Shown one piece after another: positions 1-46,079 of a stretch of 46,079 nucleotides of DNA. Source of the stretch: Oscillospiraceae bacterium (GTDB lineage: Bacteria; Bacillota; Clostridia; Oscillospirales; Oscillospiraceae); the NCBI GenBank assembly GCA_902793285.1, contig CADBCV010000025.1, positions 1-46,079 on the forward strand, written 5' to 3'. The position numbers and the translations under genes were made by a program. Positions within the stretch are counted from its first letter, which is position 1. Each line of letters opens with the position of its first letter. Below the pieces are notes generated by a model, which was not told where the DNA came from, made no database searches, and saw only the letters and a program-made list of their open reading frames with translations.

Positions 1-26
1 CTAAACCGGGCGCAGGACAGTCGATC

Positions 27-84
27 CCTCAGTCATGGCCTCGCGTGGGATCGGCCATGACAGCTCCCTTTTCGAAAGGGAGCT
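27..84. repeat. Two-hairpin intergenic repeat
   Basis: Two palindromes in tandem: GTCATGGCC (32-40) pairs with GGCCATGAC (53-61), and AGCTCCCTTT (62-71) with AAAGGGAGCT (75-84). The same design (a CCCTCAGTCA start, one hairpin, then a CTCCCT...AGGGAG hairpin) recurs at 22358-22402, and the second hairpin recurs at 23753-23769 and 45982-46004. This looks like a dispersed chromosomal repeat. The rest of 1-173 shows no gene or DnaA boxes that I can see. Confidence 0.7.
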
Positions 85-173
85 TAGAAGCTGTGCAAAC
101 CCGATACCCATAAAAATTTTTTAGGCGCGCGGAGAAGAAACAGAAACATCGCAGATCGCAGAAAACATTTTTG

Positions 174-203
174 TTGACAAAACGCTTGCGTTTCTATTAT
201 AAT
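174..203 (+). promoter_or_regulatory. Promoter of the rpmH operon
   Basis: A perfect -35 TTGACA (174-179) and a perfect -10 TATAAT (198-203) are separated by 18 bp. The first gene downstream is rpmH, so this probably drives rpmH-rnpA-yidD and perhaps yidC-khpB. Confidence 0.85.
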
Positions 204-316
204 ACCAATTCGGCGGCACCTGCCGCGGATCAGATTTGTCAACTGCTTCTCCGCCACCGGCGGGGATGTTGAGTAATTTTCAGAATCCCAAGGATTCAGA
301 GAAAGGAGTGCACCCC
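204..316 (+). other. Untranslated leader of rpmH
   Basis: About 100 nt separate the predicted transcription start (about 210) from the rpmH start. Two small GC hairpins lie in it: GCGGC (213-217) with GCCGC (222-226), and CCGCC (251-255) with GGCGG (259-263). The strong ribosome site AAAGGAG lies at 303-308. No known riboswitch is recognised. An in-frame upstream extension back to 236 has no ribosome site and does not match L34. Confidence 0.5.
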
Positions 317-451
317 ATGCTGCGTACCTATCAGCCCAAGAAGCTCCAGCGCAAGAAAGAGCACGGCTTCCGCAAGAGAATGAAGACGGCGAACGGCCGC
401 AAGGTCCTTGCCCGCCGCAGAGCGAAAGGCAGAGCCCAGCTCAGCGCCTGA
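317..451 (+). CDS. rpmH: Large ribosomal subunit protein bL34
   Basis: A 44-residue basic protein of the 50S subunit. It starts MLRTYQPKK and carries the family signature of an [11 protein letters not shown] stretch followed by [14 protein letters not shown]. The length is exactly typical of L34. The start at 317 was chosen because GAAAGGAG lies 9 nt upstream and the family begins at this Met; the frame is open further upstream but lacks homology. It is the first gene of the classic rpmH-rnpA-yidD-yidC-khpB cluster, behind a consensus promoter. Identification is near certain. Confidence 0.98.
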
Positions 452-555
452 GGCGCACCGTGAACAGGCTATCGGGAATATGACTCAGGGCGGAGCGATC
501 CGCCCTTTAGGTGCTTGTGCGCCTTTTGCATGAGCGCCGAAAAGCGGGGAGAGAC

Positions 556-903
556 GTGAAGCAGAGCTATACCTTAAAAAAGAACAGCGACTTTCGCCGT
601 CTCTACGGAAAGGGAAAGAGCGCGGCCGCGCCGTATCTCGTGGTCTACTGCCGGAAAAACCGCCTGGACCACAACCGAACGGGCTACACCGTGTCCACGA
701 AGCTCGGGGGCGCGGTGGTGCGAAACCGTGTCCGCCGCCGCCTGCGCGAGATCGTGCGCCTGAACCGGGACCGGCTTTTGCCGGGCTGGGATGTCGTGCT
801 GGTGGCGCGCACGCGCGCCGTGGACGCGCCGTTCCGGCAGCTTGAGCGCGCCTATCTCACGCTCTGCGCAAAGCTCGGCCTTCTGCGGGAGGGCGCGGAA
901 TGA
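556..903 (+). CDS. rnpA: Ribonuclease P protein component
   Basis: The small basic protein subunit of RNase P, which binds the catalytic RNA and helps it remove 5' leaders from pre-tRNAs. Taking the GTG at 556, it is 115 residues, normal for RnpA, and begins with the family's [18 protein letters not shown]. The RNR motif with RRRLREIVR (about 56-68) forms the conserved RNA-binding helix. A GTG at 511 would add 15 residues not expected in the family; GGGGAG precedes 556, though closely (about 3-4 nt), so the start is slightly uncertain. Its stop overlaps the yidD start as ATGA, which implies translational coupling. Confidence 0.95.
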
Positions 904-1118
904 AGGCGCTGCTCCTCTTTCTCATCCGCTTTTACAGGCGGCATATCTCCCCTTTGCGCCAGCCCTGCTGCCGCTTTACCCCGACCTGTTCCCAGTACGC
1001 CCTGGAGGCCATCGAAAAATACGGCGCTCTCAGGGGCGGCTGGATGGCCCTGCGCAGAATCTGCTGCTGCCACCCGTTCTATCACGGGCGGCGCGGCATC
1101 TATGACCCCGTTCCTTGA
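900..1118 (+). CDS. yidD: Membrane protein insertion efficiency factor YidD
   Basis: A 72-residue member of the YidD (haemolytic domain) family, which sits at the inner face of the membrane and assists YidC-dependent insertion. Visible signatures are an N-terminal amphipathic/hydrophobic helix, the [11 protein letters not shown] segment, the [19 protein letters not shown] core with conserved cysteines, [15 protein letters not shown], and a short tail ending YDPVP. It overlaps rnpA by 4 nt and lies 32 bp before yidC, the usual order. Confidence 0.96.
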
Positions 1119-1150
1119 CGGGTATCTCTATTTGAACTGAGGAATGAATT

Positions 1151-2527
1151 ATGTCATTTGGGGAAATCATAACCTGGCCGTTTGCAAAGCTGATGGTCTG
1201 GCTCTATAACCTGACCGGAAACTACGGCATTGCGCTGTGCCTTTTCGCCCTGGCCGTAAACCTCATCATGACCCCCTTTATGGCCAAGAGCAAAAAGAGC
1301 ATGATGCGCTCCTCCCGCCTCCAGCCCAGGATCCAGGAGCTGCAGAAGCGGCATGAGGGCAACCAGCAGAAGCTCAATGCCGAGATGCAGAAGCTCTACC
1401 AGGAAGAGGGCATCAACCCCATGTCCGGCTGTCTCTGGTCCCTGATCCCCTTTCCCATCCTGATCGCCCTGTACTCCGTCGTCCGCCAGCCCCTGACGCG
1501 CATGATGTTCGTCGCCCAGGAGTTCGTGACGACCCTGCAGGACTACTTCGTGGGCAAGGGCCTCTATGAGGCCGCCGCCGGCCGCGCGAGCGCCTATCAG
1601 GAGATCGAGCTTGCCAAGCTCACCCACGCAAACTGGACCGCCGTGACCACCGATCTCGCCGACAAGCTGGACCCGAACCTTTTGGATCTGGATTTCAGCT
1701 TCCTCGGCCTGAATCTCGGCGATCAGCCCCAGTGGAACTTCTTTGCCAACACCGACTGGTCCAAGCCCTCCGTGTGGGGCCCGGCTCTCGGGCTGTTTCT
1801 GATCCCGTTCATCTCCGCCGCTCTCTCGTGGCTCTCCATGAAGATCAGCTCCGCGACGAACCCCACGCAGAACGACAACGCCCAGGCCGCCGCCACCATG
1901 AACACCATGAATCTCATGATGCCCCTGATGAGCGTGTGGATCTGCTTTGTCATGCCCGCCGCCATGGGCATCTACTGGATCGCAAACTCCGTCTTCGGCA
2001 TGGCCCGCGACTATATCCTCACCAAGAAGTACAAGGCGGAGCTTGACGAGGAGGACAAGGCCAAGGCCGCGGAGCGCGCCGCGAAGGAGGCCGAGATCGA
2101 GACCAAGCGCGCCGAGTATGAGCGTCTCAAGGCCGAGGGCAAGACCCCCCTCAACACCAACACGAGCAAGAAAAAGCTCCAGGCCAGCGAGAAGCAGAAG
2201 CTGGACGAGCGCAAGGCCGCCCTGGACCGCGCCGACCGCGCAGCGAGACGCGAGCGCCTCGGCATCAAGGAGACCGAAAAGCCCGCCTCCCAGGTCGGCA
2301 ACCGCCGCTACGCGAGAGGCCGCGCCTACGTGCCGGACCGCTTCAGCAATCCCGAGGGGGCCGAGGCCGCAACCCTCGCAGCCGCCGAAGCGTCCGAGAA
2401 CGCCCCCGCCATTGACGACGCCGTTGAGGAAGTGAGCGCCGCCGTGGAGGAGATCCAGGCCGCCGCCGACGAGGAAGTCAGCGCCGCCGTCGAAGAGATC
2501 CAGGCCGCCGAGAGCGAGCAAGAGTAA
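1151..2527 (+). CDS. yidC: Membrane protein insertase YidC/Oxa1 family
   Basis: A 458-residue insertase that integrates membrane proteins alone or with SecYEG. Hydrophobic segments lie near residues 23-44, 92-112, 208-230 and 254-284. Between the first two is the cytosolic basic/coiled loop (SRLQPRIQELQKRHEG, 55-70) typical of the family. No lipobox is visible at the N-terminus. The C-terminal ~160 residues are highly charged, probably coiled coil, and end in two near-identical EEVSAAVEEIQAA units. This tail is longer than usual and may contact ribosomes, which is an inference. GAGG precedes the ATG. It is followed at 17 bp by khpB. Confidence 0.95.
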   Translation: MSFGEIITWPFAKLMVWLYNLTGNYGIALCLFALAVNLIMTPFMAKSKKSMMRSSRLQPRIQELQKRHEGNQQKLNAEMQKLYQEEGINPMSGCLWSLIPFPILIALYSVVRQPLTRMMFVAQEFVTTLQDYFVGKGLYEAAAGRASAYQEIELAKLTHANWTAVTTDLADKLDPNLLDLDFSFLGLNLGDQPQWNFFANTDWSKPSVWGPALGLFLIPFISAALSWLSMKISSATNPTQNDNAQAAATMNTMNLMMPLMSVWICFVMPAAMGIYWIANSVFGMARDYILTKKYKAELDEEDKAKAAERAAKEAEIETKRAEYERLKAEGKTPLNTNTSKKKLQASEKQKLDERKAALDRADRAARRERLGIKETEKPASQVGNRRYARGRAYVPDRFSNPEGAEAATLAAAEASENAPAIDDAVEEVSAAVEEIQAAADEEVSAAVEEIQAAESEQE

Positions 2528-2544
2528 ACAGGAGTTAAGAGATT

Positions 2545-3417
2545 ATGATCAATACACTGGAAAAGTCCGCCCGCACGGTGGACGCCGCCGTGGACGAGGC
2601 CCTCAAGGAACTGGGGATGAGCCGTGACGACGTGTCGGTCGAGATCCTGGAGATGGGCAAGACCGGCTTCCTCGGCTTCGGCGCGACGCCCGCGCGTGTG
2701 CGCGTGAGCTATGAGACCCCGGACCCCGAGCCTGTCAAGCCCGCACCCAGGAAGAGCGAAAAACCCGCCCCCGCAAAGGCCGAGAAGCCCGCCCCTGCGC
2801 CGAAGGCAGAAAAGCCGGCCGCGCCGAAGACCGAGAAGCCCGCAAAGGCGGAAAAGGCCGAGAAAACCGAAAAGATCGAGAAGACAGAGAAGCCCGTGCC
2901 CGCCGCGGAGCCCGATGGCGAGAGCCCTGACTACGCCGCGATCCGCAGCTTCCTCTCGGGCCTTCTGGAGCGCATGGGTGTCACCGCCGACATGGAGATC
3001 ACGCCCCGCGACAACGGCGGCATCAACGTGAACCTCACCGGTTCCGCCATGGGCGCCATCATCGGCCGCCGCGGCGAGACCCTCGACGCCATCCAGCATC
3101 TCACGAACTATGTCGTCAACAAGGACAGCGACAAGCGCCTGCACATCTCCGTCGACGCCGAGGCCTACCGCTCCAAGAGAGAGGAATCCCTCTCAAGGCT
3201 CGCCGAGAAGATGGCGGAGAAGGCCATCAAATACAAGCGCAGCATGGCTCTCGAGCCGATGAACTCCTATGAGCGCCATGTGATCCATACCGCCCTGCAG
3301 AATTACGAGGGCGTGACCACGAGCTCCACCGGGGTCGAGCCGAACCGCCGCGTCGTAGTCTCCTACGTCAAGCCCGAGAAGCCCGACAACAAACCCAAGA
3401 GCCGCGAGTGGGCATAA
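2545..3417 (+). CDS. khpB: RNA-binding protein KhpB (Jag/EloR)
   Basis: A 290-residue protein with three recognisable parts: a Jag_N domain (about 1-55, with the KTGFLGFG motif), a KH domain with the GRRG loop (174-177), and a C-terminal R3H domain (R244 and H248 of RxxxH). A linker of about 60 residues (63-118), almost only Lys, Pro, Ala and Glu, separates Jag_N from KH and is unusually long. In Firmicutes KhpB partners KhpA and affects cell elongation and division by binding RNA. It lies directly after yidC, its usual position, and is last in the cluster. The mnmE/mnmG genes that often follow are absent here. Confidence 0.94.
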   Translation: MINTLEKSARTVDAAVDEALKELGMSRDDVSVEILEMGKTGFLGFGATPARVRVSYETPDPEPVKPAPRKSEKPAPAKAEKPAPAPKAEKPAAPKTEKPAKAEKAEKTEKIEKTEKPVPAAEPDGESPDYAAIRSFLSGLLERMGVTADMEITPRDNGGINVNLTGSAMGAIIGRRGETLDAIQHLTNYVVNKDSDKRLHISVDAEAYRSKREESLSRLAEKMAEKAIKYKRSMALEPMNSYERHVIHTALQNYEGVTTSSTGVEPNRRVVVSYVKPEKPDNKPKSREWA

Positions 3418-3420
3418 TAT

Positions 3421-3527
3421 CCATTGCGAACACGGTTCGCAATGGAGGACTTGCGCTTATCGCACACGGCGGTGCGTAACACGCCGTGTTTGGTCGGCGC
3501 AAGGCTTCGCGGAGCTCCGCTTATGGT
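3421..3527. repeat. Palindrome cluster between khpB and acpP
   Basis: Successive perfect palindromes: CCATTGCGAA (3421-3430) with TTCGCAATGG (3436-3445), then an ACACGGCG/CGCCGTGT pair spanning about 3462-3490, then a short GCGGAGCTCCGC. The first resembles the ATTGCAAA/TTTGCAAT hairpin at 21367-21387. Probably an intergenic repeat element; no coding signal. Confidence 0.5.
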
Positions 3528-3564
3528 GTGTATGAGGCGGCAAAGCTGCCTCATACACTTTTTT
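3528..3564 (+). terminator. Rho-independent terminator after khpB
   Basis: GTGTATGAGGC (3528-3538) pairs perfectly with GCCTCATACAC (3548-3558) and is followed by six T residues. It ends the rpmH-khpB transcription unit before acpP. Confidence 0.85.
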
Positions 3565-3683
3565 AATATTCCGGAATCTTACAATTGCGGGCAATCGTAC
3601 AAATATTGAAATCCGCTCTTGCATCCCGGCGCTATTTGTAGTACCATGCTGATGCAAAGGAATGGACTTCGGAGGAGATACAC

Positions 3684-3911
3684 ATGATTTTTGAAAATGT
3701 CAGAGACGCCCTTGCACAGCAGTTTGAGGTGGAGCCGGAAACCATCACCCCGGACACCAATCTGATCGACGACCTCGGCGCCGACTCTCTCGATGTGGTC
3801 GAGCTCATCATGTCCCTGGAGGATATGTACGGCATCTCCATCACCGATGAGGACGCGGCCCAGCTCTTCACCGTGCGGAAGATCGTCGATTATCTGGAGA
3901 AGCTCCAGTAA
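3684..3911 (+). CDS. acpP: Acyl carrier protein
   Basis: A 75-residue acidic four-helix carrier of acyl chains for fatty acid and phospholipid synthesis. The GADSLD motif places the phosphopantetheine-accepting serine at residue 35. Length and the IDDLGADSLDVVELIMSLED core are typical. CGGAGGAGA lies just upstream of the ATG. It is transcribed alone, with terminators on both sides, rather than within a fab cluster. A promoter between 3565 and 3660 is expected; a weak TTGCAT...TACCAT pair is the best candidate seen. Confidence 0.97.
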   Translation: MIFENVRDALAQQFEVEPETITPDTNLIDDLGADSLDVVELIMSLEDMYGISITDEDAAQLFTVRKIVDYLEKLQ

Positions 3912-3930
3912 AAAGGAAAGCTACACAACG

Positions 3931-3959
3931 AAAAAGCGCTGCGATCGCAGCGCTTTTTT
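3931..3959. terminator. Bidirectional terminator between acpP and ccsB
   Basis: A perfectly symmetric AAAAAGCGCTGCGATC/GATCGCAGCGCTTTTTT palindrome. It can end acpP on + and the convergent ccsB transcript on -. Confidence 0.9.
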
Positions 3960-3964
3960 GTGCT

Positions 3965-4753
3965 TTACCCGTAGGTGTGCAGGCCGTGCATGAAGGTGTT
4001 GACGCCGGCAAAGGTGAAGAACACCACCGGCACCGCGATCACGAGAAACCAGGCCATGGCGGTCCCCCTGCGCTTCATGCGCAGGCGCAGGTGCAGGTAC
4101 ACCGCGTAGATGATCCAGGTGATGAGGGCCCAGACCTCCTTGGGGTCCCAGGTCCAGAAGGCGGACCATGCCTGCTCGGCCCAGATGGCGCCGGAGAGGA
4201 TCACGACCGTGAGAAACAGAAAGCCGAAGGCCACAAGGCGATAGCTCAGATAGTCCATCTGGCGGAGGGCCCGCTCGTCCGCGCTCTGCTTCTTGACGGC
4301 CAGCAGATAGCGCAGGGAGATGCTGCCCGCGATGACGAAGGCGGAATAGCTCAAAACCGCCGAGCCGATGTGTACGCCGAACCAGGCGCTGCGCAGGGCG
4401 GGCATGAGGTCGCGGATCTCCATGGGCTGGAGGGCGGCATAGGTCATGACAAGAAGCGCCGCCGGCATCGCCACGACCGAGAGCCAGTCGGTTTTGAGCC
4501 GACCGCGCAAGACAATAAGCATCAGCGCCACGCCCCAGGCAAAGGCGTTGGCAAACTCAAACTGGTTCGACAGCGGCAGGCGCTTTGCCGCAATGCCGCG
4601 CACGATGAGGAAGACCGTGTGTACCGCGAAGGCCCCGAGAAACACAAACCAGGCGGATTTCAGCAGCTTGTCCTTCTTGAAAGCGGCGCCGGTAAATTCC
4701 AGAATGACGGCGATACCGTACAGCACAAAGGCGGCAAAGAAGATGAATTTCAT
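3965..4753 (-). CDS. ccsB: Cytochrome c biogenesis protein CcsB/ResC (heme handling)
   Basis: A 262-residue multi-spanning membrane protein of System II cytochrome c maturation. It handles and exports heme and, with ResB, attaches it to CXXCH motifs outside the cytoplasm. The tryptophan-rich WWD signature runs through 191-213 (WAEQAW, then FWTWDPKEVWALITW). Candidate heme-ligand histidines are H128, H221 and H256/H259 in the C-terminal MHGLH. Seven to eight hydrophobic segments are visible. It follows resB at 61 bp, and both follow nrfA, so its likely substrate is that multiheme enzyme. Confidence 0.93.
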   Translation of the reverse strand: MKFIFFAAFVLYGIAVILEFTGAAFKKDKLLKSAWFVFLGAFAVHTVFLIVRGIAAKRLPLSNQFEFANAFAWGVALMLIVLRGRLKTDWLSVVAMPAALLVMTYAALQPMEIRDLMPALRSAWFGVHIGSAVLSYSAFVIAGSISLRYLLAVKKQSADERALRQMDYLSYRLVAFGFLFLTVVILSGAIWAEQAWSAFWTWDPKEVWALITWIIYAVYLHLRLRMKRRGTAMAWFLVIAVPVVFFTFAGVNTFMHGLHTYG

Positions 4754-4778
4754 AAGCTATCCCTTCCTGTTTTTAATC

Positions 4779-4793
4779 GTCCCCGAAGGGGAC
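4779..4793. other. Small hairpin in the resB-ccsB spacer
   Basis: GTCCCC (4779-4784) pairs with GGGGAC (4788-4793) around a 3-nt loop. No T-run follows on the - strand, so it is more likely an mRNA stability element than a terminator. Confidence 0.35.
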
Positions 4794-4814
4794 ACCATAA
4801 CTCCACACTCCACG

Positions 4815-6050
4815 CTATACCTCAAACTCCCGAAATTCTTCGCCGAGCTCGACGCGCATGTGCTCCGGCTTCGGCCCCGCGACGGCATAGCCCTCGGAAT
4901 CGAGCTTTACAAGCACCGGCTCGCAGAAGAACGTGATATAGAGCCCCGCGATCATCAGCGTGAAGGCCGCCACCAGAAGGGCGTTCAAGAGCGGGGAGAC
5001 GTGCTTTATGCGGATGCCGGGGTACTCCACCGGGGCGTTGAAGGTAAAGCGCAGGTTCATGACCGTGAGCTCGTCCCCCGGCAGGGCCAGCGTGGGCGTA
5101 AAGACCCCGTCGGAGATCACCTGCACCTGGTAGATGGGGTTGGGGTAGCTGCCCTCGGTGATGGTGATGAGGGTGACGTTCCCGCTCGGGTCGCGGATAT
5201 AGTCGGGGTAGAGCGTGTCGTAGAGTATGCCGGTCACCCCGTCGGCGGAGAGATAGGTCTGCTCGGTCAGGAGAAAATCGTCCGTGCCGCCGGTCTCGAG
5301 GTTCGTGACCGTGACGGAGCCCGCCGTGCCGAAGGTCTGCTGGAAGAGCTTCCAGGGCCCGAAGGAGAAGGGGTGGTTGACCTTGAGTTCGGCAAGCTCG
5401 CTGCGCCGCCCGTCGGGGAGGGTAACCTGCACATGGCTCTGGTAGTCGAGCCGCCCCGTCTCGTCCGCGATGCGAAAGTCGCGGACGTGGATCTCGGTCC
5501 CGTCCTCCATGAAAATGGATTCGCCCGGCATACAGTCCCGGTCCACCACCGTCGGCGTGTAGAGGGCGAGGGCCCCGAAGACCACCGTCAGTAAAATCGA
5601 GAGGTGGGTGATGAAGCTGCCGCAGCGCCCGAAGCTGTGCTTGCGGTAGATCTCGACCTCGCCGATCCGCTCCCGCCGGCAGCGGCGGTCCGTGAGATAG
5701 GCGCGCAGCCGCTCGACCCCCTCGGGCGTGAGGCGCACGGCGTCGGGGAGCCCGGCCGCGCGCTCCGTCTCGCCCCGGGCCGCGCTCACGACCTTGCGGA
5801 TGCGCAGCAGCGAGCAGAGGCTGAGATTGAGGCACAGCAGCACGAGGAGCGCGATGAAGTACCAGCTTTCAAAGACGCGGTTCAGCCTTAGGAGCAGGAT
5901 CACGCCGTGGAAGGAGCGGTAGGTCTGCGCGTACCAGGCGACGGCGCGGCCCTGGGGGATCACGGTGCCCGCCACGGAGCAGAGCGCGATCAGCACCAGG
6001 AGCAAAATCCCGAAGCGCATGGAGCGCAGATAGTTGAACACTTTTTTCAT
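4815..6050 (-). CDS. resB: Cytochrome c biogenesis protein ResB
   Basis: About 411 residues, the Ccs1/ResB partner of CcsB in the heme-lyase complex of System II. N-terminal features are a MRFGILLLVLIALCSVAGT helix, the VIPQG motif that follows it, a second helix with WYFIALLVLLCLNLSLC, then a third near FITHLSILLTVVFGA. A large extracytoplasmic domain follows, and a last helix lies near VAAFTLMIAGLYITF. The second of two closely spaced Met codons (6050) is preferred: AAGGGG lies 8-9 nt upstream of it but only 2 nt from the first (6056). It precedes ccsB. An intrinsic terminator lies immediately upstream, so expression relative to nrfA is probably tuned. Confidence 0.92.
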   Translation of the reverse strand: MKKVFNYLRSMRFGILLLVLIALCSVAGTVIPQGRAVAWYAQTYRSFHGVILLLRLNRVFESWYFIALLVLLCLNLSLCSLLRIRKVVSAARGETERAAGLPDAVRLTPEGVERLRAYLTDRRCRRERIGEVEIYRKHSFGRCGSFITHLSILLTVVFGALALYTPTVVDRDCMPGESIFMEDGTEIHVRDFRIADETGRLDYQSHVQVTLPDGRRSELAELKVNHPFSFGPWKLFQQTFGTAGSVTVTNLETGGTDDFLLTEQTYLSADGVTGILYDTLYPDYIRDPSGNVTLITITEGSYPNPIYQVQVISDGVFTPTLALPGDELTVMNLRFTFNAPVEYPGIRIKHVSPLLNALLVAAFTLMIAGLYITFFCEPVLVKLDSEGYAVAGPKPEHMRVELGEEFREFEV

Positions 6051-6066
6051 GGGCATTTCCCCTTGT

Positions 6067-6104
6067 AAAAAAGCTGCCCGCCCTCTGGGGCGGGCAGCTT
6101 TTTT
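6067..6104 (-). terminator. Terminator between nrfA and resB
   Basis: GCTGCCCGCCC (6073-6083) pairs perfectly with GGGCGGGCAGC (6088-6098); read on -, six T residues follow. It lies 14 bp after the nrfA stop and about 15 bp before the resB ribosome site, leaving no room for a resB promoter between them. Confidence 0.88.
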
Positions 6105-6118
6105 GATGTGGTGTTTCC

Positions 6119-7699
6119 TCAGCGGGTGAGGGCGAAGAGAAGCTGGGTGGCTTCCCCGCAGAGCGCGTCAGCCCTGTCGAGGCAGTCATAGGTGAGGGAC
6201 GGGTTGTGCACGCCCTCGGCATTCTCCACGAACACGAAGTCCCAATAGAACTGGCTGTCGCGGGCAAGCTGCCGGATCTCGGCCAGATCCTCGTCCGTGT
6301 ACTTGCCGCTCTCCACCGCCTGGGCCAGAAGCTCTGTCAGATACTCGAGCTCATAGCCGACCTCGTAGGTGCGGGTCTCCACCTTCTGCTGCACGCCGCG
6401 GACCTCAGACGCGAGATCCTTGTGGCAGACGGAGCAGGTGTTTTCCAGAAGGGCGGGGTTATCCAGCGGGCTTATGAGATTGTGGCTGTGGTAGGTGCTG
6501 CCGTCCGCCCTGGTCTCCACGGGCATGTGGCAGTCCGCGCAGGTGAAGGTGTTCGCATGGGGGCTCCCCGCGCCGAGGAAGGTCTCAAACTCGGGGTGCT
6601 GGACCTTGATCTGCTTGACGCCCGTGCGGGGGTTCGTCCAGTCGGCGAAGGGCTCCCCGTTCGGGAAGTTCGCGCCGTCGTTGAAGTAGGCCAGCATCGT
6701 CTCGGGCGCCATGGACGCAAGACTATTGTGGGCGATGGTGGTGGCCTTCGTGTCGGGGGCGAAGTAATACTCGTTGTGGCACTGGCCGCAGGCGAGGTTT
6801 GCCGGGGCGATCTTGTCAAAGTCATCGCCCACCGCGTCGATCCAGTAGGTGTGGGTCACGGTGATGGGGCCGGGGTTATTCGCGTGGCAGGTGTAGCAGG
6901 AGATGCCCTCCGTGATCTGGGCCTGCACCTCGCTCCAGTCTTTCTGGTAGGCGCTGATGCCCTCCTCGTTCACCATGTTGGTGAAGTCGGGGGTCTTGCA
7001 GGTCCAGCAGTTGGCGAGGGGGTGCGGGCGGCCGGTGGCCTCGATATCCTGCACGTCGTAATAGTGGCCGCGGGCAGCCTTGTAGTCCTTGGCAAAGCCG
7101 TAGCCCTCATACAGGGTGCGGAGCATGGGGTAGATTTCCAGATAGTCTTCCGCCTCGGAGCTCTCCCTGGTCATCATCCAGGAGTTGTACTGCTCGGGGA
7201 ACTGCTCTTTCCAGTCGGCGGCGTGCATCACGGTGACGCCGGACATGGTCTGCACCTTCATCGCGCCGCTGCCCTCGGAAGCGGGAGACGCGGGAGCGGC
7301 AGACGCAGCCGGTGCGGCGGGCTCTGCGGCCGCGCCCTGGTAGGCGGCGGGGTCGAAGCCCATGGACGTGAGGGCCTCGGCGACGGCGGTCTTGATGGCG
7401 GTACTCGTGACGGTCGCGCCGGAGATGCCGTCGACCTCGATGGAGTTTGCCTCGACCATCGCGCCGGGGAGCTTCTCGACGGCGACGGAGCCGATGCCCG
7501 GGGTCACATTGCCGTCGATACCCGTGCCGGTGCCGGTCGCGGTCTGCACCCCGTCCGCGGGCTCTGCGGCCGCACCCTGGTAGGCGGCGGGATCGAAGCC
7601 CATGGACGTGAGGGCCTCGGTGACGGCGGTCTTGATGGCGGTACTTGTGACGGTCGCGCCGGAGATGCCGTCGACCTCGATGGAGTTTGCCTCGACCAT
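6119..7699 (-). CDS. nrfA: Ammonia-forming cytochrome c nitrite reductase (NrfA), 3' part of a frameshifted fusion gene
   Basis: This frame encodes a pentaheme NrfA that reduces nitrite to ammonium outside the cytoplasm. Heme sites, N- to C-terminal: CWTCK at 6995-7009 (the Lys-ligated catalytic heme diagnostic of NrfA), then CYTCH 6884-6898, CGQCH 6776-6790, CADCH 6527-6541 and CSVCH 6422-6436. Upstream in the same frame are most of one FMN_bind-like repeat and all of a second, each with an SGAT flavinylation-type motif (7652-7663 and 7412-7423). The ATG at 7699 is inside a repeat and lacks a ribosome site, so it is not a credible start. The true start is 8295, and the frame is broken by 5 extra bases at 7746-7750. 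Removing them gives one 723-residue protein. No nrfH is adjacent. Confidence 0.9.
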   Translation of the reverse strand: MVEANSIEVDGISGATVTSTAIKTAVTEALTSMGFDPAAYQGAAAEPADGVQTATGTGTGIDGNVTPGIGSVAVEKLPGAMVEANSIEVDGISGATVTSTAIKTAVAEALTSMGFDPAAYQGAAAEPAAPAASAAPASPASEGSGAMKVQTMSGVTVMHAADWKEQFPEQYNSWMMTRESSEAEDYLEIYPMLRTLYEGYGFAKDYKAARGHYYDVQDIEATGRPHPLANCWTCKTPDFTNMVNEEGISAYQKDWSEVQAQITEGISCYTCHANNPGPITVTHTYWIDAVGDDFDKIAPANLACGQCHNEYYFAPDTKATTIAHNSLASMAPETMLAYFNDGANFPNGEPFADWTNPRTGVKQIKVQHPEFETFLGAGSPHANTFTCADCHMPVETRADGSTYHSHNLISPLDNPALLENTCSVCHKDLASEVRGVQQKVETRTYEVGYELEYLTELLAQAVESGKYTDEDLAEIRQLARDSQFYWDFVFVENAEGVHNPSLTYDCLDRADALCGEATQLLFALTR

Positions 7700-7805
7700 C
7701 GCGCCGGGGAGCTTCTCGACGGCGACGGAGCCGATGCCCGGGGTCCGACGACATCGCCGTCGATGCCGGTGCCGGTGCCGGTCGCGGTCTGCACCCCGTC
7801 CGCGG
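7321..7805 (-). repeat. 240-bp tandem repeat encoding FMN_bind-like modules
   Basis: Copies 7321-7560 and 7561-7805 differ at only a handful of positions, mostly within the first 90 bp; the 60 bases at 7441-7500 and 7681-7740 are identical. The only length difference is 5 bases (CGACG on +, 7746-7750) in the copy nearer the gene start. Each encodes an 80-residue module ending in DGISGATVTSTAIKTAV and a GFDPAAYQG tail. The high identity indicates a recent duplication. Confidence 0.92.
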
Positions 7806-8295
7806 GCTCGGCAGGGGCGGTCTCAGGCTTCGGCGTGGGCTCGGGTGTGGGCTCCGGCGTCGGGGCCGGGGTAGGCTCCACATAGCCGAAGTCCGCCGGG
7901 TTGAAGCCGGCCTCGGTGAGCGCCGCGCAGACGGCGGCCTTGATGGCCTCGCTCGTCACGGTGGCGCTGGAGATGCTGTCAACTGCGACCGAATTGGCCT
8001 CGACCATGGCGGCGGGGAGCTGCTCCACCGCGAGAGAGCCGATGCCCGGGGTCTCATTCTGCTCGAGGACCTTGACGGAATAGAGATTGCTCTTGTCGGC
8101 GGTGACCTCCACGACCACGTCGCCGACCTTGCCCGCGCCTGTACCGGTGGCGGTGACGGCCTCGCGGGACGCCTTGCGCATACCGGGATCGGGCAGCCTG
8201 CCGCTGATGGCGATGTTGACGACGAGAACGGCGACAAGGGCCAGGACCAGCAGCAGATCAAAGGGACTGAATCTTCTCTCCAGATTGCGTTTCAT
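7504..8295 (-). CDS. Membrane-anchored FMN_bind-like N-terminal part of the NrfA fusion (frameshifted)
   Basis: This is the true 5' end of the nrfA gene, with GGAGG upstream of the ATG and a good promoter at 8338-8366. Residues 1-11 are basic; about 12-32 form a hydrophobic anchor or uncleaved signal (LLLVLALVAVLVVNIAISG). Residues about 45-140 form a degenerate FMN_bind-like module, with SSAT in place of SGAT. A Pro/Thr/Glu linker of PTPEPTPEP type follows. The frame is correct to about 7750, after which the 5-nt insertion sends translation into about 85 unrelated residues ending at 7504. If the frame is corrected the protein continues through two more modules into NrfA. The deposited frame therefore yields a truncated membrane protein without hemes. 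Sequencing error, pseudogenisation and a reversible state cannot be told apart here. Confidence 0.8.
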   Translation of the reverse strand: MKRNLERRFSPFDLLLVLALVAVLVVNIAISGRLPDPGMRKASREAVTATGTGAGKVGDVVVEVTADKSNLYSVKVLEQNETPGIGSLAVEQLPAAMVEANSVAVDSISSATVTSEAIKAAVCAALTEAGFNPADFGYVEPTPAPTPEPTPEPTPKPETAPAEPADGVQTATGTGTGIDGDVVGPRASAPSPSRSSPARWSRQTPSRSTASPARPSQVPPSRPPSPRPSRPWASIPPPTRVRPQSPRTGCRPRPAPARVSTAM

Positions 8296-8337
8296 ATCCT
8301 ATCCTCCAGAACGGTGATGATATGGGAGTATAAACAA

Positions 8338-8366
8338 ATTTTACAGGAAATCGCCGCTTTTTGCAA
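8338..8366 (-). promoter_or_regulatory. Promoter of the FMN_bind-nrfA gene
   Basis: On the - strand, TTGCAA (8366-8361), a 17-bp spacer and TAAAAT (8343-8338). The start codon lies about 40 bp downstream. No operator is recognised. Confidence 0.7.
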
Positions 8367-8393
8367 GAGCAAAATGTGCATTTATGTCAAAAG

Positions 8394-8431
8394 AAAAAAC
8401 CTTTCGGCATGGTGTTTCCCATACCGAAAGG
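8394..8431 (-). terminator. Terminator after tadA
   Basis: CCTTTCGG (8400-8407) and CCGAAAGG (8424-8431) pair, with an ATGG/CCAT inner stem and one mismatch. Read on -, a run of six T follows. It ends the thrH-to-tadA transcript just upstream of the nrfA promoter. Confidence 0.85.
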
Positions 8432-8878
8432 TCAGCGCCTGTTCTGGAAAAAACCGCGCAGCAGGGCGGCGCATTCGTCTCTCCGCACGCCGGGGTAGAC
8501 CGCCGGGCGGTGGCCGTAGCGCTCGAAAAAAAGGTCGATGACGCTGCCGCAGGAGCCGGAGAGGGCCTCCCGCGCGCCGAAGACGAGCGTCGGGACACGG
8601 GCGTTGATGATGGCCCCGGCGCACATGGGGCAGGGCTCCAGCGTGACGCAGAGGGTGCAGCCCTCGAGCCGCCAGTCACCCAGCGCGGCGCAGGCCTCGC
8701 GGATGGCCTCAAGCTCGGCGTGGGCGGTGGCGTCCCCCGTCTCCTCGCGGCGGTTGCGCCCGCGGCCGATGACGTTCCCCGCGGGCCCGAGGACGACGCA
8801 GCCCACCGGCACCTCGCCGTGCGCGCCCGCCTCCCGTGCGAGCGAGAGGGCGAGATCCATGCACTCTTCCCGGGTCAT
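8432..8878 (-). CDS. tadA: tRNA-specific adenosine deaminase
   Basis: A 148-residue zinc deaminase converting A34 to inosine in the tRNA-Arg(ACG) wobble position. The cytidine deaminase fold signature is clear: H53-A-E55 (ligand and proton shuttle) and P-C83-P-M-C86, plus the GEVPVGCVVL and NARVPTLVFGA segments of TadA. Length is normal. It begins 10 bp after the binding-protein gene and is followed by a terminator, so this housekeeping gene is apparently the last cistron of the sensor operon. Confidence 0.95.
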   Translation of the reverse strand: MTREECMDLALSLAREAGAHGEVPVGCVVLGPAGNVIGRGRNRREETGDATAHAELEAIREACAALGDWRLEGCTLCVTLEPCPMCAGAIINARVPTLVFGAREALSGSCGSVIDLFFERYGHRPAVYPGVRRDECAALLRGFFQNRR

Positions 8879-8888
8879 GGCCGCCTCC

Positions 8889-9869
8889 TCAATATTCCCG
8901 CGCCTCGAGAAAGGCGGGGCTCAGATCGCTTTGGGTAAAGACGGACTCCAGCACATAGTTGAGCTTGCCGGGGGTCCTGCCCTCCTCCATCTGGCGGATC
9001 AGCGCCGCCACGCGCGGGCCGTGGAGGGGGTTGCACTCGGCGCAGGCGTCGAGTTTCCCGTCGAGGCAGAGCCTGAGCGCCTCGCGCACGGCGTCGAAGG
9101 AGAGAATCATCACATCCCCACCGGGGCCGTAGGAGATGCCCGCCTCATCCAGCGCGCGCATCGCGCCGAAGCTCATGTTGTCGTTTTCGCTGTAGATGAG
9201 CTGGATGTCCCGGTCCTCCTTCAGATAGTCCCGCACGAGCTCATAGCTCTTGGCCTCGGTATACTCCCCGGGCAGCACGGCGGCGACGCTCCAGTTGGGG
9301 TGGCGCGCGACGGCGTTATTGAGCGCCGCGGTGCGCCCGATCTGCGCGGTGGCCCCGTCGGTGCCCTGGATGTGCAGAATGCGGAGGGGCTCGGACGCGC
9401 GGCCCTCCTGCTCCAGCTTCTCCTCCAGCCAGCGGAGGATCTGCTCCCCCTCGGCCTGGAAGTCGGAGCCGACCCAGGTGACATAGAGGTCCTTATACGC
9501 CGCGGCGATCTGCCGGTCCACGAGGATGACGGGGATGCCCGCCGCCGCGGCCTCGTGCAGCACATCCTCCCACCCGGACTCCGCGATGGGGGCGAGGACG
9601 ATGTAGTCCACGTCCTGCTGGATGAAGTTGCGGATGGCGAGGAGCTGGTTTTCCTGGCGCTGCTTGGCGTTGTCGAACAGGAGCTCAAAGCCGTTTTCCT
9701 CGCACAGGGCGCCGATCATGGAGGCGGTGTTCGCCATGCGCCAGTCGGACTCCGCCCCCACCTGGGAAAAGCCCACGCGGATGAGCTTTTCGCCCGTCGG
9801 GGTGCCCTTGCCGGCGCAGCCAGTGAGCAGCAGCGCGGCAAGCAGCAGAAGCGCGATCGTTTTTTTCAT
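8889..9869 (-). CDS. Sugar-type ABC substrate-binding lipoprotein (YtfQ-like)
   Basis: A 326-residue periplasmic-binding-protein-I fold lipoprotein. The signal peptide ends in the lipobox LLTGC with Cys18 as lipidation site. The mature start GFSQVGAESDWRMANT resembles galactofuranose/ribose-type binders such as YtfQ. IVLAPIAESGW and ILVDRQI match the ligand-cleft strands, and IYSENDNMSFGAMRALDEAG the hinge region. It overlaps the kinase gene by 4 nt and no permease or ATPase genes follow. It could feed a transporter encoded elsewhere or present ligand to the adjacent kinase; the second is an inference from gene order. The ligand is not predictable beyond a sugar-like molecule. Confidence 0.88.
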   Translation of the reverse strand: MKKTIALLLLAALLLTGCAGKGTPTGEKLIRVGFSQVGAESDWRMANTASMIGALCEENGFELLFDNAKQRQENQLLAIRNFIQQDVDYIVLAPIAESGWEDVLHEAAAAGIPVILVDRQIAAAYKDLYVTWVGSDFQAEGEQILRWLEEKLEQEGRASEPLRILHIQGTDGATAQIGRTAALNNAVARHPNWSVAAVLPGEYTEAKSYELVRDYLKEDRDIQLIYSENDNMSFGAMRALDEAGISYGPGGDVMILSFDAVREALRLCLDGKLDACAECNPLHGPRVAALIRQMEEGRTPGKLNYVLESVFTQSDLSPAFLEAREY

Positions 9870-11290
9870 GGCGTCTCCTCCGTGCGGCGGGGAAAGCGGA
9901 TGGTGATGACCGTCCCCTGATTCTCCGCGCTGTCGATGCGAAAGTCGAGATCGTCCCCGTACATGAGCCGGAGCCGCCTGTAGGAGGCGAGAAGGCCGAA
10001 GCCCCGCCCCTCGTCCGTATCCAGCGAGCGGCGCAGGGCGGCAAGGGTCTCTTCGTCCAGGCCGACGCCGGTGTCCTGCACCCGAAGCTCGGCAAGCTCA
10101 CCCCGGCAGACGCCGGAGATGGTGACGGTGCCGATGCCGCGGCGGGGCTTGATGCCGTGGTAGATGGCGTTTTCCACAAGCGGCTGAAGCGTCATCTTCG
10201 GCACACGGCAGGAATCCAGCGCGGGGTCCAGCTCAAGCTCGAAGCGGAGGATGTCCTTGTAGCGCACCTGCTGGATCTCCAGATAGCTGCGCACGTGCAG
10301 GGCCTCCTCCCGCAGGGTGATGATGTCCTTGCCGTTGGAGAGGAAGGAGCGGAAATAGGTGGAGAGGCTTGAGACCATCTCCACCGCCTGCTCGTTCTTC
10401 CCGGTCTCGACGAGCCAGGTGATGGCGTCGAGGGTGTTGTAGAGAAAATGGGGATTGATCTGCGCCTGAATAAGGCTCAGCTCCATGCTCCTCAGGCGCT
10501 CCTGCTCCCGGCGGTTGAGCTCCATCTGCTCGTTTAAGCGCGTGACGGTCTCCTCAAGCCCCTCGCCGAGGGCGCGGAGCTTGCCGTCCTCCGCCTCCAC
10601 CGGGGGCTTGGGGGAGAGATCCCCGCCGCCGATCTCGAGGACGCGGTCATAGAGGGCGTCGATGGGCTTTGTGATGCTGCGCGTGAGGAGGATACTGCGG
10701 CGCAGGGAGAAGGAGATGACCGCGACCATCACCCCGGCCGAGAGCAGAAGCCCCACGCCGAGCAGCACGTTCTGCCTGTCGCGCAGGGCGGCAAGCTGCC
10801 CCGCCTCATGAAAGAGGTAGGTGTACATATAGTCCTGGATGAGCTTTGTGATGACGTAGATATTGGTCTCAAGCTGGTGCATACGCCGGTCATAGCCCTC
10901 GGTATCGCGGATCTCGAAGATGCAGGTTTTGAGATTTTCACACAGGTCCAGCACGCTGCTCACCGCGCGAAGGCTCTCCCGGCTGCGGGCGGTCGCGAGG
11001 AGGGTGTCAGCCAGATCCTCGGCCTTCTCCACCTCGTCGAGGGGCAGCGCGTCGCTGCTGCCGGTGACGAAGTAGTACATCTTCAAATCGACCTCGTCCT
11101 TGAAGTTCTGGTTGAACTGGGAGGCCGTGGAGATGTTGCTGCTGATGCGGGCGTAGCGGAGGCTGTAAATAAAAAACAGAGCCAGCACAAAAACCGCGAG
11201 AACGCACAGCGGCAGGGCGAGCTGGATGATGAGCGCGCGGATCTTGGCACTGATGTCGTGCCGGTCGCGCAGGGGGCTTGCCCGTGTCAT
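9866..11290 (-). CDS. Sensor histidine kinase, YesM/LytS type
   Basis: A 474-residue membrane kinase. Transmembrane helices lie at about 20-43 and 175-196 and flank an extracytoplasmic, mostly helical sensor region (about 44-174). A HAMP linker (about 197-255) leads to the His_kinase domain with phospho-acceptor H281 in the QINPHFLYNTLD motif. The ATP-binding part has LVENAIYHG (371-379), DTGVG (406-410) and a GFGLL lid (430-434). It overlaps both the regulator gene upstream and the binding-protein gene downstream by 4 nt, so the three are made together. YesM-type kinases pair with YesN-type regulators in carbohydrate responses, and that pairing is present here. Confidence 0.93.
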   Translation of the reverse strand: MTRASPLRDRHDISAKIRALIIQLALPLCVLAVFVLALFFIYSLRYARISSNISTASQFNQNFKDEVDLKMYYFVTGSSDALPLDEVEKAEDLADTLLATARSRESLRAVSSVLDLCENLKTCIFEIRDTEGYDRRMHQLETNIYVITKLIQDYMYTYLFHEAGQLAALRDRQNVLLGVGLLLSAGVMVAVISFSLRRSILLTRSITKPIDALYDRVLEIGGGDLSPKPPVEAEDGKLRALGEGLEETVTRLNEQMELNRREQERLRSMELSLIQAQINPHFLYNTLDAITWLVETGKNEQAVEMVSSLSTYFRSFLSNGKDIITLREEALHVRSYLEIQQVRYKDILRFELELDPALDSCRVPKMTLQPLVENAIYHGIKPRRGIGTVTISGVCRGELAELRVQDTGVGLDEETLAALRRSLDTDEGRGFGLLASYRRLRLMYGDDLDFRIDSAENQGTVITIRFPRRTEETP

Positions 11291-12888
11291 CGCTCCTGCT
11301 CGCCTCCCCGGTACTCCCGCGGCGTGCAGCCCTGGGTCTTTTTAAATACGAAGCTGAAATAGCGAGGGTCCTTGTAGCCCACCTCGGCGGCAATTTCACC
11401 GGTGCGCTTGCGGCTCTGCCGCAGGAGCTGGCGGGCGCGGGTCATGCGCTTTTGCGTGAGATATTCCACAAAGGAAAGCCCCATCTTCTGGCTGAAGACG
11501 GCGCTGAGATAGTTGGTGCTGACGTTGATGGCGCGGGCCACCGCGTTGAGGGAGATGCTCTCCTCGGCGTAGTGGGCGTCGATGTAGGCGAGGGCGCTCT
11601 CCACGATCCAGCTCGACTGCTTCTGGTTCTCCTCGTCCCGGGCCGAAAGACACACGCGCAAGACCTCCGTCAGATAGCGGCGCAGCTCCTCCGGCGCGTC
11701 CATCTCCGGCGCGGGCAGGCGCGGCGCGATGGCGGCGCGGGAAATGCCCAGCTCCTCCATGGCGGCGAGGGCGTTGATGCGCGCGCTCAAAAGCAGATAG
11801 TGCCGGAACATGAGCGAGCCGAGGGCATCCCCCAGCGCGCCGAAGTATTCGGACACAAAGTCGCCGATCTCGCTCTCGAGCCCCTTGTGGAGAAAATTCC
11901 GGATCAGCATGGGGTCCGCGGCTCCGCTGTCGGCGGCGCCGCAGCTATCGTGCGCGGCGGAGACGGTGAGCATGTCGGCCGTCAGAACGTGGTTTCGCGG
12001 CAGCAGGTGGCGGTAGGCCAGGGCGTGGCCCGCCGCGGCGTAGCACTGGGGCAGGCCGCTCAACCGCACGGTGGGGGTGCCCACGGCGGCGTACCACTCC
12101 AGGGGGAAATCCGCCCGCTCGCAGCGGGACTCGATGAGGGAGAGGCAGCGGCGGGTCAGCTCATCCATCCGCTCGGGGCTGCCCTTGATGAGCACGGCGT
12201 AGCTTAAAACGCTGCCCCGGAAGACGAGAAAGTCCGGGTTTTGCAGAAGCTGCTGGATGAGCCCGTCCTGCAGGAGGGAGAGCTCCTCGGAATAGGCGGT
12301 GCCGCCCTCCTTCGCCTCCAGGGTGAAGAGGACGATGTTGTAGCTGCCCGCGTCAAGCTCGATCTCGAGCTTCGCGGCCTGCTCGAAGATCTCCGGCAGG
12401 CGCAGCTCCCCGCTCACAAGCCGCTCAAAGAAGATGCGGCGGGCGTAGTGCTCATAGGCCTGGGACTCGCGGGAGTAGTGGGTCAGAAAGTCCTGCTGCT
12501 CCTGCTCCTCCTCGATGTGCTTTTTTGTCAGCTCCAGGGCCTTGATCATGCTGGCCTTGGTGATGGGCTTGAGCAGGTACTGGTCCACGTGCAGCTCAAT
12601 GGCCTCGCGCGCGTACTCAAAATCGTCGTACCCGGAGAGAATGATGATCTTCGTGCGGGGCAGCTCCCGGCTCACAAGGCGGCTGAAGGCGAGCCCGTCC
12701 ATAAACGGCATCTTGATGTCTGTGATGAGAATGTCGGGCTTGATGCGGCGCACCATGGGCAGGGCCATCTCTCCGTCGGAGGCTTCCCCGGCGAAGACAA
12801 AGCCGTACTGCTCCCAGGGAATCATGTCCCTGAGACCCTCGCGCACGATGCTCTCGTCCTCGGTGATGAATACCTTGATCGGCTCCAC
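11287..12888 (-). CDS. Response regulator with AraC-type DNA-binding domain (YesN type)
   Basis: A 533-residue regulator. The N-terminal receiver domain (1 to about 120) has the acidic pocket E10/D11, phospho-acceptor D57 in ITDIKMP, and the conserved SGYDDFEYA region. A long middle region (about 130-420), typical of YesN proteins, has no assigned function. The C-terminal AraC HTH domain (about 430-528) shows INVSTNYLSAVFSQKMG and AAEVGYKDPRYFSFVFKK. It starts 27 bp after thrH and overlaps the kinase gene. It probably activates carbohydrate-uptake or degradation genes, but no obvious target lies in the window. Confidence 0.94.
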   Translation of the reverse strand: MEPIKVFITEDESIVREGLRDMIPWEQYGFVFAGEASDGEMALPMVRRIKPDILITDIKMPFMDGLAFSRLVSRELPRTKIIILSGYDDFEYAREAIELHVDQYLLKPITKASMIKALELTKKHIEEEQEQQDFLTHYSRESQAYEHYARRIFFERLVSGELRLPEIFEQAAKLEIELDAGSYNIVLFTLEAKEGGTAYSEELSLLQDGLIQQLLQNPDFLVFRGSVLSYAVLIKGSPERMDELTRRCLSLIESRCERADFPLEWYAAVGTPTVRLSGLPQCYAAAGHALAYRHLLPRNHVLTADMLTVSAAHDSCGAADSGAADPMLIRNFLHKGLESEIGDFVSEYFGALGDALGSLMFRHYLLLSARINALAAMEELGISRAAIAPRLPAPEMDAPEELRRYLTEVLRVCLSARDEENQKQSSWIVESALAYIDAHYAEESISLNAVARAINVSTNYLSAVFSQKMGLSFVEYLTQKRMTRARQLLRQSRKRTGEIAAEVGYKDPRYFSFVFKKTQGCTPREYRGGEQER

Positions 12889-12915
12889 AGCCTCACCTCA
12901 TTTATGGATAAGCGC

Positions 12916-13524
12916 TTATCCGGCGGCCTGGGCCGCGCGGATGAGCTTCAGAAGATCGTCATAGTCCTCGCAGGCGGGGATGTCGGGGTACTGGGAACGG
13001 ATGCTCTCGGGCGCGCGGAAGAGGAAGCCCGCCCTGCTCGCCTGGATCATGGCGAGGTCGTTGAAGCTGTCGCCGGCGGCAATGGTCTCAAAGCCGACGG
13101 ACTGGAGGGCCCGCACGGTAGAGAGCTTGGTCTCTTTGCAGCGCAGACGGAAGTCCGTCACCTCTCCGTCGGGGGCGACCACAAGCTCGTTGCACAGAAG
13201 CGTCGGCCAGCCGAGCTTTTTCATCAGGGGCTGGGCAAACTGGGTGAAGGTGTCGCTCAGGATGACGGCCTGGCCCTCCGCGCGCAGGGTGTCCAGAAAC
13301 TCCTTCGCGCCGGGCATGGGGTCGATGGTCGCGATGACGGCCTGGATCTCCCTGAGGCCGAGGCCGTGCTCCTTCAAGATGCCGAGACGCCAGCGCATGA
13401 GCTTGTTGTAGTCCGGCTCGTCCCGGGTGGTGCGCCGCAACTCGGGGATGCCGCTTGCCTCGGAAAAGGCGATCCAGATCTCGGGCACCAGCACGCCCTC
13501 GAGATCCAAACAGGTGATAAACAT
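12916..13524 (-). CDS. thrH: ThrH: phosphoserine phosphatase / phosphoserine:homoserine phosphotransferase
   Basis: A 202-residue HAD-superfamily enzyme matching ThrH over its whole length. Motif I is CLDLEGVLVPE with nucleophile D7 and E9 (ThrH-type D-x-E), followed by WIAFSEASGIPELRRTTRDE, a ThrH signature. Motif II is LSDT (S90), and motif IV is GDSFND (151-156). Known ThrH transfers phosphate from phosphoserine to homoserine, or hydrolyses phosphoserine. Since threonine synthase is next door on the same strand and no thrB is present, ThrH probably supplies O-phosphohomoserine. The AAGGAACG ribosome site supports this start. A repeat element separates it from thrC. Confidence 0.9.
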   Translation of the reverse strand: MFITCLDLEGVLVPEIWIAFSEASGIPELRRTTRDEPDYNKLMRWRLGILKEHGLGLREIQAVIATIDPMPGAKEFLDTLRAEGQAVILSDTFTQFAQPLMKKLGWPTLLCNELVVAPDGEVTDFRLRCKETKLSTVRALQSVGFETIAAGDSFNDLAMIQASRAGFLFRAPESIRSQYPDIPACEDYDDLLKLIRAAQAAG

Positions 13525-13553
13525 GATAATCGTTCCTTCCTGATTGATAACGC

Positions 13554-13636
13554 TGTCATTCTGAGGAGCTTGCGACGAAGAATCCCGTACCTTTTGCAGC
13601 TATCCACGAGATCCTTCGCTGACGCTCAGGATGACA
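13554..13636. repeat. Palindromic intergenic repeat between thrC and thrH
   Basis: TGTCATTCTGAG at the left end and CTCAGGATGACA at the right are inverted repeats with one mismatch. Inside are GACGAAGAATCCCGT and ATCCTTCGCTGACG. The left half recurs at 22235-22299 inside the prophage. This is a short non-coding repeat element typical of Clostridia. The surrounding 13525-13715 contains nothing else that I recognise. Confidence 0.8.
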
Positions 13637-13715
13637 TGCTTTTGGGGGCCTTCGCACGCACGAAGGCATAAGCATCTAAATTTACCGATGAAAGCCGATA
13701 CGCACGAAATAGAAA

Positions 13716-15170
13716 TTACGCCCAGGTTTTCTTTTCCTTCTGCTCCTTCACGTAGGCGAGCATGTCCGCCGGGGCGGTCACGTCCCGGTGCAGGACGGGG
13801 CGCTCGCGCAGGCCGCGGAGGTTCTCGGGCATGGGGGTGTGGGTGTAGGCCTCGATGGCGTCCATCATGGCAAACTCGTCCCCTTCAAACGCGATGCCCA
13901 GGGCGGAGAGCACCGCCGCCGGGAACTTGTAGGGCGAGGCCGTGGAGAGAATGACCACGGGGCCGTTCTGCGCGCCGAATTCCTTTGCCGCCCTGCGCGC
14001 GACGGCGGTGTGGGTGTCGCAGAGATAGCCGTGCTCCCGCCAGACCGCAGCGATGGTCTCCTCGGTCTCGGCATCGTCGCAGCAGAAGGCGCAGAAGCGC
14101 TCCTGGATCTTTTTGAGAAGCGCCGCCGGGACCTCATAGTGCCCCTCGGCCTTGAGCTTCTGCATGAGGGAGGAAACCAGCGCGCTGTCCCCGCTCATGA
14201 GATACAAAAGCCGCTCCAGATTGCTGGAGATGAGGATGTCCATGGAGGGGGAGAGAGTCTTGTGGAAGGGGCGGCGCCGGTCGTAGACGCCGGTGTTGAT
14301 AAAGTCGGTGAGGACGTTATTGGCGTTGGAGGCGCAGATGAGCTTCCCCACGGGAAGACCCATCTCGGCGGCGAGCCAGCCCGCAAGAATGTCGCCGAAG
14401 TTCCCGGTGGGCACGGCGAAGTTCAGCTTCTGGCCCGCGCGGATGCGGCCGAGGCGCACAGCGTCGATGTAGGCGGAGAAGTAATAGACCACCTGCGGCA
14501 CGAGACGGCCGATGTTGATGGAGTTTGCGGAGGAGAGCCCCTCCGGCATGGCGGAGAACACGGCCTTGACGCCGCTCTGGGCGTCGTCAAAGTTCCCCTC
14601 CACGGCGCAGACCTTCACATTTTTGCCGGCCTGCGTCACCATCTGGGCCTTCTGCACGGGGCTCACCCCGTCCTTGGGATAGAAGACCAGGATGCGGATG
14701 CCGTCCACATCGCGGAAGCCCTCGAGCGCGGCCTTGCCGGTGTCGCCGCTCGTCGCGGTGAGGATGAGGATGTCCCCCGTCCCGCCGCACTTCTCTGCGG
14801 CGCGGGTCATGAGCCGGGGCAGAAGGCAGAGCGCCACATCCTTAAAGGCCGCGGTGGGGCCGTGGAAGAGCTCCAGAAAAAGCTCGTCCCCCGCCGCGCG
14901 CAGGGGGGCGACGCGGGGGGAGGCAAAGCGGCCCGTGTAGGCGCTCTCCACGAGTTCCCTCGCCTCCGCCTCCGAAAAATCGGGCAGCAGGGCGGAGACC
15001 ACGCGCGCTGCCAGCGCCGCGTAGTCCGAGGCCAGAAACTCGCGCCAGTCGAGCTTCGGGATCTCATCCGGCGTCATGGTGTAAAGTCCCCCGTCGGGGG
15101 CGAGCCCGTCCACGATCGCGCGGGCGGAGGAGACGGCGGGCGCGCCGCCGCGTGTGCTTTGATAGAGCAT
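13716..15170 (-). CDS. thrC: Threonine synthase
   Basis: A 484-residue PLP enzyme converting O-phosphohomoserine to threonine. The PLP lysine is K110 in FHGPTAAFKDVAL. The N-terminal YQSTRGGAPAVSSARAI and the TATSGDTGKAALEGF phosphate-binding segment are typical of the longer, E. coli-type class of ThrC. The start lies only 20 bp from the stop of the ImmA-like gene on the same strand, with GAGG upstream. No separate promoter is obvious in that gap, so thrC may be read from the prophage repressor promoter, or from a promoter inside immA. Confidence 0.95.
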   Translation of the reverse strand: MLYQSTRGGAPAVSSARAIVDGLAPDGGLYTMTPDEIPKLDWREFLASDYAALAARVVSALLPDFSEAEARELVESAYTGRFASPRVAPLRAAGDELFLELFHGPTAAFKDVALCLLPRLMTRAAEKCGGTGDILILTATSGDTGKAALEGFRDVDGIRILVFYPKDGVSPVQKAQMVTQAGKNVKVCAVEGNFDDAQSGVKAVFSAMPEGLSSANSINIGRLVPQVVYYFSAYIDAVRLGRIRAGQKLNFAVPTGNFGDILAGWLAAEMGLPVGKLICASNANNVLTDFINTGVYDRRRPFHKTLSPSMDILISSNLERLLYLMSGDSALVSSLMQKLKAEGHYEVPAALLKKIQERFCAFCCDDAETEETIAAVWREHGYLCDTHTAVARRAAKEFGAQNGPVVILSTASPYKFPAAVLSALGIAFEGDEFAMMDAIEAYTHTPMPENLRGLRERPVLHRDVTAPADMLAYVKEQKEKKTWA

Positions 15171-15190
15171 GGAATCACATCCTCATTCCA

Positions 15191-15529
15191 TTAAATATTT
15201 CCCAGGTCGACGCCGAGCTGGGTGCAGAGATTGCCGAGCCAGTGGGCAAGGGCGGTCTCGGAGGCAAAGCAGGGGATCATCCCCGCCGGCGGGTGCAGCA
15301 CGGCGTTGAGCTCCTCCCCGTCGGCCTGGCGCTCCATGCGGGACACGGGCATATCGAGATAGAAGTGGTCCCGCCGGATATGGCGCAGCTCATGCTCGAG
15401 CGTTTGCTGCTGGCGCGCGGGGGAGAGGCGGGCGTTGATATAGATATCGAAGCTGCCGTCGTCGTTTGGGAGCGTCACGCCCTCCACCTTCACCGGCAGG
15501 GGGACGAGACGCACATAGGTGTCAGTCAT
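15191..15529 (-). CDS. ImmA/IrrE-type metallopeptidase
   Basis: A 112-residue protein with a zinc-peptidase motif HELRH (HExxH) within LEHELRHIRRDHF. It follows and overlaps an Xre repressor gene by 8 nt. In ImmA systems the peptidase cleaves the cognate repressor after DNA damage, switching on the element. It is shorter than Bacillus ImmA and has no extra domain. It is the last gene of the leftward control operon, 20 bp from thrC. The role follows from motif and pairing; cleavage of this repressor is an inference. Confidence 0.85.
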   Translation of the reverse strand: MTDTYVRLVPLPVKVEGVTLPNDDGSFDIYINARLSPARQQQTLEHELRHIRRDHFYLDMPVSRMERQADGEELNAVLHPPAGMIPCFASETALAHWLGNLCTQLGVDLGNI

Positions 15530-15881
15530 CGCTGCGCAGCGCCTCGATGATTTTCACCGCCTGGCGCACATCTTCGGGCGAGGCATCCTGCGCGAGCTTA
15601 AAGAGCATACGCATGTCCTCCCGCTCCCGCAGGGTTGTGAGAAGCTCCTCCATCTCGGCATCGGGCGAAATCTCGTCCGACTCGCCCCGCAGGTACTCCG
15701 GCGTCGTGCCGAGAATGCGGGCAACCTGGAGAAGCTGCTGCTCGCTCGGCTGGGACTTCTGCTGCTTCCAGTCCTGGCAGAGGGTGGCGCTGCGCCCGAG
15801 CGTCTGGGCGATAAAGGTCTTGGTGACGCCGCGGGCCACGCGCAGCGCCTCAAATCTGTCATATTGGAACAAAAGAAACAC
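15522..15881 (-). CDS. Xre-family phage repressor
   Basis: About 119 residues with an N-terminal helix-turn-helix (about 10-65: VTKTFIAQTLGRSATLCQDWKQ, then LLQVARILGTTPEYLRGE) and an acidic C-terminal helical tail. The start is uncertain: the frame opens with GTG at 15881, while a TTG three codons later has a better-spaced GGGGTG. It is transcribed leftwards from the strong promoter at 16007-16035, with a leader of about 120 nt that runs through the rightward promoter. It probably represses the rightward phage promoter and is the likely substrate of the neighbouring ImmA-like peptidase. Confidence 0.88.
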   Translation of the reverse strand: MFLLFQYDRFEALRVARGVTKTFIAQTLGRSATLCQDWKQQKSQPSEQQLLQVARILGTTPEYLRGESDEISPDAEMEELLTTLREREDMRMLFKLAQDASPEDVRQAVKIIEALRSDD

Positions 15882-15894
15882 CCCGTTCTTGTGC

Positions 15895-15909
15895 AGATTT
15901 ACCGAATCT
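15895..15909. promoter_or_regulatory. Possible repressor operator
   Basis: A perfect 5-bp inverted repeat AGATT-TACCG-AATCT just upstream of the rightward promoter and inside the leftward leader. Position suits an operator but there is no second matching site, so the call is weak. Confidence 0.3.
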
Positions 15910-15930
15910 AAAAAAAGTACGAGCTAAACC

Positions 15931-15959
15931 TTGAAAATCAAAAATAATTACGATATACT
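15931..15959 (+). promoter_or_regulatory. Rightward phage promoter
   Basis: TTGAAA (15931-15936), a 17-bp spacer and TATACT (15954-15959), in an AT-rich region unlike the surroundings. It points to the small genes and terminase. Its start (about 15966) lies inside the leftward transcript. Confidence 0.75.
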
Positions 15960-16006
15960 GCGAAGCGGATCTGAAAGAAATTGGATCACGCCCCGAGCAT
16001 GTTCTT

Positions 16007-16035
16007 ATTTTAAGCTGAACCGGGGACTTTGTCAA
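16007..16035 (-). promoter_or_regulatory. Leftward repressor promoter
   Basis: On -, a perfect TTGACA (16035-16030), a 17-bp spacer and TAAAAT (16012-16007). It drives the xre-immA pair and fires directly towards the rightward promoter, with predicted starts only about 35 bp apart. Confidence 0.8.
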
Positions 16036-16070
16036 GAGAAATGTCTTAATTAACTGAGAGGTGATGGCGC

Positions 16071-16262
16071 TTGAAGCTGATCGGAGACGATCCGATCGTG
16101 CGCTGCCTGGAGCGCAGCGGCTACCCACCCTGGTTTTTCAGCGGGGGAGATTTTGACGAGCGGGACCTTGAGGCTGCCCGCGGGGAGGAAAACGATGAAA
16201 ACACAGAGAATCACCTGGTCGGAGGCGGACGTGCGCTGCCCCTTTTATATCGCGGACAATAG
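16071..16262 (+). CDS. Small phage protein of unknown function
   Basis: A possible 63-residue protein starting with TTG, with AGAGGTG 8 nt upstream. It has the compact N-terminus LIGDDPIVRCLERSGYPPWF and an acidic C-terminal half (DERDLEAARGEENDENTEN). The last 68 bp overlap the next gene in another frame. It is the first rightward gene after the promoter. I do not recognise a family with certainty. Position suggests an early regulatory or accessory role, but that is a guess. Confidence 0.5.
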   Translation: MKLIGDDPIVRCLERSGYPPWFFSGGDFDERDLEAARGEENDENTENHLVGGGRALPLLYRGQ

Positions 16263-16431
16263 GACGGAAAAGAGCATCACCTGTGAGGGCTGCGGACAGG
16301 GCACAAAGCAGATCACGCTCTTCCCCACGCTTGTGCAGCGGGACCACCACATGGGGCGCTACTGCGTGCGCGGCTATGAAAGCTGCCCGCTCTACCGCTG
16401 CACCTATGCCTGCAAGTACGCCGACGCATGA
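16195..16431 (+). CDS. Cysteine-rich small phage protein
   Basis: A 78-residue protein starting MKTQRITWSEADVRCPFYI, with GGGGAGGAAAA upstream that decides this start over an in-frame codon at 16153. Eight cysteines, including CEGCGQG, CPLYRC and YACKY, suggest zinc binding, possibly a DNA-binding zinc finger. Such proteins are common just before terminase genes in Clostridia prophages, but their function is not established. It overlaps the next gene by 4 nt. Confidence 0.75.
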   Translation: MKTQRITWSEADVRCPFYIADNRTEKSITCEGCGQGTKQITLFPTLVQRDHHMGRYCVRGYESCPLYRCTYACKYADA

Positions 16432-16667
16432 GCGAGACGCGGGATAGCTCCCCGGAGGTCTCGGATCAGGAGGCGCTGCGGCGGGTCGGGCGGAAGCTCC
16501 TCGCCCGCATCGAGCGCTTTATCGACGAGGATGCGCTTGAGCTCAAGGAGCTCAAGACCGTGACCGGGGCGCTCAAGGAGCTGCAGGGTCTCTGGGAGGA
16601 GAAGGGCGGCGCGGATCGGGCGGTCACGGTCCTTTTCGAGGGGGAGACGGAGGAGATGAGCGTTTGA
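16428..16667 (+). CDS. Small helical phage protein, possible small terminase partner
   Basis: A 79-residue, mostly helical, acidic protein (RVGRKLLARIERFIDEDALE, LKELKTVTGALKELQGLW) ending in a short beta-like tail, TVLFEGETEEMSV. It is translationally coupled to the upstream gene through ATGA and sits 38 bp before the large terminase, where a small terminase subunit is often found. No helix-turn-helix is evident, so the TerS assignment is tentative. Confidence 0.65.
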   Translation: MSETRDSSPEVSDQEALRRVGRKLLARIERFIDEDALELKELKTVTGALKELQGLWEEKGGADRAVTVLFEGETEEMSV

Positions 16668-16705
16668 CAGTTCAAAATTTGGAGTGAGGAGTGTGGAGTT
16701 CAAGG

Positions 16706-18127
16706 ATGCCTGAGCTTTGTTTACCGAGGCCGAGCGAGAAGCAGAAGCTGTTCTTGCGGGATAAGCACAAGTACGTTGCCTACGGCGGCGCGCGGGGCGG
16801 CGGCAAAAGCTGGGCCGTGCGGGTGAAGGCGGTGCTCCTCTGTCTGCGCTACCCCGGGATCAAGGTCATGATCGTGCGAAAGACCTACCCTGAGCTCCAG
16901 GAGAACCACATCACGCCGCTGTGCGAAATGCTGGGCTGCTATCTCGACGGGGAGGAGCGCATCGCCATCTACAACGACGCAAAGAAAAACCTTAGCTTCC
17001 CCAACGGCAGCCGCATCCTCTTCCGCTATCTCGAGAACGACAAGGACGCCCTGCGCTTTCAGGGCACGGAGGTGGATGTCCTCTTCGTGGACGAGGCCAC
17101 CCAGCAGAGCGAGAGCCGGATGCAGAAGCTCAGGGCCTGCGTGCGCGGGGCGAACGATTTCCCGAAGCGCATCTATTTTACCTGCAACCCCGGCGGAGAG
17201 GGCCACGCCTGGGTCAAGCGCCTCTTTATCGACCGGCGCTTTCATGAGGGGGAGGAGCCGGAGGAGCACAGCTTCATCCAGGCCCTCGTCACCGACAACC
17301 GCGCCCTCATGGAGAAGGACCCGGACTATCTCAGACAGCTCGAGTCCCTGCCGGCCAAGCTGCGGGACGCCTGGCTCTGCGGCAACTGGGAGATCTTCGA
17401 GGGGCAGTTTTTTGAGGACTTCCGCCCCGAGCCCGATCTGAAGGCGGCGCGGGAGCACGGCTGCACCCTCTCGCGGGAGGAGCTGAAGGCCCAGGGGCGC
17501 TGGTGCCATGTGATCGCGCCCCTCGATCTCGCAAGCGGGCCGCGGCGGAGCTGGACCATTCTGAGAAGCTACGACTTCGGCTACGGCAAGCCCTTCTCCT
17601 GCGCGTGGTGGGCCGTGGACTATGAGGGGGTCTTGTACCGCGCCCTGGAGCTCTACGGCTGCACCGATACCCCGAACGAGGGCCTGCGCTGGACCCCGGA
17701 GCGCCAGTTTCAGGAGATCGCCCGCATCGAGCGGGAGCATCCCTGGCTCCGCGGCAAGCGCATCGAGGGCGTGGCGGACCCGGCCATCTGGGACGCGAGC
17801 CGGGGCGAGAGCGTGGCCGAGACCGCCGCGCGCTATGGGGTCTACTTCACCCCCGGGGACAACAAGCGCATCCCCGGCTGGATGCAGTGCCACTACCGCC
17901 TCCAGTTCGATGACGAGGGGCACAGCCGCATGTATGTCTTTGAAAACTGCCGGGCCTTCCTGCGCACGATCCCGCTCTTGCAGTTTTCACCGACGGAGCC
18001 GGAGGACCTGGACACCTCCCAGGAGGACCACGCGGCCGACGAGTGGCGCTATCTCTGCATGGCGCGGCCCATCGCGCCCTTCCGGCCGGTGGAGACGAAG
18101 GCACTGATGATCGACCCGCTGAAATGA
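16706..18127 (+). CDS. Phage terminase large subunit
   Basis: A 473-residue packaging motor. The N-terminal ATPase has Walker A GGARGGGKS (27-35), the VRKTYPELQEN adenine/coupling segment, and Walker B VDVLFVDEAT with D129/E130. The C-terminal RNase H-like nuclease shows acidic positions in RSYDFGYGKPFSCAWW, GVADPAIWD and HAADEWRYLC. The ATG at 16706 has GGAG 7 nt upstream; a GTG at 16691 is less likely. It cuts concatemeric DNA and pumps it through the portal encoded next. A 162-bp inserted repeat separates the two. Confidence 0.95.
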   Translation: MPELCLPRPSEKQKLFLRDKHKYVAYGGARGGGKSWAVRVKAVLLCLRYPGIKVMIVRKTYPELQENHITPLCEMLGCYLDGEERIAIYNDAKKNLSFPNGSRILFRYLENDKDALRFQGTEVDVLFVDEATQQSESRMQKLRACVRGANDFPKRIYFTCNPGGEGHAWVKRLFIDRRFHEGEEPEEHSFIQALVTDNRALMEKDPDYLRQLESLPAKLRDAWLCGNWEIFEGQFFEDFRPEPDLKAAREHGCTLSREELKAQGRWCHVIAPLDLASGPRRSWTILRSYDFGYGKPFSCAWWAVDYEGVLYRALELYGCTDTPNEGLRWTPERQFQEIARIEREHPWLRGKRIEGVADPAIWDASRGESVAETAARYGVYFTPGDNKRIPGWMQCHYRLQFDDEGHSRMYVFENCRAFLRTIPLLQFSPTEPEDLDTSQEDHAADEWRYLCMARPIAPFRPVETKALMIDPLK

Positions 18128-18132
18128 AAAAT

Positions 18133-18294
18133 GCCTTCCCCTTGAGGGGAAGGTCCACCAGTGCGCACACTGGTGGGGATGAGGTGGAGCTTCCCATCAC
18201 GGAGCGGTTTCGTGCAAGCGGTGAGCTTGACACCTCATCCGTCATCCGGCTCGCGGGAGATCGCCGGATGCCACCTTCCCCTCAAGGGGAAGGC
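18133..18294. mobile_element. 162-bp MITE-like element with 22-bp terminal inverted repeats
   Basis: The ends, 18133-18154 and 18273-18294, are perfect 22-bp inverted repeats; each is itself a small hairpin (CCTTCCCC...GGGGAAGG). A 6-bp direct repeat AAAAAT flanks it on both sides (18127-18132 and 18295-18300), as expected of a target-site duplication. It has no coding capacity, so mobility would need a transposase in trans. It lies between the terminase and portal genes. Confidence 0.85.
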
Positions 18295-18339
18295 AAAAAT
18301 GCCCGTCCATACAGCAAGAAACGGAGGTTTATAAAATCA

Positions 18340-20193
18340 ATGGAAAAAGAACTGACCCTGCCGGTAGACGAGCGGCGCCTTGCGGAGTTTACCCGTATCC
18401 TCCAGCGCTACAAGGCCGGCAAAGCGAGCATCGAGCGGCGCACCGTGGCGGCGGAAAACTGGTGGAAGCTCCGAAACACCGCCGAGGAGCGCAAATCCCA
18501 CGACCCGGGCGAGGGCTTCCAGGCCGTGTCCGGGTGGCTGCACAACGTCATCGTCTCCAAGCACGCCGACGCGATGGACGCCTACCCCGAGCCGAATATT
18601 CTGCCCCGCGAGCCGGACGACCGGCGCGAGGCCCGCGTCCTGTCCAAGATCCTGCCCGTCATCCTGGAGCAGAACGCCTTCGAGCAGACCTATTCCGACG
18701 GCATGTGGCAGAAGCTCAAAACCGGCACGGGCGTCTACCGCGTGGGCTGGGACACGGAGAAGGCGGGCGGCCTCGGCGACATCACCATCGAGCGCGCGGA
18801 CCTTTTAAACGTCTTCTGGGAGCCCGGCGTGCGCGACATCCAGGACAGCGCCTTCTTCTTCCACACACGGCTTGAGGACAACGAAAGGCTCATCGCCCAG
18901 TATCCGGAGCTTACGGGGAAGCTGAGGAGTCTCGGCTTTGCGCCGACGCGCTTTCTCTATGACGACAGCGTGCCCACCGACGGGAAGAGCACCGTCATCG
19001 ACGTCTACTATAAGCAGAGGCGCGGCGGGCGCGACGTGCTGCACTACTGCAAATATGTGGGGGACGTGCTCCTCTTCTCCACGGAGAACAGCGATTACCT
19101 GCGCGAGCAGGCCGGGGAGGGGGACTTTCCCCGCGGCCTCTATGACCACGGGCGCTATCCCTTCGTGTTCGACAGCCTCTTCCCCATTGAGGGCAGCCCC
19201 TGCGGCTACGGCTACATCGACCTCTGCCGCAACGCCCAGACCCAGATCGACATGCTCCAGACCGCCTTTCTCAAAAACACCATGGTGGGCGCGGTGCCGC
19301 GCTATTTCCAGCGGGCCGACGGCGCGGTGAACGAGGAGGAGTTTCTGAATCTCTCGAACCCCATCGTGCATGTGAGCGGCAATCTCGGCGAGGACAGCCT
19401 GCGTATCGTGGACTACCGCCCCCTGAGCGGGAACTATCTTGAGATGCGCGCGAGCGTCATCAACGAGCTTCGCGAGACCTCCGGCAACACGGAGACCTCC
19501 GTCGGTCTTGTGAACGCGGGCGTCACCGCGGCCTCCGCCATCGCCGCCCTCCAGGAGGCCAGCGGCAAGGGCAGCCGCGATTCCACGCGCGCAAGCTATC
19601 GTGCCTACGGGGAGATGATCGAGCTCTGCATCGAGCTCATCCGCCAGTTTTACGATCTGCCGCGCCAGTTTCGCATCACAGGCGGCCTGGGGCTCGAGCA
19701 GTTTGTGAGCTATGATAACGCCGGCCTCAGGCCCCAGCCGCTCTATGGGCCGGAGGGGATGGATCTCGGCCTGCGCCGCCCGGTGTTCGATATCCGGGTC
19801 ATCCCCCAGAAAAGCAGCGCCTACACCCGCATGAGCCAGAACGAGCTGGCATTGCAGTTTTACCAGCTCGGTTTCTTCTCCGCCGAGCGGAGCGACCAGG
19901 CCCTCGCCTGCATGAGCATGATGGACTTTGAGGGCAGGGACGAGCTCATGCAGCAGCTCTTCTACAACGGGAACCTGCAAAAGCAGCTCTCGCTCTACCA
20001 GCAGTACGCCCTCGCCCTCACGCAGAAGTACGAGCCGGAGCGGGCCGAGGCACTGATGGCGGGCATCACGGGCCATGCGCCCAGGGAGGCAAGGCGTGCG
20101 GCAAAGCCCAAACGCGGCGCACGCGAGGCCGCCCACATGGAGAGAGCCCGGGCCCACGCCGCGAACGCGGCGCAGCCGGGAGGCGGACAATGA
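18340..20193 (+). CDS. Phage portal protein (P22/podovirus type)
   Basis: A 617-residue portal, the size of large podoviral portals. Features are the N-terminal helical region with WWKLRNTAEERKSH, TGTGVYRVGWD in the clip/wing area, LNVFWEPGVRDIQDSAFF, and SPCGYGYIDLCRNAQTQID followed by a long helix. The last ~50 residues are rich in Arg, Ala and Lys. GGAGG lies 12 nt upstream of the ATG, beyond the MITE; the in-frame extension back to 18043 runs through the MITE and is not coding. It forms the dodecameric DNA channel and connector. It overlaps the protease gene by 4 nt. Confidence 0.9.
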   Translation: MEKELTLPVDERRLAEFTRILQRYKAGKASIERRTVAAENWWKLRNTAEERKSHDPGEGFQAVSGWLHNVIVSKHADAMDAYPEPNILPREPDDRREARVLSKILPVILEQNAFEQTYSDGMWQKLKTGTGVYRVGWDTEKAGGLGDITIERADLLNVFWEPGVRDIQDSAFFFHTRLEDNERLIAQYPELTGKLRSLGFAPTRFLYDDSVPTDGKSTVIDVYYKQRRGGRDVLHYCKYVGDVLLFSTENSDYLREQAGEGDFPRGLYDHGRYPFVFDSLFPIEGSPCGYGYIDLCRNAQTQIDMLQTAFLKNTMVGAVPRYFQRADGAVNEEEFLNLSNPIVHVSGNLGEDSLRIVDYRPLSGNYLEMRASVINELRETSGNTETSVGLVNAGVTAASAIAALQEASGKGSRDSTRASYRAYGEMIELCIELIRQFYDLPRQFRITGGLGLEQFVSYDNAGLRPQPLYGPEGMDLGLRRPVFDIRVIPQKSSAYTRMSQNELALQFYQLGFFSAERSDQALACMSMMDFEGRDELMQQLFYNGNLQKQLSLYQQYALALTQKYEPERAEALMAGITGHAPREARRAAKPKRGAREAAHMERARAHAANAAQPGGGQ

Positions 20194-20531
20194 CCGCCGT
20201 GCGCTATGACAGGGAGGGGCTGCGCCTCGAGATGGAGGGCCACGCCGGGGCCGGAGAATTCGGCCGGGATCTCGTGTGCGCGGCGCTCAGTATGCTGATG
20301 ATGACGCTCGAGCGGCGCATGGAGGAGCGGGCGGAGCGCACCCTGCCGCAGATCCGCCGCGCGCCGGGCAGCTTTATGATCCGCTGCCGGCCGGAGCGGG
20401 AGGATGAGGCCCTCTGCCGCGAGAGCTTTGACACGGTGGCCGCGGGGCTTGCGCTGCTCGCGGAGAACTGCGGCGGCTGCGTGTCGTTCTATCTGGAGGG
20501 AAATGATTTGGAAGAGGAGATGGATGCATGA
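20190..20531 (+). CDS. Prp-family cysteine protease, probable prohead maturation protease
   Basis: A 113-residue protein carrying the Prp signature: EGHAGAGEFGRDLVCAALS with His18 and Cys30 at the same spacing as the catalytic pair of staphylococcal Prp, which trims ribosomal protein L27 and cleaves phage 80alpha capsid and scaffold. A Prp gene inside a head-assembly operon, between portal and scaffold, points to capsid maturation. The major capsid protein begins MKFDLQHFADAG, containing the LQ[FH]FA recognition sequence of Prp enzymes. It is coupled by 4-nt overlaps to both neighbours. The family call is firm; the substrate is an inference. Confidence 0.85.
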   Translation: MTAVRYDREGLRLEMEGHAGAGEFGRDLVCAALSMLMMTLERRMEERAERTLPQIRRAPGSFMIRCRPEREDEALCRESFDTVAAGLALLAENCGGCVSFYLEGNDLEEEMDA

Positions 20532-21313
20532 GCGAAAACCAGGAGAGAAGAAGATCCGCCTATGCCGACACCATGGAGGCCCTGCGCGAGGCGGAGTACG
20601 CCCTGCCGGATTTCACCTCCGACTTTGACGCCGAGATCGCGGGGCTCTATGAGAAGATCGTGAACAGGCCGGCCTTCCGCTATGACCCGGGCGCGGACCC
20701 TTTGTATGAGAGCTACCGCACCCGGATGGTCACGGAGGGGGAGCGCGCCATGCGCGACAGCGTGGGGCAGGCCGCCTCCCTCACGGGGGGCTACGGCTCA
20801 AGCTATGCCGAGAGCGTCGGCCAGGCGCAGTACGGCCTCTACCTCCAAAAGCTGGGGGAGGCCATGCCGGAGCTCTACAAGGCGGCCTATGAGCGCTACC
20901 GCGACGATGAGGACGCCCTCTACCGAAAGCTCAGCGCGGCACAGGGCCTTGCCGAGAGCGCATACAGCCGCGAAAGCCAGCGCTACACCCAGGCCGCCCA
21001 GCTTGAGCAGCAGCAGTATGAGCGGCGCGAGAAGAGCTACCAGAAGCTCGTGAATCTCATCAGCCAGGCGGGCTACGACCCGGCGGATGAGGAGCTTGCC
21101 CGCGCGGGCCTGACCCGCGCCCAGGCGGAGGCGCTGCGGCAGGATTTCCTGCGCAAAAACCCGCTGGCGGCCGCGGGCGGCTATACCGGCGGCAACAGCA
21201 GCTATACCGCGAAGAGCGCCGCCAGCACGAGCAAGCCCGGCGAGAAGGAGGCAGTCAAGCTCGCCGCCAATCAGCCCGGCAGCGCAAACACCGCCAAGAA
21301 GCGGAGGCTGTAA
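20528..21313 (+). CDS. Phage structural/accessory protein of unknown function
   Basis: 261 residues with a conserved-looking core RDSVGQAASLTGGYGSSYAES, seen in phage virion-associated proteins, flanked by long helices rich in Gln, Glu and Tyr (about 95-180). The tail is low-complexity Ala/Lys/Ser, ending KKRRL. It lies between the protease and scaffold genes and is coupled to the protease by ATGA. It may be an internal or ejection protein, but there is no direct evidence. I do not recognise a catalytic motif. Confidence 0.7.
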   Translation: MSENQERRRSAYADTMEALREAEYALPDFTSDFDAEIAGLYEKIVNRPAFRYDPGADPLYESYRTRMVTEGERAMRDSVGQAASLTGGYGSSYAESVGQAQYGLYLQKLGEAMPELYKAAYERYRDDEDALYRKLSAAQGLAESAYSRESQRYTQAAQLEQQQYERREKSYQKLVNLISQAGYDPADEELARAGLTRAQAEALRQDFLRKNPLAAAGGYTGGNSSYTAKSAASTSKPGEKEAVKLAANQPGSANTAKKRRL

Positions 21314-21366
21314 AGAAGCCCTTTCCCGGCAAACGCCGGTTCCCCGCTGCAGAGGGGATAGAGTCA

Positions 21367-21387
21367 ATTGCAAATCTTGTTTGCAAT
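21367..21387. repeat. Hairpin upstream of the scaffold gene
   Basis: ATTGCAAA (21367-21374) pairs perfectly with TTTGCAAT (21380-21387). It lies 5 bp before the scaffold ribosome site. It resembles the CATTGCGAA/TTCGCAATG hairpin at 3421-3445, so it may be a repeat fragment; it could affect scaffold translation. Confidence 0.5.
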
Positions 21388-21404
21388 CAACGGAAGGAGA
21401 AAGC

Positions 21405-22136
21405 ATGGAAGACATGGAAACCAGAAAACCGGCAGAGGAGCCGGAGACGGGCGATAAAGAGACTGCGCCTCCTGGCGCGGAGCCTGCCGACGCCGGGCAG
21501 GAGGAGAAGAGCGCGCGCCTGAGCTGGGAGGAGATCCTGCAAGACCCTGTGTACAAAAAAAGCTATGACGCGGCGGTGCAGAGCGTCGTAAAGGCGCGGC
21601 TTCGCGGCAGGGCCGACGCCGAGGAGAGGCTTGCGCGCCTTGCCCCGGTGCTCACGGCGCTCACGGAGGTCTACGGCATGACGGAGGAGACGGACACCGC
21701 CGCCCTCGCCGAGGCGCTGCGGGAGAGCGTGCCGCGGCGCCGACCGGGAGCGGAGGAGATCGGGCAGCACCTCAAGGCGCTCTTGGCCGAGGCGGAGAGC
21801 CTGCGGGACACGGTGCCGGACTTTGACCTGCTGCGGGAGCTGGAGGACCCGGCGCTCCTGCGCATGACCGCGCCGGGAAGCGGCATCTCCCTCGCGGACG
21901 CCTACTACGCACGGCACCGCCGAGAGCGCGAGGAGGCCGCCGCGCGGCGCAGTCTCGAGGCCGTGAGCCGGAGCCTGCAGACACGCGGCGGGCGGCCCCG
22001 GGAGCTCCGGGAGACCACCCCGGGCGCGCGCTTTTCCCAGAACCCCGCCGCCATGACCAGACAGGAGCGCGAGGCGCTCAAAAAGCGCATCCTCGAGGCG
22101 AGAGCCGAGGGGAGAAGCCTCAGACCGGGGGAATGA
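21405..22136 (+). CDS. Probable phage scaffolding protein
   Basis: 243 residues, highly charged and almost entirely helical: an acidic, Pro-rich N-terminus, long Glu/Ala/Arg helices (about 45-175), then a basic, Arg-rich C-terminus (RETTPGARFSQNPAAMTRQE, about 210-230). This composition, and its position directly before the major capsid gene, are typical of scaffolds. No LQxFA Prp cleavage motif is visible in it, unlike the capsid protein. GGAAGGAGA upstream decides the ATG at 21405 over an in-frame codon at 21381. Confidence 0.8.
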   Translation: MEDMETRKPAEEPETGDKETAPPGAEPADAGQEEKSARLSWEEILQDPVYKKSYDAAVQSVVKARLRGRADAEERLARLAPVLTALTEVYGMTEETDTAALAEALRESVPRRRPGAEEIGQHLKALLAEAESLRDTVPDFDLLRELEDPALLRMTAPGSGISLADAYYARHRREREEAAARRSLEAVSRSLQTRGGRPRELRETTPGARFSQNPAAMTRQEREALKKRILEARAEGRSLRPGE

Positions 22137-22140
22137 ACCC

Positions 22141-22210
22141 GTAGGGGCCGATGCCTTCATCGGCCCGCTGTACGATATCCGATACGGGTCGATCTGGGAT
22201 CGACCCCTAC
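22141..22210. repeat. 70-bp repeat with GTAGGGG/CCCCTAC ends
   Basis: Terminal inverted repeats GTAGGGG (22141-22147) and CCCCTAC (22204-22210) enclose two more hairpins (CCGATG/CATCGG and GTCGAT/ATCGAC). It is non-coding and starts four bases after the scaffold stop codon. It is the first of three unrelated repeats stacked before the capsid gene. Confidence 0.75.
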
Positions 22211-22234
22211 TGGATGTTATCAACTAAAACTTCA

Positions 22235-22299
22235 TGTCATTCTGAGGAGCGAAGCGACGAAGAATCCCGTAGACAACCGGGGGATCCTTCGCTTGCGCG
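22235..22299. repeat. Truncated copy of the TGTCATTCTGAG repeat
   Basis: Matches the left half and centre of the element at 13554-13636 (TGTCATTCTGAGGAGC, GACGAAGAATCCCGT, GATCCTTCGCT) but lacks the right inverted end. It shows that a chromosomal repeat family has entered the prophage. Confidence 0.75.
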
Positions 22300-22357
22300 A
22301 ACATTAGAGATAAGCTACTACGATCAGCACCCACGGAGAGGACCAAATAGGAAAGGA

Positions 22358-22402
22358 CTCCCTCAGTCAGCCGATGGCTGACAGCTCCCTCGGAGAGGGA
22401 GC
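22358..22402. repeat. Two-hairpin repeat before the capsid gene
   Basis: GTCAGCC/GGCTGAC (22366-22382) followed by GCTCCCTC/GAGGGAGC (22384-22402). Same family as 27-84. It ends 23 bp before the capsid start and could protect the 5' end of a processed capsid mRNA. Confidence 0.75.
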
Positions 22403-22424
22403 CAAAATGGAAAGGATGATTTGA

Positions 22425-23489
22425 ATGAAATTTGACCTTCAGCATTTTGCGGACGCCGGGACCCTTGTCAACGCCACCGGCAGCTTTGTCAACGCTTCGA
22501 CCGGCGACACCACCGCCTTTGACAGCGCCCACAGCCTCTCGGCGGAGCTCAAGGCCTTCTACGACACGGAGCTTCTGGAAAACGCCAGGGCCGAGCTTTA
22601 CTATGCCCAGTTCGGCAAGCGCCAGCCCCTGCCCAAGAACCACCACGGCAGCGTGGAGTGGCGCAAGTGGAACACCTTCGACAAGGCATCCAGGCTCACC
22701 GAGGGCGTGATCCCCACCGGGCAGAAATTCGGCGTCACCGCCGTGACCGGCAGCGTCGATCAGTACGGCACCTACACCGCCATCACCGACAAGCTGGAGC
22801 TGCGCGCCTATGACGATGTGATCCTCGGCGCGACCGAGGAGATGGGCGCCTCCGCCGCCGAGACCCAGGAGGCCCTGATCCGCGACGCCCTCTACACCAA
22901 CACGAACGTGCTCTACTGCGACAAGATCACGAGAGCCACCGGCGCCGTCGCCGCGACGCCCACCCAGCAGAGCGGCCTTGCCGAGGACGCCACCTATCAC
23001 TGCCACCTCACCCCCGAGATGGTCAACAAGGCCGTCACCGTGATGAAGAAAAACCGCGTGCCCCGCATCGGCGGCAAGTACTACGCGGTGATCCACCCCT
23101 CCGTCGCCCACGATCTGCGCGCCGACGAGAGCTGGATCGAGGCGCACAAGTACGCCTCCCCCGAGGAGATCTACAACGGCGAGATCGGCGAGCTGCACGG
23201 CGTGCGCTTCATCGAGAATGTCTTCGCCCCCGTCATTAAGGGTGAAAACGACACCATCGCCGTCTACGCGACCTACTTCTTCGGCAAGGACTCCTTCGGC
23301 ATCATCGACCCCGAGGGCGGCGCGCTGGAGATGATCATCCACGACAAGGGCGAGATCGGCGGCCCCCTCAACCAGTTCTCGACCATCGGCTACAAGTTCG
23401 AGACCAACGGCGCCACCGTCCTCTACCCCGAGCGCCTGCTGCGCGTCATGAGCACGAGCTCCTTCTCGGGCACCGATGTCGCAAATTAA
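22425..23489 (+). CDS. N4-gp56-type major capsid protein
   Basis: A 354-residue HK97-fold-type capsid protein of the N4-gp56 family, recognised from the N-terminus MKFDLQHFADAG, the MPLPKNHHGSVEWRKW-like segment (LPKNHHGSVEWRKW, about 67-80), VTGSVDQYGTYTAITD, and the C-terminal KGEIGGPLNQFSTIGYKF. The first nine residues contain LQHFA, the sequence cleaved by Prp proteases in L27 and in phage 80alpha proteins; cleavage after Ala9 is predicted. It is preceded by 288 bp of stacked repeats instead of the tight spacing seen elsewhere in the operon. Confidence 0.9.
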   Translation: MKFDLQHFADAGTLVNATGSFVNASTGDTTAFDSAHSLSAELKAFYDTELLENARAELYYAQFGKRQPLPKNHHGSVEWRKWNTFDKASRLTEGVIPTGQKFGVTAVTGSVDQYGTYTAITDKLELRAYDDVILGATEEMGASAAETQEALIRDALYTNTNVLYCDKITRATGAVAATPTQQSGLAEDATYHCHLTPEMVNKAVTVMKKNRVPRIGGKYYAVIHPSVAHDLRADESWIEAHKYASPEEIYNGEIGELHGVRFIENVFAPVIKGENDTIAVYATYFFGKDSFGIIDPEGGALEMIIHDKGEIGGPLNQFSTIGYKFETNGATVLYPERLLRVMSTSSFSGTDVAN

Positions 23490-23502
23490 GGGAGGGAAAA
23501 CG

Positions 23503-23712
23503 ATGGAAGAGAAAAGAGTCGAGGTCTTTATCCCCCGCGGCGCGGACCGCGAGGACCCCAATTTCTTCGTGGGGCTCAACGGCGTCAATTACCTCCTGCC
23601 CCGCGGCAAGAAGTCCATGGTGCCGAAGGCGGTGGCCGCCGAGATCGCGCGGAGCGAGCTTGCCGCCGACCGCTTCTATGAGAGCGTGGACGGCCTGAGA
23701 CAGAGCGTGTGA
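23503..23712 (+). CDS. Small phage head-region protein
   Basis: 69 residues starting MEEKRVEVFIPRG, with GGGAGGG upstream deciding this start over the one at 23476. The segment DPNFFVGLNGVNYLLPRGK followed by a short helix (VAAEIARSELAADRFYE) is a pattern found immediately after capsid genes in Clostridia podoviruses. Probably a minor head or completion protein; function not established. Confidence 0.75.
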   Translation: MEEKRVEVFIPRGADREDPNFFVGLNGVNYLLPRGKKSMVPKAVAAEIARSELAADRFYESVDGLRQSV

Positions 23713-23724
23713 TCGCAGGGGGGA

Positions 23725-23769
23725 GGGAGGCGCAGAGCCTCCCTTCCCCGGACTCCCTCGGAGAGGGAG
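23725..23769. repeat. Paired hairpins after the head gene
   Basis: GGGAGGC/GCCTCCC (23725-23743) and CTCCCTC/GAGGGAG (23753-23769). The second matches the hairpin at 22384-22402. Non-coding spacer between two late genes. Confidence 0.6.
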
Positions 23770-23799
23770 CCTATAAGGATGGTGATTTGAATAAAAGCA

Positions 23800-24156
23800 A
23801 TGGACATGATCGAGCGGCTGGATCTTCTGGAGCCGAACGACTATTCGCCCGAACAGAAGCTGCGCTGGCTCTCGGAGCTCGACGGGAAGCTCTATCTCGA
23901 GGTGGTCAAAACCCACGAGAGCGCCTTTGCCCCCTATCCGCCCCGCTATGAGAGCGGCGAGGAGGAGCTCCTCGTGTCGGAGCCCTACGGCGAGAGTCTC
24001 TACTACCACTATCTCCAGGCCATGGTCGCCGCGGAGAACGGGGAGAACCAGCGCTACAACCGGCGCATGACGCTCTTCAACAGCGCCCTTGCCGACTGGA
24101 CCAACTGGGTCAACCGCAGCCGCCGCCCGTGCGCGCGCGGGGCCTTCCGCTTCTGA
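23800..24156 (+). CDS. Putative head-tail connector protein
   Basis: 118 residues, mainly helical. It begins MDMIERLDLLEPNDYSPEQK and ends in a helix, FNSALADWTNWVNR, plus a basic tail. Its size and place between the capsid genes and the tail protein fit a podoviral adaptor docking under the portal, like P22 gp4, though no catalytic residues are apparent. A start two codons later (23806) is equally possible. Confidence 0.6.
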   Translation: MDMIERLDLLEPNDYSPEQKLRWLSELDGKLYLEVVKTHESAFAPYPPRYESGEEELLVSEPYGESLYYHYLQAMVAAENGENQRYNRRMTLFNSALADWTNWVNRSRRPCARGAFRF

Positions 24157-24169
24157 GGGGAGGGAGAGC

Positions 24170-25918
24170 ATGGGACAACTGCCAAGGCTCGCCTATGAGT
24201 ATGACGAGCGCGTCGTGACGGATGTCTTCGCGGGCTACCGCCGCAAGGCCAGAATCGGCGACGGGGAGTTTTACAATACCCGCAATCTCACAAGCGCGGG
24301 CTACCCGCTGCTCACAAACCGGCGCAAAAGAGGACACGTGCGCACCCTGCGCGCGCCGGGGGGCCTGCTCGCCAAAGAAAAGCTCGCCTTCGTGGAGGAC
24401 GGGGCGCTCTGGTACGACGGGGAGAGGACGCCCCTCACGGCGCTCACGCCCGGGAGAAAGCAGCTTGTGAGCATGGGGGCCGCCATCGTGGTGTTCCCCG
24501 ACAGGCTGTACTACAACACCGCAAACCCCACGGATTTCGGGAGCCTCGAGGCTGCCTACAGTTCCGCCGGGAATGTGGAATACGCCCTCTGTCGGGAGGA
24601 CGGCACCCCCTATCCCGCGCCGACCGTCTCCGACACCGCGCCCGCCGAGCCCGCGGACGGCGCGCTCTGGATCGACAGCGCGAAGAGCGTCCATGTGCTC
24701 CGGCAGTGGAACGCGGCGCTTACGCAGTGGGCTGAGATCCCAACGGTCTTCACCCGCCTGCGCTTCATCTCCGAGGGGGAGATCCCCGCCCTGTTCCGGA
24801 AATACGACGGCGTCACGCTCACCGGCACGGCGGCCGCCATGGACGGCGCGCATGTGCTCCGGGCCGTCGGCGGCGGGGAGGGCGAACGGGACTGGATCGT
24901 GGTGGCGGGCCTTCTCGAGGAGAACATGACCCAGACGGAGGGCTCCGTGAAGCTCGAGCGGCGCGTGCCGGAGATGGACTTTGTCATCGAGTGCAAAAAC
25001 CGGCTCTGGGGCTGCCGTTACGGGGCGGACGGGGAGAAAACCCTGAACGAGATCTACTGCTGCGCGCTCGGCGATTTCAAAAACTGGCGGCAGTACATGG
25101 GTCTCAGCACCGATTCCTGGACGGCCTCCGTCGGTTCTGACGGGCCATGGACCGGGGCGGTGAGCTATCTCGGCTGCCCGATGTTTTTCAAGGAAAACCG
25201 CATCCACCGCATCACCGTCTCCCCGACGGGCGCACACCAGCTCACGGAGACCGTCTGCCGCGGTGTGCAGGAGGGCTGCGCCGGAAGCCTGCAGGTGGTG
25301 AACGAGACGCTGCTCTACAAAAGCCGCGCCGACATCTGCGCCTATCAGGGCAGCTTTCCCGAGAGCATCAGCGACGCCCTCGGCGAGGAGCGCTACAGCG
25401 AGGCTTCCGCCGGGGTCCTGGGCGAGCGCTACTACATCTCCATGAAGAGCGCGGCCGGGGACTGGAGCCTTTTCGTCTATGACATCCGGCGCAATCTCTG
25501 GATGCGGGAGGACGAGCTGCACGCCCTCGGCTTTGCCTCTCTGGGCGACGAGCTCTACTGCGAGACGGAAAACGCCCTGCTTGCCCTGAACGGCACGGTG
25601 GGGACAAAGGAGCCCTATGTCGCCTGGGAGGCGGAGACGGGGCTGCTCTCCTACGAGGCCCCGGACCGGAAGTACGTCTCCCGCTACAATCTCAGGCTCT
25701 CCATGGAGGAGGGGGCCCAGCTCGACGTCTATCTCGAGTACGACTCCAGCGGCGAGTGGGTGCGCCAGGGCAGGGTCCGCATGAAGGGGACGAGGACGGT
25801 CACGCTGCCCGTGAGACCCCGGCGCTGCGACCACCTGCGCATGAAGCTCCGGGGTCGGGGCGATATGCGCCTCTACTCCGTGGCGAAAATTCTGACGATG
25901 GGAAGTGATGTGGGATGA
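24170..25918 (+). CDS. Large tail protein (probable podoviral tail hub or nozzle)
   Basis: 582 residues, rich in beta strands with many repeated Trp/Tyr-Gly turns (for example GAALWYDGERTPL-like blocks near 83-90, ALWIDSAKSVHVLRQWN, KNRLWGCRYGADG, FFKENRIHRITVSPTGAH). This pattern suggests a beta-propeller-like tail hub such as P22 gp10. It is preceded by GGGGAGGGAG and follows the connector gene by 13 bp. It overlaps the next small gene by 4 nt. Assignment rests on size, composition and gene order, not on a diagnostic motif. Confidence 0.65.
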   Translation: MGQLPRLAYEYDERVVTDVFAGYRRKARIGDGEFYNTRNLTSAGYPLLTNRRKRGHVRTLRAPGGLLAKEKLAFVEDGALWYDGERTPLTALTPGRKQLVSMGAAIVVFPDRLYYNTANPTDFGSLEAAYSSAGNVEYALCREDGTPYPAPTVSDTAPAEPADGALWIDSAKSVHVLRQWNAALTQWAEIPTVFTRLRFISEGEIPALFRKYDGVTLTGTAAAMDGAHVLRAVGGGEGERDWIVVAGLLEENMTQTEGSVKLERRVPEMDFVIECKNRLWGCRYGADGEKTLNEIYCCALGDFKNWRQYMGLSTDSWTASVGSDGPWTGAVSYLGCPMFFKENRIHRITVSPTGAHQLTETVCRGVQEGCAGSLQVVNETLLYKSRADICAYQGSFPESISDALGEERYSEASAGVLGERYYISMKSAAGDWSLFVYDIRRNLWMREDELHALGFASLGDELYCETENALLALNGTVGTKEPYVAWEAETGLLSYEAPDRKYVSRYNLRLSMEEGAQLDVYLEYDSSGEWVRQGRVRMKGTRTVTLPVRPRRCDHLRMKLRGRGDMRLYSVAKILTMGSDVG

Positions 25919-26028
25919 TCGAGCTGCCGCCCATCCTCACGGGAGACGAAAAGCAGCAGATCAAACAGCTGCGGGACTACCTCATCCGGCTTGCCCTGCA
26001 GCTCAACGAGGAGGGAGAACATGATTGA
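25915..26028 (+). CDS. Small 37-residue phage protein
   Basis: A short gene nested exactly between two late genes: its ATG overlaps the stop of the tail gene (ATGA) and its last 8 bases overlap the start of the fibre gene. The product, MIELPPILTGDEKQQIKQLR followed by DYLIRLALQLNEEGEHD, is an amphipathic helix. The tight coupling on both sides and the embedded GAGGAGGGAG for the next gene support translation. It may be a small tail or fibre accessory protein. Confidence 0.65.
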   Translation: MIELPPILTGDEKQQIKQLRDYLIRLALQLNEEGEHD

Positions 26029-27256
26029 GCTATACGTCAGCGGGCAGAACCTGCGCATCTACACGCCGGTGATCGCGGCGGACAGCCTGAACTATCTGAC
26101 GGCAAAGGTGTGGTTTCTCGGCAGCGAGTGGGACGGCTATACCCGCTGGGTGCATTTCCGCAAGGGGGAGGGCCCCGGCGCCCTGGTCTATGACCTCATC
26201 CTGGACGGGGAAGACCGCATTACCGAGGACAAGAGCCTCAATCTCACAAGCGGCGAGTGGACCGTCTATCTCACCGGCGTGCGGGAGGGCGGGCGTCTCA
26301 CCACGGCGCCCGTGATCGTGACGGTGAAGGAGTCCGGCCTCATCGACGCGCCGCTGCACGAGATGCCCCTGAGCGTTGCCGAGCAGATCGCAAACGACGC
26401 CGCGCGTGCCCTGGCCTGCGCCCTTGCCATCAAAAGCGACGCGGAGGCGGGCCGCTTTGACGGCAGGGACGGCACCGGCTTTGTGATCGGGGGCTATTTT
26501 GAAACGCCGGCGGCGCTCACGGCGGCGGTGGCGGACCCCGCCCCCGGGGAAGCCTATGCCGTGGGTCTCGCTGCGCCCTATGACATCTATATCTGGGACG
26601 CGCTCGGAAAAAGCTGGGTCAACAATGGCCCCATCCAGGGGGCCAGGGGCGAAAGCGGCGTCCCCGGCGCGACCTTCCGCCCGCGTGTGGACCCGGACGG
26701 AAACCTCTCCTGGACAAACGACGGGGGCCTTGCAAATCCCGAAACGCGGAACATCCGCGGCCCCGCCGGACAGAACGGCGCGCGCGGCCCCGCCGGGGCC
26801 AGCGCCTATGAAGCGGCGGCGGGCGCGGGCTTCCAGGGGACGGAGGCCACCTTCAACGCGGCCCTCGCCGCCATGCCGAGCCACGCAAACCGCCATCTGC
26901 CAGGCGGGGCGGACCCGATCACGGTGAAGAGCGGAAATCTCGAAAACGGCGCGGTCACGGCGGAAAAGCTCGCCCCCGGAGCGGTGAGCGCGGGATATAC
27001 CGCGACGCTCGCGGCAGACGCCTGGCAGGGAACGGCGGCCCCCTGGTCCCAGACCGTCGCGGTGCAGGGGCTGCTTGCCGCGGACACGCCCCTGATCGAT
27101 CTCGCGCTCTCGGGGACCTATTCTGACGATCAGGCGCGGCTTTCGGACTTTGCGCGGCTCTACCGCGCGGTCACGGCGCAAAATAGCCTGACGGTCTGGG
27201 CGGCGTCCCGTCCCACGGGGGCGGTGCCGCTGCGAATTTTGTGCATAAGGAAGTGA
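26021..27256 (+). CDS. Tail fibre / receptor-binding protein with collagen-like segment
   Basis: 411 residues. The N-terminal ~115 residues form a beta domain (MIELYVSGQNLRIYTPVIAA, KVWFLGSEWDGYTRWVHF) resembling baseplate-attachment domains. A central Gly-X-Y-type stretch (GPAGQNGARGPAGAS, about 247-261) is followed by YEAAAGAGFQGTEATFNAAL, then HANRHLPGGADPI, common in siphophage and podophage fibres, and a C-terminal beta-rich region. Probably trimeric and host-binding. It is the first of a run of fibre-type genes, which suggests a branched receptor-binding apparatus. Confidence 0.75.
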   Translation: MIELYVSGQNLRIYTPVIAADSLNYLTAKVWFLGSEWDGYTRWVHFRKGEGPGALVYDLILDGEDRITEDKSLNLTSGEWTVYLTGVREGGRLTTAPVIVTVKESGLIDAPLHEMPLSVAEQIANDAARALACALAIKSDAEAGRFDGRDGTGFVIGGYFETPAALTAAVADPAPGEAYAVGLAAPYDIYIWDALGKSWVNNGPIQGARGESGVPGATFRPRVDPDGNLSWTNDGGLANPETRNIRGPAGQNGARGPAGASAYEAAAGAGFQGTEATFNAALAAMPSHANRHLPGGADPITVKSGNLENGAVTAEKLAPGAVSAGYTATLAADAWQGTAAPWSQTVAVQGLLAADTPLIDLALSGTYSDDQARLSDFARLYRAVTAQNSLTVWAASRPTGAVPLRILCIRK

Positions 27257-27260
27257 AGCT

Positions 27261-27941
27261 ATGGGAGAAGCCTTTTTCTGCAAAAGAGGCGGGGACGGGA
27301 AGATCGCCCTGGGCAGTGCTGCGATGCTCTGCGTAAAGTTCCCGGCCGGGAGCACCTGCCTGTGCGAGACGGGAAGCGAGACGCTCCGCGCGGAAAACGC
27401 CCCGGGCCTTGCGGCCTTCGCCCTTCCCGCCGCCGGGACCTGGACCGTCACGATCCGAAACGGCGCGCAGGAGAAGAGCGAGAGCGTGACTCTGGCCGCG
27501 GGGGATGCGAAGATCCTCACGCTTACCTATACCGCCGATCGCCTTGCGCTGCTCTCGCCGGAGGACGGGCTTGCAAACGGCCTCAGCCTGAACGGGGAGA
27601 ATGTGAGCCTTGCTGACAATACGCTCGCGGATGCCGGCAGCGGCTTCTGGCTCAGCCCGGCCGTTGACCTCACGGACTATACGCAGCTCACAGTCACGGG
27701 TACATGCAGCTACATCCAGCAGTACCAGAGCAAGCTCTGCGTCGATCAGAGCCCGGAGAAGATCATCGACTATCTCGAGACCACGGCGGTCTCCGCGCTC
27801 TGGCCGAACGATACTGCCGGGCATACCGTCACGCTGGACGTGTCAGGTCTCAGCGGGAGCTATTATATCGGCGCCGCGCGGTGCGCAAACAGGCTGGAGC
27901 TCACGGAGATCGTCCTTTCGAGGGGAGGGAGCGGCACATGA
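27261..27941 (+). CDS. Tail fibre-associated adhesin-like protein
   Basis: 226 residues, beta rich. An N-terminal Ig-like or PEGA-like unit (about 1-92, with PAAGTWTVTIRNGAQEKSES) is followed by a jelly-roll-like C-terminal half (FWLSPAVDLTDYTQLTVTG, SGLSGSYYIGAARCANR). This combination appears in phage tail-tip and cell-surface adhesins. It overlaps the next gene by 4 nt. The role in attachment is an inference from fold-like features and location. Confidence 0.6.
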   Translation: MGEAFFCKRGGDGKIALGSAAMLCVKFPAGSTCLCETGSETLRAENAPGLAAFALPAAGTWTVTIRNGAQEKSESVTLAAGDAKILTLTYTADRLALLSPEDGLANGLSLNGENVSLADNTLADAGSGFWLSPAVDLTDYTQLTVTGTCSYIQQYQSKLCVDQSPEKIIDYLETTAVSALWPNDTAGHTVTLDVSGLSGSYYIGAARCANRLELTEIVLSRGGSGT

Positions 27942-28243
27942 TGAACGCGGTCCGGTTTGAGCCCTTTACCGTCGGCATCAGCTTCGAGGGCGATCTGAGC
28001 GTCATGGCGGATTTCCGCCTGCAGATTGCCCAGGGCGGGCGCGTGAGACTCTCCCGCGGGATGCGGGAGGCGGAATTTCTCGATGACGGGAACGCCTGCG
28101 TCACCTTTGCCGGCTGCGAGACCGCGCGGCTGTGCCCGCTGGACCCGGCCTGGGTCCAGGCTGCGGTCCTGCTTGCGGACGGGACGCTGCTGCACAGCGA
28201 GGCGCAGCAGATCAATGTGGTGGACGTGCTCCCACCCAGATAG
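27938..28243 (+). CDS. Small tail-module protein
   Basis: 101 residues starting MMNAVRFEPFTVGISFEGDL, with GGGAGGGAG upstream and an ATGA overlap with the previous gene. Predicted mostly beta strand. Found between fibre-type genes, it may be an attachment or baseplate-like domain protein. I do not recognise a specific family. Confidence 0.6.
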   Translation: MMNAVRFEPFTVGISFEGDLSVMADFRLQIAQGGRVRLSRGMREAEFLDDGNACVTFAGCETARLCPLDPAWVQAAVLLADGTLLHSEAQQINVVDVLPPR

Positions 28244-28253
28244 GAGGGAAAGT

Positions 28254-28694
28254 ATGGAATGCTTTGGACAGGCCCCGCGAGAGGCGGGCGCCATCCGTGT
28301 CAGGCTCGGCGAGAGCGCCGTGAAGACCAGATACAACATCGCCGCGCAGGAGGCGGCGGAGCGGGCCGAGGAGAGCGCCGCCCGGGCGGAGGCGGTCGCC
28401 TCCCATCCGCCGAGAGCGGGGGAGAACGGAAACTGGCAGATCTGGGATGAGGAGCAGGGCTGCTATGTCGACTCCGGCGTGATCTGCCGGGGGGAGAGCG
28501 GAGAGCAGGGCCCTCCGGGCGAGCGGGGCCCCCAGGGAGAACAGGGTCCTCCGGGCGAGGTCACGCTGGCCCGGCTCCAGAGCGCGCTGTCCGTATTCGG
28601 CGGCGCTGCCAGGCTCGATTACAGGCTCGTCATGGAATATGAGACGGAGGGACTCGCCCCCGTGGATGGGGATCGCTCCGGAGAGGGAGGCTGA
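28254..28694 (+). CDS. Tail fibre subunit with collagen-like repeat
   Basis: 146 residues: an N-terminal beta segment, a coiled coil (AAQEAAERAEESAARAEAVA, about 31-50), a cell-wall-like NGNWQIWDEEQGCYVDSG turn, then six Gly-X-Y triplets (GEQGPPGERGPQGEQGPPG, about 83-101) and a short C-terminal domain. Coiled coil plus collagen-like triplets predict a trimer. AGGAGGG lies 7 nt upstream of the ATG. Confidence 0.7.
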   Translation: MECFGQAPREAGAIRVRLGESAVKTRYNIAAQEAAERAEESAARAEAVASHPPRAGENGNWQIWDEEQGCYVDSGVICRGESGEQGPPGERGPQGEQGPPGEVTLARLQSALSVFGGAARLDYRLVMEYETEGLAPVDGDRSGEGG

Positions 28695-28696
28695 AG

Positions 28697-29155
28697 ATGA
28701 AAGTAATGGAATTCACAGGGCACCAGCTTGCCACAAGCGGGATCTACGATACGGCGCTTGCGATGCCGCAGCAGGAGATCAACGCGCTTCTGATGGCGGG
28801 CGGCGGCGTGGGGTCGCTGGACGCGCTTTACGCCATGATCGCCCGGGCCGAAGCGAGCCGGACAGCGCAGCGCGCGCACGCTGCCGGCAGCTATCTGGTT
28901 GTGGAGGAAAAGCTCTTCCGGGCGACAGAGGACATCCCCGCCGGCGCCGCGATCAGGCCCGGCGACAACGCCGTGCAGACCACGATCCTGGACGCCATGC
29001 GCGACCTGTTTCGGATTGTACGGACCACGGACGGCAGCCCGCGCTGCGATCAGACGGTCGGCGTTGACTATTATGCGCTTTGCGGGATCATGCACTGGGA
29101 CTCTGCGGCGTTCAACGCACTTACCCTCAGCGATGAGGAAGTATTCGGCGGATAA
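28697..29155 (+). CDS. Tail-module protein with carbohydrate-binding-like segment
   Basis: 152 residues. The N-terminal half is helical; residues about 64-86 (AGSYLVVEEKLFRATEDIPA) match the short module often seen in phage fibre-associated proteins, where a surface value is followed by IPAGAAIRPGDN. The C-terminal third (RCDQTVGVDYYALCGIMHWD) is not recognised. It sits 3 bp after the collagen-like gene and before the large fibre gene, and may be an assembly partner. Confidence 0.6.
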   Translation: MKVMEFTGHQLATSGIYDTALAMPQQEINALLMAGGGVGSLDALYAMIARAEASRTAQRAHAAGSYLVVEEKLFRATEDIPAGAAIRPGDNAVQTTILDAMRDLFRIVRTTDGSPRCDQTVGVDYYALCGIMHWDSAAFNALTLSDEEVFGG

Positions 29156-29170
29156 CACGAGGAGGATAAC

Positions 29171-30433
29171 ATGGTTACGAAAAACTTTTTGAACATTCTG
29201 GCATTGTCCCTGCAGTCCGGGGCCAAGTTCGCCTGCCTGCCTGTGCGCACCGTGATCGGCGAAAACCGCTTCATCGGCGGGTATCTCGGCGGCAGCTTCC
29301 CCGGCTACGCGAATTCGACGGTCACCCTGAGCGCGAACAGTGCGGGCATTTCCATCGGCACCGGCACAACGCCGGCGACAGAGGACGACTATCAGCTTGA
29401 GGCGACGATCACTTCCGGCATAAACATCACGCTGACAGGCACCTCCTACGGGGCGGATTCTCCCCGGAGCCCGTACATAAAATTCGACATTACGGTCACA
29501 AACATCGGCAGCGAGACCATCACGGTGGGCGAAATCGGATACAAACAGACCGCAAAGGCGACAAGGATCGTCGGCGGCACCTTAGGCGCCGCGAGCTCGG
29601 AGAGCGTGCTTCTGATTGATCGCACGGTGCTCGACACGCCGGTGACAATCGCGCCGGGTGACGCGGGGATCGTCACCTATAAGATCCGGACAAAGACCGC
29701 GCCGAACCCCGCCCCCGTGGCCGGCGTCGAAATTGCGAGCTTTTCCTTCGGAAGCGATGCGCAGATCGCGGCCATCCTGGATGCGGCTGCGGCGGGGACC
29801 ATCGACTTGCAGCGTGACGCCGGGTGGAAGGTCGGCGACCAGCGCGACATCACAATCGGCGCCTTCGCGGCCGGGGGCAGCGTCGCCATCCCGGCGCAGG
29901 AGATCGCAATTGTCATCACGAGCTTTGACGAGTATATGGGCTGCGGGAACGTGCTCCAGTTCGACTTCGCCTGCGGGATAACCGGCAAGGTCAGGATGAA
30001 CGCCTCGAACAACACCAACGGCGGCTATAAGGAATCGGAGATGAGAACCGTGACGCTCCCGGCTCTGGTCAACGCGCTCCCCGCGTGGCTCAAAACCCGT
30101 CTCAAGACCTTCTCCGTGCTGGCGGGCTCCGGCGGCGCGGTGGCGTCCTCCCAGACGATCGAGACGGTCACCGGCAACAAGCTCGCCCTGCGCAGTGAGA
30201 TCGAGCTGTTCGGCGACAACAGCCGCTCTCCCGCCGGAGAGGGCAGTGCAATCGCCTACTACGCGGGGAACGTCCACAATCGCAAGACGCTGGAAAAATT
30301 CGACGGGGGGCTTTCACAGTGGTGGACGCGGTCCGTCACCGGCCCAAGCTATTTCGGCTCCGTCTATGACGGGACCTCGTCATATGCCGCCGCCAACACC
30401 CAGTACACGGTTATTCCCTTTGGGTGCGTCTGA
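29171..30433 (+). CDS. Tail fibre protein with lectin-like C-terminal domain (DUF6273-like)
   Basis: 420 residues. About 30-180 form an Ig-like or fibre domain (YIKFDITVTNIGSETITVG, ATRIVGGTLGAAS). Residues about 215-420 form a second domain beginning GWKVGDQRDITIGAF and ending WWTRSVTGPSYFGSVYDGTS plus VIPFGCV. That end resembles DUF6273 and C-type-lectin-like folds used for receptor binding. Some such folds are targets of diversity-generating retroelements, but no reverse transcriptase or template repeat is visible here. GAGGAGG precedes the start. Confidence 0.7.
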   Translation: MVTKNFLNILALSLQSGAKFACLPVRTVIGENRFIGGYLGGSFPGYANSTVTLSANSAGISIGTGTTPATEDDYQLEATITSGINITLTGTSYGADSPRSPYIKFDITVTNIGSETITVGEIGYKQTAKATRIVGGTLGAASSESVLLIDRTVLDTPVTIAPGDAGIVTYKIRTKTAPNPAPVAGVEIASFSFGSDAQIAAILDAAAAGTIDLQRDAGWKVGDQRDITIGAFAAGGSVAIPAQEIAIVITSFDEYMGCGNVLQFDFACGITGKVRMNASNNTNGGYKESEMRTVTLPALVNALPAWLKTRLKTFSVLAGSGGAVASSQTIETVTGNKLALRSEIELFGDNSRSPAGEGSAIAYYAGNVHNRKTLEKFDGGLSQWWTRSVTGPSYFGSVYDGTSSYAAANTQYTVIPFGCV

Positions 30434-30517
30434 ATGCCTGTGCAAAACGAAAAGCGACCCTGGAAGGCCCCCGAGATCGAGACTGTCGTGTGGCGGGACA
30501 TTATTGCGGAGGAATAG
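30434..30517 (+). CDS. Possible 27-residue small protein
   Basis: Begins directly after the fibre stop codon (TGAATG), so it could be translated by reinitiation; there is no good ribosome site. The peptide reads MPVQNEKRPWKAPEIETVVW and then RDIIAEE. Short peptides with a W-x-A-P-x-(I/L)-E core are common in Clostridia but their role is unknown. It also holds the ribosome site of the next gene. Confidence 0.35.
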   Translation: MPVQNEKRPWKAPEIETVVWRDIIAEE

Positions 30518-30518
30518 A

Positions 30519-30656
30519 ATGTACTGGCATGAACTTGTACAGGAACTGGAGATCATCCCCGCCGGGGAGTGCTTTCTGGCGGGGATGCTCGCGGGGATGC
30601 TGATGACGCTTGCGATCCTCGGCGCCGGATCAGGAGGAAACCATGAAGGGCATTGA
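30519..30656 (+). CDS. Small single-span membrane protein
   Basis: 45 residues with GGAGG 6 nt upstream. One hydrophobic helix (CFLAGMLAGMLMTLAILGAG, about 18-37) follows an acidic N-terminus. It overlaps the endolysin start by 14 bp and lies in the lysis module, so it could be a holin partner or antiholin. That role is inferred only from position and topology. Confidence 0.65.
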   Translation: MYWHELVQELEIIPAGECFLAGMLAGMLMTLAILGAGSGGNHEGH

Positions 30657-31356
30657 CATTTCACACTATCAGAAGGGGCTCGAGCTCGGGGCGCTCCCGG
30701 CGGCCGGCTTCGATTTCGTGATCCTGAAGATCACGGAGGGAAATTCCCTCGCCGATGAGACGGCCCCCGCCTTTTACATGCGGGCGCGCAGCGCGGGCAT
30801 CCCCGTGGGCGGCTATTGCTACAGCCACGCCCTCACGCCGGAGGCGGCGAGAGAGGAGGCGGCGTTTCTGCTCTGGCAGCTTCGCGGCTTCCCGGCGCCG
30901 CTCGGCCTCTATCTCGACGTGGAGGAGCCGGAGCAGCTTGCGCTTTCGCACGACGCGCTTCTGGATACCGTCCACGCCTTCTGCGGCGCGGTGCGCGAGG
31001 CGGGGTACAGGCCGGGGGTCTACGGCTCGGAGTATAATCTCTGGGCAAGGCTCTCCCCGGAGGAGCTGCCGGAGGACGCGCTGATCTGGGTGGCGCACTA
31101 CGGCAAAGAACCGGCCATGCCCTGCGACCTTTGGCAGTCGTCTGACCGCGGCTGCGTCCCCGGGTACGGCGGCTATGTCGATGTGGACGAGGTGAGAAGC
31201 GCGCGCTTTCAGAGCCTGGCGCCGGGCGGGGACTGCGGCGAAATCCTGGCGGAGCTCGCCGATCTCACGGCGCGCCAGGCGGAGATCATCCAAAAACAGG
31301 CCGCGGCGACAGAACGTCTCCGCAGCCTGCTGACACAGAAAGAGAGGGTTTTTTGA
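30643..31356 (+). CDS. GH25-family endolysin (lysozyme-type muramidase)
   Basis: 237 residues; a glycoside hydrolase 25 domain covers residues 1 to about 190. Visible signatures are KGIDISHYQKG (D5), DFVILKITEGNS, and the catalytic strand LYLDVEEPEQ (D92, E94), then GVYGSEYNLWARL and DLWQSS. The C-terminal ~40 residues form a predicted coiled coil (EILAELADLTARQAEIIQKQ), which may oligomerise; no wall-binding repeat is seen. CAGGAGG decides the ATG at 30643. It hydrolyses peptidoglycan for phage release, with the holin encoded next. Confidence 0.93.
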   Translation: MKGIDISHYQKGLELGALPAAGFDFVILKITEGNSLADETAPAFYMRARSAGIPVGGYCYSHALTPEAAREEAAFLLWQLRGFPAPLGLYLDVEEPEQLALSHDALLDTVHAFCGAVREAGYRPGVYGSEYNLWARLSPEELPEDALIWVAHYGKEPAMPCDLWQSSDRGCVPGYGGYVDVDEVRSARFQSLAPGGDCGEILAELADLTARQAEIIQKQAAATERLRSLLTQKERVF

Positions 31357-31358
31357 AC

Positions 31359-31838
31359 ATGAACACAGAAAAAGCGGGCGACATCAAGCTCTTTTTGACC
31401 GGCCTTGCAGCGTCGCTCACCGCGCTCTGGGGCTATCTCGGCTGGGCGATCGTCTTTCTCGTGCTTGCGATGGCGGCGGACTACATCACGGGCTCCGTCG
31501 CCGCGAGAGCCCACGGCGAGTGGTCCAGCGCCGTCGCCCGCGAGGGGCTCCGCCACAAGCTCGGCACGATCATCGCGGTGGGCGCGGCGGCCTTCGCGGA
31601 TCTCGGCGTGCGGGTGGTGCTGCACTCCGACGCGGTGCTTCCGTTCCTGCGGGGCTTTGAGTGGCCGGACGGCTTCACCATGGTGGTGACCTTCTGGTAT
31701 TTCCTGACGGAGCTCGGCAGCATCCTGGAGAACGCCGGCAAGCTCGGCGCGCCGCTGCACCCCTGGATCGTGAAGGGGATCGCGGTGCTGAAATCAAACG
31801 TCACCCCCGCCGGAGAAGAGGAGAAAAAGCCCGAGTAA
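31359..31838 (+). CDS. Phage holin
   Basis: 159 residues with hydrophobic helices at about 10-40 (LTGLAASLTALWGYLGWAIV, continuing to VLAMAADYI), about 67-84 and about 104-120. The DYITGSVAARAHGEWSS segment and HKLG that follow are typical of the Holin_4/toxin-secretion holin family. The C-terminus is charged (EEEKKPE). It starts 2 bp after the endolysin stop; an in-frame TTG lies at 31353. Forms membrane lesions releasing the endolysin. It is the last phage gene. Confidence 0.88.
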   Translation: MNTEKAGDIKLFLTGLAASLTALWGYLGWAIVFLVLAMAADYITGSVAARAHGEWSSAVAREGLRHKLGTIIAVGAAAFADLGVRVVLHSDAVLPFLRGFEWPDGFTMVVTFWYFLTELGSILENAGKLGAPLHPWIVKGIAVLKSNVTPAGEEEKKPE

Positions 31839-31856
31839 GCGCATCACACTTTCCTC

Positions 31857-31884
31857 TTGATTTTTCGGGAAGATACGGTAAAAT
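31857..31884 (+). promoter_or_regulatory. Promoter of the phosphoribosyltransferase gene
   Basis: TTGATT (31857-31862), a 16-bp spacer and TAAAAT (31879-31884). AGGAGGAATACAC follows before the ATG at 31924. Confidence 0.65.
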
Positions 31885-31891
31885 ATACCGT
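31875..31891. promoter_or_regulatory. Operator-like palindrome over the -10 box
   Basis: ACGGTA-AAATA-TACCGT, a perfect 6-bp inverted repeat covering the -10 element, where a bound repressor would block polymerase. The cognate regulator is not identifiable from the window. Confidence 0.5.
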
Positions 31892-31923
31892 TGTAAAAAA
31901 TAACCCGTTCAGGAGGAATACAC

Positions 31924-32478
31924 ATGACTTACGAGATGGACATTGCCGGCCTCAAGCGTGACCTGCCCCTCTGCAAGCTCAATGACGAGCTCTGCATCGG
32001 CGCCTTTGTCATGTTCGGCGATGTGGAGCTGACGGTCCACTGCGCGGCGGAGCTTCTCAAGCGCGCCCCGGAGTATGACTACATCATCGCGCCCGAGGCC
32101 AAGGCGATCCCCCTGGCCTACGAGATGGCGCGGCAGAGTGCGGCGGAGCGCTACTTTGTCGCCCGCAAGGGGGCCAAGGCCTATATGCAGGGCACCTTTG
32201 AGGTGACGGTCAAGTCGATCACCACCATGGGCGTGCAGCGCCTCGTGCTCGATGCCGAGGACGCCGCCTTCATTCAGGGCAAGCGTATGCTCATCGTGGA
32301 CGACGTGATCTCCACCGGCGAGTCGCTGCACGCCGTAGAGGAGCTGGTGCGCCAGGCGGGCGGCATCGTCGCGGGCCGCATGGCCGTCCTCGCCGAGGGC
32401 GAGGCCGCCGACCGGGACGACATCATCGTCCTCGCCCCGCTGCCCCTCTTCAACGCCGACGGCACCCCGAAGGCGTAA
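31924..32478 (+). CDS. Adenine phosphoribosyltransferase-like protein
   Basis: 184 residues of the type I phosphoribosyltransferase fold. The PRPP-binding loop is MLIVDDVISTGES (122-134); DYIIAPEAKAIPLAYEMARQ and AYMQGTFEVTVKSITT are the companion regions. It transfers ribose-5-phosphate from PRPP to a purine base, most likely adenine, in salvage, although close relatives are annotated only as phosphoribosyltransferases. It sits just outside the prophage with its own promoter and a candidate operator. Confidence 0.85.
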   Translation: MTYEMDIAGLKRDLPLCKLNDELCIGAFVMFGDVELTVHCAAELLKRAPEYDYIIAPEAKAIPLAYEMARQSAAERYFVARKGAKAYMQGTFEVTVKSITTMGVQRLVLDAEDAAFIQGKRMLIVDDVISTGESLHAVEELVRQAGGIVAGRMAVLAEGEAADRDDIIVLAPLPLFNADGTPKA

Positions 32479-32546
32479 GCCAAAGCAAAAAACGAGGGGC
32501 CGCTGAAAAACTCACTCTTTGCATAATCCGGCCATAAGCACCGTAG

Positions 32547-32566
32547 GGGAGGGGCTTGCCCCTCCC
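32547..32566. repeat. GC hairpin repeat
   Basis: GGGAGGGGC-TT-GCCCCTCCC, a 9-bp perfect palindrome preceded by CCGTA; the GTAGGGG-type start recalls 22141. A related palindrome, GCAGGGGAGA/TCTCCCCTGC, is at 32660-32683. Both lie in the 32479-32728 spacer, which has no gene. Confidence 0.55.
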
Positions 32567-32594
32567 GGCAGTACAAGAAATCATGAAAAAGCAA

Positions 32595-32639
32595 TGTACG
32601 GCGAAATCGTAGCATTCTGCGAAATCGCCGTACATTTTT
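32595..32639 (+). terminator. Probable terminator after the phosphoribosyltransferase gene
   Basis: TGTACGGCGA (32595-32604) pairs perfectly with TCGCCGTACA (32625-32634) and is followed by five T. The loop of 20 nt is long for a terminator, so confidence is moderate. Confidence 0.55.
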
Positions 32640-32728
32640 ACATATCGGAACATTTTGCCGCAGGGGAGAAGCCTCTCCCCTGCGAGCAAGAAGCATCACG
32701 TTTACTCATTTTGCGACGCACCCTTTTG

Positions 32729-33697
32729 TCATAGCCGCACGCTGACCTCGCCGGAGGAGAGGCGGCGGAGGCTCCCGTCCGGGAGACGCGCTAGCAGGGC
32801 AAAGTCCTCTGCGAGATCCTCAGCCACGGCGGGGACGGGTTCCCGACCGGGGGAGAGGATGCGGATCTCCCTGCCGAGGACCAGGGAGCGCTTTTTATAG
32901 CCCTCAAAGATCGCGGGGGCCGCGGGGTTCTCCGCGTAGTCCGCAAGCCTGTCGAGGATGCCCGCCGCGAGCCTGCACCGGAGCTCCGGCAGCTCGCCCG
33001 TTCCGAAGGCGGGGCCCGCGATGCCCCGCAGCTCCTCCGGGAAATCCCCCGCCGGCGGGTGGGTGTTGACGCCGATGCCGATGATGACGTAGTGCAGCTC
33101 CCCGGTCTCGCAGTCGATGCTGGCCTCGGTCAGGATGCCGCAGACCTTGCGCCCGTCCATGAACACGTCGTTGACCCACTTGATCTGCGCGGGCCGTCCG
33201 GCAAGCTCCTCGATCGTCTCGCACACGGCGACGGCGGCGCAGGCGGTCAGGCGCGTGGCGTCGCCGGCCTGCATGGCCGGGCGCAGCAGAAGACTCAGAT
33301 ACAGGCCGCTGCCGGGGGGCGAATAGAAGCTGCGCCCCATGCGGCCGCGCCCGGCGGTCTGCTCCTCGCTCAAAAGCACAAGGCCGCTTTCGGCCCCCTC
33401 GGCGGCGAGAGACTTCAGCACCGTGTTGGTGGAGCTGATGGTCTTGCAGACCTGTAGTCGAAGCTCCCGGTGCCGGAGATGGCGCCGCACCCCCTCGTCG
33501 CTCAGCACATCGCTCCCGGAGAGCAGGCGGTAGCCGCGCTTGGGCAGGGATTCGATCGTGTAGCCCTCCTCCCGGAGCTGCCGGATGGCCTTCCAGACCG
33601 CCGTGCGGCTGAGCGCGAGGGAGCGGGCCAGCTCCTCGCCGGAGACGTACTCGTCCGCCCGCTGCCAGAGCGCGTTCAAAACCTCGTCGCGCGTCAT
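32729..33697 (-). CDS. birA: Biotin-protein ligase and biotin-operon repressor
   Basis: 322 residues. The N-terminal winged HTH (about 5-60; YVSGEELARSLALSRTAVWK, then IRQLREEGYTIES) marks a regulatory-type BirA. The ligase domain has the biotinyl-AMP loop GRGRMG (116-121), the KWVND motif (173-177) and GIGVNTH, and a C-terminal SH3-like domain. It biotinylates carboxylase carriers and represses biotin genes when loaded. It overlaps bioY by 4 nt and a matching operator lies upstream of bioY, so the pair is autoregulated. The far upstream ORF extension is not coding. Confidence 0.95.
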   Translation of the reverse strand: MTRDEVLNALWQRADEYVSGEELARSLALSRTAVWKAIRQLREEGYTIESLPKRGYRLLSGSDVLSDEGVRRHLRHRELRLQVCKTISSTNTVLKSLAAEGAESGLVLLSEEQTAGRGRMGRSFYSPPGSGLYLSLLLRPAMQAGDATRLTACAAVAVCETIEELAGRPAQIKWVNDVFMDGRKVCGILTEASIDCETGELHYVIIGIGVNTHPPAGDFPEELRGIAGPAFGTGELPELRCRLAAGILDRLADYAENPAAPAIFEGYKKRSLVLGREIRILSPGREPVPAVAEDLAEDFALLARLPDGSLRRLSSGEVSVRL

Positions 33698-34251
33698 GCC
33701 GTGCGCCCCTCCCGATAGAGAAGCGGGCGGAGCCGCCCCGTCAAAACGGCGGCGAGGGCGATCTTCGCGGCGTCCGGCAGGAGATACGGGAACACGCACC
33801 AGCCGAGCGCCGTCATGATGCCGATGGGCCCGCTGTTTCTGGCGTACACTGCCATGAACCAGGCCGTGCCGAAGGCATAGCACACCAGTACGCCGAGCGC
33901 CATGGAGCCGAGCAGCACGGGGAGCTTCCGCCCCCAGTGCTCGACCGCGAGACCGACGATGAGCGCCGTGAACACGAAGCCCACGATGTAGCCGCCCGTC
34001 GTCCCCAGAAGCGCGCCGAAGCCGCCGCGAAACCCGGAGAACACCGGCGCTCCCACAGCGCCGAGCAGGATGTAGCAGCACACGGTCCAGAGACCGCCGC
34101 GCAGCCCCAGGAGCGCCGCCATCAGGCACACGGCGAAGGTCTGCATCGTGAAGGGCACCGTCATCGGCACCGAGATCCAGGAGCACACGGCGATGAGCGC
34201 CACGCCCATGGCGATGTAGGCGATGTCGCGGGTCGTGAGTTTGTTTTTCAT
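33694..34251 (-). CDS. bioY: Biotin transporter S-component BioY
   Basis: 185 residues, six hydrophobic segments, the substrate-binding component of an ECF-type biotin importer. The family signature is visible in VPFTMQTFAVCLMAALLG and in FSGFRGGFGALLGTTGGYI. No ECF ATPase or T-component gene is adjacent, so a shared energising module encoded elsewhere is expected, as in group II ECF systems. GGGAGGACC precedes the ATG. Expression is under the BirA-type operator at 34304-34338. Confidence 0.95.
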   Translation of the reverse strand: MKNKLTTRDIAYIAMGVALIAVCSWISVPMTVPFTMQTFAVCLMAALLGLRGGLWTVCCYILLGAVGAPVFSGFRGGFGALLGTTGGYIVGFVFTALIVGLAVEHWGRKLPVLLGSMALGVLVCYAFGTAWFMAVYARNSGPIGIMTALGWCVFPYLLPDAAKIALAAVLTGRLRPLLYREGRTA

Positions 34252-34281
34252 AGCAAGGTCCTCCCAAGTAATGTCTCCGTG

Positions 34282-34311
34282 AGGATACCACAGAGAGAGC
34301 TATATTGTCAA
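34282..34311 (-). promoter_or_regulatory. Promoter of bioY-birA
   Basis: On -, TTGACA (34311-34306) lies inside one BirA half-site; an 18-bp spacer leads to TATCCT (34287-34282). BirA bound to the operator would cover the -35 element. Confidence 0.65.
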
Positions 34312-34338
34312 CCGAAATAATAAAGTAAGGTTGACAAT
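34304..34338. promoter_or_regulatory. BirA operator
   Basis: ATTGTCAACC (34304-34313) and GGTTGACAAT (34329-34338) are perfect inverted half-sites separated by 15 bp. This matches the known Firmicute BirA box layout (TTGT-AACC, about 15 bp, GGTT-ACAA). Its place upstream of bioY-birA makes biotin-dependent repression the natural reading. Confidence 0.88.
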
Positions 34339-34349
34339 ACGGGCGGAAG

Positions 34350-34381
34350 AAAAATCCCGATGCCGGGGAGGACATCGGGAT
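34350..34381 (-). terminator. Terminator after the zinc-ribbon gene
   Basis: ATCCCGATG (34354-34362) pairs with CATCGGGAT (34373-34381); read on - a run of T follows. It lies 15 bp after the stop of the - strand gene. Confidence 0.8.
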
Positions 34382-34395
34382 TTCCCTGCGCTGTG

Positions 34396-35049
34396 TTATC
34401 TTGCCGGGCGGCAGTAGACCGTGAGCTCCTTCTCGTAGCCCGCGCAGGTGAGCGTGAGCTTGCAGGACTTCGGCAGGCTGCCGTCGTCGTGGCACTCGAT
34501 ATGCACGGCGTATTCGTCCGTCCTGTCGACGGTGAGGATGTCGGTGTTGCTGGACTTCCAGTCGACGCGCAGTCCCTGCAGCGTCAACGGCATGACCTGC
34601 ACCGTGAGGTCGATGGGATCGTCCACCCAGATGGTGAAGTCGGTCTGGATCTCGGTGGTGAAGAACATGACGCGCAGCCCCTCAACCGTGGGCGTGGGCG
34701 TGGGAGGCGGCGTGGGCGGCTCCTCAATGGGCGGGACATACTCGGTGACCACGGGGGGTGTGATGGTGGTCTTCTTCTGCTGGACATCGACGCCCTCAAG
34801 GCTTGTGGTGACCATGACGATGACCGCCAAAACTACGGCCGCGACGAGGATCAGGCCAAAGATGATCTGCCACTTGGTGTTGGTCTCGGCCCGTTCATAG
34901 GCGGCGGTACCTCTCACGGTGGCGGGCGTCGGGCTGGGGGTGCGGCTGCTCTGGCTGACCCGGCGGGTGTTGCAGTTGGGGCAGCGGCTGCGCAAGGAGG
35001 AAAAGGTCGCGCCGCAGCGCCGACACTTTACTTCTGGGATCAGGGGCAT
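34396..35049 (-). CDS. Zinc-ribbon membrane protein with Ig-like domain
   Basis: 217 residues. A cytoplasmic zinc ribbon with C9/C12 and C23/C26 is followed by a Ser/Pro/Thr-rich stretch, one transmembrane helix (about 60-82), a Pro/Thr-rich linker (PPTPPPTPTPTVEG), and a C-terminal Big-2-like beta domain of about 80 residues (DPIDLTVQVMPLTLQGLRVD, then WKSSNTDIL). Topology is probably N-terminus in. GGAGG upstream of 35049 decides the start. It has its own promoter. A sensing or surface role is possible but not established. Confidence 0.75.
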   Translation of the reverse strand: MPLIPEVKCRRCGATFSSLRSRCPNCNTRRVSQSSRTPSPTPATVRGTAAYERAETNTKWQIIFGLILVAAVVLAVIVMVTTSLEGVDVQQKKTTITPPVVTEYVPPIEEPPTPPPTPTPTVEGLRVMFFTTEIQTDFTIWVDDPIDLTVQVMPLTLQGLRVDWKSSNTDILTVDRTDEYAVHIECHDDGSLPKSCKLTLTCAGYEKELTVYCRPAR

Positions 35050-35103
35050 AACGGGTTCCTCCGTTCTTTTTACAATTACGAGAGGGTACAATACAACACA
35101 TAG

Positions 35104-35132
35104 ATAATACATCTAAAATCGCTTTTCGTCAA
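35104..35132 (-). promoter_or_regulatory. Promoter of the zinc-ribbon gene
   Basis: On -, TTGACG (35132-35127), 17-bp spacer, TATTAT (35109-35104). Confidence 0.75.
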
Positions 35133-35305
35133 GACGTGTCATGGGACACAGCATTATTTTGAAGGGAAAAACCGACATTTATTCCCCACCTGACACGTTT
35201 TTAACCGGAAAATGCAGCCGTCTCCGCGCCCGGACAGGGAAAAAACCGGCGGCATCCCCCATCCGGCGGCGCGGCGGAAAAAGCGGCGGGAGCCGCGCTT
35301 TGCCG

Positions 35306-35334
35306 TTGAAAAAGGGAAAAGAAAATGGTAAAAT
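35306..35334 (+). promoter_or_regulatory. Promoter of the P-loop/CYTH gene
   Basis: TTGAAA (35306-35311), 17-bp spacer, TAAAAT (35329-35334). A 9-bp perfect hairpin begins about at the transcription start. Confidence 0.75.
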
Positions 35335-35389
35335 ACTGCCGTACAGACGCCGCAGCCGGCGTCTGCAAGAAAAAGGAGGGACGTTCCCC

Positions 35390-36490
35390 ATGGCCAAGCA
35401 GATCGTCAGAATCGTACTGACCGGCGGCCCCGCCGCGGGCAAGACCACGCTCATCAGCCGCATCCTCAAGGAGTTTAAAAGCGAGGACGGCTGGAAGGTC
35501 ATCACCATCCCCGAGACCGCGACCGAGCTCATCTCCGGCTTCGGCATCGGCCCCTTCCCCAACTGCATGTCCATGGAGGATTTCCAGTACTTCGTCATCG
35601 ACGACCAGCTCCACAAGGAGAAGCTCGCCCTGCGCGCGGCGGAAGCCGTGCCGGAGGAGAAGGTGCTCATCGTCTATGACCGCGCGGTGCTGGACGACAA
35701 GGCCTATATCTCGGATGAGCAGTTCACCCTCACCCTGGCCCACTTCGGCAAAACGGAGGAGGAGCTTTTGAAGGGCTATGACGCGGTGCTGCATCTCGTC
35801 ACCTGTGCCAAGGGGGCCGAGTACGCCTATAACTACGGCAACGCCGCCCGCTATGAGGATATCGAGGGGGCCCGCGCCCTGGACGACAGGACGCTGCGCG
35901 CCTGGAAAAACCACCACGCCCTCTATGTGATCGACAACTCCGTGGACTTTGAGGACAAGATCAACCGCGCCGTCGCCCAGATCTACCGCATCATCGGCGA
36001 GAGCGCGCCGGAGCCCGGCAAGAAGAAGTACCTTGTCCACATGCCCGACTGCACGGAGCTGAGCCGGAAATACAACGCCCTGCCCATCGAGATGATGCAG
36101 ACCTATCTCTTCTCCTCCGACCCCGAGGTCGAGCGCCGCATCCGCCAGCAGTCCTGCCTCGGCGAACAGCTCTTCTTCTACACCACGAAGCGCGTCGGGG
36201 AGGACGGCACCCGCTGGGTGACGGAGCGGCCCATCTCCGAGAAGGACTATGTCTCCTACCTGATGGAGGCGGATCTCAGTCTCCGGAGCGTGCGCAAGCT
36301 CAAGTTCCGTTTTGCCTACGCCGGCCACCGCATGGAGCTGGATGTCTACCCCTACGACAAGGACAACGCCATCCTCTTCATCTTCGGGGCCGAGCCCTAT
36401 GAGCTCCCGCCCGAGATCGAGGTCATCCGCGAGGTCACCGGCGACCCCTACTACAAAAACCGCGCCCTCGCCGACAGGCAGAGCCTGTGA
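35390..36490 (+). CDS. P-loop NTPase fused to a CYTH-like domain (TTD14-like)
   Basis: 366 residues. The N-terminal P-loop kinase-like domain has the Walker A loop TGGPAAGKTT (11-20), VITIPETATELISGFGIG and YDRAVLDDKAYI (the kinase-type DR), and belongs with the AAA_28/NadR-like group. From about residue 205 a CYTH-type triphosphate tunnel domain follows (YNALPIEMMQTYLF, RRIRQQSCLGEQLFFYTTKR, PYDKDNAILFIFG). The same fusion is known in the eukaryotic protein TTD14. The substrate in bacteria is not known to me; a nucleotide- or triphosphate-dependent kinase is the best reading. GGAGGG decides the start at 35390. It is monocistronic. Confidence 0.82.
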   Translation: MAKQIVRIVLTGGPAAGKTTLISRILKEFKSEDGWKVITIPETATELISGFGIGPFPNCMSMEDFQYFVIDDQLHKEKLALRAAEAVPEEKVLIVYDRAVLDDKAYISDEQFTLTLAHFGKTEEELLKGYDAVLHLVTCAKGAEYAYNYGNAARYEDIEGARALDDRTLRAWKNHHALYVIDNSVDFEDKINRAVAQIYRIIGESAPEPGKKKYLVHMPDCTELSRKYNALPIEMMQTYLFSSDPEVERRIRQQSCLGEQLFFYTTKRVGEDGTRWVTERPISEKDYVSYLMEADLSLRSVRKLKFRFAYAGHRMELDVYPYDKDNAILFIFGAEPYELPPEIEVIREVTGDPYYKNRALADRQSL

Positions 36491-36510
36491 GGCGCGCAGC
36501 ACCCTGCAAA

Positions 36511-36549
36511 GAAACTCCCCGGAACATATGCTCCGGGGAGTTTCCTTTT
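36511..36549 (+). terminator. Terminator after the P-loop/CYTH gene
   Basis: GAAACTCCCCGGA (36511-36523) pairs with TCCGGGGAGTTTC (36532-36544), followed by CTTTT. Confidence 0.88.
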
Positions 36550-36673
36550 GACGGTTCATACTGGTTTTCATTAAAAAGCGGACAAAGTCTATTATTTACG
36601 GCGCCGTATGGCGCGTCGAAAGCCGTATGAGATGTCAGCTGCGTCAGCAGTTGTATGCCGCCTCGGCGGCATC

Positions 36674-36706
36674 TTTTCCATAAAAGTGTCTGCTTTTTAT
36701 GGAAAA
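36674..36706 (-). terminator. Possible terminator after the large BspA-like gene
   Basis: TTTTCCATAAAA (36674-36685) pairs with TTTTATGGAAAA (36695-36706), seven bases from the gene's stop. It is AT rich without a separate T-run, so a moderate call. Confidence 0.5.
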
Positions 36707-36712
36707 ACAGTA

Positions 36713-39145
36713 TCAGGCGACCGGCACGAAGGTGTATCCCCAATACTCCGCAAAGCGCTGCGCCGCGGTTCCGGGAAAACCGTAGATCGTGAGCCCGTCC
36801 ACACCTGCGAAAGCGTCATCCGCAATGCCTGTCACATTGGGGGAGAGGTAGACGGAATCAAAGGACCCGTTTGCAAAAGCCTCGTCCCCGATCTCTGTCA
36901 GATCGTTCGGGAGAATAAGATCGGCCGCAACCAGAATGTACTGTGTTTCGCGGGTGTCTGTCATCCTGACATACGGCGACAGATCCAGCCCGGAGAAGTA
37001 GCTGTCGGGATCATCGGTATCCTGTACGCCGATGCGGCCGACGCCGGAGTAGGTGCCGCCGTCGATGATGAGACGCGCACCGCTGCTGCTGTGCTGCATA
37101 TTGATGAAGCCGTTGTTTTCGAGCTCACCTTCGGCCACGGCAGCGCTGTTGTCCATGAGCTGCAGCTGTCCCCGGTTGAGCGAGAGCTTTGCCCCGGCGG
37201 GGATGTTGAGTCGGTCGTGCGTCTTGACCCAGCCGTTTTCGCCCACATTCAGCACGCAGCCGGGGTCAAGGGAGAGGCCGTTGGTGTTCAGTTCGCCGTA
37301 GAATACGGATGCGGCAGGGCTTTCGGTGCCCGCGGGATTCGTGATAAACAGATTGCCGCCGTTGCCGTTGTTGGCGAGCAGCGCGCCCTCCGCAAGGTGA
37401 ATGGAGCCGCCCTGCCCGGCGTTGACACGGATCTCCGCCTTGCGCCTGAAGATGTTTTCGCCTTCGAGGTCACATCTGCCGTTGATCTGGAGGTCGGCGA
37501 TGAAGCGGTCGGAAAGCTCGTTGATGGTGCCGAGGGCAGAGGCAAATTCCGCCGCGTTGTTTGCACGGAAGAGAAGATTGGTTTTGAGCGTGTCGTCCGC
37601 GTAGCTGAGGAAGCCCGTGTTGTCGGGCAGTACGTCCGCCGCGGGGAAGAGGTTGAAGCATCTGCCCAGAACCTCCGCCGTGCCGCTGGTGTATTCGAGC
37701 TTTTCGTTTACGCGGAAGATGCAGTTGTTGTAAAGATTTACCGTGCCGCCGTTGAGCGTGAGCTTGTTGAAATCGGCAACGCCGTTCACCTCAAGCGTCG
37801 CGCTCTGCTGGACAATGATGCCGCCGCGGGCAAGCATGCCGTTGATCGTGGCGGTCGTATTGGGGTCAAGAACAAGTTCACCGCGCTCGGGCAATTCAAG
37901 CGCGCAGTTCGCTCCGATACTGAGACTGCCGCCGCGATTGCCGCTGATGATGATTCGCGTTCTCTCCGGGATGCTGACCGTGCCGGTCGGCGCCCAATTG
38001 TAGCAGACATTCATCGCTGCGCCGAAGCGCTCGGTCATTTCATCTTTCGCGTAGTCCAGCACCGCGGCAACACCCGCGTCATTGTTGACGTTGAAGAGAA
38101 GATTGCATGCGCCCGTTCCTTCCGGGAAGCTGATAACGTCCGATAGTTCCACGCCCTCTATTCTCGTGATGTTTGCCGGAAGATAGACATTGAAGCAACC
38201 GTAGTTTTTAATCAGGCCGTCATTGTATTCGAGTTCGTTGTTGATACGGAGCCTGCAGTTATCCCTGAGCTCCACATTGCCGCCAAGATTCATCTGACCG
38301 GCGTTAACGTTGGCATTGCTTCCGACCTTGAGTACGCAGCCCGGACCGGCGTTGATGCCGTTGAGATACAGAACGCCATGGAGCTCGGAGATGATCTCAG
38401 CCGCGTTTTCTCCGCCGAGATTGTTGAAAAACACAGTGCCGCCGGCACGATCGTAGACAATGGCAGAGTTGTTTCGCATGGTAAGCCCGGCATTGAAATT
38501 GATCTCGGCACCGTGCGTGATTGTGTGTTGGCCTGTCATCGTGAGCGGCGACTGCACGGCGATATTGCCGACATAGACGTTGCTGTCGAGACTGTTGACA
38601 GTTTTGACAGCAGCGGCAAATTCCTCTTCCGTGGTCACATTAAAGAGCAGCTTGGTGTTGTCACCGTCAACGCGCTCATGGGAGAAGATTGTTCCATAGT
38701 CATAGCGGAGCACATCCGCCGCCGGGAAGAGGTTCCAGCAGCCGTAGACATGGACGGAGCCCGCGGTATATGTAAAACTCCTGTTCACGCGGAAAACCCC
38801 ACCGTGGAGATTCAGCGTGCCGCCCCTGAGCTCCAGACCGGAGAGCTCCACGATGCCGGAGGTGATCTCCAGCGTTGTGTTCTCGGGAACGATCAGCGTA
38901 AGCCCCTCGCCCTGCATGCCGTTTAAGAAAACACTGTCGCTGATGTTCATGTTCCCGGTCAGCGTAAAGCTGGTTTTGCCGCTTTCAATGGCAGTCTGCA
39001 GCTCCCCAACCGTGCTGCCGCTGGCGCTGCCGTCCGCCCAGGCCGCGGGAGCCCGGAGAGCGCACAGGAGAAGGCCCAGAAGAAGACAGAGGAGCGCGGG
39101 GAGCAGACGCCGAAAGAGCGCCTTGCCCGAATGTCGGATGGTCAT
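36713..39145 (-). CDS. Secreted BspA-like protein with three internal modules
   Basis: About 810 residues. A signal peptide (basic N-terminus, then LLPALLCLLLGLLLCALRAP, cleavage after about AWA) predicts secretion. The body is made of beta-helix or pectin-lyase-like segments arranged in three related modules, each containing an FTYTAG/LEYNDG/LEYTSG strand, then GCWNLFPAADVL, GCFNVYLPANIT or RCFNLFPAADVL, then LLFNV/LLFRAN plus a helix. The C-terminus has one LRR_5/BspA unit (LTEIGDEAFANGSFDSVYLS) ending YGFPGTAAQRFAEYWGYTF. No LPXTG anchor or SLH domain is seen. GGAGG 9 nt upstream of 39145 decides the start. The likely role is surface or host adhesion, by analogy. Confidence 0.78.
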   Translation of the reverse strand: MTIRHSGKALFRRLLPALLCLLLGLLLCALRAPAAWADGSASGSTVGELQTAIESGKTSFTLTGNMNISDSVFLNGMQGEGLTLIVPENTTLEITSGIVELSGLELRGGTLNLHGGVFRVNRSFTYTAGSVHVYGCWNLFPAADVLRYDYGTIFSHERVDGDNTKLLFNVTTEEEFAAAVKTVNSLDSNVYVGNIAVQSPLTMTGQHTITHGAEINFNAGLTMRNNSAIVYDRAGGTVFFNNLGGENAAEIISELHGVLYLNGINAGPGCVLKVGSNANVNAGQMNLGGNVELRDNCRLRINNELEYNDGLIKNYGCFNVYLPANITRIEGVELSDVISFPEGTGACNLLFNVNNDAGVAAVLDYAKDEMTERFGAAMNVCYNWAPTGTVSIPERTRIIISGNRGGSLSIGANCALELPERGELVLDPNTTATINGMLARGGIIVQQSATLEVNGVADFNKLTLNGGTVNLYNNCIFRVNEKLEYTSGTAEVLGRCFNLFPAADVLPDNTGFLSYADDTLKTNLLFRANNAAEFASALGTINELSDRFIADLQINGRCDLEGENIFRRKAEIRVNAGQGGSIHLAEGALLANNGNGGNLFITNPAGTESPAASVFYGELNTNGLSLDPGCVLNVGENGWVKTHDRLNIPAGAKLSLNRGQLQLMDNSAAVAEGELENNGFINMQHSSSGARLIIDGGTYSGVGRIGVQDTDDPDSYFSGLDLSPYVRMTDTRETQYILVAADLILPNDLTEIGDEAFANGSFDSVYLSPNVTGIADDAFAGVDGLTIYGFPGTAAQRFAEYWGYTFVPVA

Positions 39146-39192
39146 GGTATCGTACCTCCTGAAATGGTATGCTGTCACGCATTATGTTACAA

Positions 39193-39221
39193 ATTATAAC
39201 AGCAAAATAATGTCAATGCAA
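39193..39221 (-). promoter_or_regulatory. Promoter of the large BspA-like gene
   Basis: On -, a perfect TATAAT (39198-39193) preceded by TGT, giving an extended -10, with TTGCAT (39221-39216) at 17 bp. An overlapping TTGACA lies too close (12 bp) to be the -35. Confidence 0.75.
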
Positions 39222-39271
39222 GAAATAATCACCGGAGTATACAGAAAAAACCGAAAAGCCATGCTCTCCGT

Positions 39272-39306
39272 AAAAAAAGGGCCGCCCCAGAAGGCGTGGG
39301 CGGCCC
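39272..39306 (-). terminator. Terminator after the small BspA-like gene
   Basis: GGGCCGCCC (39279-39287) pairs with GGGCGGCCC (39298-39306); on - seven T follow. Confidence 0.88.
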
Positions 39307-39316
39307 GCGAAAGAAA

Positions 39317-40153
39317 TCAGTTTGTCAGCCGGGCGTACCAGGCGTCCGTCAGGGGGACAAAGTAGACGAACCACTCCGGGTTGTTCTCGGTCAGCGTCTC
39401 TGCGGCGGTGCCGGGGAAGCCGTAGATACACCGCACGTCGCTGTCCGCAAAGGGATTGCCGGGGATGGACCGGATGCTCTTCGGGATGACCACCGCCTTG
39501 GCTTTGACGCCCCGGAAGGCGTCCGCCTCGATGGTTTTCAGCGCGGCGGGCAGGAAGAAATCCGGCGCGGGGGCCAGCAGCGCAAAGCCGCAGGGGTTCC
39601 TGGCATTGCCCGCGTAGGCCTCCGCCGTGCTGCCGCTGTAGCCGCGCAGGGTGAAGCCCGCGGCACAGCCATTGAACACATCGTAACCGACGTCGCCGAT
39701 CTCGCAGTCCGGGTTCCGGATGGTAACGCTGGTCAGACTGGTGCAGTCCGTGAAAGCCCTGTAGTCGATGCGGGTCACGCTGCACGGGATGGTGACGCCG
39801 GTCAGGCCGGTGCAGCCGAAGAAAGCACAATTGTTGATGCGGGTCACGCTGTCGGGGATCGTTGCGCTGGTCATGTTACTGAGGCCGTAGAACGAATAAT
39901 TGCCCAATCCGGTCACGCCGTCCTCCACCAGAACAGAACGGATGCTGTCACGGTCTGCGTACCAGGGGGCGGCGCCCCGGGTATAGTCCGTCATGGCACC
40001 GGTGCCGCTGATGGTCAGCTTGTGGGTTGTCGAGTTCAGCGTCCAGGTCACGTTGTCGCCGCAGGAGCCGCCCTGGTCTGCCAGAGCCGTTCCACAGCAC
40101 CGCCCCGCGATCAGCACCGCGAGAGCCAGGATCAACAACAGTTTCCGCCTCAT
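39317..40153 (-). CDS. Secreted BspA-type leucine-rich-repeat protein
   Basis: 278 residues with a signal peptide (MRRKLLLILALAVLIAGRC, cleavage probably after about ALA). Mature sequence starts with a GDNVTWTLNSTTHKLTISGT unit typical of BspA-like proteins, then LRR_5 repeats (NNCAFFGCTGLTGVTIPCSV, DYRAFTDCTSLTSVTIRN, EADAFRGVKAKAVVIPKSI), ending in a YGFPGTAAE module shared with the larger neighbour. No wall anchor is visible. AAGGAGG precedes 40153. Both BspA-type genes lie in tandem on -, each with its own promoter or terminator signals, suggesting a small surface-protein locus. Confidence 0.85.
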   Translation of the reverse strand: MRRKLLLILALAVLIAGRCCGTALADQGGSCGDNVTWTLNSTTHKLTISGTGAMTDYTRGAAPWYADRDSIRSVLVEDGVTGLGNYSFYGLSNMTSATIPDSVTRINNCAFFGCTGLTGVTIPCSVTRIDYRAFTDCTSLTSVTIRNPDCEIGDVGYDVFNGCAAGFTLRGYSGSTAEAYAGNARNPCGFALLAPAPDFFLPAALKTIEADAFRGVKAKAVVIPKSIRSIPGNPFADSDVRCIYGFPGTAAETLTENNPEWFVYFVPLTDAWYARLTN

Positions 40154-40338
40154 GGTTCGTTTCCTCCTTTTTGTGGTCTTTTCCCGGTACGGCCGTTTTC
40201 CTGCACGACCACTCCCGGCGCCTTGGCGTTCACCGCCTGCGCCTACTATTCTAATTTTATTGAAGCGATTCGCGGTACGACATGCAAGAAAAAACTTCCA
40301 TTTCATTCTTTCGCAGTGCTTTGTTCTCGGGAAAAACG

Positions 40339-40367
40339 TTGACAAATCAGGCCTCAGACCCTATAAT
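40339..40367 (+). promoter_or_regulatory. Consensus promoter of the glutamine synthetase gene
   Basis: A perfect TTGACA (40339-40344), a 17-bp spacer and a perfect TATAAT (40362-40367). Transcription should start near 40374. Confidence 0.9.
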
Positions 40368-40379
40368 TTATCATCAGCG

Positions 40380-40416
40380 ACCGGCGGGAGCGCGACGCTT
40401 CCGCCGGTGATTTTTT
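40380..40416 (+). terminator. Leader terminator (possible attenuator) before glutamine synthetase
   Basis: ACCGGCGG (from 40380) pairs with CCGCCGGT (ending about 40408), extended by a GAGCG/CGCTT inner stem with a 3-nt loop, then G, A and a run of six T (40411-40416). It is a textbook intrinsic terminator placed only about 6 bases into the transcript and 25 bp before the gene start. Confidence 0.85.
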
Positions 40417-40441
40417 GAAATTCAGGGAGCGTGGTATCACG

Positions 40442-42535
40442 ATGAACACAGTCACAGACAACTTCGGCAGCATGGTTTTCAACGACTCCGTCATGCGCGC
40501 GCGCCTGCCTAAAGACGTGTTCCGACAGGTCCAGCGCTCCATCAACGAGGGGCGGCGTCTCGACAGCGCGGCGGCCGCTGTGGTCGCGAACGCGATGAAG
40601 GACTGGGCCATCGAAAAGGGCGCCACCCACTTCACCCACTGGTTCCAGCCCATGACCGGCATCACCGCAGAAAAGCACGACAGCTTCATCACCCCCGTGG
40701 GCGGCGGCAAGGTCATCATGGAGTTCGGCGGCAAGGAGCTCATCCAGGGCGAGCCGGACGCCTCCTCCTTCCCCTCGGGTGGCCTGCGCGCCACCTTCGA
40801 GGCCAGGGGCTACACCACCTGGGACCCGACCTCCTACGCGTTTATCAAGGACGGGGTGCTCTGCATCCCGACGGCCTTCTGCTCCTACGGGGGCGAGGCG
40901 CTGGATAAAAAGACGCCGCTTCTGCGCTCCATGGAGGCCATCAGCCGCGAGGGGCTTCGCGTCCTGAAGCTCTTCGGCAATGAGGATGTACATACGGTGC
41001 GCACCACCGTCGGGCCCGAGCAGGAGTATTTTCTCATCGACAAGGACGTGTACGAGCGGCGCAAGGACCTCATCTACACGGGCCGCACCCTCTACGGGGC
41101 GAGACCGCCCAAGGGCCAGGATCTGGACGACCACTACTTCGGCTCCATCAAGCCCCGCGTGCAGGAGTTTATGAAGGAGCTGGACGAGGAGCTCTGGAAG
41201 CTCGGCGTCATGGCGAAGACCGAGCATAACGAGGCCGCCCCCGCCCAGCACGAGCTGGCCCCGATCTACACCACCACAAACATCGCCGCCGACCACAACC
41301 AGCTCACCATGGAGCTCATGCAGCGCATCGCCCGCAAGCACGGCATGGTGTGCCTGCTGCACGAAAAGCCCTTCGCGGGCGTGAACGGCTCCGGCAAGCA
41401 TAACAACTGGTCCATCACCACCGACACCGGCGTGAACGTCTTCGAGCCCGGCGAGACCCCGGCGGAAAACGCACAGTTTCTGCTTTTCCTGTGCGCGGTG
41501 ATCCAGGCAGTGGACGACTACCAGGATCTTATGCGCATCTGCGTGGCCTCCGCCGGGAACGACCACCGTCTCGGCGCGGCGGAGGCGCCCCCGGCCATCG
41601 TGTCCGTCTTCCTCGGGGATGAGCTCGGCGCGATCCTCGACGCCATCGACATGGGCGCCCCTTACGGCAGCCGGGAGAAGGAGCTTTTCAAGGTGGGCGT
41701 GCACGCGCTGCCGAAGTTCCCCAAGGACACCACCGATCGCAACCGCACCTCCCCCTTCGCCTTCACGGGCAATAAGTTTGAGTTTCGTATGCTGGGCGCG
41801 TCCCAGTCCATCTCCGGGCCGAACGTGGTGCTCAACACCACCGTGGCCGAATCCCTGCGCCAGTACGCCGACCGGCTCGAGCAGGCGTCGGACTTTGAAA
41901 AGGAGCTGCACGAGCTCATCCGCGAGGTCATCCGAAAGCACCGCCGCATCATCTTCAACGGCAACGGCTACGGCGAGGAGTGGACCCGCGAGGCCGAGCG
42001 CCGCGGGCTCTGCAACTACCCCTCCACGCCGGACTGCACGCCGGAATATCTCGCCCCGAAGAACGTGGAGCTCTTCACGCGCCACCGCATCTATTCCGAG
42101 GCGGAGCTGCGCGCCCGCTGCGAGATGAAGCTGGACGGCTATTCCAAGGTCCTGCACATCGAGGCGCTGACCATGGTGGATATGCTCTGGAAGGATATCC
42201 TGCCCGCGGTCTCCGCCTGCACCGGGGATCTCGCCCGCGCCGCGAACGAGAAAAAGCAGCTCTCCCCCGCGATGGACGTGAGCTATGAGACGCGCATCGT
42301 AAGTGAGCTCAGTGCCCTCGCCGCCTCCGCCGCGATCCACGGCAGAGCCCTCGAGAGCGCGATGGAGGGGCTCAAGGCCCAGCATGAGAGCCTCGCCGTG
42401 GCCCGCTACTACCGCGACAGGGTCTTCCCCGCCATGCAGAGCCTGCGCGCCGTCGTGGACGAGATGGAGCTTCGCTGCGGCGCAAAATACTGGCCCTACC
42501 CCGGCTATGGCGAGATCCTGTTCAGCGTCAAGTAA
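40442..42535 (+). CDS. glnN: Type III glutamine synthetase
   Basis: 697 residues, the size of the GSIII class (about 700) rather than GSI (about 450). The start FGSMVFNDSVMRARLPKDVF, the FTHWFQPMTGITAEKHDSF region, TVGPEQEYFLID and the GVNGSGKHNNWSI catalytic segment are GSIII signatures. It condenses glutamate and ammonium with ATP, the main route of ammonium assimilation. The ATG at 40442 is preferred to an in-frame TTG in the terminator T-run at 40415; GGGAG lies 12 nt upstream. A terminator between promoter and gene implies regulated read-through, perhaps by nitrogen status. Confidence 0.96.
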   Translation: MNTVTDNFGSMVFNDSVMRARLPKDVFRQVQRSINEGRRLDSAAAAVVANAMKDWAIEKGATHFTHWFQPMTGITAEKHDSFITPVGGGKVIMEFGGKELIQGEPDASSFPSGGLRATFEARGYTTWDPTSYAFIKDGVLCIPTAFCSYGGEALDKKTPLLRSMEAISREGLRVLKLFGNEDVHTVRTTVGPEQEYFLIDKDVYERRKDLIYTGRTLYGARPPKGQDLDDHYFGSIKPRVQEFMKELDEELWKLGVMAKTEHNEAAPAQHELAPIYTTTNIAADHNQLTMELMQRIARKHGMVCLLHEKPFAGVNGSGKHNNWSITTDTGVNVFEPGETPAENAQFLLFLCAVIQAVDDYQDLMRICVASAGNDHRLGAAEAPPAIVSVFLGDELGAILDAIDMGAPYGSREKELFKVGVHALPKFPKDTTDRNRTSPFAFTGNKFEFRMLGASQSISGPNVVLNTTVAESLRQYADRLEQASDFEKELHELIREVIRKHRRIIFNGNGYGEEWTREAERRGLCNYPSTPDCTPEYLAPKNVELFTRHRIYSEAELRARCEMKLDGYSKVLHIEALTMVDMLWKDILPAVSACTGDLARAANEKKQLSPAMDVSYETRIVSELSALAASAAIHGRALESAMEGLKAQHESLAVARYYRDRVFPAMQSLRAVVDEMELRCGAKYWPYPGYGEILFSVK

Positions 42536-42692
42536 TACTATCCCTTGATAGAAAACTTTAAGTCTTCCCGGCAAAATTTGCGCCATACTGCGTTGAAGCC
42601 CTTGACCATATATCTCCATTATGCTCTGCGGGCCTTGTCTGGCACAAATTTTCCTCGGGAATCCAATAAAGCTTCTTATCAAGGAATAGTAT
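42535..42692. mobile_element. 158-bp inverted-repeat element after glutamine synthetase
   Basis: Ends ATACTATCCCTTGATAGAAA (42535 on) and, reading inwards on -, ATACTATTCCTTGATAAGAA (from 42692) are imperfect terminal inverted repeats of about 25 bp. An inner GGCAAAATTTG/CAAATTTTCC pair is nested inside. It is MITE-sized and non-coding, and begins on the last base of the glutamine synthetase stop codon. It may also serve as that gene's 3' end. Confidence 0.65.
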
Positions 42693-42739
42693 AAAACGAC
42701 TGCACGGTAAAATAGAAGCCCCCTCGATATGGCATGGGT

Positions 42740-43225
42740 GTTCATAACAAACGCAAAACCCCCGTAAAACCAAAACGGGAGTCCCCCGTGAGACTCCCGT
42801 TTTGGAAAGGAAGAAGGACGCAGTGGATGTGCAGTTTTCGCGGCTCTTACGGAAACCGCGGAAACGGAACGGAACTGCGTTCTTCTGACGCTGGTACGAG
42901 TGTTCATAACGGACTCAAAATCCCCGTTTAAACCAAAACGGGAGTCCCCCGTGAGACTCCCGTTTTGGAAAGGAAGAAGGACGCAGTGCATGTGCAGTTT
43001 TCGCGGCTCTTACGGAAACCGCGGAAACGGAACGGAACTGCGTTCTTCTGACGTGGTCCGAGCGTTCATAACGGACTCAAAATCCCCGTTTAAACCAAAA
43101 CGGGAGTCCCCCGTGAGACTCCCGTTTTGGAAAGGAAGAAGGACGCAGTGGATGTGGAGTTTTCGCGGCTCTTACGCAAACCGCGGAAACGGAACGGAAC
43201 TGCGTTCTTCTGACGCTGGTCCGAG
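42740..43225. repeat. Three tandem 162-bp repeats ending in tRNA-Pro 3' sequence
   Basis: Units start with GTTCATAAC at 42740, 42902 and 43064, exactly 162 bp apart. Each holds a 14-bp perfect hairpin CCAAAACGGGAGTC/GACTCCCGTTTTGG (42770-42805, 42933-42968, 43095-43130), a CGCGGCTCTTACG...CCGCGG block, and finishes in TGGTCCGAG (TGGTACGAG in unit 1), the reverse complement of the last nine bases of tRNA-Pro. In unit 3 those bases are the tRNA gene itself (43217-43225). Frames run open through the units because 162 is a multiple of three, but no credible gene is present. 42693-42739 shows nothing recognisable. Confidence 0.9.
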
Positions 43226-43292
43226 TGACAGGATTTGAACCTGCGGCATCGTGGTCCCAAACCACGCGCGCTACCAGCTGCGCTACACCCGG
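43217..43292 (-). tRNA. tRNA-Pro (anticodon TGG), CCA encoded
   Basis: A 76-nt cloverleaf on -. The acceptor stem is CCGGGTG (43292-43286) with CACTCGG, including one G-U pair; the D-arm reads GCGCAGCTGGTAGCGC; the anticodon stem CGTGG/CCACG encloses TTTGGGA with anticodon TGG; the T-arm has GGTTCAAATCC. The discriminator A and CCA are genomic. A promoter lies upstream at 43363-43391. It reads CCA and probably other CCN proline codons. Confidence 0.97.
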
Positions 43293-43362
43293 AAATGCGG
43301 GGCAAAATCCGCTGTAAAAGACTTCGGCTTGCCATGCCATGGGATAAGAAATTTGCTCAAAT

Positions 43363-43391
43363 ATTATACACCATACGTCTCTGCCGCGCAA
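43363..43391 (-). promoter_or_regulatory. Promoter of tRNA-Pro
   Basis: On -, TTGCGC (43391-43386), 17-bp spacer, perfect TATAAT (43368-43363); the tRNA 5' end is about 64 nt downstream of the predicted start. Confidence 0.8.
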
Positions 43392-43422
43392 GGAAAATCT
43401 TTCCGCCCTGCGCGGCTTTTTT
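43383..43422 (+). terminator. Intrinsic terminator before trmB
   Basis: GCCGCGCA (43383-43390) pairs with TGCGCGGC (43409-43416), with an inner GGAAA/TTTCC stem, then six T. On + it would stop read-through from the glutamine synthetase side. Confidence 0.7.
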
Positions 43423-43433
43423 ATGTTTTGCGA

Positions 43434-43462
43434 TTGATGTTTTTTTCGCCTTGTGGTATTCT
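43434..43462 (+). promoter_or_regulatory. Promoter of trmB-xth-dusB
   Basis: TTGATG (43434-43439), 17-bp spacer, TATTCT (43457-43462). AGGAGGAG follows immediately. Confidence 0.65.
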
Positions 43463-43484
43463 GTCAGGAGGAGTGTGATCATCC

Positions 43485-44252
43485 TTGAGAATGAGAAAGA
43501 GAGCAAACCTGGACAAACGCATGGAACGCTGCGCCGCGTTTTTGATAGACGGAGGAGGGGACAACAGCGGCTTTGAGCCCCTGCGCGGACACTGGCTGGA
43601 ACAGTTTCCCGGGCACGAGCGGCTCTATGTGGAGCTCGGCTGCGGGAAGGGGACCTTCACGGCCAAGACCGCCGCGGCCATGCCCGAGACGCTGTATGTC
43701 GCGGTGGAGAAGGTGCCGGACGCCATGATCCTCGCCATGGAGAAGATCGAGCGGCGGGGGATCGAAAACGTCCGCTTCATCGACATCGACGCAAAGCTCC
43801 TCACCGCCCTCTTCGCGGAGGGCGAGGTCGACCGCCTGTACATCAACTTCTGCGACCCCTGGCCCAAGAGCCGGGACGCGAAGCTCCGCCTGACGGCGCC
43901 GGGCTTTCTGCGCCTCTACGCGGACGTGCTGAAACAGGGCGGCGAGATCCACTTCAAAACCGACAATACCCCGCTCTTCGACTGGTCCGTCCGGCAGTTC
44001 ATGGATGAGGGCTGGGCCCTCTCGGAGCTCACGCACGACCTGCACGAAAACGGGCCCGTCGGCGTCATGACCGACTATGAGGCCAGGTTCTATGAGCAGG
44101 GCCTGAAAATAAACCGCCTGGTCGCAACCAGGACGGGCGAGAGCCGCAGCCTCTCCCGGGACGGGGCGGTGCCGCGGCTGAGAAACGCCTCCCTCACCGA
44201 CGCGCGCGGCTATGAGGAGAGCCAGGAGGCAAACCGGAGGAATGGAACATGA
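43485..44252 (+). CDS. trmB: tRNA (guanine-N7)-methyltransferase
   Basis: 255 residues; an AdoMet-dependent enzyme making m7G46 in tRNA variable loops. Motif I is [10 protein letters not shown], then [36 protein letters not shown] (the TrmB PWPK signature) and [10 protein letters not shown]. The TTG at 43485 gives the family's usual [10 protein letters not shown] start with GGAGGAG 11 nt upstream; the ATG two codons later (43491) is the alternative. The C-terminus is about 25 residues longer than many homologues. It overlaps xth by 4 nt. Confidence 0.95.
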
Positions 44253-45004
44253 GATTTCTTTCCTGGAACGTAAACGGCCTGCGCGCCGTGCGGGGCAAGG
44301 GATTTGAGGACATTTTTCTCTCCCTCGACGCGGACTTCTTCTGCCTGCAGGAGACAAAGCTCCAGGCGGGGCAGATCGACCTTGCCTTCCCCGGGTATGA
44401 GAGCTACTGGTGCTACGCCGAGAAGAAGGGCTACTCCGGCACCGCGATCTTCACAAAGCATACGCCGCTCTCGGTCGCTTACAATATCGGCGTGGAGGAG
44501 CACGACCACGAGGGCCGCGCCGTGACGCTCGAGTATCCGGAGTTTTATCTTGTCTGCGTCTACACTCCGAACGCCCAGGACGGCTTAAAGCGCATCGACT
44601 ACCGGATGCGCTGGGAGGACGATTTTCGCGCCTACCTCTGCGCATTGGATCAAAAGAAGCCGGTCATCGTCTGCGGCGACATGAACGTCGCGCACGAGGA
44701 GATCGACCTCAAAAACCCCAAGCAGAACGTGGGCAACGCGGGCTTTTCGGACGAGGAGCGCGGCAAGTTCTCCGAGCTTCTGGCCGCGGGCTTTACCGAC
44801 AGCTTCCGTTATCTCTATCCCGATAAGACCGACGCCTACTCCTGGTGGAGCTACCGGATGCGGGCGCGGGAGCGGAACGTCGGCTGGCGTATCGACTATT
44901 TCGTCGTGTCCGACCGTCTGCGGGAAAAAATAAAAGACGCCTACATCCTGCCGGAGATCATGGGCTCCGACCACTGCCCGGTGGGACTGGACATCGCATG
45001 GTGA
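44249..45004 (+). CDS. xth: Exodeoxyribonuclease III / AP endonuclease
   Basis: 251 residues of the exonuclease-endonuclease-phosphatase fold. Catalytic signatures are [17 protein letters not shown] with metal ligand E35, [16 protein letters not shown] with D144 and N146, [10 protein letters not shown] and the terminal GSDHCPVGL with D241/H242. It incises DNA at abasic sites and trims 3' ends in base excision repair. It is coupled by overlapping ends to trmB (4 nt) and dusB (7 nt). Confidence 0.96.
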
Positions 45005-45969
45005 GGATCGGAAGCGTTGAACTGCGCGGCAATCTGACCCTCGGCCCCATGGCGGGGGTGACGGATTTCGCCTTTCGCGGCATCTGCCGCGCGCTCGGCG
45101 CGGCCCTCACGACGACGGAGATGGTCTCGGCCCGGGCGCTCTGCTATCACGACGAGAAGACCAAAGAGCTTTTATACATCCCGGAGGGGGAGCATCCCTC
45201 CGCCGCCCAGATCTTCGGGCACGAGCCGGAGATCATGGCGGAGGCCGCCGTGATGGCGCTCGCGCTCTCCGGCGCGGACATCCTGGACATCAACATGGGC
45301 TGCCCGGTGGGCAAGGTCGTCAAATCCGGGGACGGCTCCGCCCTCATGAAAACGCCGGAGCTCGCGGCACGGATCGTGGAGGCCGTCAAAAAGGCCGTCG
45401 CGGTGCCCGTGACCGTGAAGTTTCGCAAGGGCTGGGATAACGGCAGCGTGAACGCCGTGGACTTTGCAAGGCTTATGGAAGCCGCCGGCGCGGACGCCGT
45501 GGCCGTCCACGGCAGGACGCGCGCCCAGATGTACGCGGGCAGGGCCGACTGGGACCTCATCCGCGCGGTGCGCGGGGCCGTTTCGATCCCCGTGATCGCA
45601 AACGGCGACGTGTTCACGCCCGAGGACGCGGCCCACATCCTGCGCTATACCGGCTGCGAGATCGCCATGATCGGGCGCGGCAGCTTCGGAAACCCCTGGC
45701 TTTTTCAGGGGGGGCAGGCCGCGATTGAGGGGAGAGAGATCCCCGAACTGCCGCCGCTCTCCGAGCGCATCACCCTCGCCGAGGGGCAGATCGTGACGCT
45801 GGCTTCGCGCCTTGGGGAGCACAGGGCCTGCATGGAGGCGCGCCACCAGCTCCCCTGGTATCTGCACGGCGTCCCTCACTCCGCCGTCTACCGGCAGGAG
45901 CTCGTGCAGGTGGAGACCCTGGAGGACATCCACCGGGTATGCCGGGGCATCAAGCGGGATTTGAGATAA
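44998..45969 (+). CDS. dusB: tRNA-dihydrouridine synthase
   Basis: 323 residues; an FMN enzyme reducing uridines in tRNA D-loops. Signatures are [34 protein letters not shown] with the catalytic Cys, [38 protein letters not shown] and [13 protein letters not shown] at the phosphate site. The ATG at 44998 overlaps the xth stop, giving the usual N-terminus; the frame upstream of it is not homologous. Dus subfamily in Clostridia is usually called DusB. Confidence 0.95.
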
Positions 45970-45981
45970 GGGATTCCTTTT

Positions 45982-46004
45982 AAGCTCCCTTTGCGAAAGG
46001 GAGC
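45982..46004. repeat. AGCTCCCTTT hairpin repeat
   Basis: AGCTCCCTTT-GCG-AAAGGGAGCT differs only in its loop from 62-84. It may serve as the dusB terminator, though no T-run follows. The remaining 46005-46079 looks like the rest of a repeat element; no gene is visible. Confidence 0.65.
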
Positions 46005-46079
46005 TGTCACCAGTTCGCAAACTTACTACAAGTTCTTGGCGACGAAGGAGCCTTAGAACTTGTGTATGCTGCGCAGGTG

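Follow-up and report, generated by a model that had tools for sequence, protein, structure and literature searches.

How does a nitrite reductase obtain its electrons in a bacterium where its customary partner is not found? NrfA is a key enzyme of nitrite ammonification, and NrfH and NrfB are its well-known electron donors. The role of NrfH in delivering electrons to NrfA is described, for example, in the portions of PMC12285233 and PMC12780646 drawn on here. The window, i.e., the entire 46,079-nucleotide stretch of Oscillospiraceae DNA that we analyzed, presents a different arrangement: Between positions 8295 and 6119 of its minus strand, an N-terminal hydrophobic helix, FMN_bind, and then a pentaheme NrfA are encoded, with resB and ccsB downstream.

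A flavin domain and a pentaheme nitrite reductase

The features of the locus are as follows.

7504..8295, minus: ORF 1, 263 aa listed; anchor, FMN_bind module 1, Pro-rich linker, and start of module 2
8197..8265, minus: predicted membrane helix, residues 11-33 (AlphaFold model and sequence)
7918..8133, minus: complete FMN_bind module 1, covering Pfam positions 1-76 (predicted fold similar to 8P2B, TMt 0.87)
7960..7971, minus: SSAT motif of module 1 (sequence and alignment)
7798..7884, minus: Pro/Thr-rich linker (sequence)
7317..7809, minus: two 240-bp tandem repeats, modules 2 and 3, 95% matches (Tandem Repeats Finder; blastn)
7610..7744, minus: module 2, SGAT; frame broken near 7745-7750
7370..7507, minus: module 3, SGAT; frame kept
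6119..7699, minus: ORF 2, 526 aa from the first ATG; rest of modules 2 and 3, and NrfA
6140..7219, minus: pentaheme NrfA domain (PF02335)
6995..7009, minus: CWTCK, Lys-type heme motif (sequence)
6078..6097, minus: terminator-like hairpin in the 62-nt nrfA-resB gap
4815..6056, minus: resB, System II cytochrome c maturation (PF05140, E 1.6e-36)
3965..4753, minus: ccsB (CcsB model, ResC-type), System II cytochrome c maturation (TIGR03144, 225.6 bits vs cut-off 187.6)

The C-terminal part is a pentaheme NrfA with a Lys-ligated CWTCK heme, just as a preliminary description had it: PF02335 (Cytochrom_C552) matched with an E value of 1.8e-75 (255 bits vs a gathering score of 24.1), and the five heme motifs comprise CWTCK and four CxxCH. 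By the NCBIfam models NF008339 (219.5 vs 595 bits) and TIGR03152 (179.8 vs 692.5 bits) it is no equivalog, since both scores lie under the cut-off. For an intact relative (locus L032), the NrfA part of the predicted model, which is the relative's and not the window's, matched 1GU6 (E = 2.7e-18, TMt 0.72), and its QHPE stretch aligned with a QHPE stretch of chain 2VR0.

The N-terminal part is FMN_bind (Pfam PF04205), detected in ORF 1 (8295-7504) with an E value of 1e-13 (52.1 bits vs a cut-off of 22) and over two stretches of ORF 2 (7699-6119) with an E value of 2.7e-12. Structure prediction agrees: In an AlphaFold model, module 1 resembles the flavinylated domain 8P2B, and the FMN_bind part of the L032 model superimposes on the same structure, CbFMN4-D1, at a TMt of 0.89 and an rmsd of 1.5. 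A chance match of the 80-residue modules is excluded by Pfam, fold, and conservation, and the window protein stays below the rnfG cut-off (TIGR01947; 27.5 and 28.3 bits vs 102). The motifs of modules 1 to 3 read SSAT, SGAT, and SGAT, as first described; in SSAT, a Ser takes the place of the usual Gly of xGAT, and the related locus L072 has ASAT. Among 61 FMN_bind domains on relatives' NrfA ORFs, a count that omits three duplicate loci, each has kept xGAT with its Thr (46 SGAT, 12 TGAT, 2 GGAT, and 1 AGAT).

A GGAGG stretch resembling a ribosome site lies immediately 5′ of ORF 1. An independent translation start for NrfA was rejected, as no ribosome site is evident ahead of the ATG at 7699. The hairpin between nrfA and resB is near chance level because a terminator scan of the window returned 4 such sites where 3.5 are expected from shuffled sequence.

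The broken frame and the shortened modules

As assembled, the locus consists of two overlapping ORFs in different frames, not of one gene; ORF 1 follows the gene frame down to about 7750 and runs out of frame beyond. The preliminary description had seen a single gene with a 5-nt insertion and three FMN_bind-like modules. The two 240-bp repeats do differ by 5 nt, but both are shortened relative to an intact, closely similar paralogous module on contig C33 of the same genome, which served as reference: Module 2 lacks 58 nt at its 5′ side, where the frame is broken, and module 3 lacks 63 nt (21 codons). Pfam coverage is accordingly confined to positions 29-76 and 28-76, respectively, and as assembled, both modules lack the bulk of two of their three strands. 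Because of these missing 58 and 63 nt, module 1, with its predicted fold, is the only complete FMN_bind domain, and the window's flavin part amounts to this one domain plus two shortened FMN_bind repeats. The 58- and 63-nt losses are possibly an assembly artefact.

The frame break and the truncated modules could instead mean that the gene of this species is truly broken, as a pseudogene or a split gene, with the working enzyme confined to relatives. L072, the nearest relative sharing this N-terminus, is likewise broken in its extra module, at another point than the window's and with about 41 nt net missing. We nevertheless find this reading rather unlikely: NrfA shows no other break, keeps all five heme motifs intact, and is 92% identical to that of the intact locus L058. 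Moreover, both lesions fall at the same spot of a module that is nearly identical in three genome copies (the two window repeats and the one on C33), where short-read assembly would be error-prone.

The fusion recurs in one family

Relatives carry a simpler form, with an anchor, one FMN_bind, and NrfA in an unbroken ORF, in dozens of cases, and this part of the preliminary description thus holds well beyond the window. One scan of relatives kept 80 loci, of which 54 carry FMN_bind and NrfA on one ORF, counting every form; 48 of these have one such domain and 6 have two, and three modules occurred in 0 of the 80. At one locus (L195), FMN_bind, FAD_binding_2, and a pentaheme cytochrome share one chain. 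A family sample of 400 genomes, searched with PF02335 alone, contained NrfA in 31: fused in 14, immediately preceded by rnf genes in 8, without either upstream in 7, and cut by a contig end in 2. Outside the family, an FMN_bind ORF lay within 1.5 kb of nrfA in 0 of 29 control loci, and across 398 genomes of the phylum, no NrfA match outside the family reached the FMN part, among the matches listed. Rumen or gut sites are named in many relatives' database records, and record titles include the label RUG, which we take to denote rumen MAGs.

Rnf as the probable electron donor

The fusion had been pictured as a “self-contained wire”. The neighborhoods of relatives argue against this, as they indicate the Rnf complex as donor. 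An nrfA without FMN_bind often ends an rnfCDGEAB operon, with these genes immediately 5′ of it, follows apbE-tatA-tatC in the order apbE-tatA-tatC-nrfA, or adjoins an RnfG-NrfA fusion; among such fusions, L093 and L075 score above the rnfG cut-off of TIGR01947 and L080 below it. No flavin link was found nearby in 23 of 103 family NrfA rows, some of which (e.g., L083, L100, and L102) have little upstream sequence. Given the Rnf genes in these neighborhoods, the fused protein seems to plug into a common flavin hub of the membrane and not to be a self-contained unit. The genome of the window encodes one ApbE (248.9 bits, contig C8), the enzyme expected if the domain is flavinylated, and ApbE was found in 94 of 102 genomes of the genus. 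At least four of the 8 genomes without it have a fused NrfA (G184, G203, G217, and G220); incomplete bins are a possible reason. rnfC scored above cut-off in 99 of the 102.

From the domains, their fusion and its conservation, the gene neighborhoods, and the missing nrfH (see below), we infer flavinylation, electron path, and activity of the fusion. Probably, it is a membrane-anchored flavinylated nitrite reductase, in which FMN is loaded by ApbE, Rnf is the most likely donor, and the hemes reduce nitrite. ApbE would attach FMN to the xGAT Thr of the fused domain outside the membrane. Electrons would pass from reduced ferredoxin to RnfB, RnfA/E, and the RnfG flavin, and the FMN of the fused domain would be reduced by flavoproteins of the membrane, with the Rnf complex as the likeliest candidate. 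This FMN would in turn reduce the NrfA hemes, which ResB-CcsB would mature, and nitrite would be converted to ammonium. The fused domain would thereby fill the role that NrfH, as quinol dehydrogenase and anchor, or NrfB plays elsewhere. Counting against this reading in the window's own genome are the split of the gene, the SSAT of module 1 in place of xGAT, and the location of rnf and apbE on contigs other than that of nrfA.

A flavinylated domain might also feed NrfA from another source, such as a NapH-like, MsrQ-like, DUF4405-like, or NADH-driven flavin reductase. Many membrane donors serve flavinylated domains, according to the parts of PMC8238504 and PMC11334425 used here, and in the genome of the window, rnf lies on contig C14, away from nrfA. 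We hold a donor other than Rnf to be unlikely, since in the nrfA loci examined, Rnf, the donor that was looked for, is the one that turned up next to nrfA or joined to it.

Missing NrfH and apparently scarce quinone genes

Quite improbable, in our estimate, is the idea that the domain is a mere tether or is unflavinylated, with quinol or a soluble cytochrome supplying the electrons, as in NrfHA or with NrfB. A hydrophobic N-terminal segment occurs in 85 of 86 NrfA ORFs, whether fused or not, so that anchoring is independent of the FMN domain, and PF02621, a family of the futalosine route to menaquinone, matched in 23 of 102 genomes of the genus, all over cut-off but low (19-39 bits) and many partial. 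Against the tether stand the Thr of xGAT, invariant in the 61 domains of relatives, and the searches for genes of the alternative donors. nrfH (PF03264) had no match in the window's own genome or in any of the 102 genomes of the genus (0/102), which disposes of an NrfH encoded elsewhere in the genome and fits the earlier suggestion that the fusion replaces it. Across 106 family loci, counted with duplicates, the sole small multiheme ORF on the strand of NrfA was a truncated NrfA. An NrfH-like tetraheme ORF lay within 1.5 kb in 17 of the 29 nrfA control loci outside the family; because the other 12 share its absence, lack of a nearby nrfH is not special alone. menD exceeded its cut-off in 2 of 102 genomes (9 with any match) and gave 0 matches in the window's own genome. 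Quinone synthesis in this lineage looks patchy or missing, although, given the PF02621 matches, some quinones may be made.

Finally, although the contig is a MAG contig rich in repeats, mis-assembly of the whole fusion has practically no chance of being correct and is refuted by the many unbroken copies in MAGs of many species and, judging by their titles, from several projects.

With Rnf as the preferred donor, a broader scheme can be drawn up tentatively. In quinone-poor Oscillospiraceae, Rnf may act as a ferredoxin:nitrite oxidoreductase and not only to make NADH, with the flavins of RnfG or of the fused FMN_bind feeding NrfA, such that nitrite would be respired without quinones, NrfH, or NrfB while ions are perhaps still pumped at Rnf. 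Within this family, the flavin module would have undergone exchange, fusion, and duplication on several occasions, the extreme case being an anchor, a flavin domain, an FAD reductase, and a nitrite reductase on the same chain.

Discussion

Literature searches returned no published report of an NrfA-FMN_bind fusion. The multiheme cytochrome associated with Rnf in a methanogen reportedly involves neither a nitrite reductase nor a flavin fusion. That system, cited as Holmes et al. 2019 in the relevant part of PMC8238504, shares with ours the outward transfer of electrons from Rnf to hemes. The nearest published precedent, on the sections of the source at hand, is the flavin/multiheme RnfGs of Meheust et al. 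2021. Christensenellales have multi-flavinylated RnfGs that also contain a multi-heme cytochrome domain, for which a second, outward Rnf path was proposed (PMC8238504, passage on these proteins); there, too, an Rnf flavin subunit is joined to a multiheme domain. That passage does not identify the heme domain with NrfA or a nitrite reductase, and the carriers here are, by record titles, Oscillospiraceae, with most fusions having a short FMN_bind and not RnfG.

Compared to NrfHA and NrfAB, the enzyme is again a pentaheme NrfA with a CxxCK heme, and the fold predicted for the relative L032 matches NrfA of E. coli, Wolinella, and Desulfovibrio, whereas no NrfH or NrfB was found and the N-terminal helix and FMN_bind on the same chain provide anchor and proposed electron entry. 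FMN_bind fumarate-reductase-like enzymes (e.g., Listeria FrdA; PMC8238504, same parts) likewise tie an extracytosolic reductase to electron transport via a fused FMN_bind, but their catalytic part is FAD_binding_2 where ours is a pentaheme cytochrome. The multi-flavinylated proteins CbFMN4 and SaFMN3 share the domain fold (8P2B), and covalent FMN on the DxxxGAT Thr is known there (PMC10339131); a cytochrome domain goes unmentioned, the word “cytochrome” occurring 0 times in the main text of that article.

The fusion, found in members of a single family from gut and rumen, suggests an unstudied quinone-free electron route to nitrite. If true, a flavin-fed and apparently quinone-independent NrfA would constitute a third donor type beside NrfH and NrfB, and Rnf energy conservation would be tied to nitrite, which would matter for the removal of nitrite and the use of hydrogen in ruminants. 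The fusions also make testable the question of what else Rnf can donate to.

Two reading frames and shortened modules at the window locus

The window gene, previously described as a single gene, consists as assembled of two open reading frames (ORFs) that lie in different frames on the same minus strand and precede two maturation genes:

8295-7504, minus: ORF 1, hydrophobic helix and complete FMN_bind (PF04205, 52.1 bits against a cut-off of 22)
7699 (first ATG) to 6119, minus: ORF 2, NrfA (PF02335, 255 bits) preceded by two partial FMN_bind stretches
6056-4815, minus: ResB, System II cytochrome c maturation, 62-nt gap after the nrfA ORF
4753-3965, minus: CcsB, System II cytochrome c maturation, 61-nt gap after ResB

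A GGAGG stretch lies immediately 5′ of the ORF 1 start at 8295, and no ribosome site was seen upstream of the ATG at 7699. The heme motifs of the NrfA part are CWTCK and four CxxCH. Elsewhere in the window (~16400-32500), a plus-strand ORF run resembles a prophage by eye (terminase-like and lysozyme-like starts).

The two partial stretches, modules 2 and 3, form a 240-bp tandem repeat with 95% matches. Contig C33 of the same genome encodes a 645-aa intact flavo-reductase composed of FMN_bind and FAD_binding_2, and its FMN_bind module matches the 3′ parts of modules 2 and 3 at 94.9% (177 nt) and 92.7% (191 nt) DNA identity and their short 5′ parts at 88.7% (53 nt) and 85.4% (48 nt), respectively. 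The stretch between the 5′ and 3′ parts is short by 58 nt in module 2 and by 63 nt in module 3; the missing piece would code for approximately strands 2 and 3 of FMN_bind, as judged from the module 1 model. The three modules of the preliminary description should thus not be taken as three working flavin modules, as two of them are shortened. Its "5-nt insertion" does exist as a 5-nt difference between the repeats, but it is the difference between the 63 nt and the 58 nt missing relative to the C33 module. L072, the closest relative sharing the window's N-terminus (ResB 85% and CcsB 89% identical), likewise has a break in its extra module: a net total of about 41 nt is absent from a stretch that, placed by eye, neighbours and partly overlaps the one lost in the window. 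Since the genome holds the module in three near-identical copies, an assembly gap is the likelier origin of the losses in modules 2 and 3, and true decay of the window gene is the less likely one.

Predicted structures support an FMN_bind fold

An AlphaFold2 model of the intact relative L032 (31-row alignment; mean pLDDT 83.6, pTM 0.80) was compared with known structures using Foldseek. The NrfA part matched E. coli NrfA (1GU6, E 2.7e-18), and the FMN_bind part matched domain 1 of CbFMN4 (8P2B; E 1.6e-3, TMt 0.89, rmsd 1.5); RnfG and NqrC chains ranked lower. The FMN_bind fold proposed for module 1 of the window was borne out, as its model together with the helix (147 aa, pLDDT 84.2) also matched 8P2B (TMt 0.87, E 2.3e-5), a structure reported to carry covalent FMN on a Thr (PMC10339131).

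The fusion recurs across the family

With four aligned intact fusions as the query, which biases toward fusions, a scan of genome contigs yielded 422 relatives, of which the best 80 were all classified. Among these best 80, FMN_bind lay on the NrfA ORF in 54 (one domain in 48, including the broken L072 and the RnfG-type L080, and two in 6) and was absent from it in 26, two of which (L082, L101) are cut by contig ends; of the 80 loci, 75 also have ResB and 73 have CcsB. A family sample based on PF02335 only had NrfA in 31 of 400 genomes: 14 fused (the window's counted), 8 in which rnf genes immediately precede an FMN-less nrfA, 7 with neither feature upstream, and 2 truncated at a contig end. 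In G719 (L212), which belongs to the 7, an FMN_bind ORF is present downstream of ccsB. The Thr of xGAT was kept in 61/61 FMN_bind domains on NrfA ORFs (two locus sets less three duplicates), a count outside which stand the first modules of the window (SSAT) and L072 (ASAT), located on ORFs without NrfA.

Two further observations concern the make-up of the fusion. Contig C34 of the window's genome (20880-21290; L021 6878-7291) encodes a 138-aa anchor-FMN_bind protein that stands alone and shares 92% identity with the N-terminal part of the intact fusion L114/L058; its flanking DNA matches L058 on both sides but no NrfA part is present, as though a split of the fusion had left NrfA at the resB-ccsB locus. 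In L127, L134, and L137, NrfA lacks the FMN domain and has, by eye, an apparently cleavable signal peptide.

Separate electron partners and quinone genes

At 29 control NrfA loci outside the family, which came from a phylum search and included 1.5 kb of flanking DNA per side, an NrfH-like tetraheme ORF was present at 17 and absent at 12, and an FMN_bind ORF at 0/29. Across 106 family loci (duplicates included), the search for a small multiheme ORF on the NrfA strand returned one match, the truncated NrfA of L101. The expected absence of nrfH and presence of apbE both held: nrfH was found in 0/102 genomes of the genus and not in the window's own, and ApbE in 94/102, with one in its own. The rnfC model scored over cut-off in 99/102 (any match, 102/102); in control genomes it gave some match in 12/14 and passed in 4/14. 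For quinones, menD was over cut-off in 2/102 (any match, 9/102) and PF02621 in 23/102, all over cut-off with low scores (19-39 bits) and many partial; the window's genome had neither. By these counts, no sign of the usual NrfH route turned up, and quinone synthesis, judged by menD and PF02621, seems at best patchy in the genus. Because the window's genome is 79.5% complete, its single absences weigh less than the genus counts.

Gene arrangements link NrfA with the Rnf flavin system

NrfA is tied to the Rnf flavin system by three kinds of gene arrangement. In the first, rnfC-D-G-E-A-B immediately precedes an nrfA that lacks FMN_bind and encodes a hydrophobic N-terminus, and resB-ccsB follow (L030, L031, L099, L103 (cut), L196, L197, L198, L201, L202, L204 (cut), L205, L208, and L209). 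The second is an RnfG-NrfA fusion, with rnfG model scores of 133.7 (L075) and 127.2 bits (L093) against a cut-off of 102; L080 (89.8 bits) falls under it, as does the free RnfG of L107 (101.6), and a profile made for this analysis assigns L087, L091, L092, and L097 to the same plan. The third is apbE-tatA-tatC-nrfA-resB-ccsB (L104, L105, L106, L109). Locus L107, which shares a contig with L199, carries rnfCDGEAB-tatA-tatC-nrfA-resB-ccsB as a single run; there, Tat genes adjoin a cytochrome expected to use Sec. Behind the rnf genes of L195 (G157:C70, 4174-7143, minus), a 990-aa ORF joins helix, FMN_bind, FAD_binding_2, and NrfA.

A quick tree was built from 103 NrfA domains of the family plus 6 outgroup rows; it has several long branches, drew a warning of joined long branches, and leaves 19/105 inner branches open. 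It left out duplicates (L027, L028, L029, L199, L200, L203, L210), partial L101 and L103, genus loci L113-L141, and the two genes cut short in G107 and G874. A flavin/Rnf link was present in 79/103 (50 FMN-fused, 7 RnfG-fused, 13 in an rnf operon, 5 next to an RnfG-NrfA gene, 4 apbE-tat), none was nearby in 23 (some with little upstream sequence), and one was cut. The link labels required 14 changes on the tree versus a shuffled mean of 54.5. In L087, L091, L092, L093, and L097, a second, FMN-less nrfA lies directly behind the RnfG-NrfA gene; as each kind groups separately in a tree (supports 94 and 98), the duplication seems to predate the divergence of these five.

The window's genome also encodes FMN_bind + FAD_binding_2 reductases on C6, C18, C23, and C33 (Pfam). 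Those of C6 and C18 have Tat-like leaders, the former by Pfam and the latter by eye; all these reductases and NrfA may have a common membrane donor. An FMN_bind protein on C4 with a Tat-like leader is seemingly split across two ORFs. The genus search also gave FMN_bind-like matches that lie in open frames as long as 1797 aa (G195).

Relation to known flavinylated reductases and a proposed electron route

Flavinylated reductases were described by Meheust et al. 2021 (PMC8238504), together with NapH-like clusters with a nitrite reductase defined there by NirS, and Christensenellales multi-flavinylated RnfGs with a multi-heme domain, for which a branched Rnf path was proposed. In term searches, "NrfA" is absent from the main text of that paper and "nitrite" from that of a 2024 paper (PMC11334425); NrfA reviews PMC12285233 and PMC8840924 contain neither "FMN" nor "Rnf" ("flavin" occurs once in the latter, as a historical remark); an nrfA genome survey (PMC10716430) lacks "FMN", "fusion", "fused", and "nrfH"; and a gut nitrite reductase study (PMC12998184) lacks "Rnf" and "FMN". 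For the cytochrome-bearing acetogen Sporomusa ovata, use of NrfH1A1 was predicted (PMC12780646). Among the titles and abstract starts listed by literature searches, some of which list a part of their matches and which leave most subscription papers outside, none announced an FMN_bind-NrfA fusion or rnf-nrfA operon. Flavinylated reductase fusions are hence already known, and we regard this one as a variant on them, as NrfA as catalytic partner and the Rnf links were not found in the print covered.

The domain make-up, conservation, and neighbourhood of the fusion are direct observations, as is the failure of our searches to find its usual partners; we infer its flavinylation, the identity of its donor and the direction of transfer, its activity, and energy conservation. 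In the route we propose, ApbE would flavinylate the FMN_bind domain fused to NrfA, and the fused FMN would be reduced by a membrane flavin donor, with Rnf (via RnfG) the most likely candidate, before electrons pass to the NrfA hemes. The roles of NrfH would then be divided, with the fused FMN_bind domain serving as electron entry and the helix as anchor.
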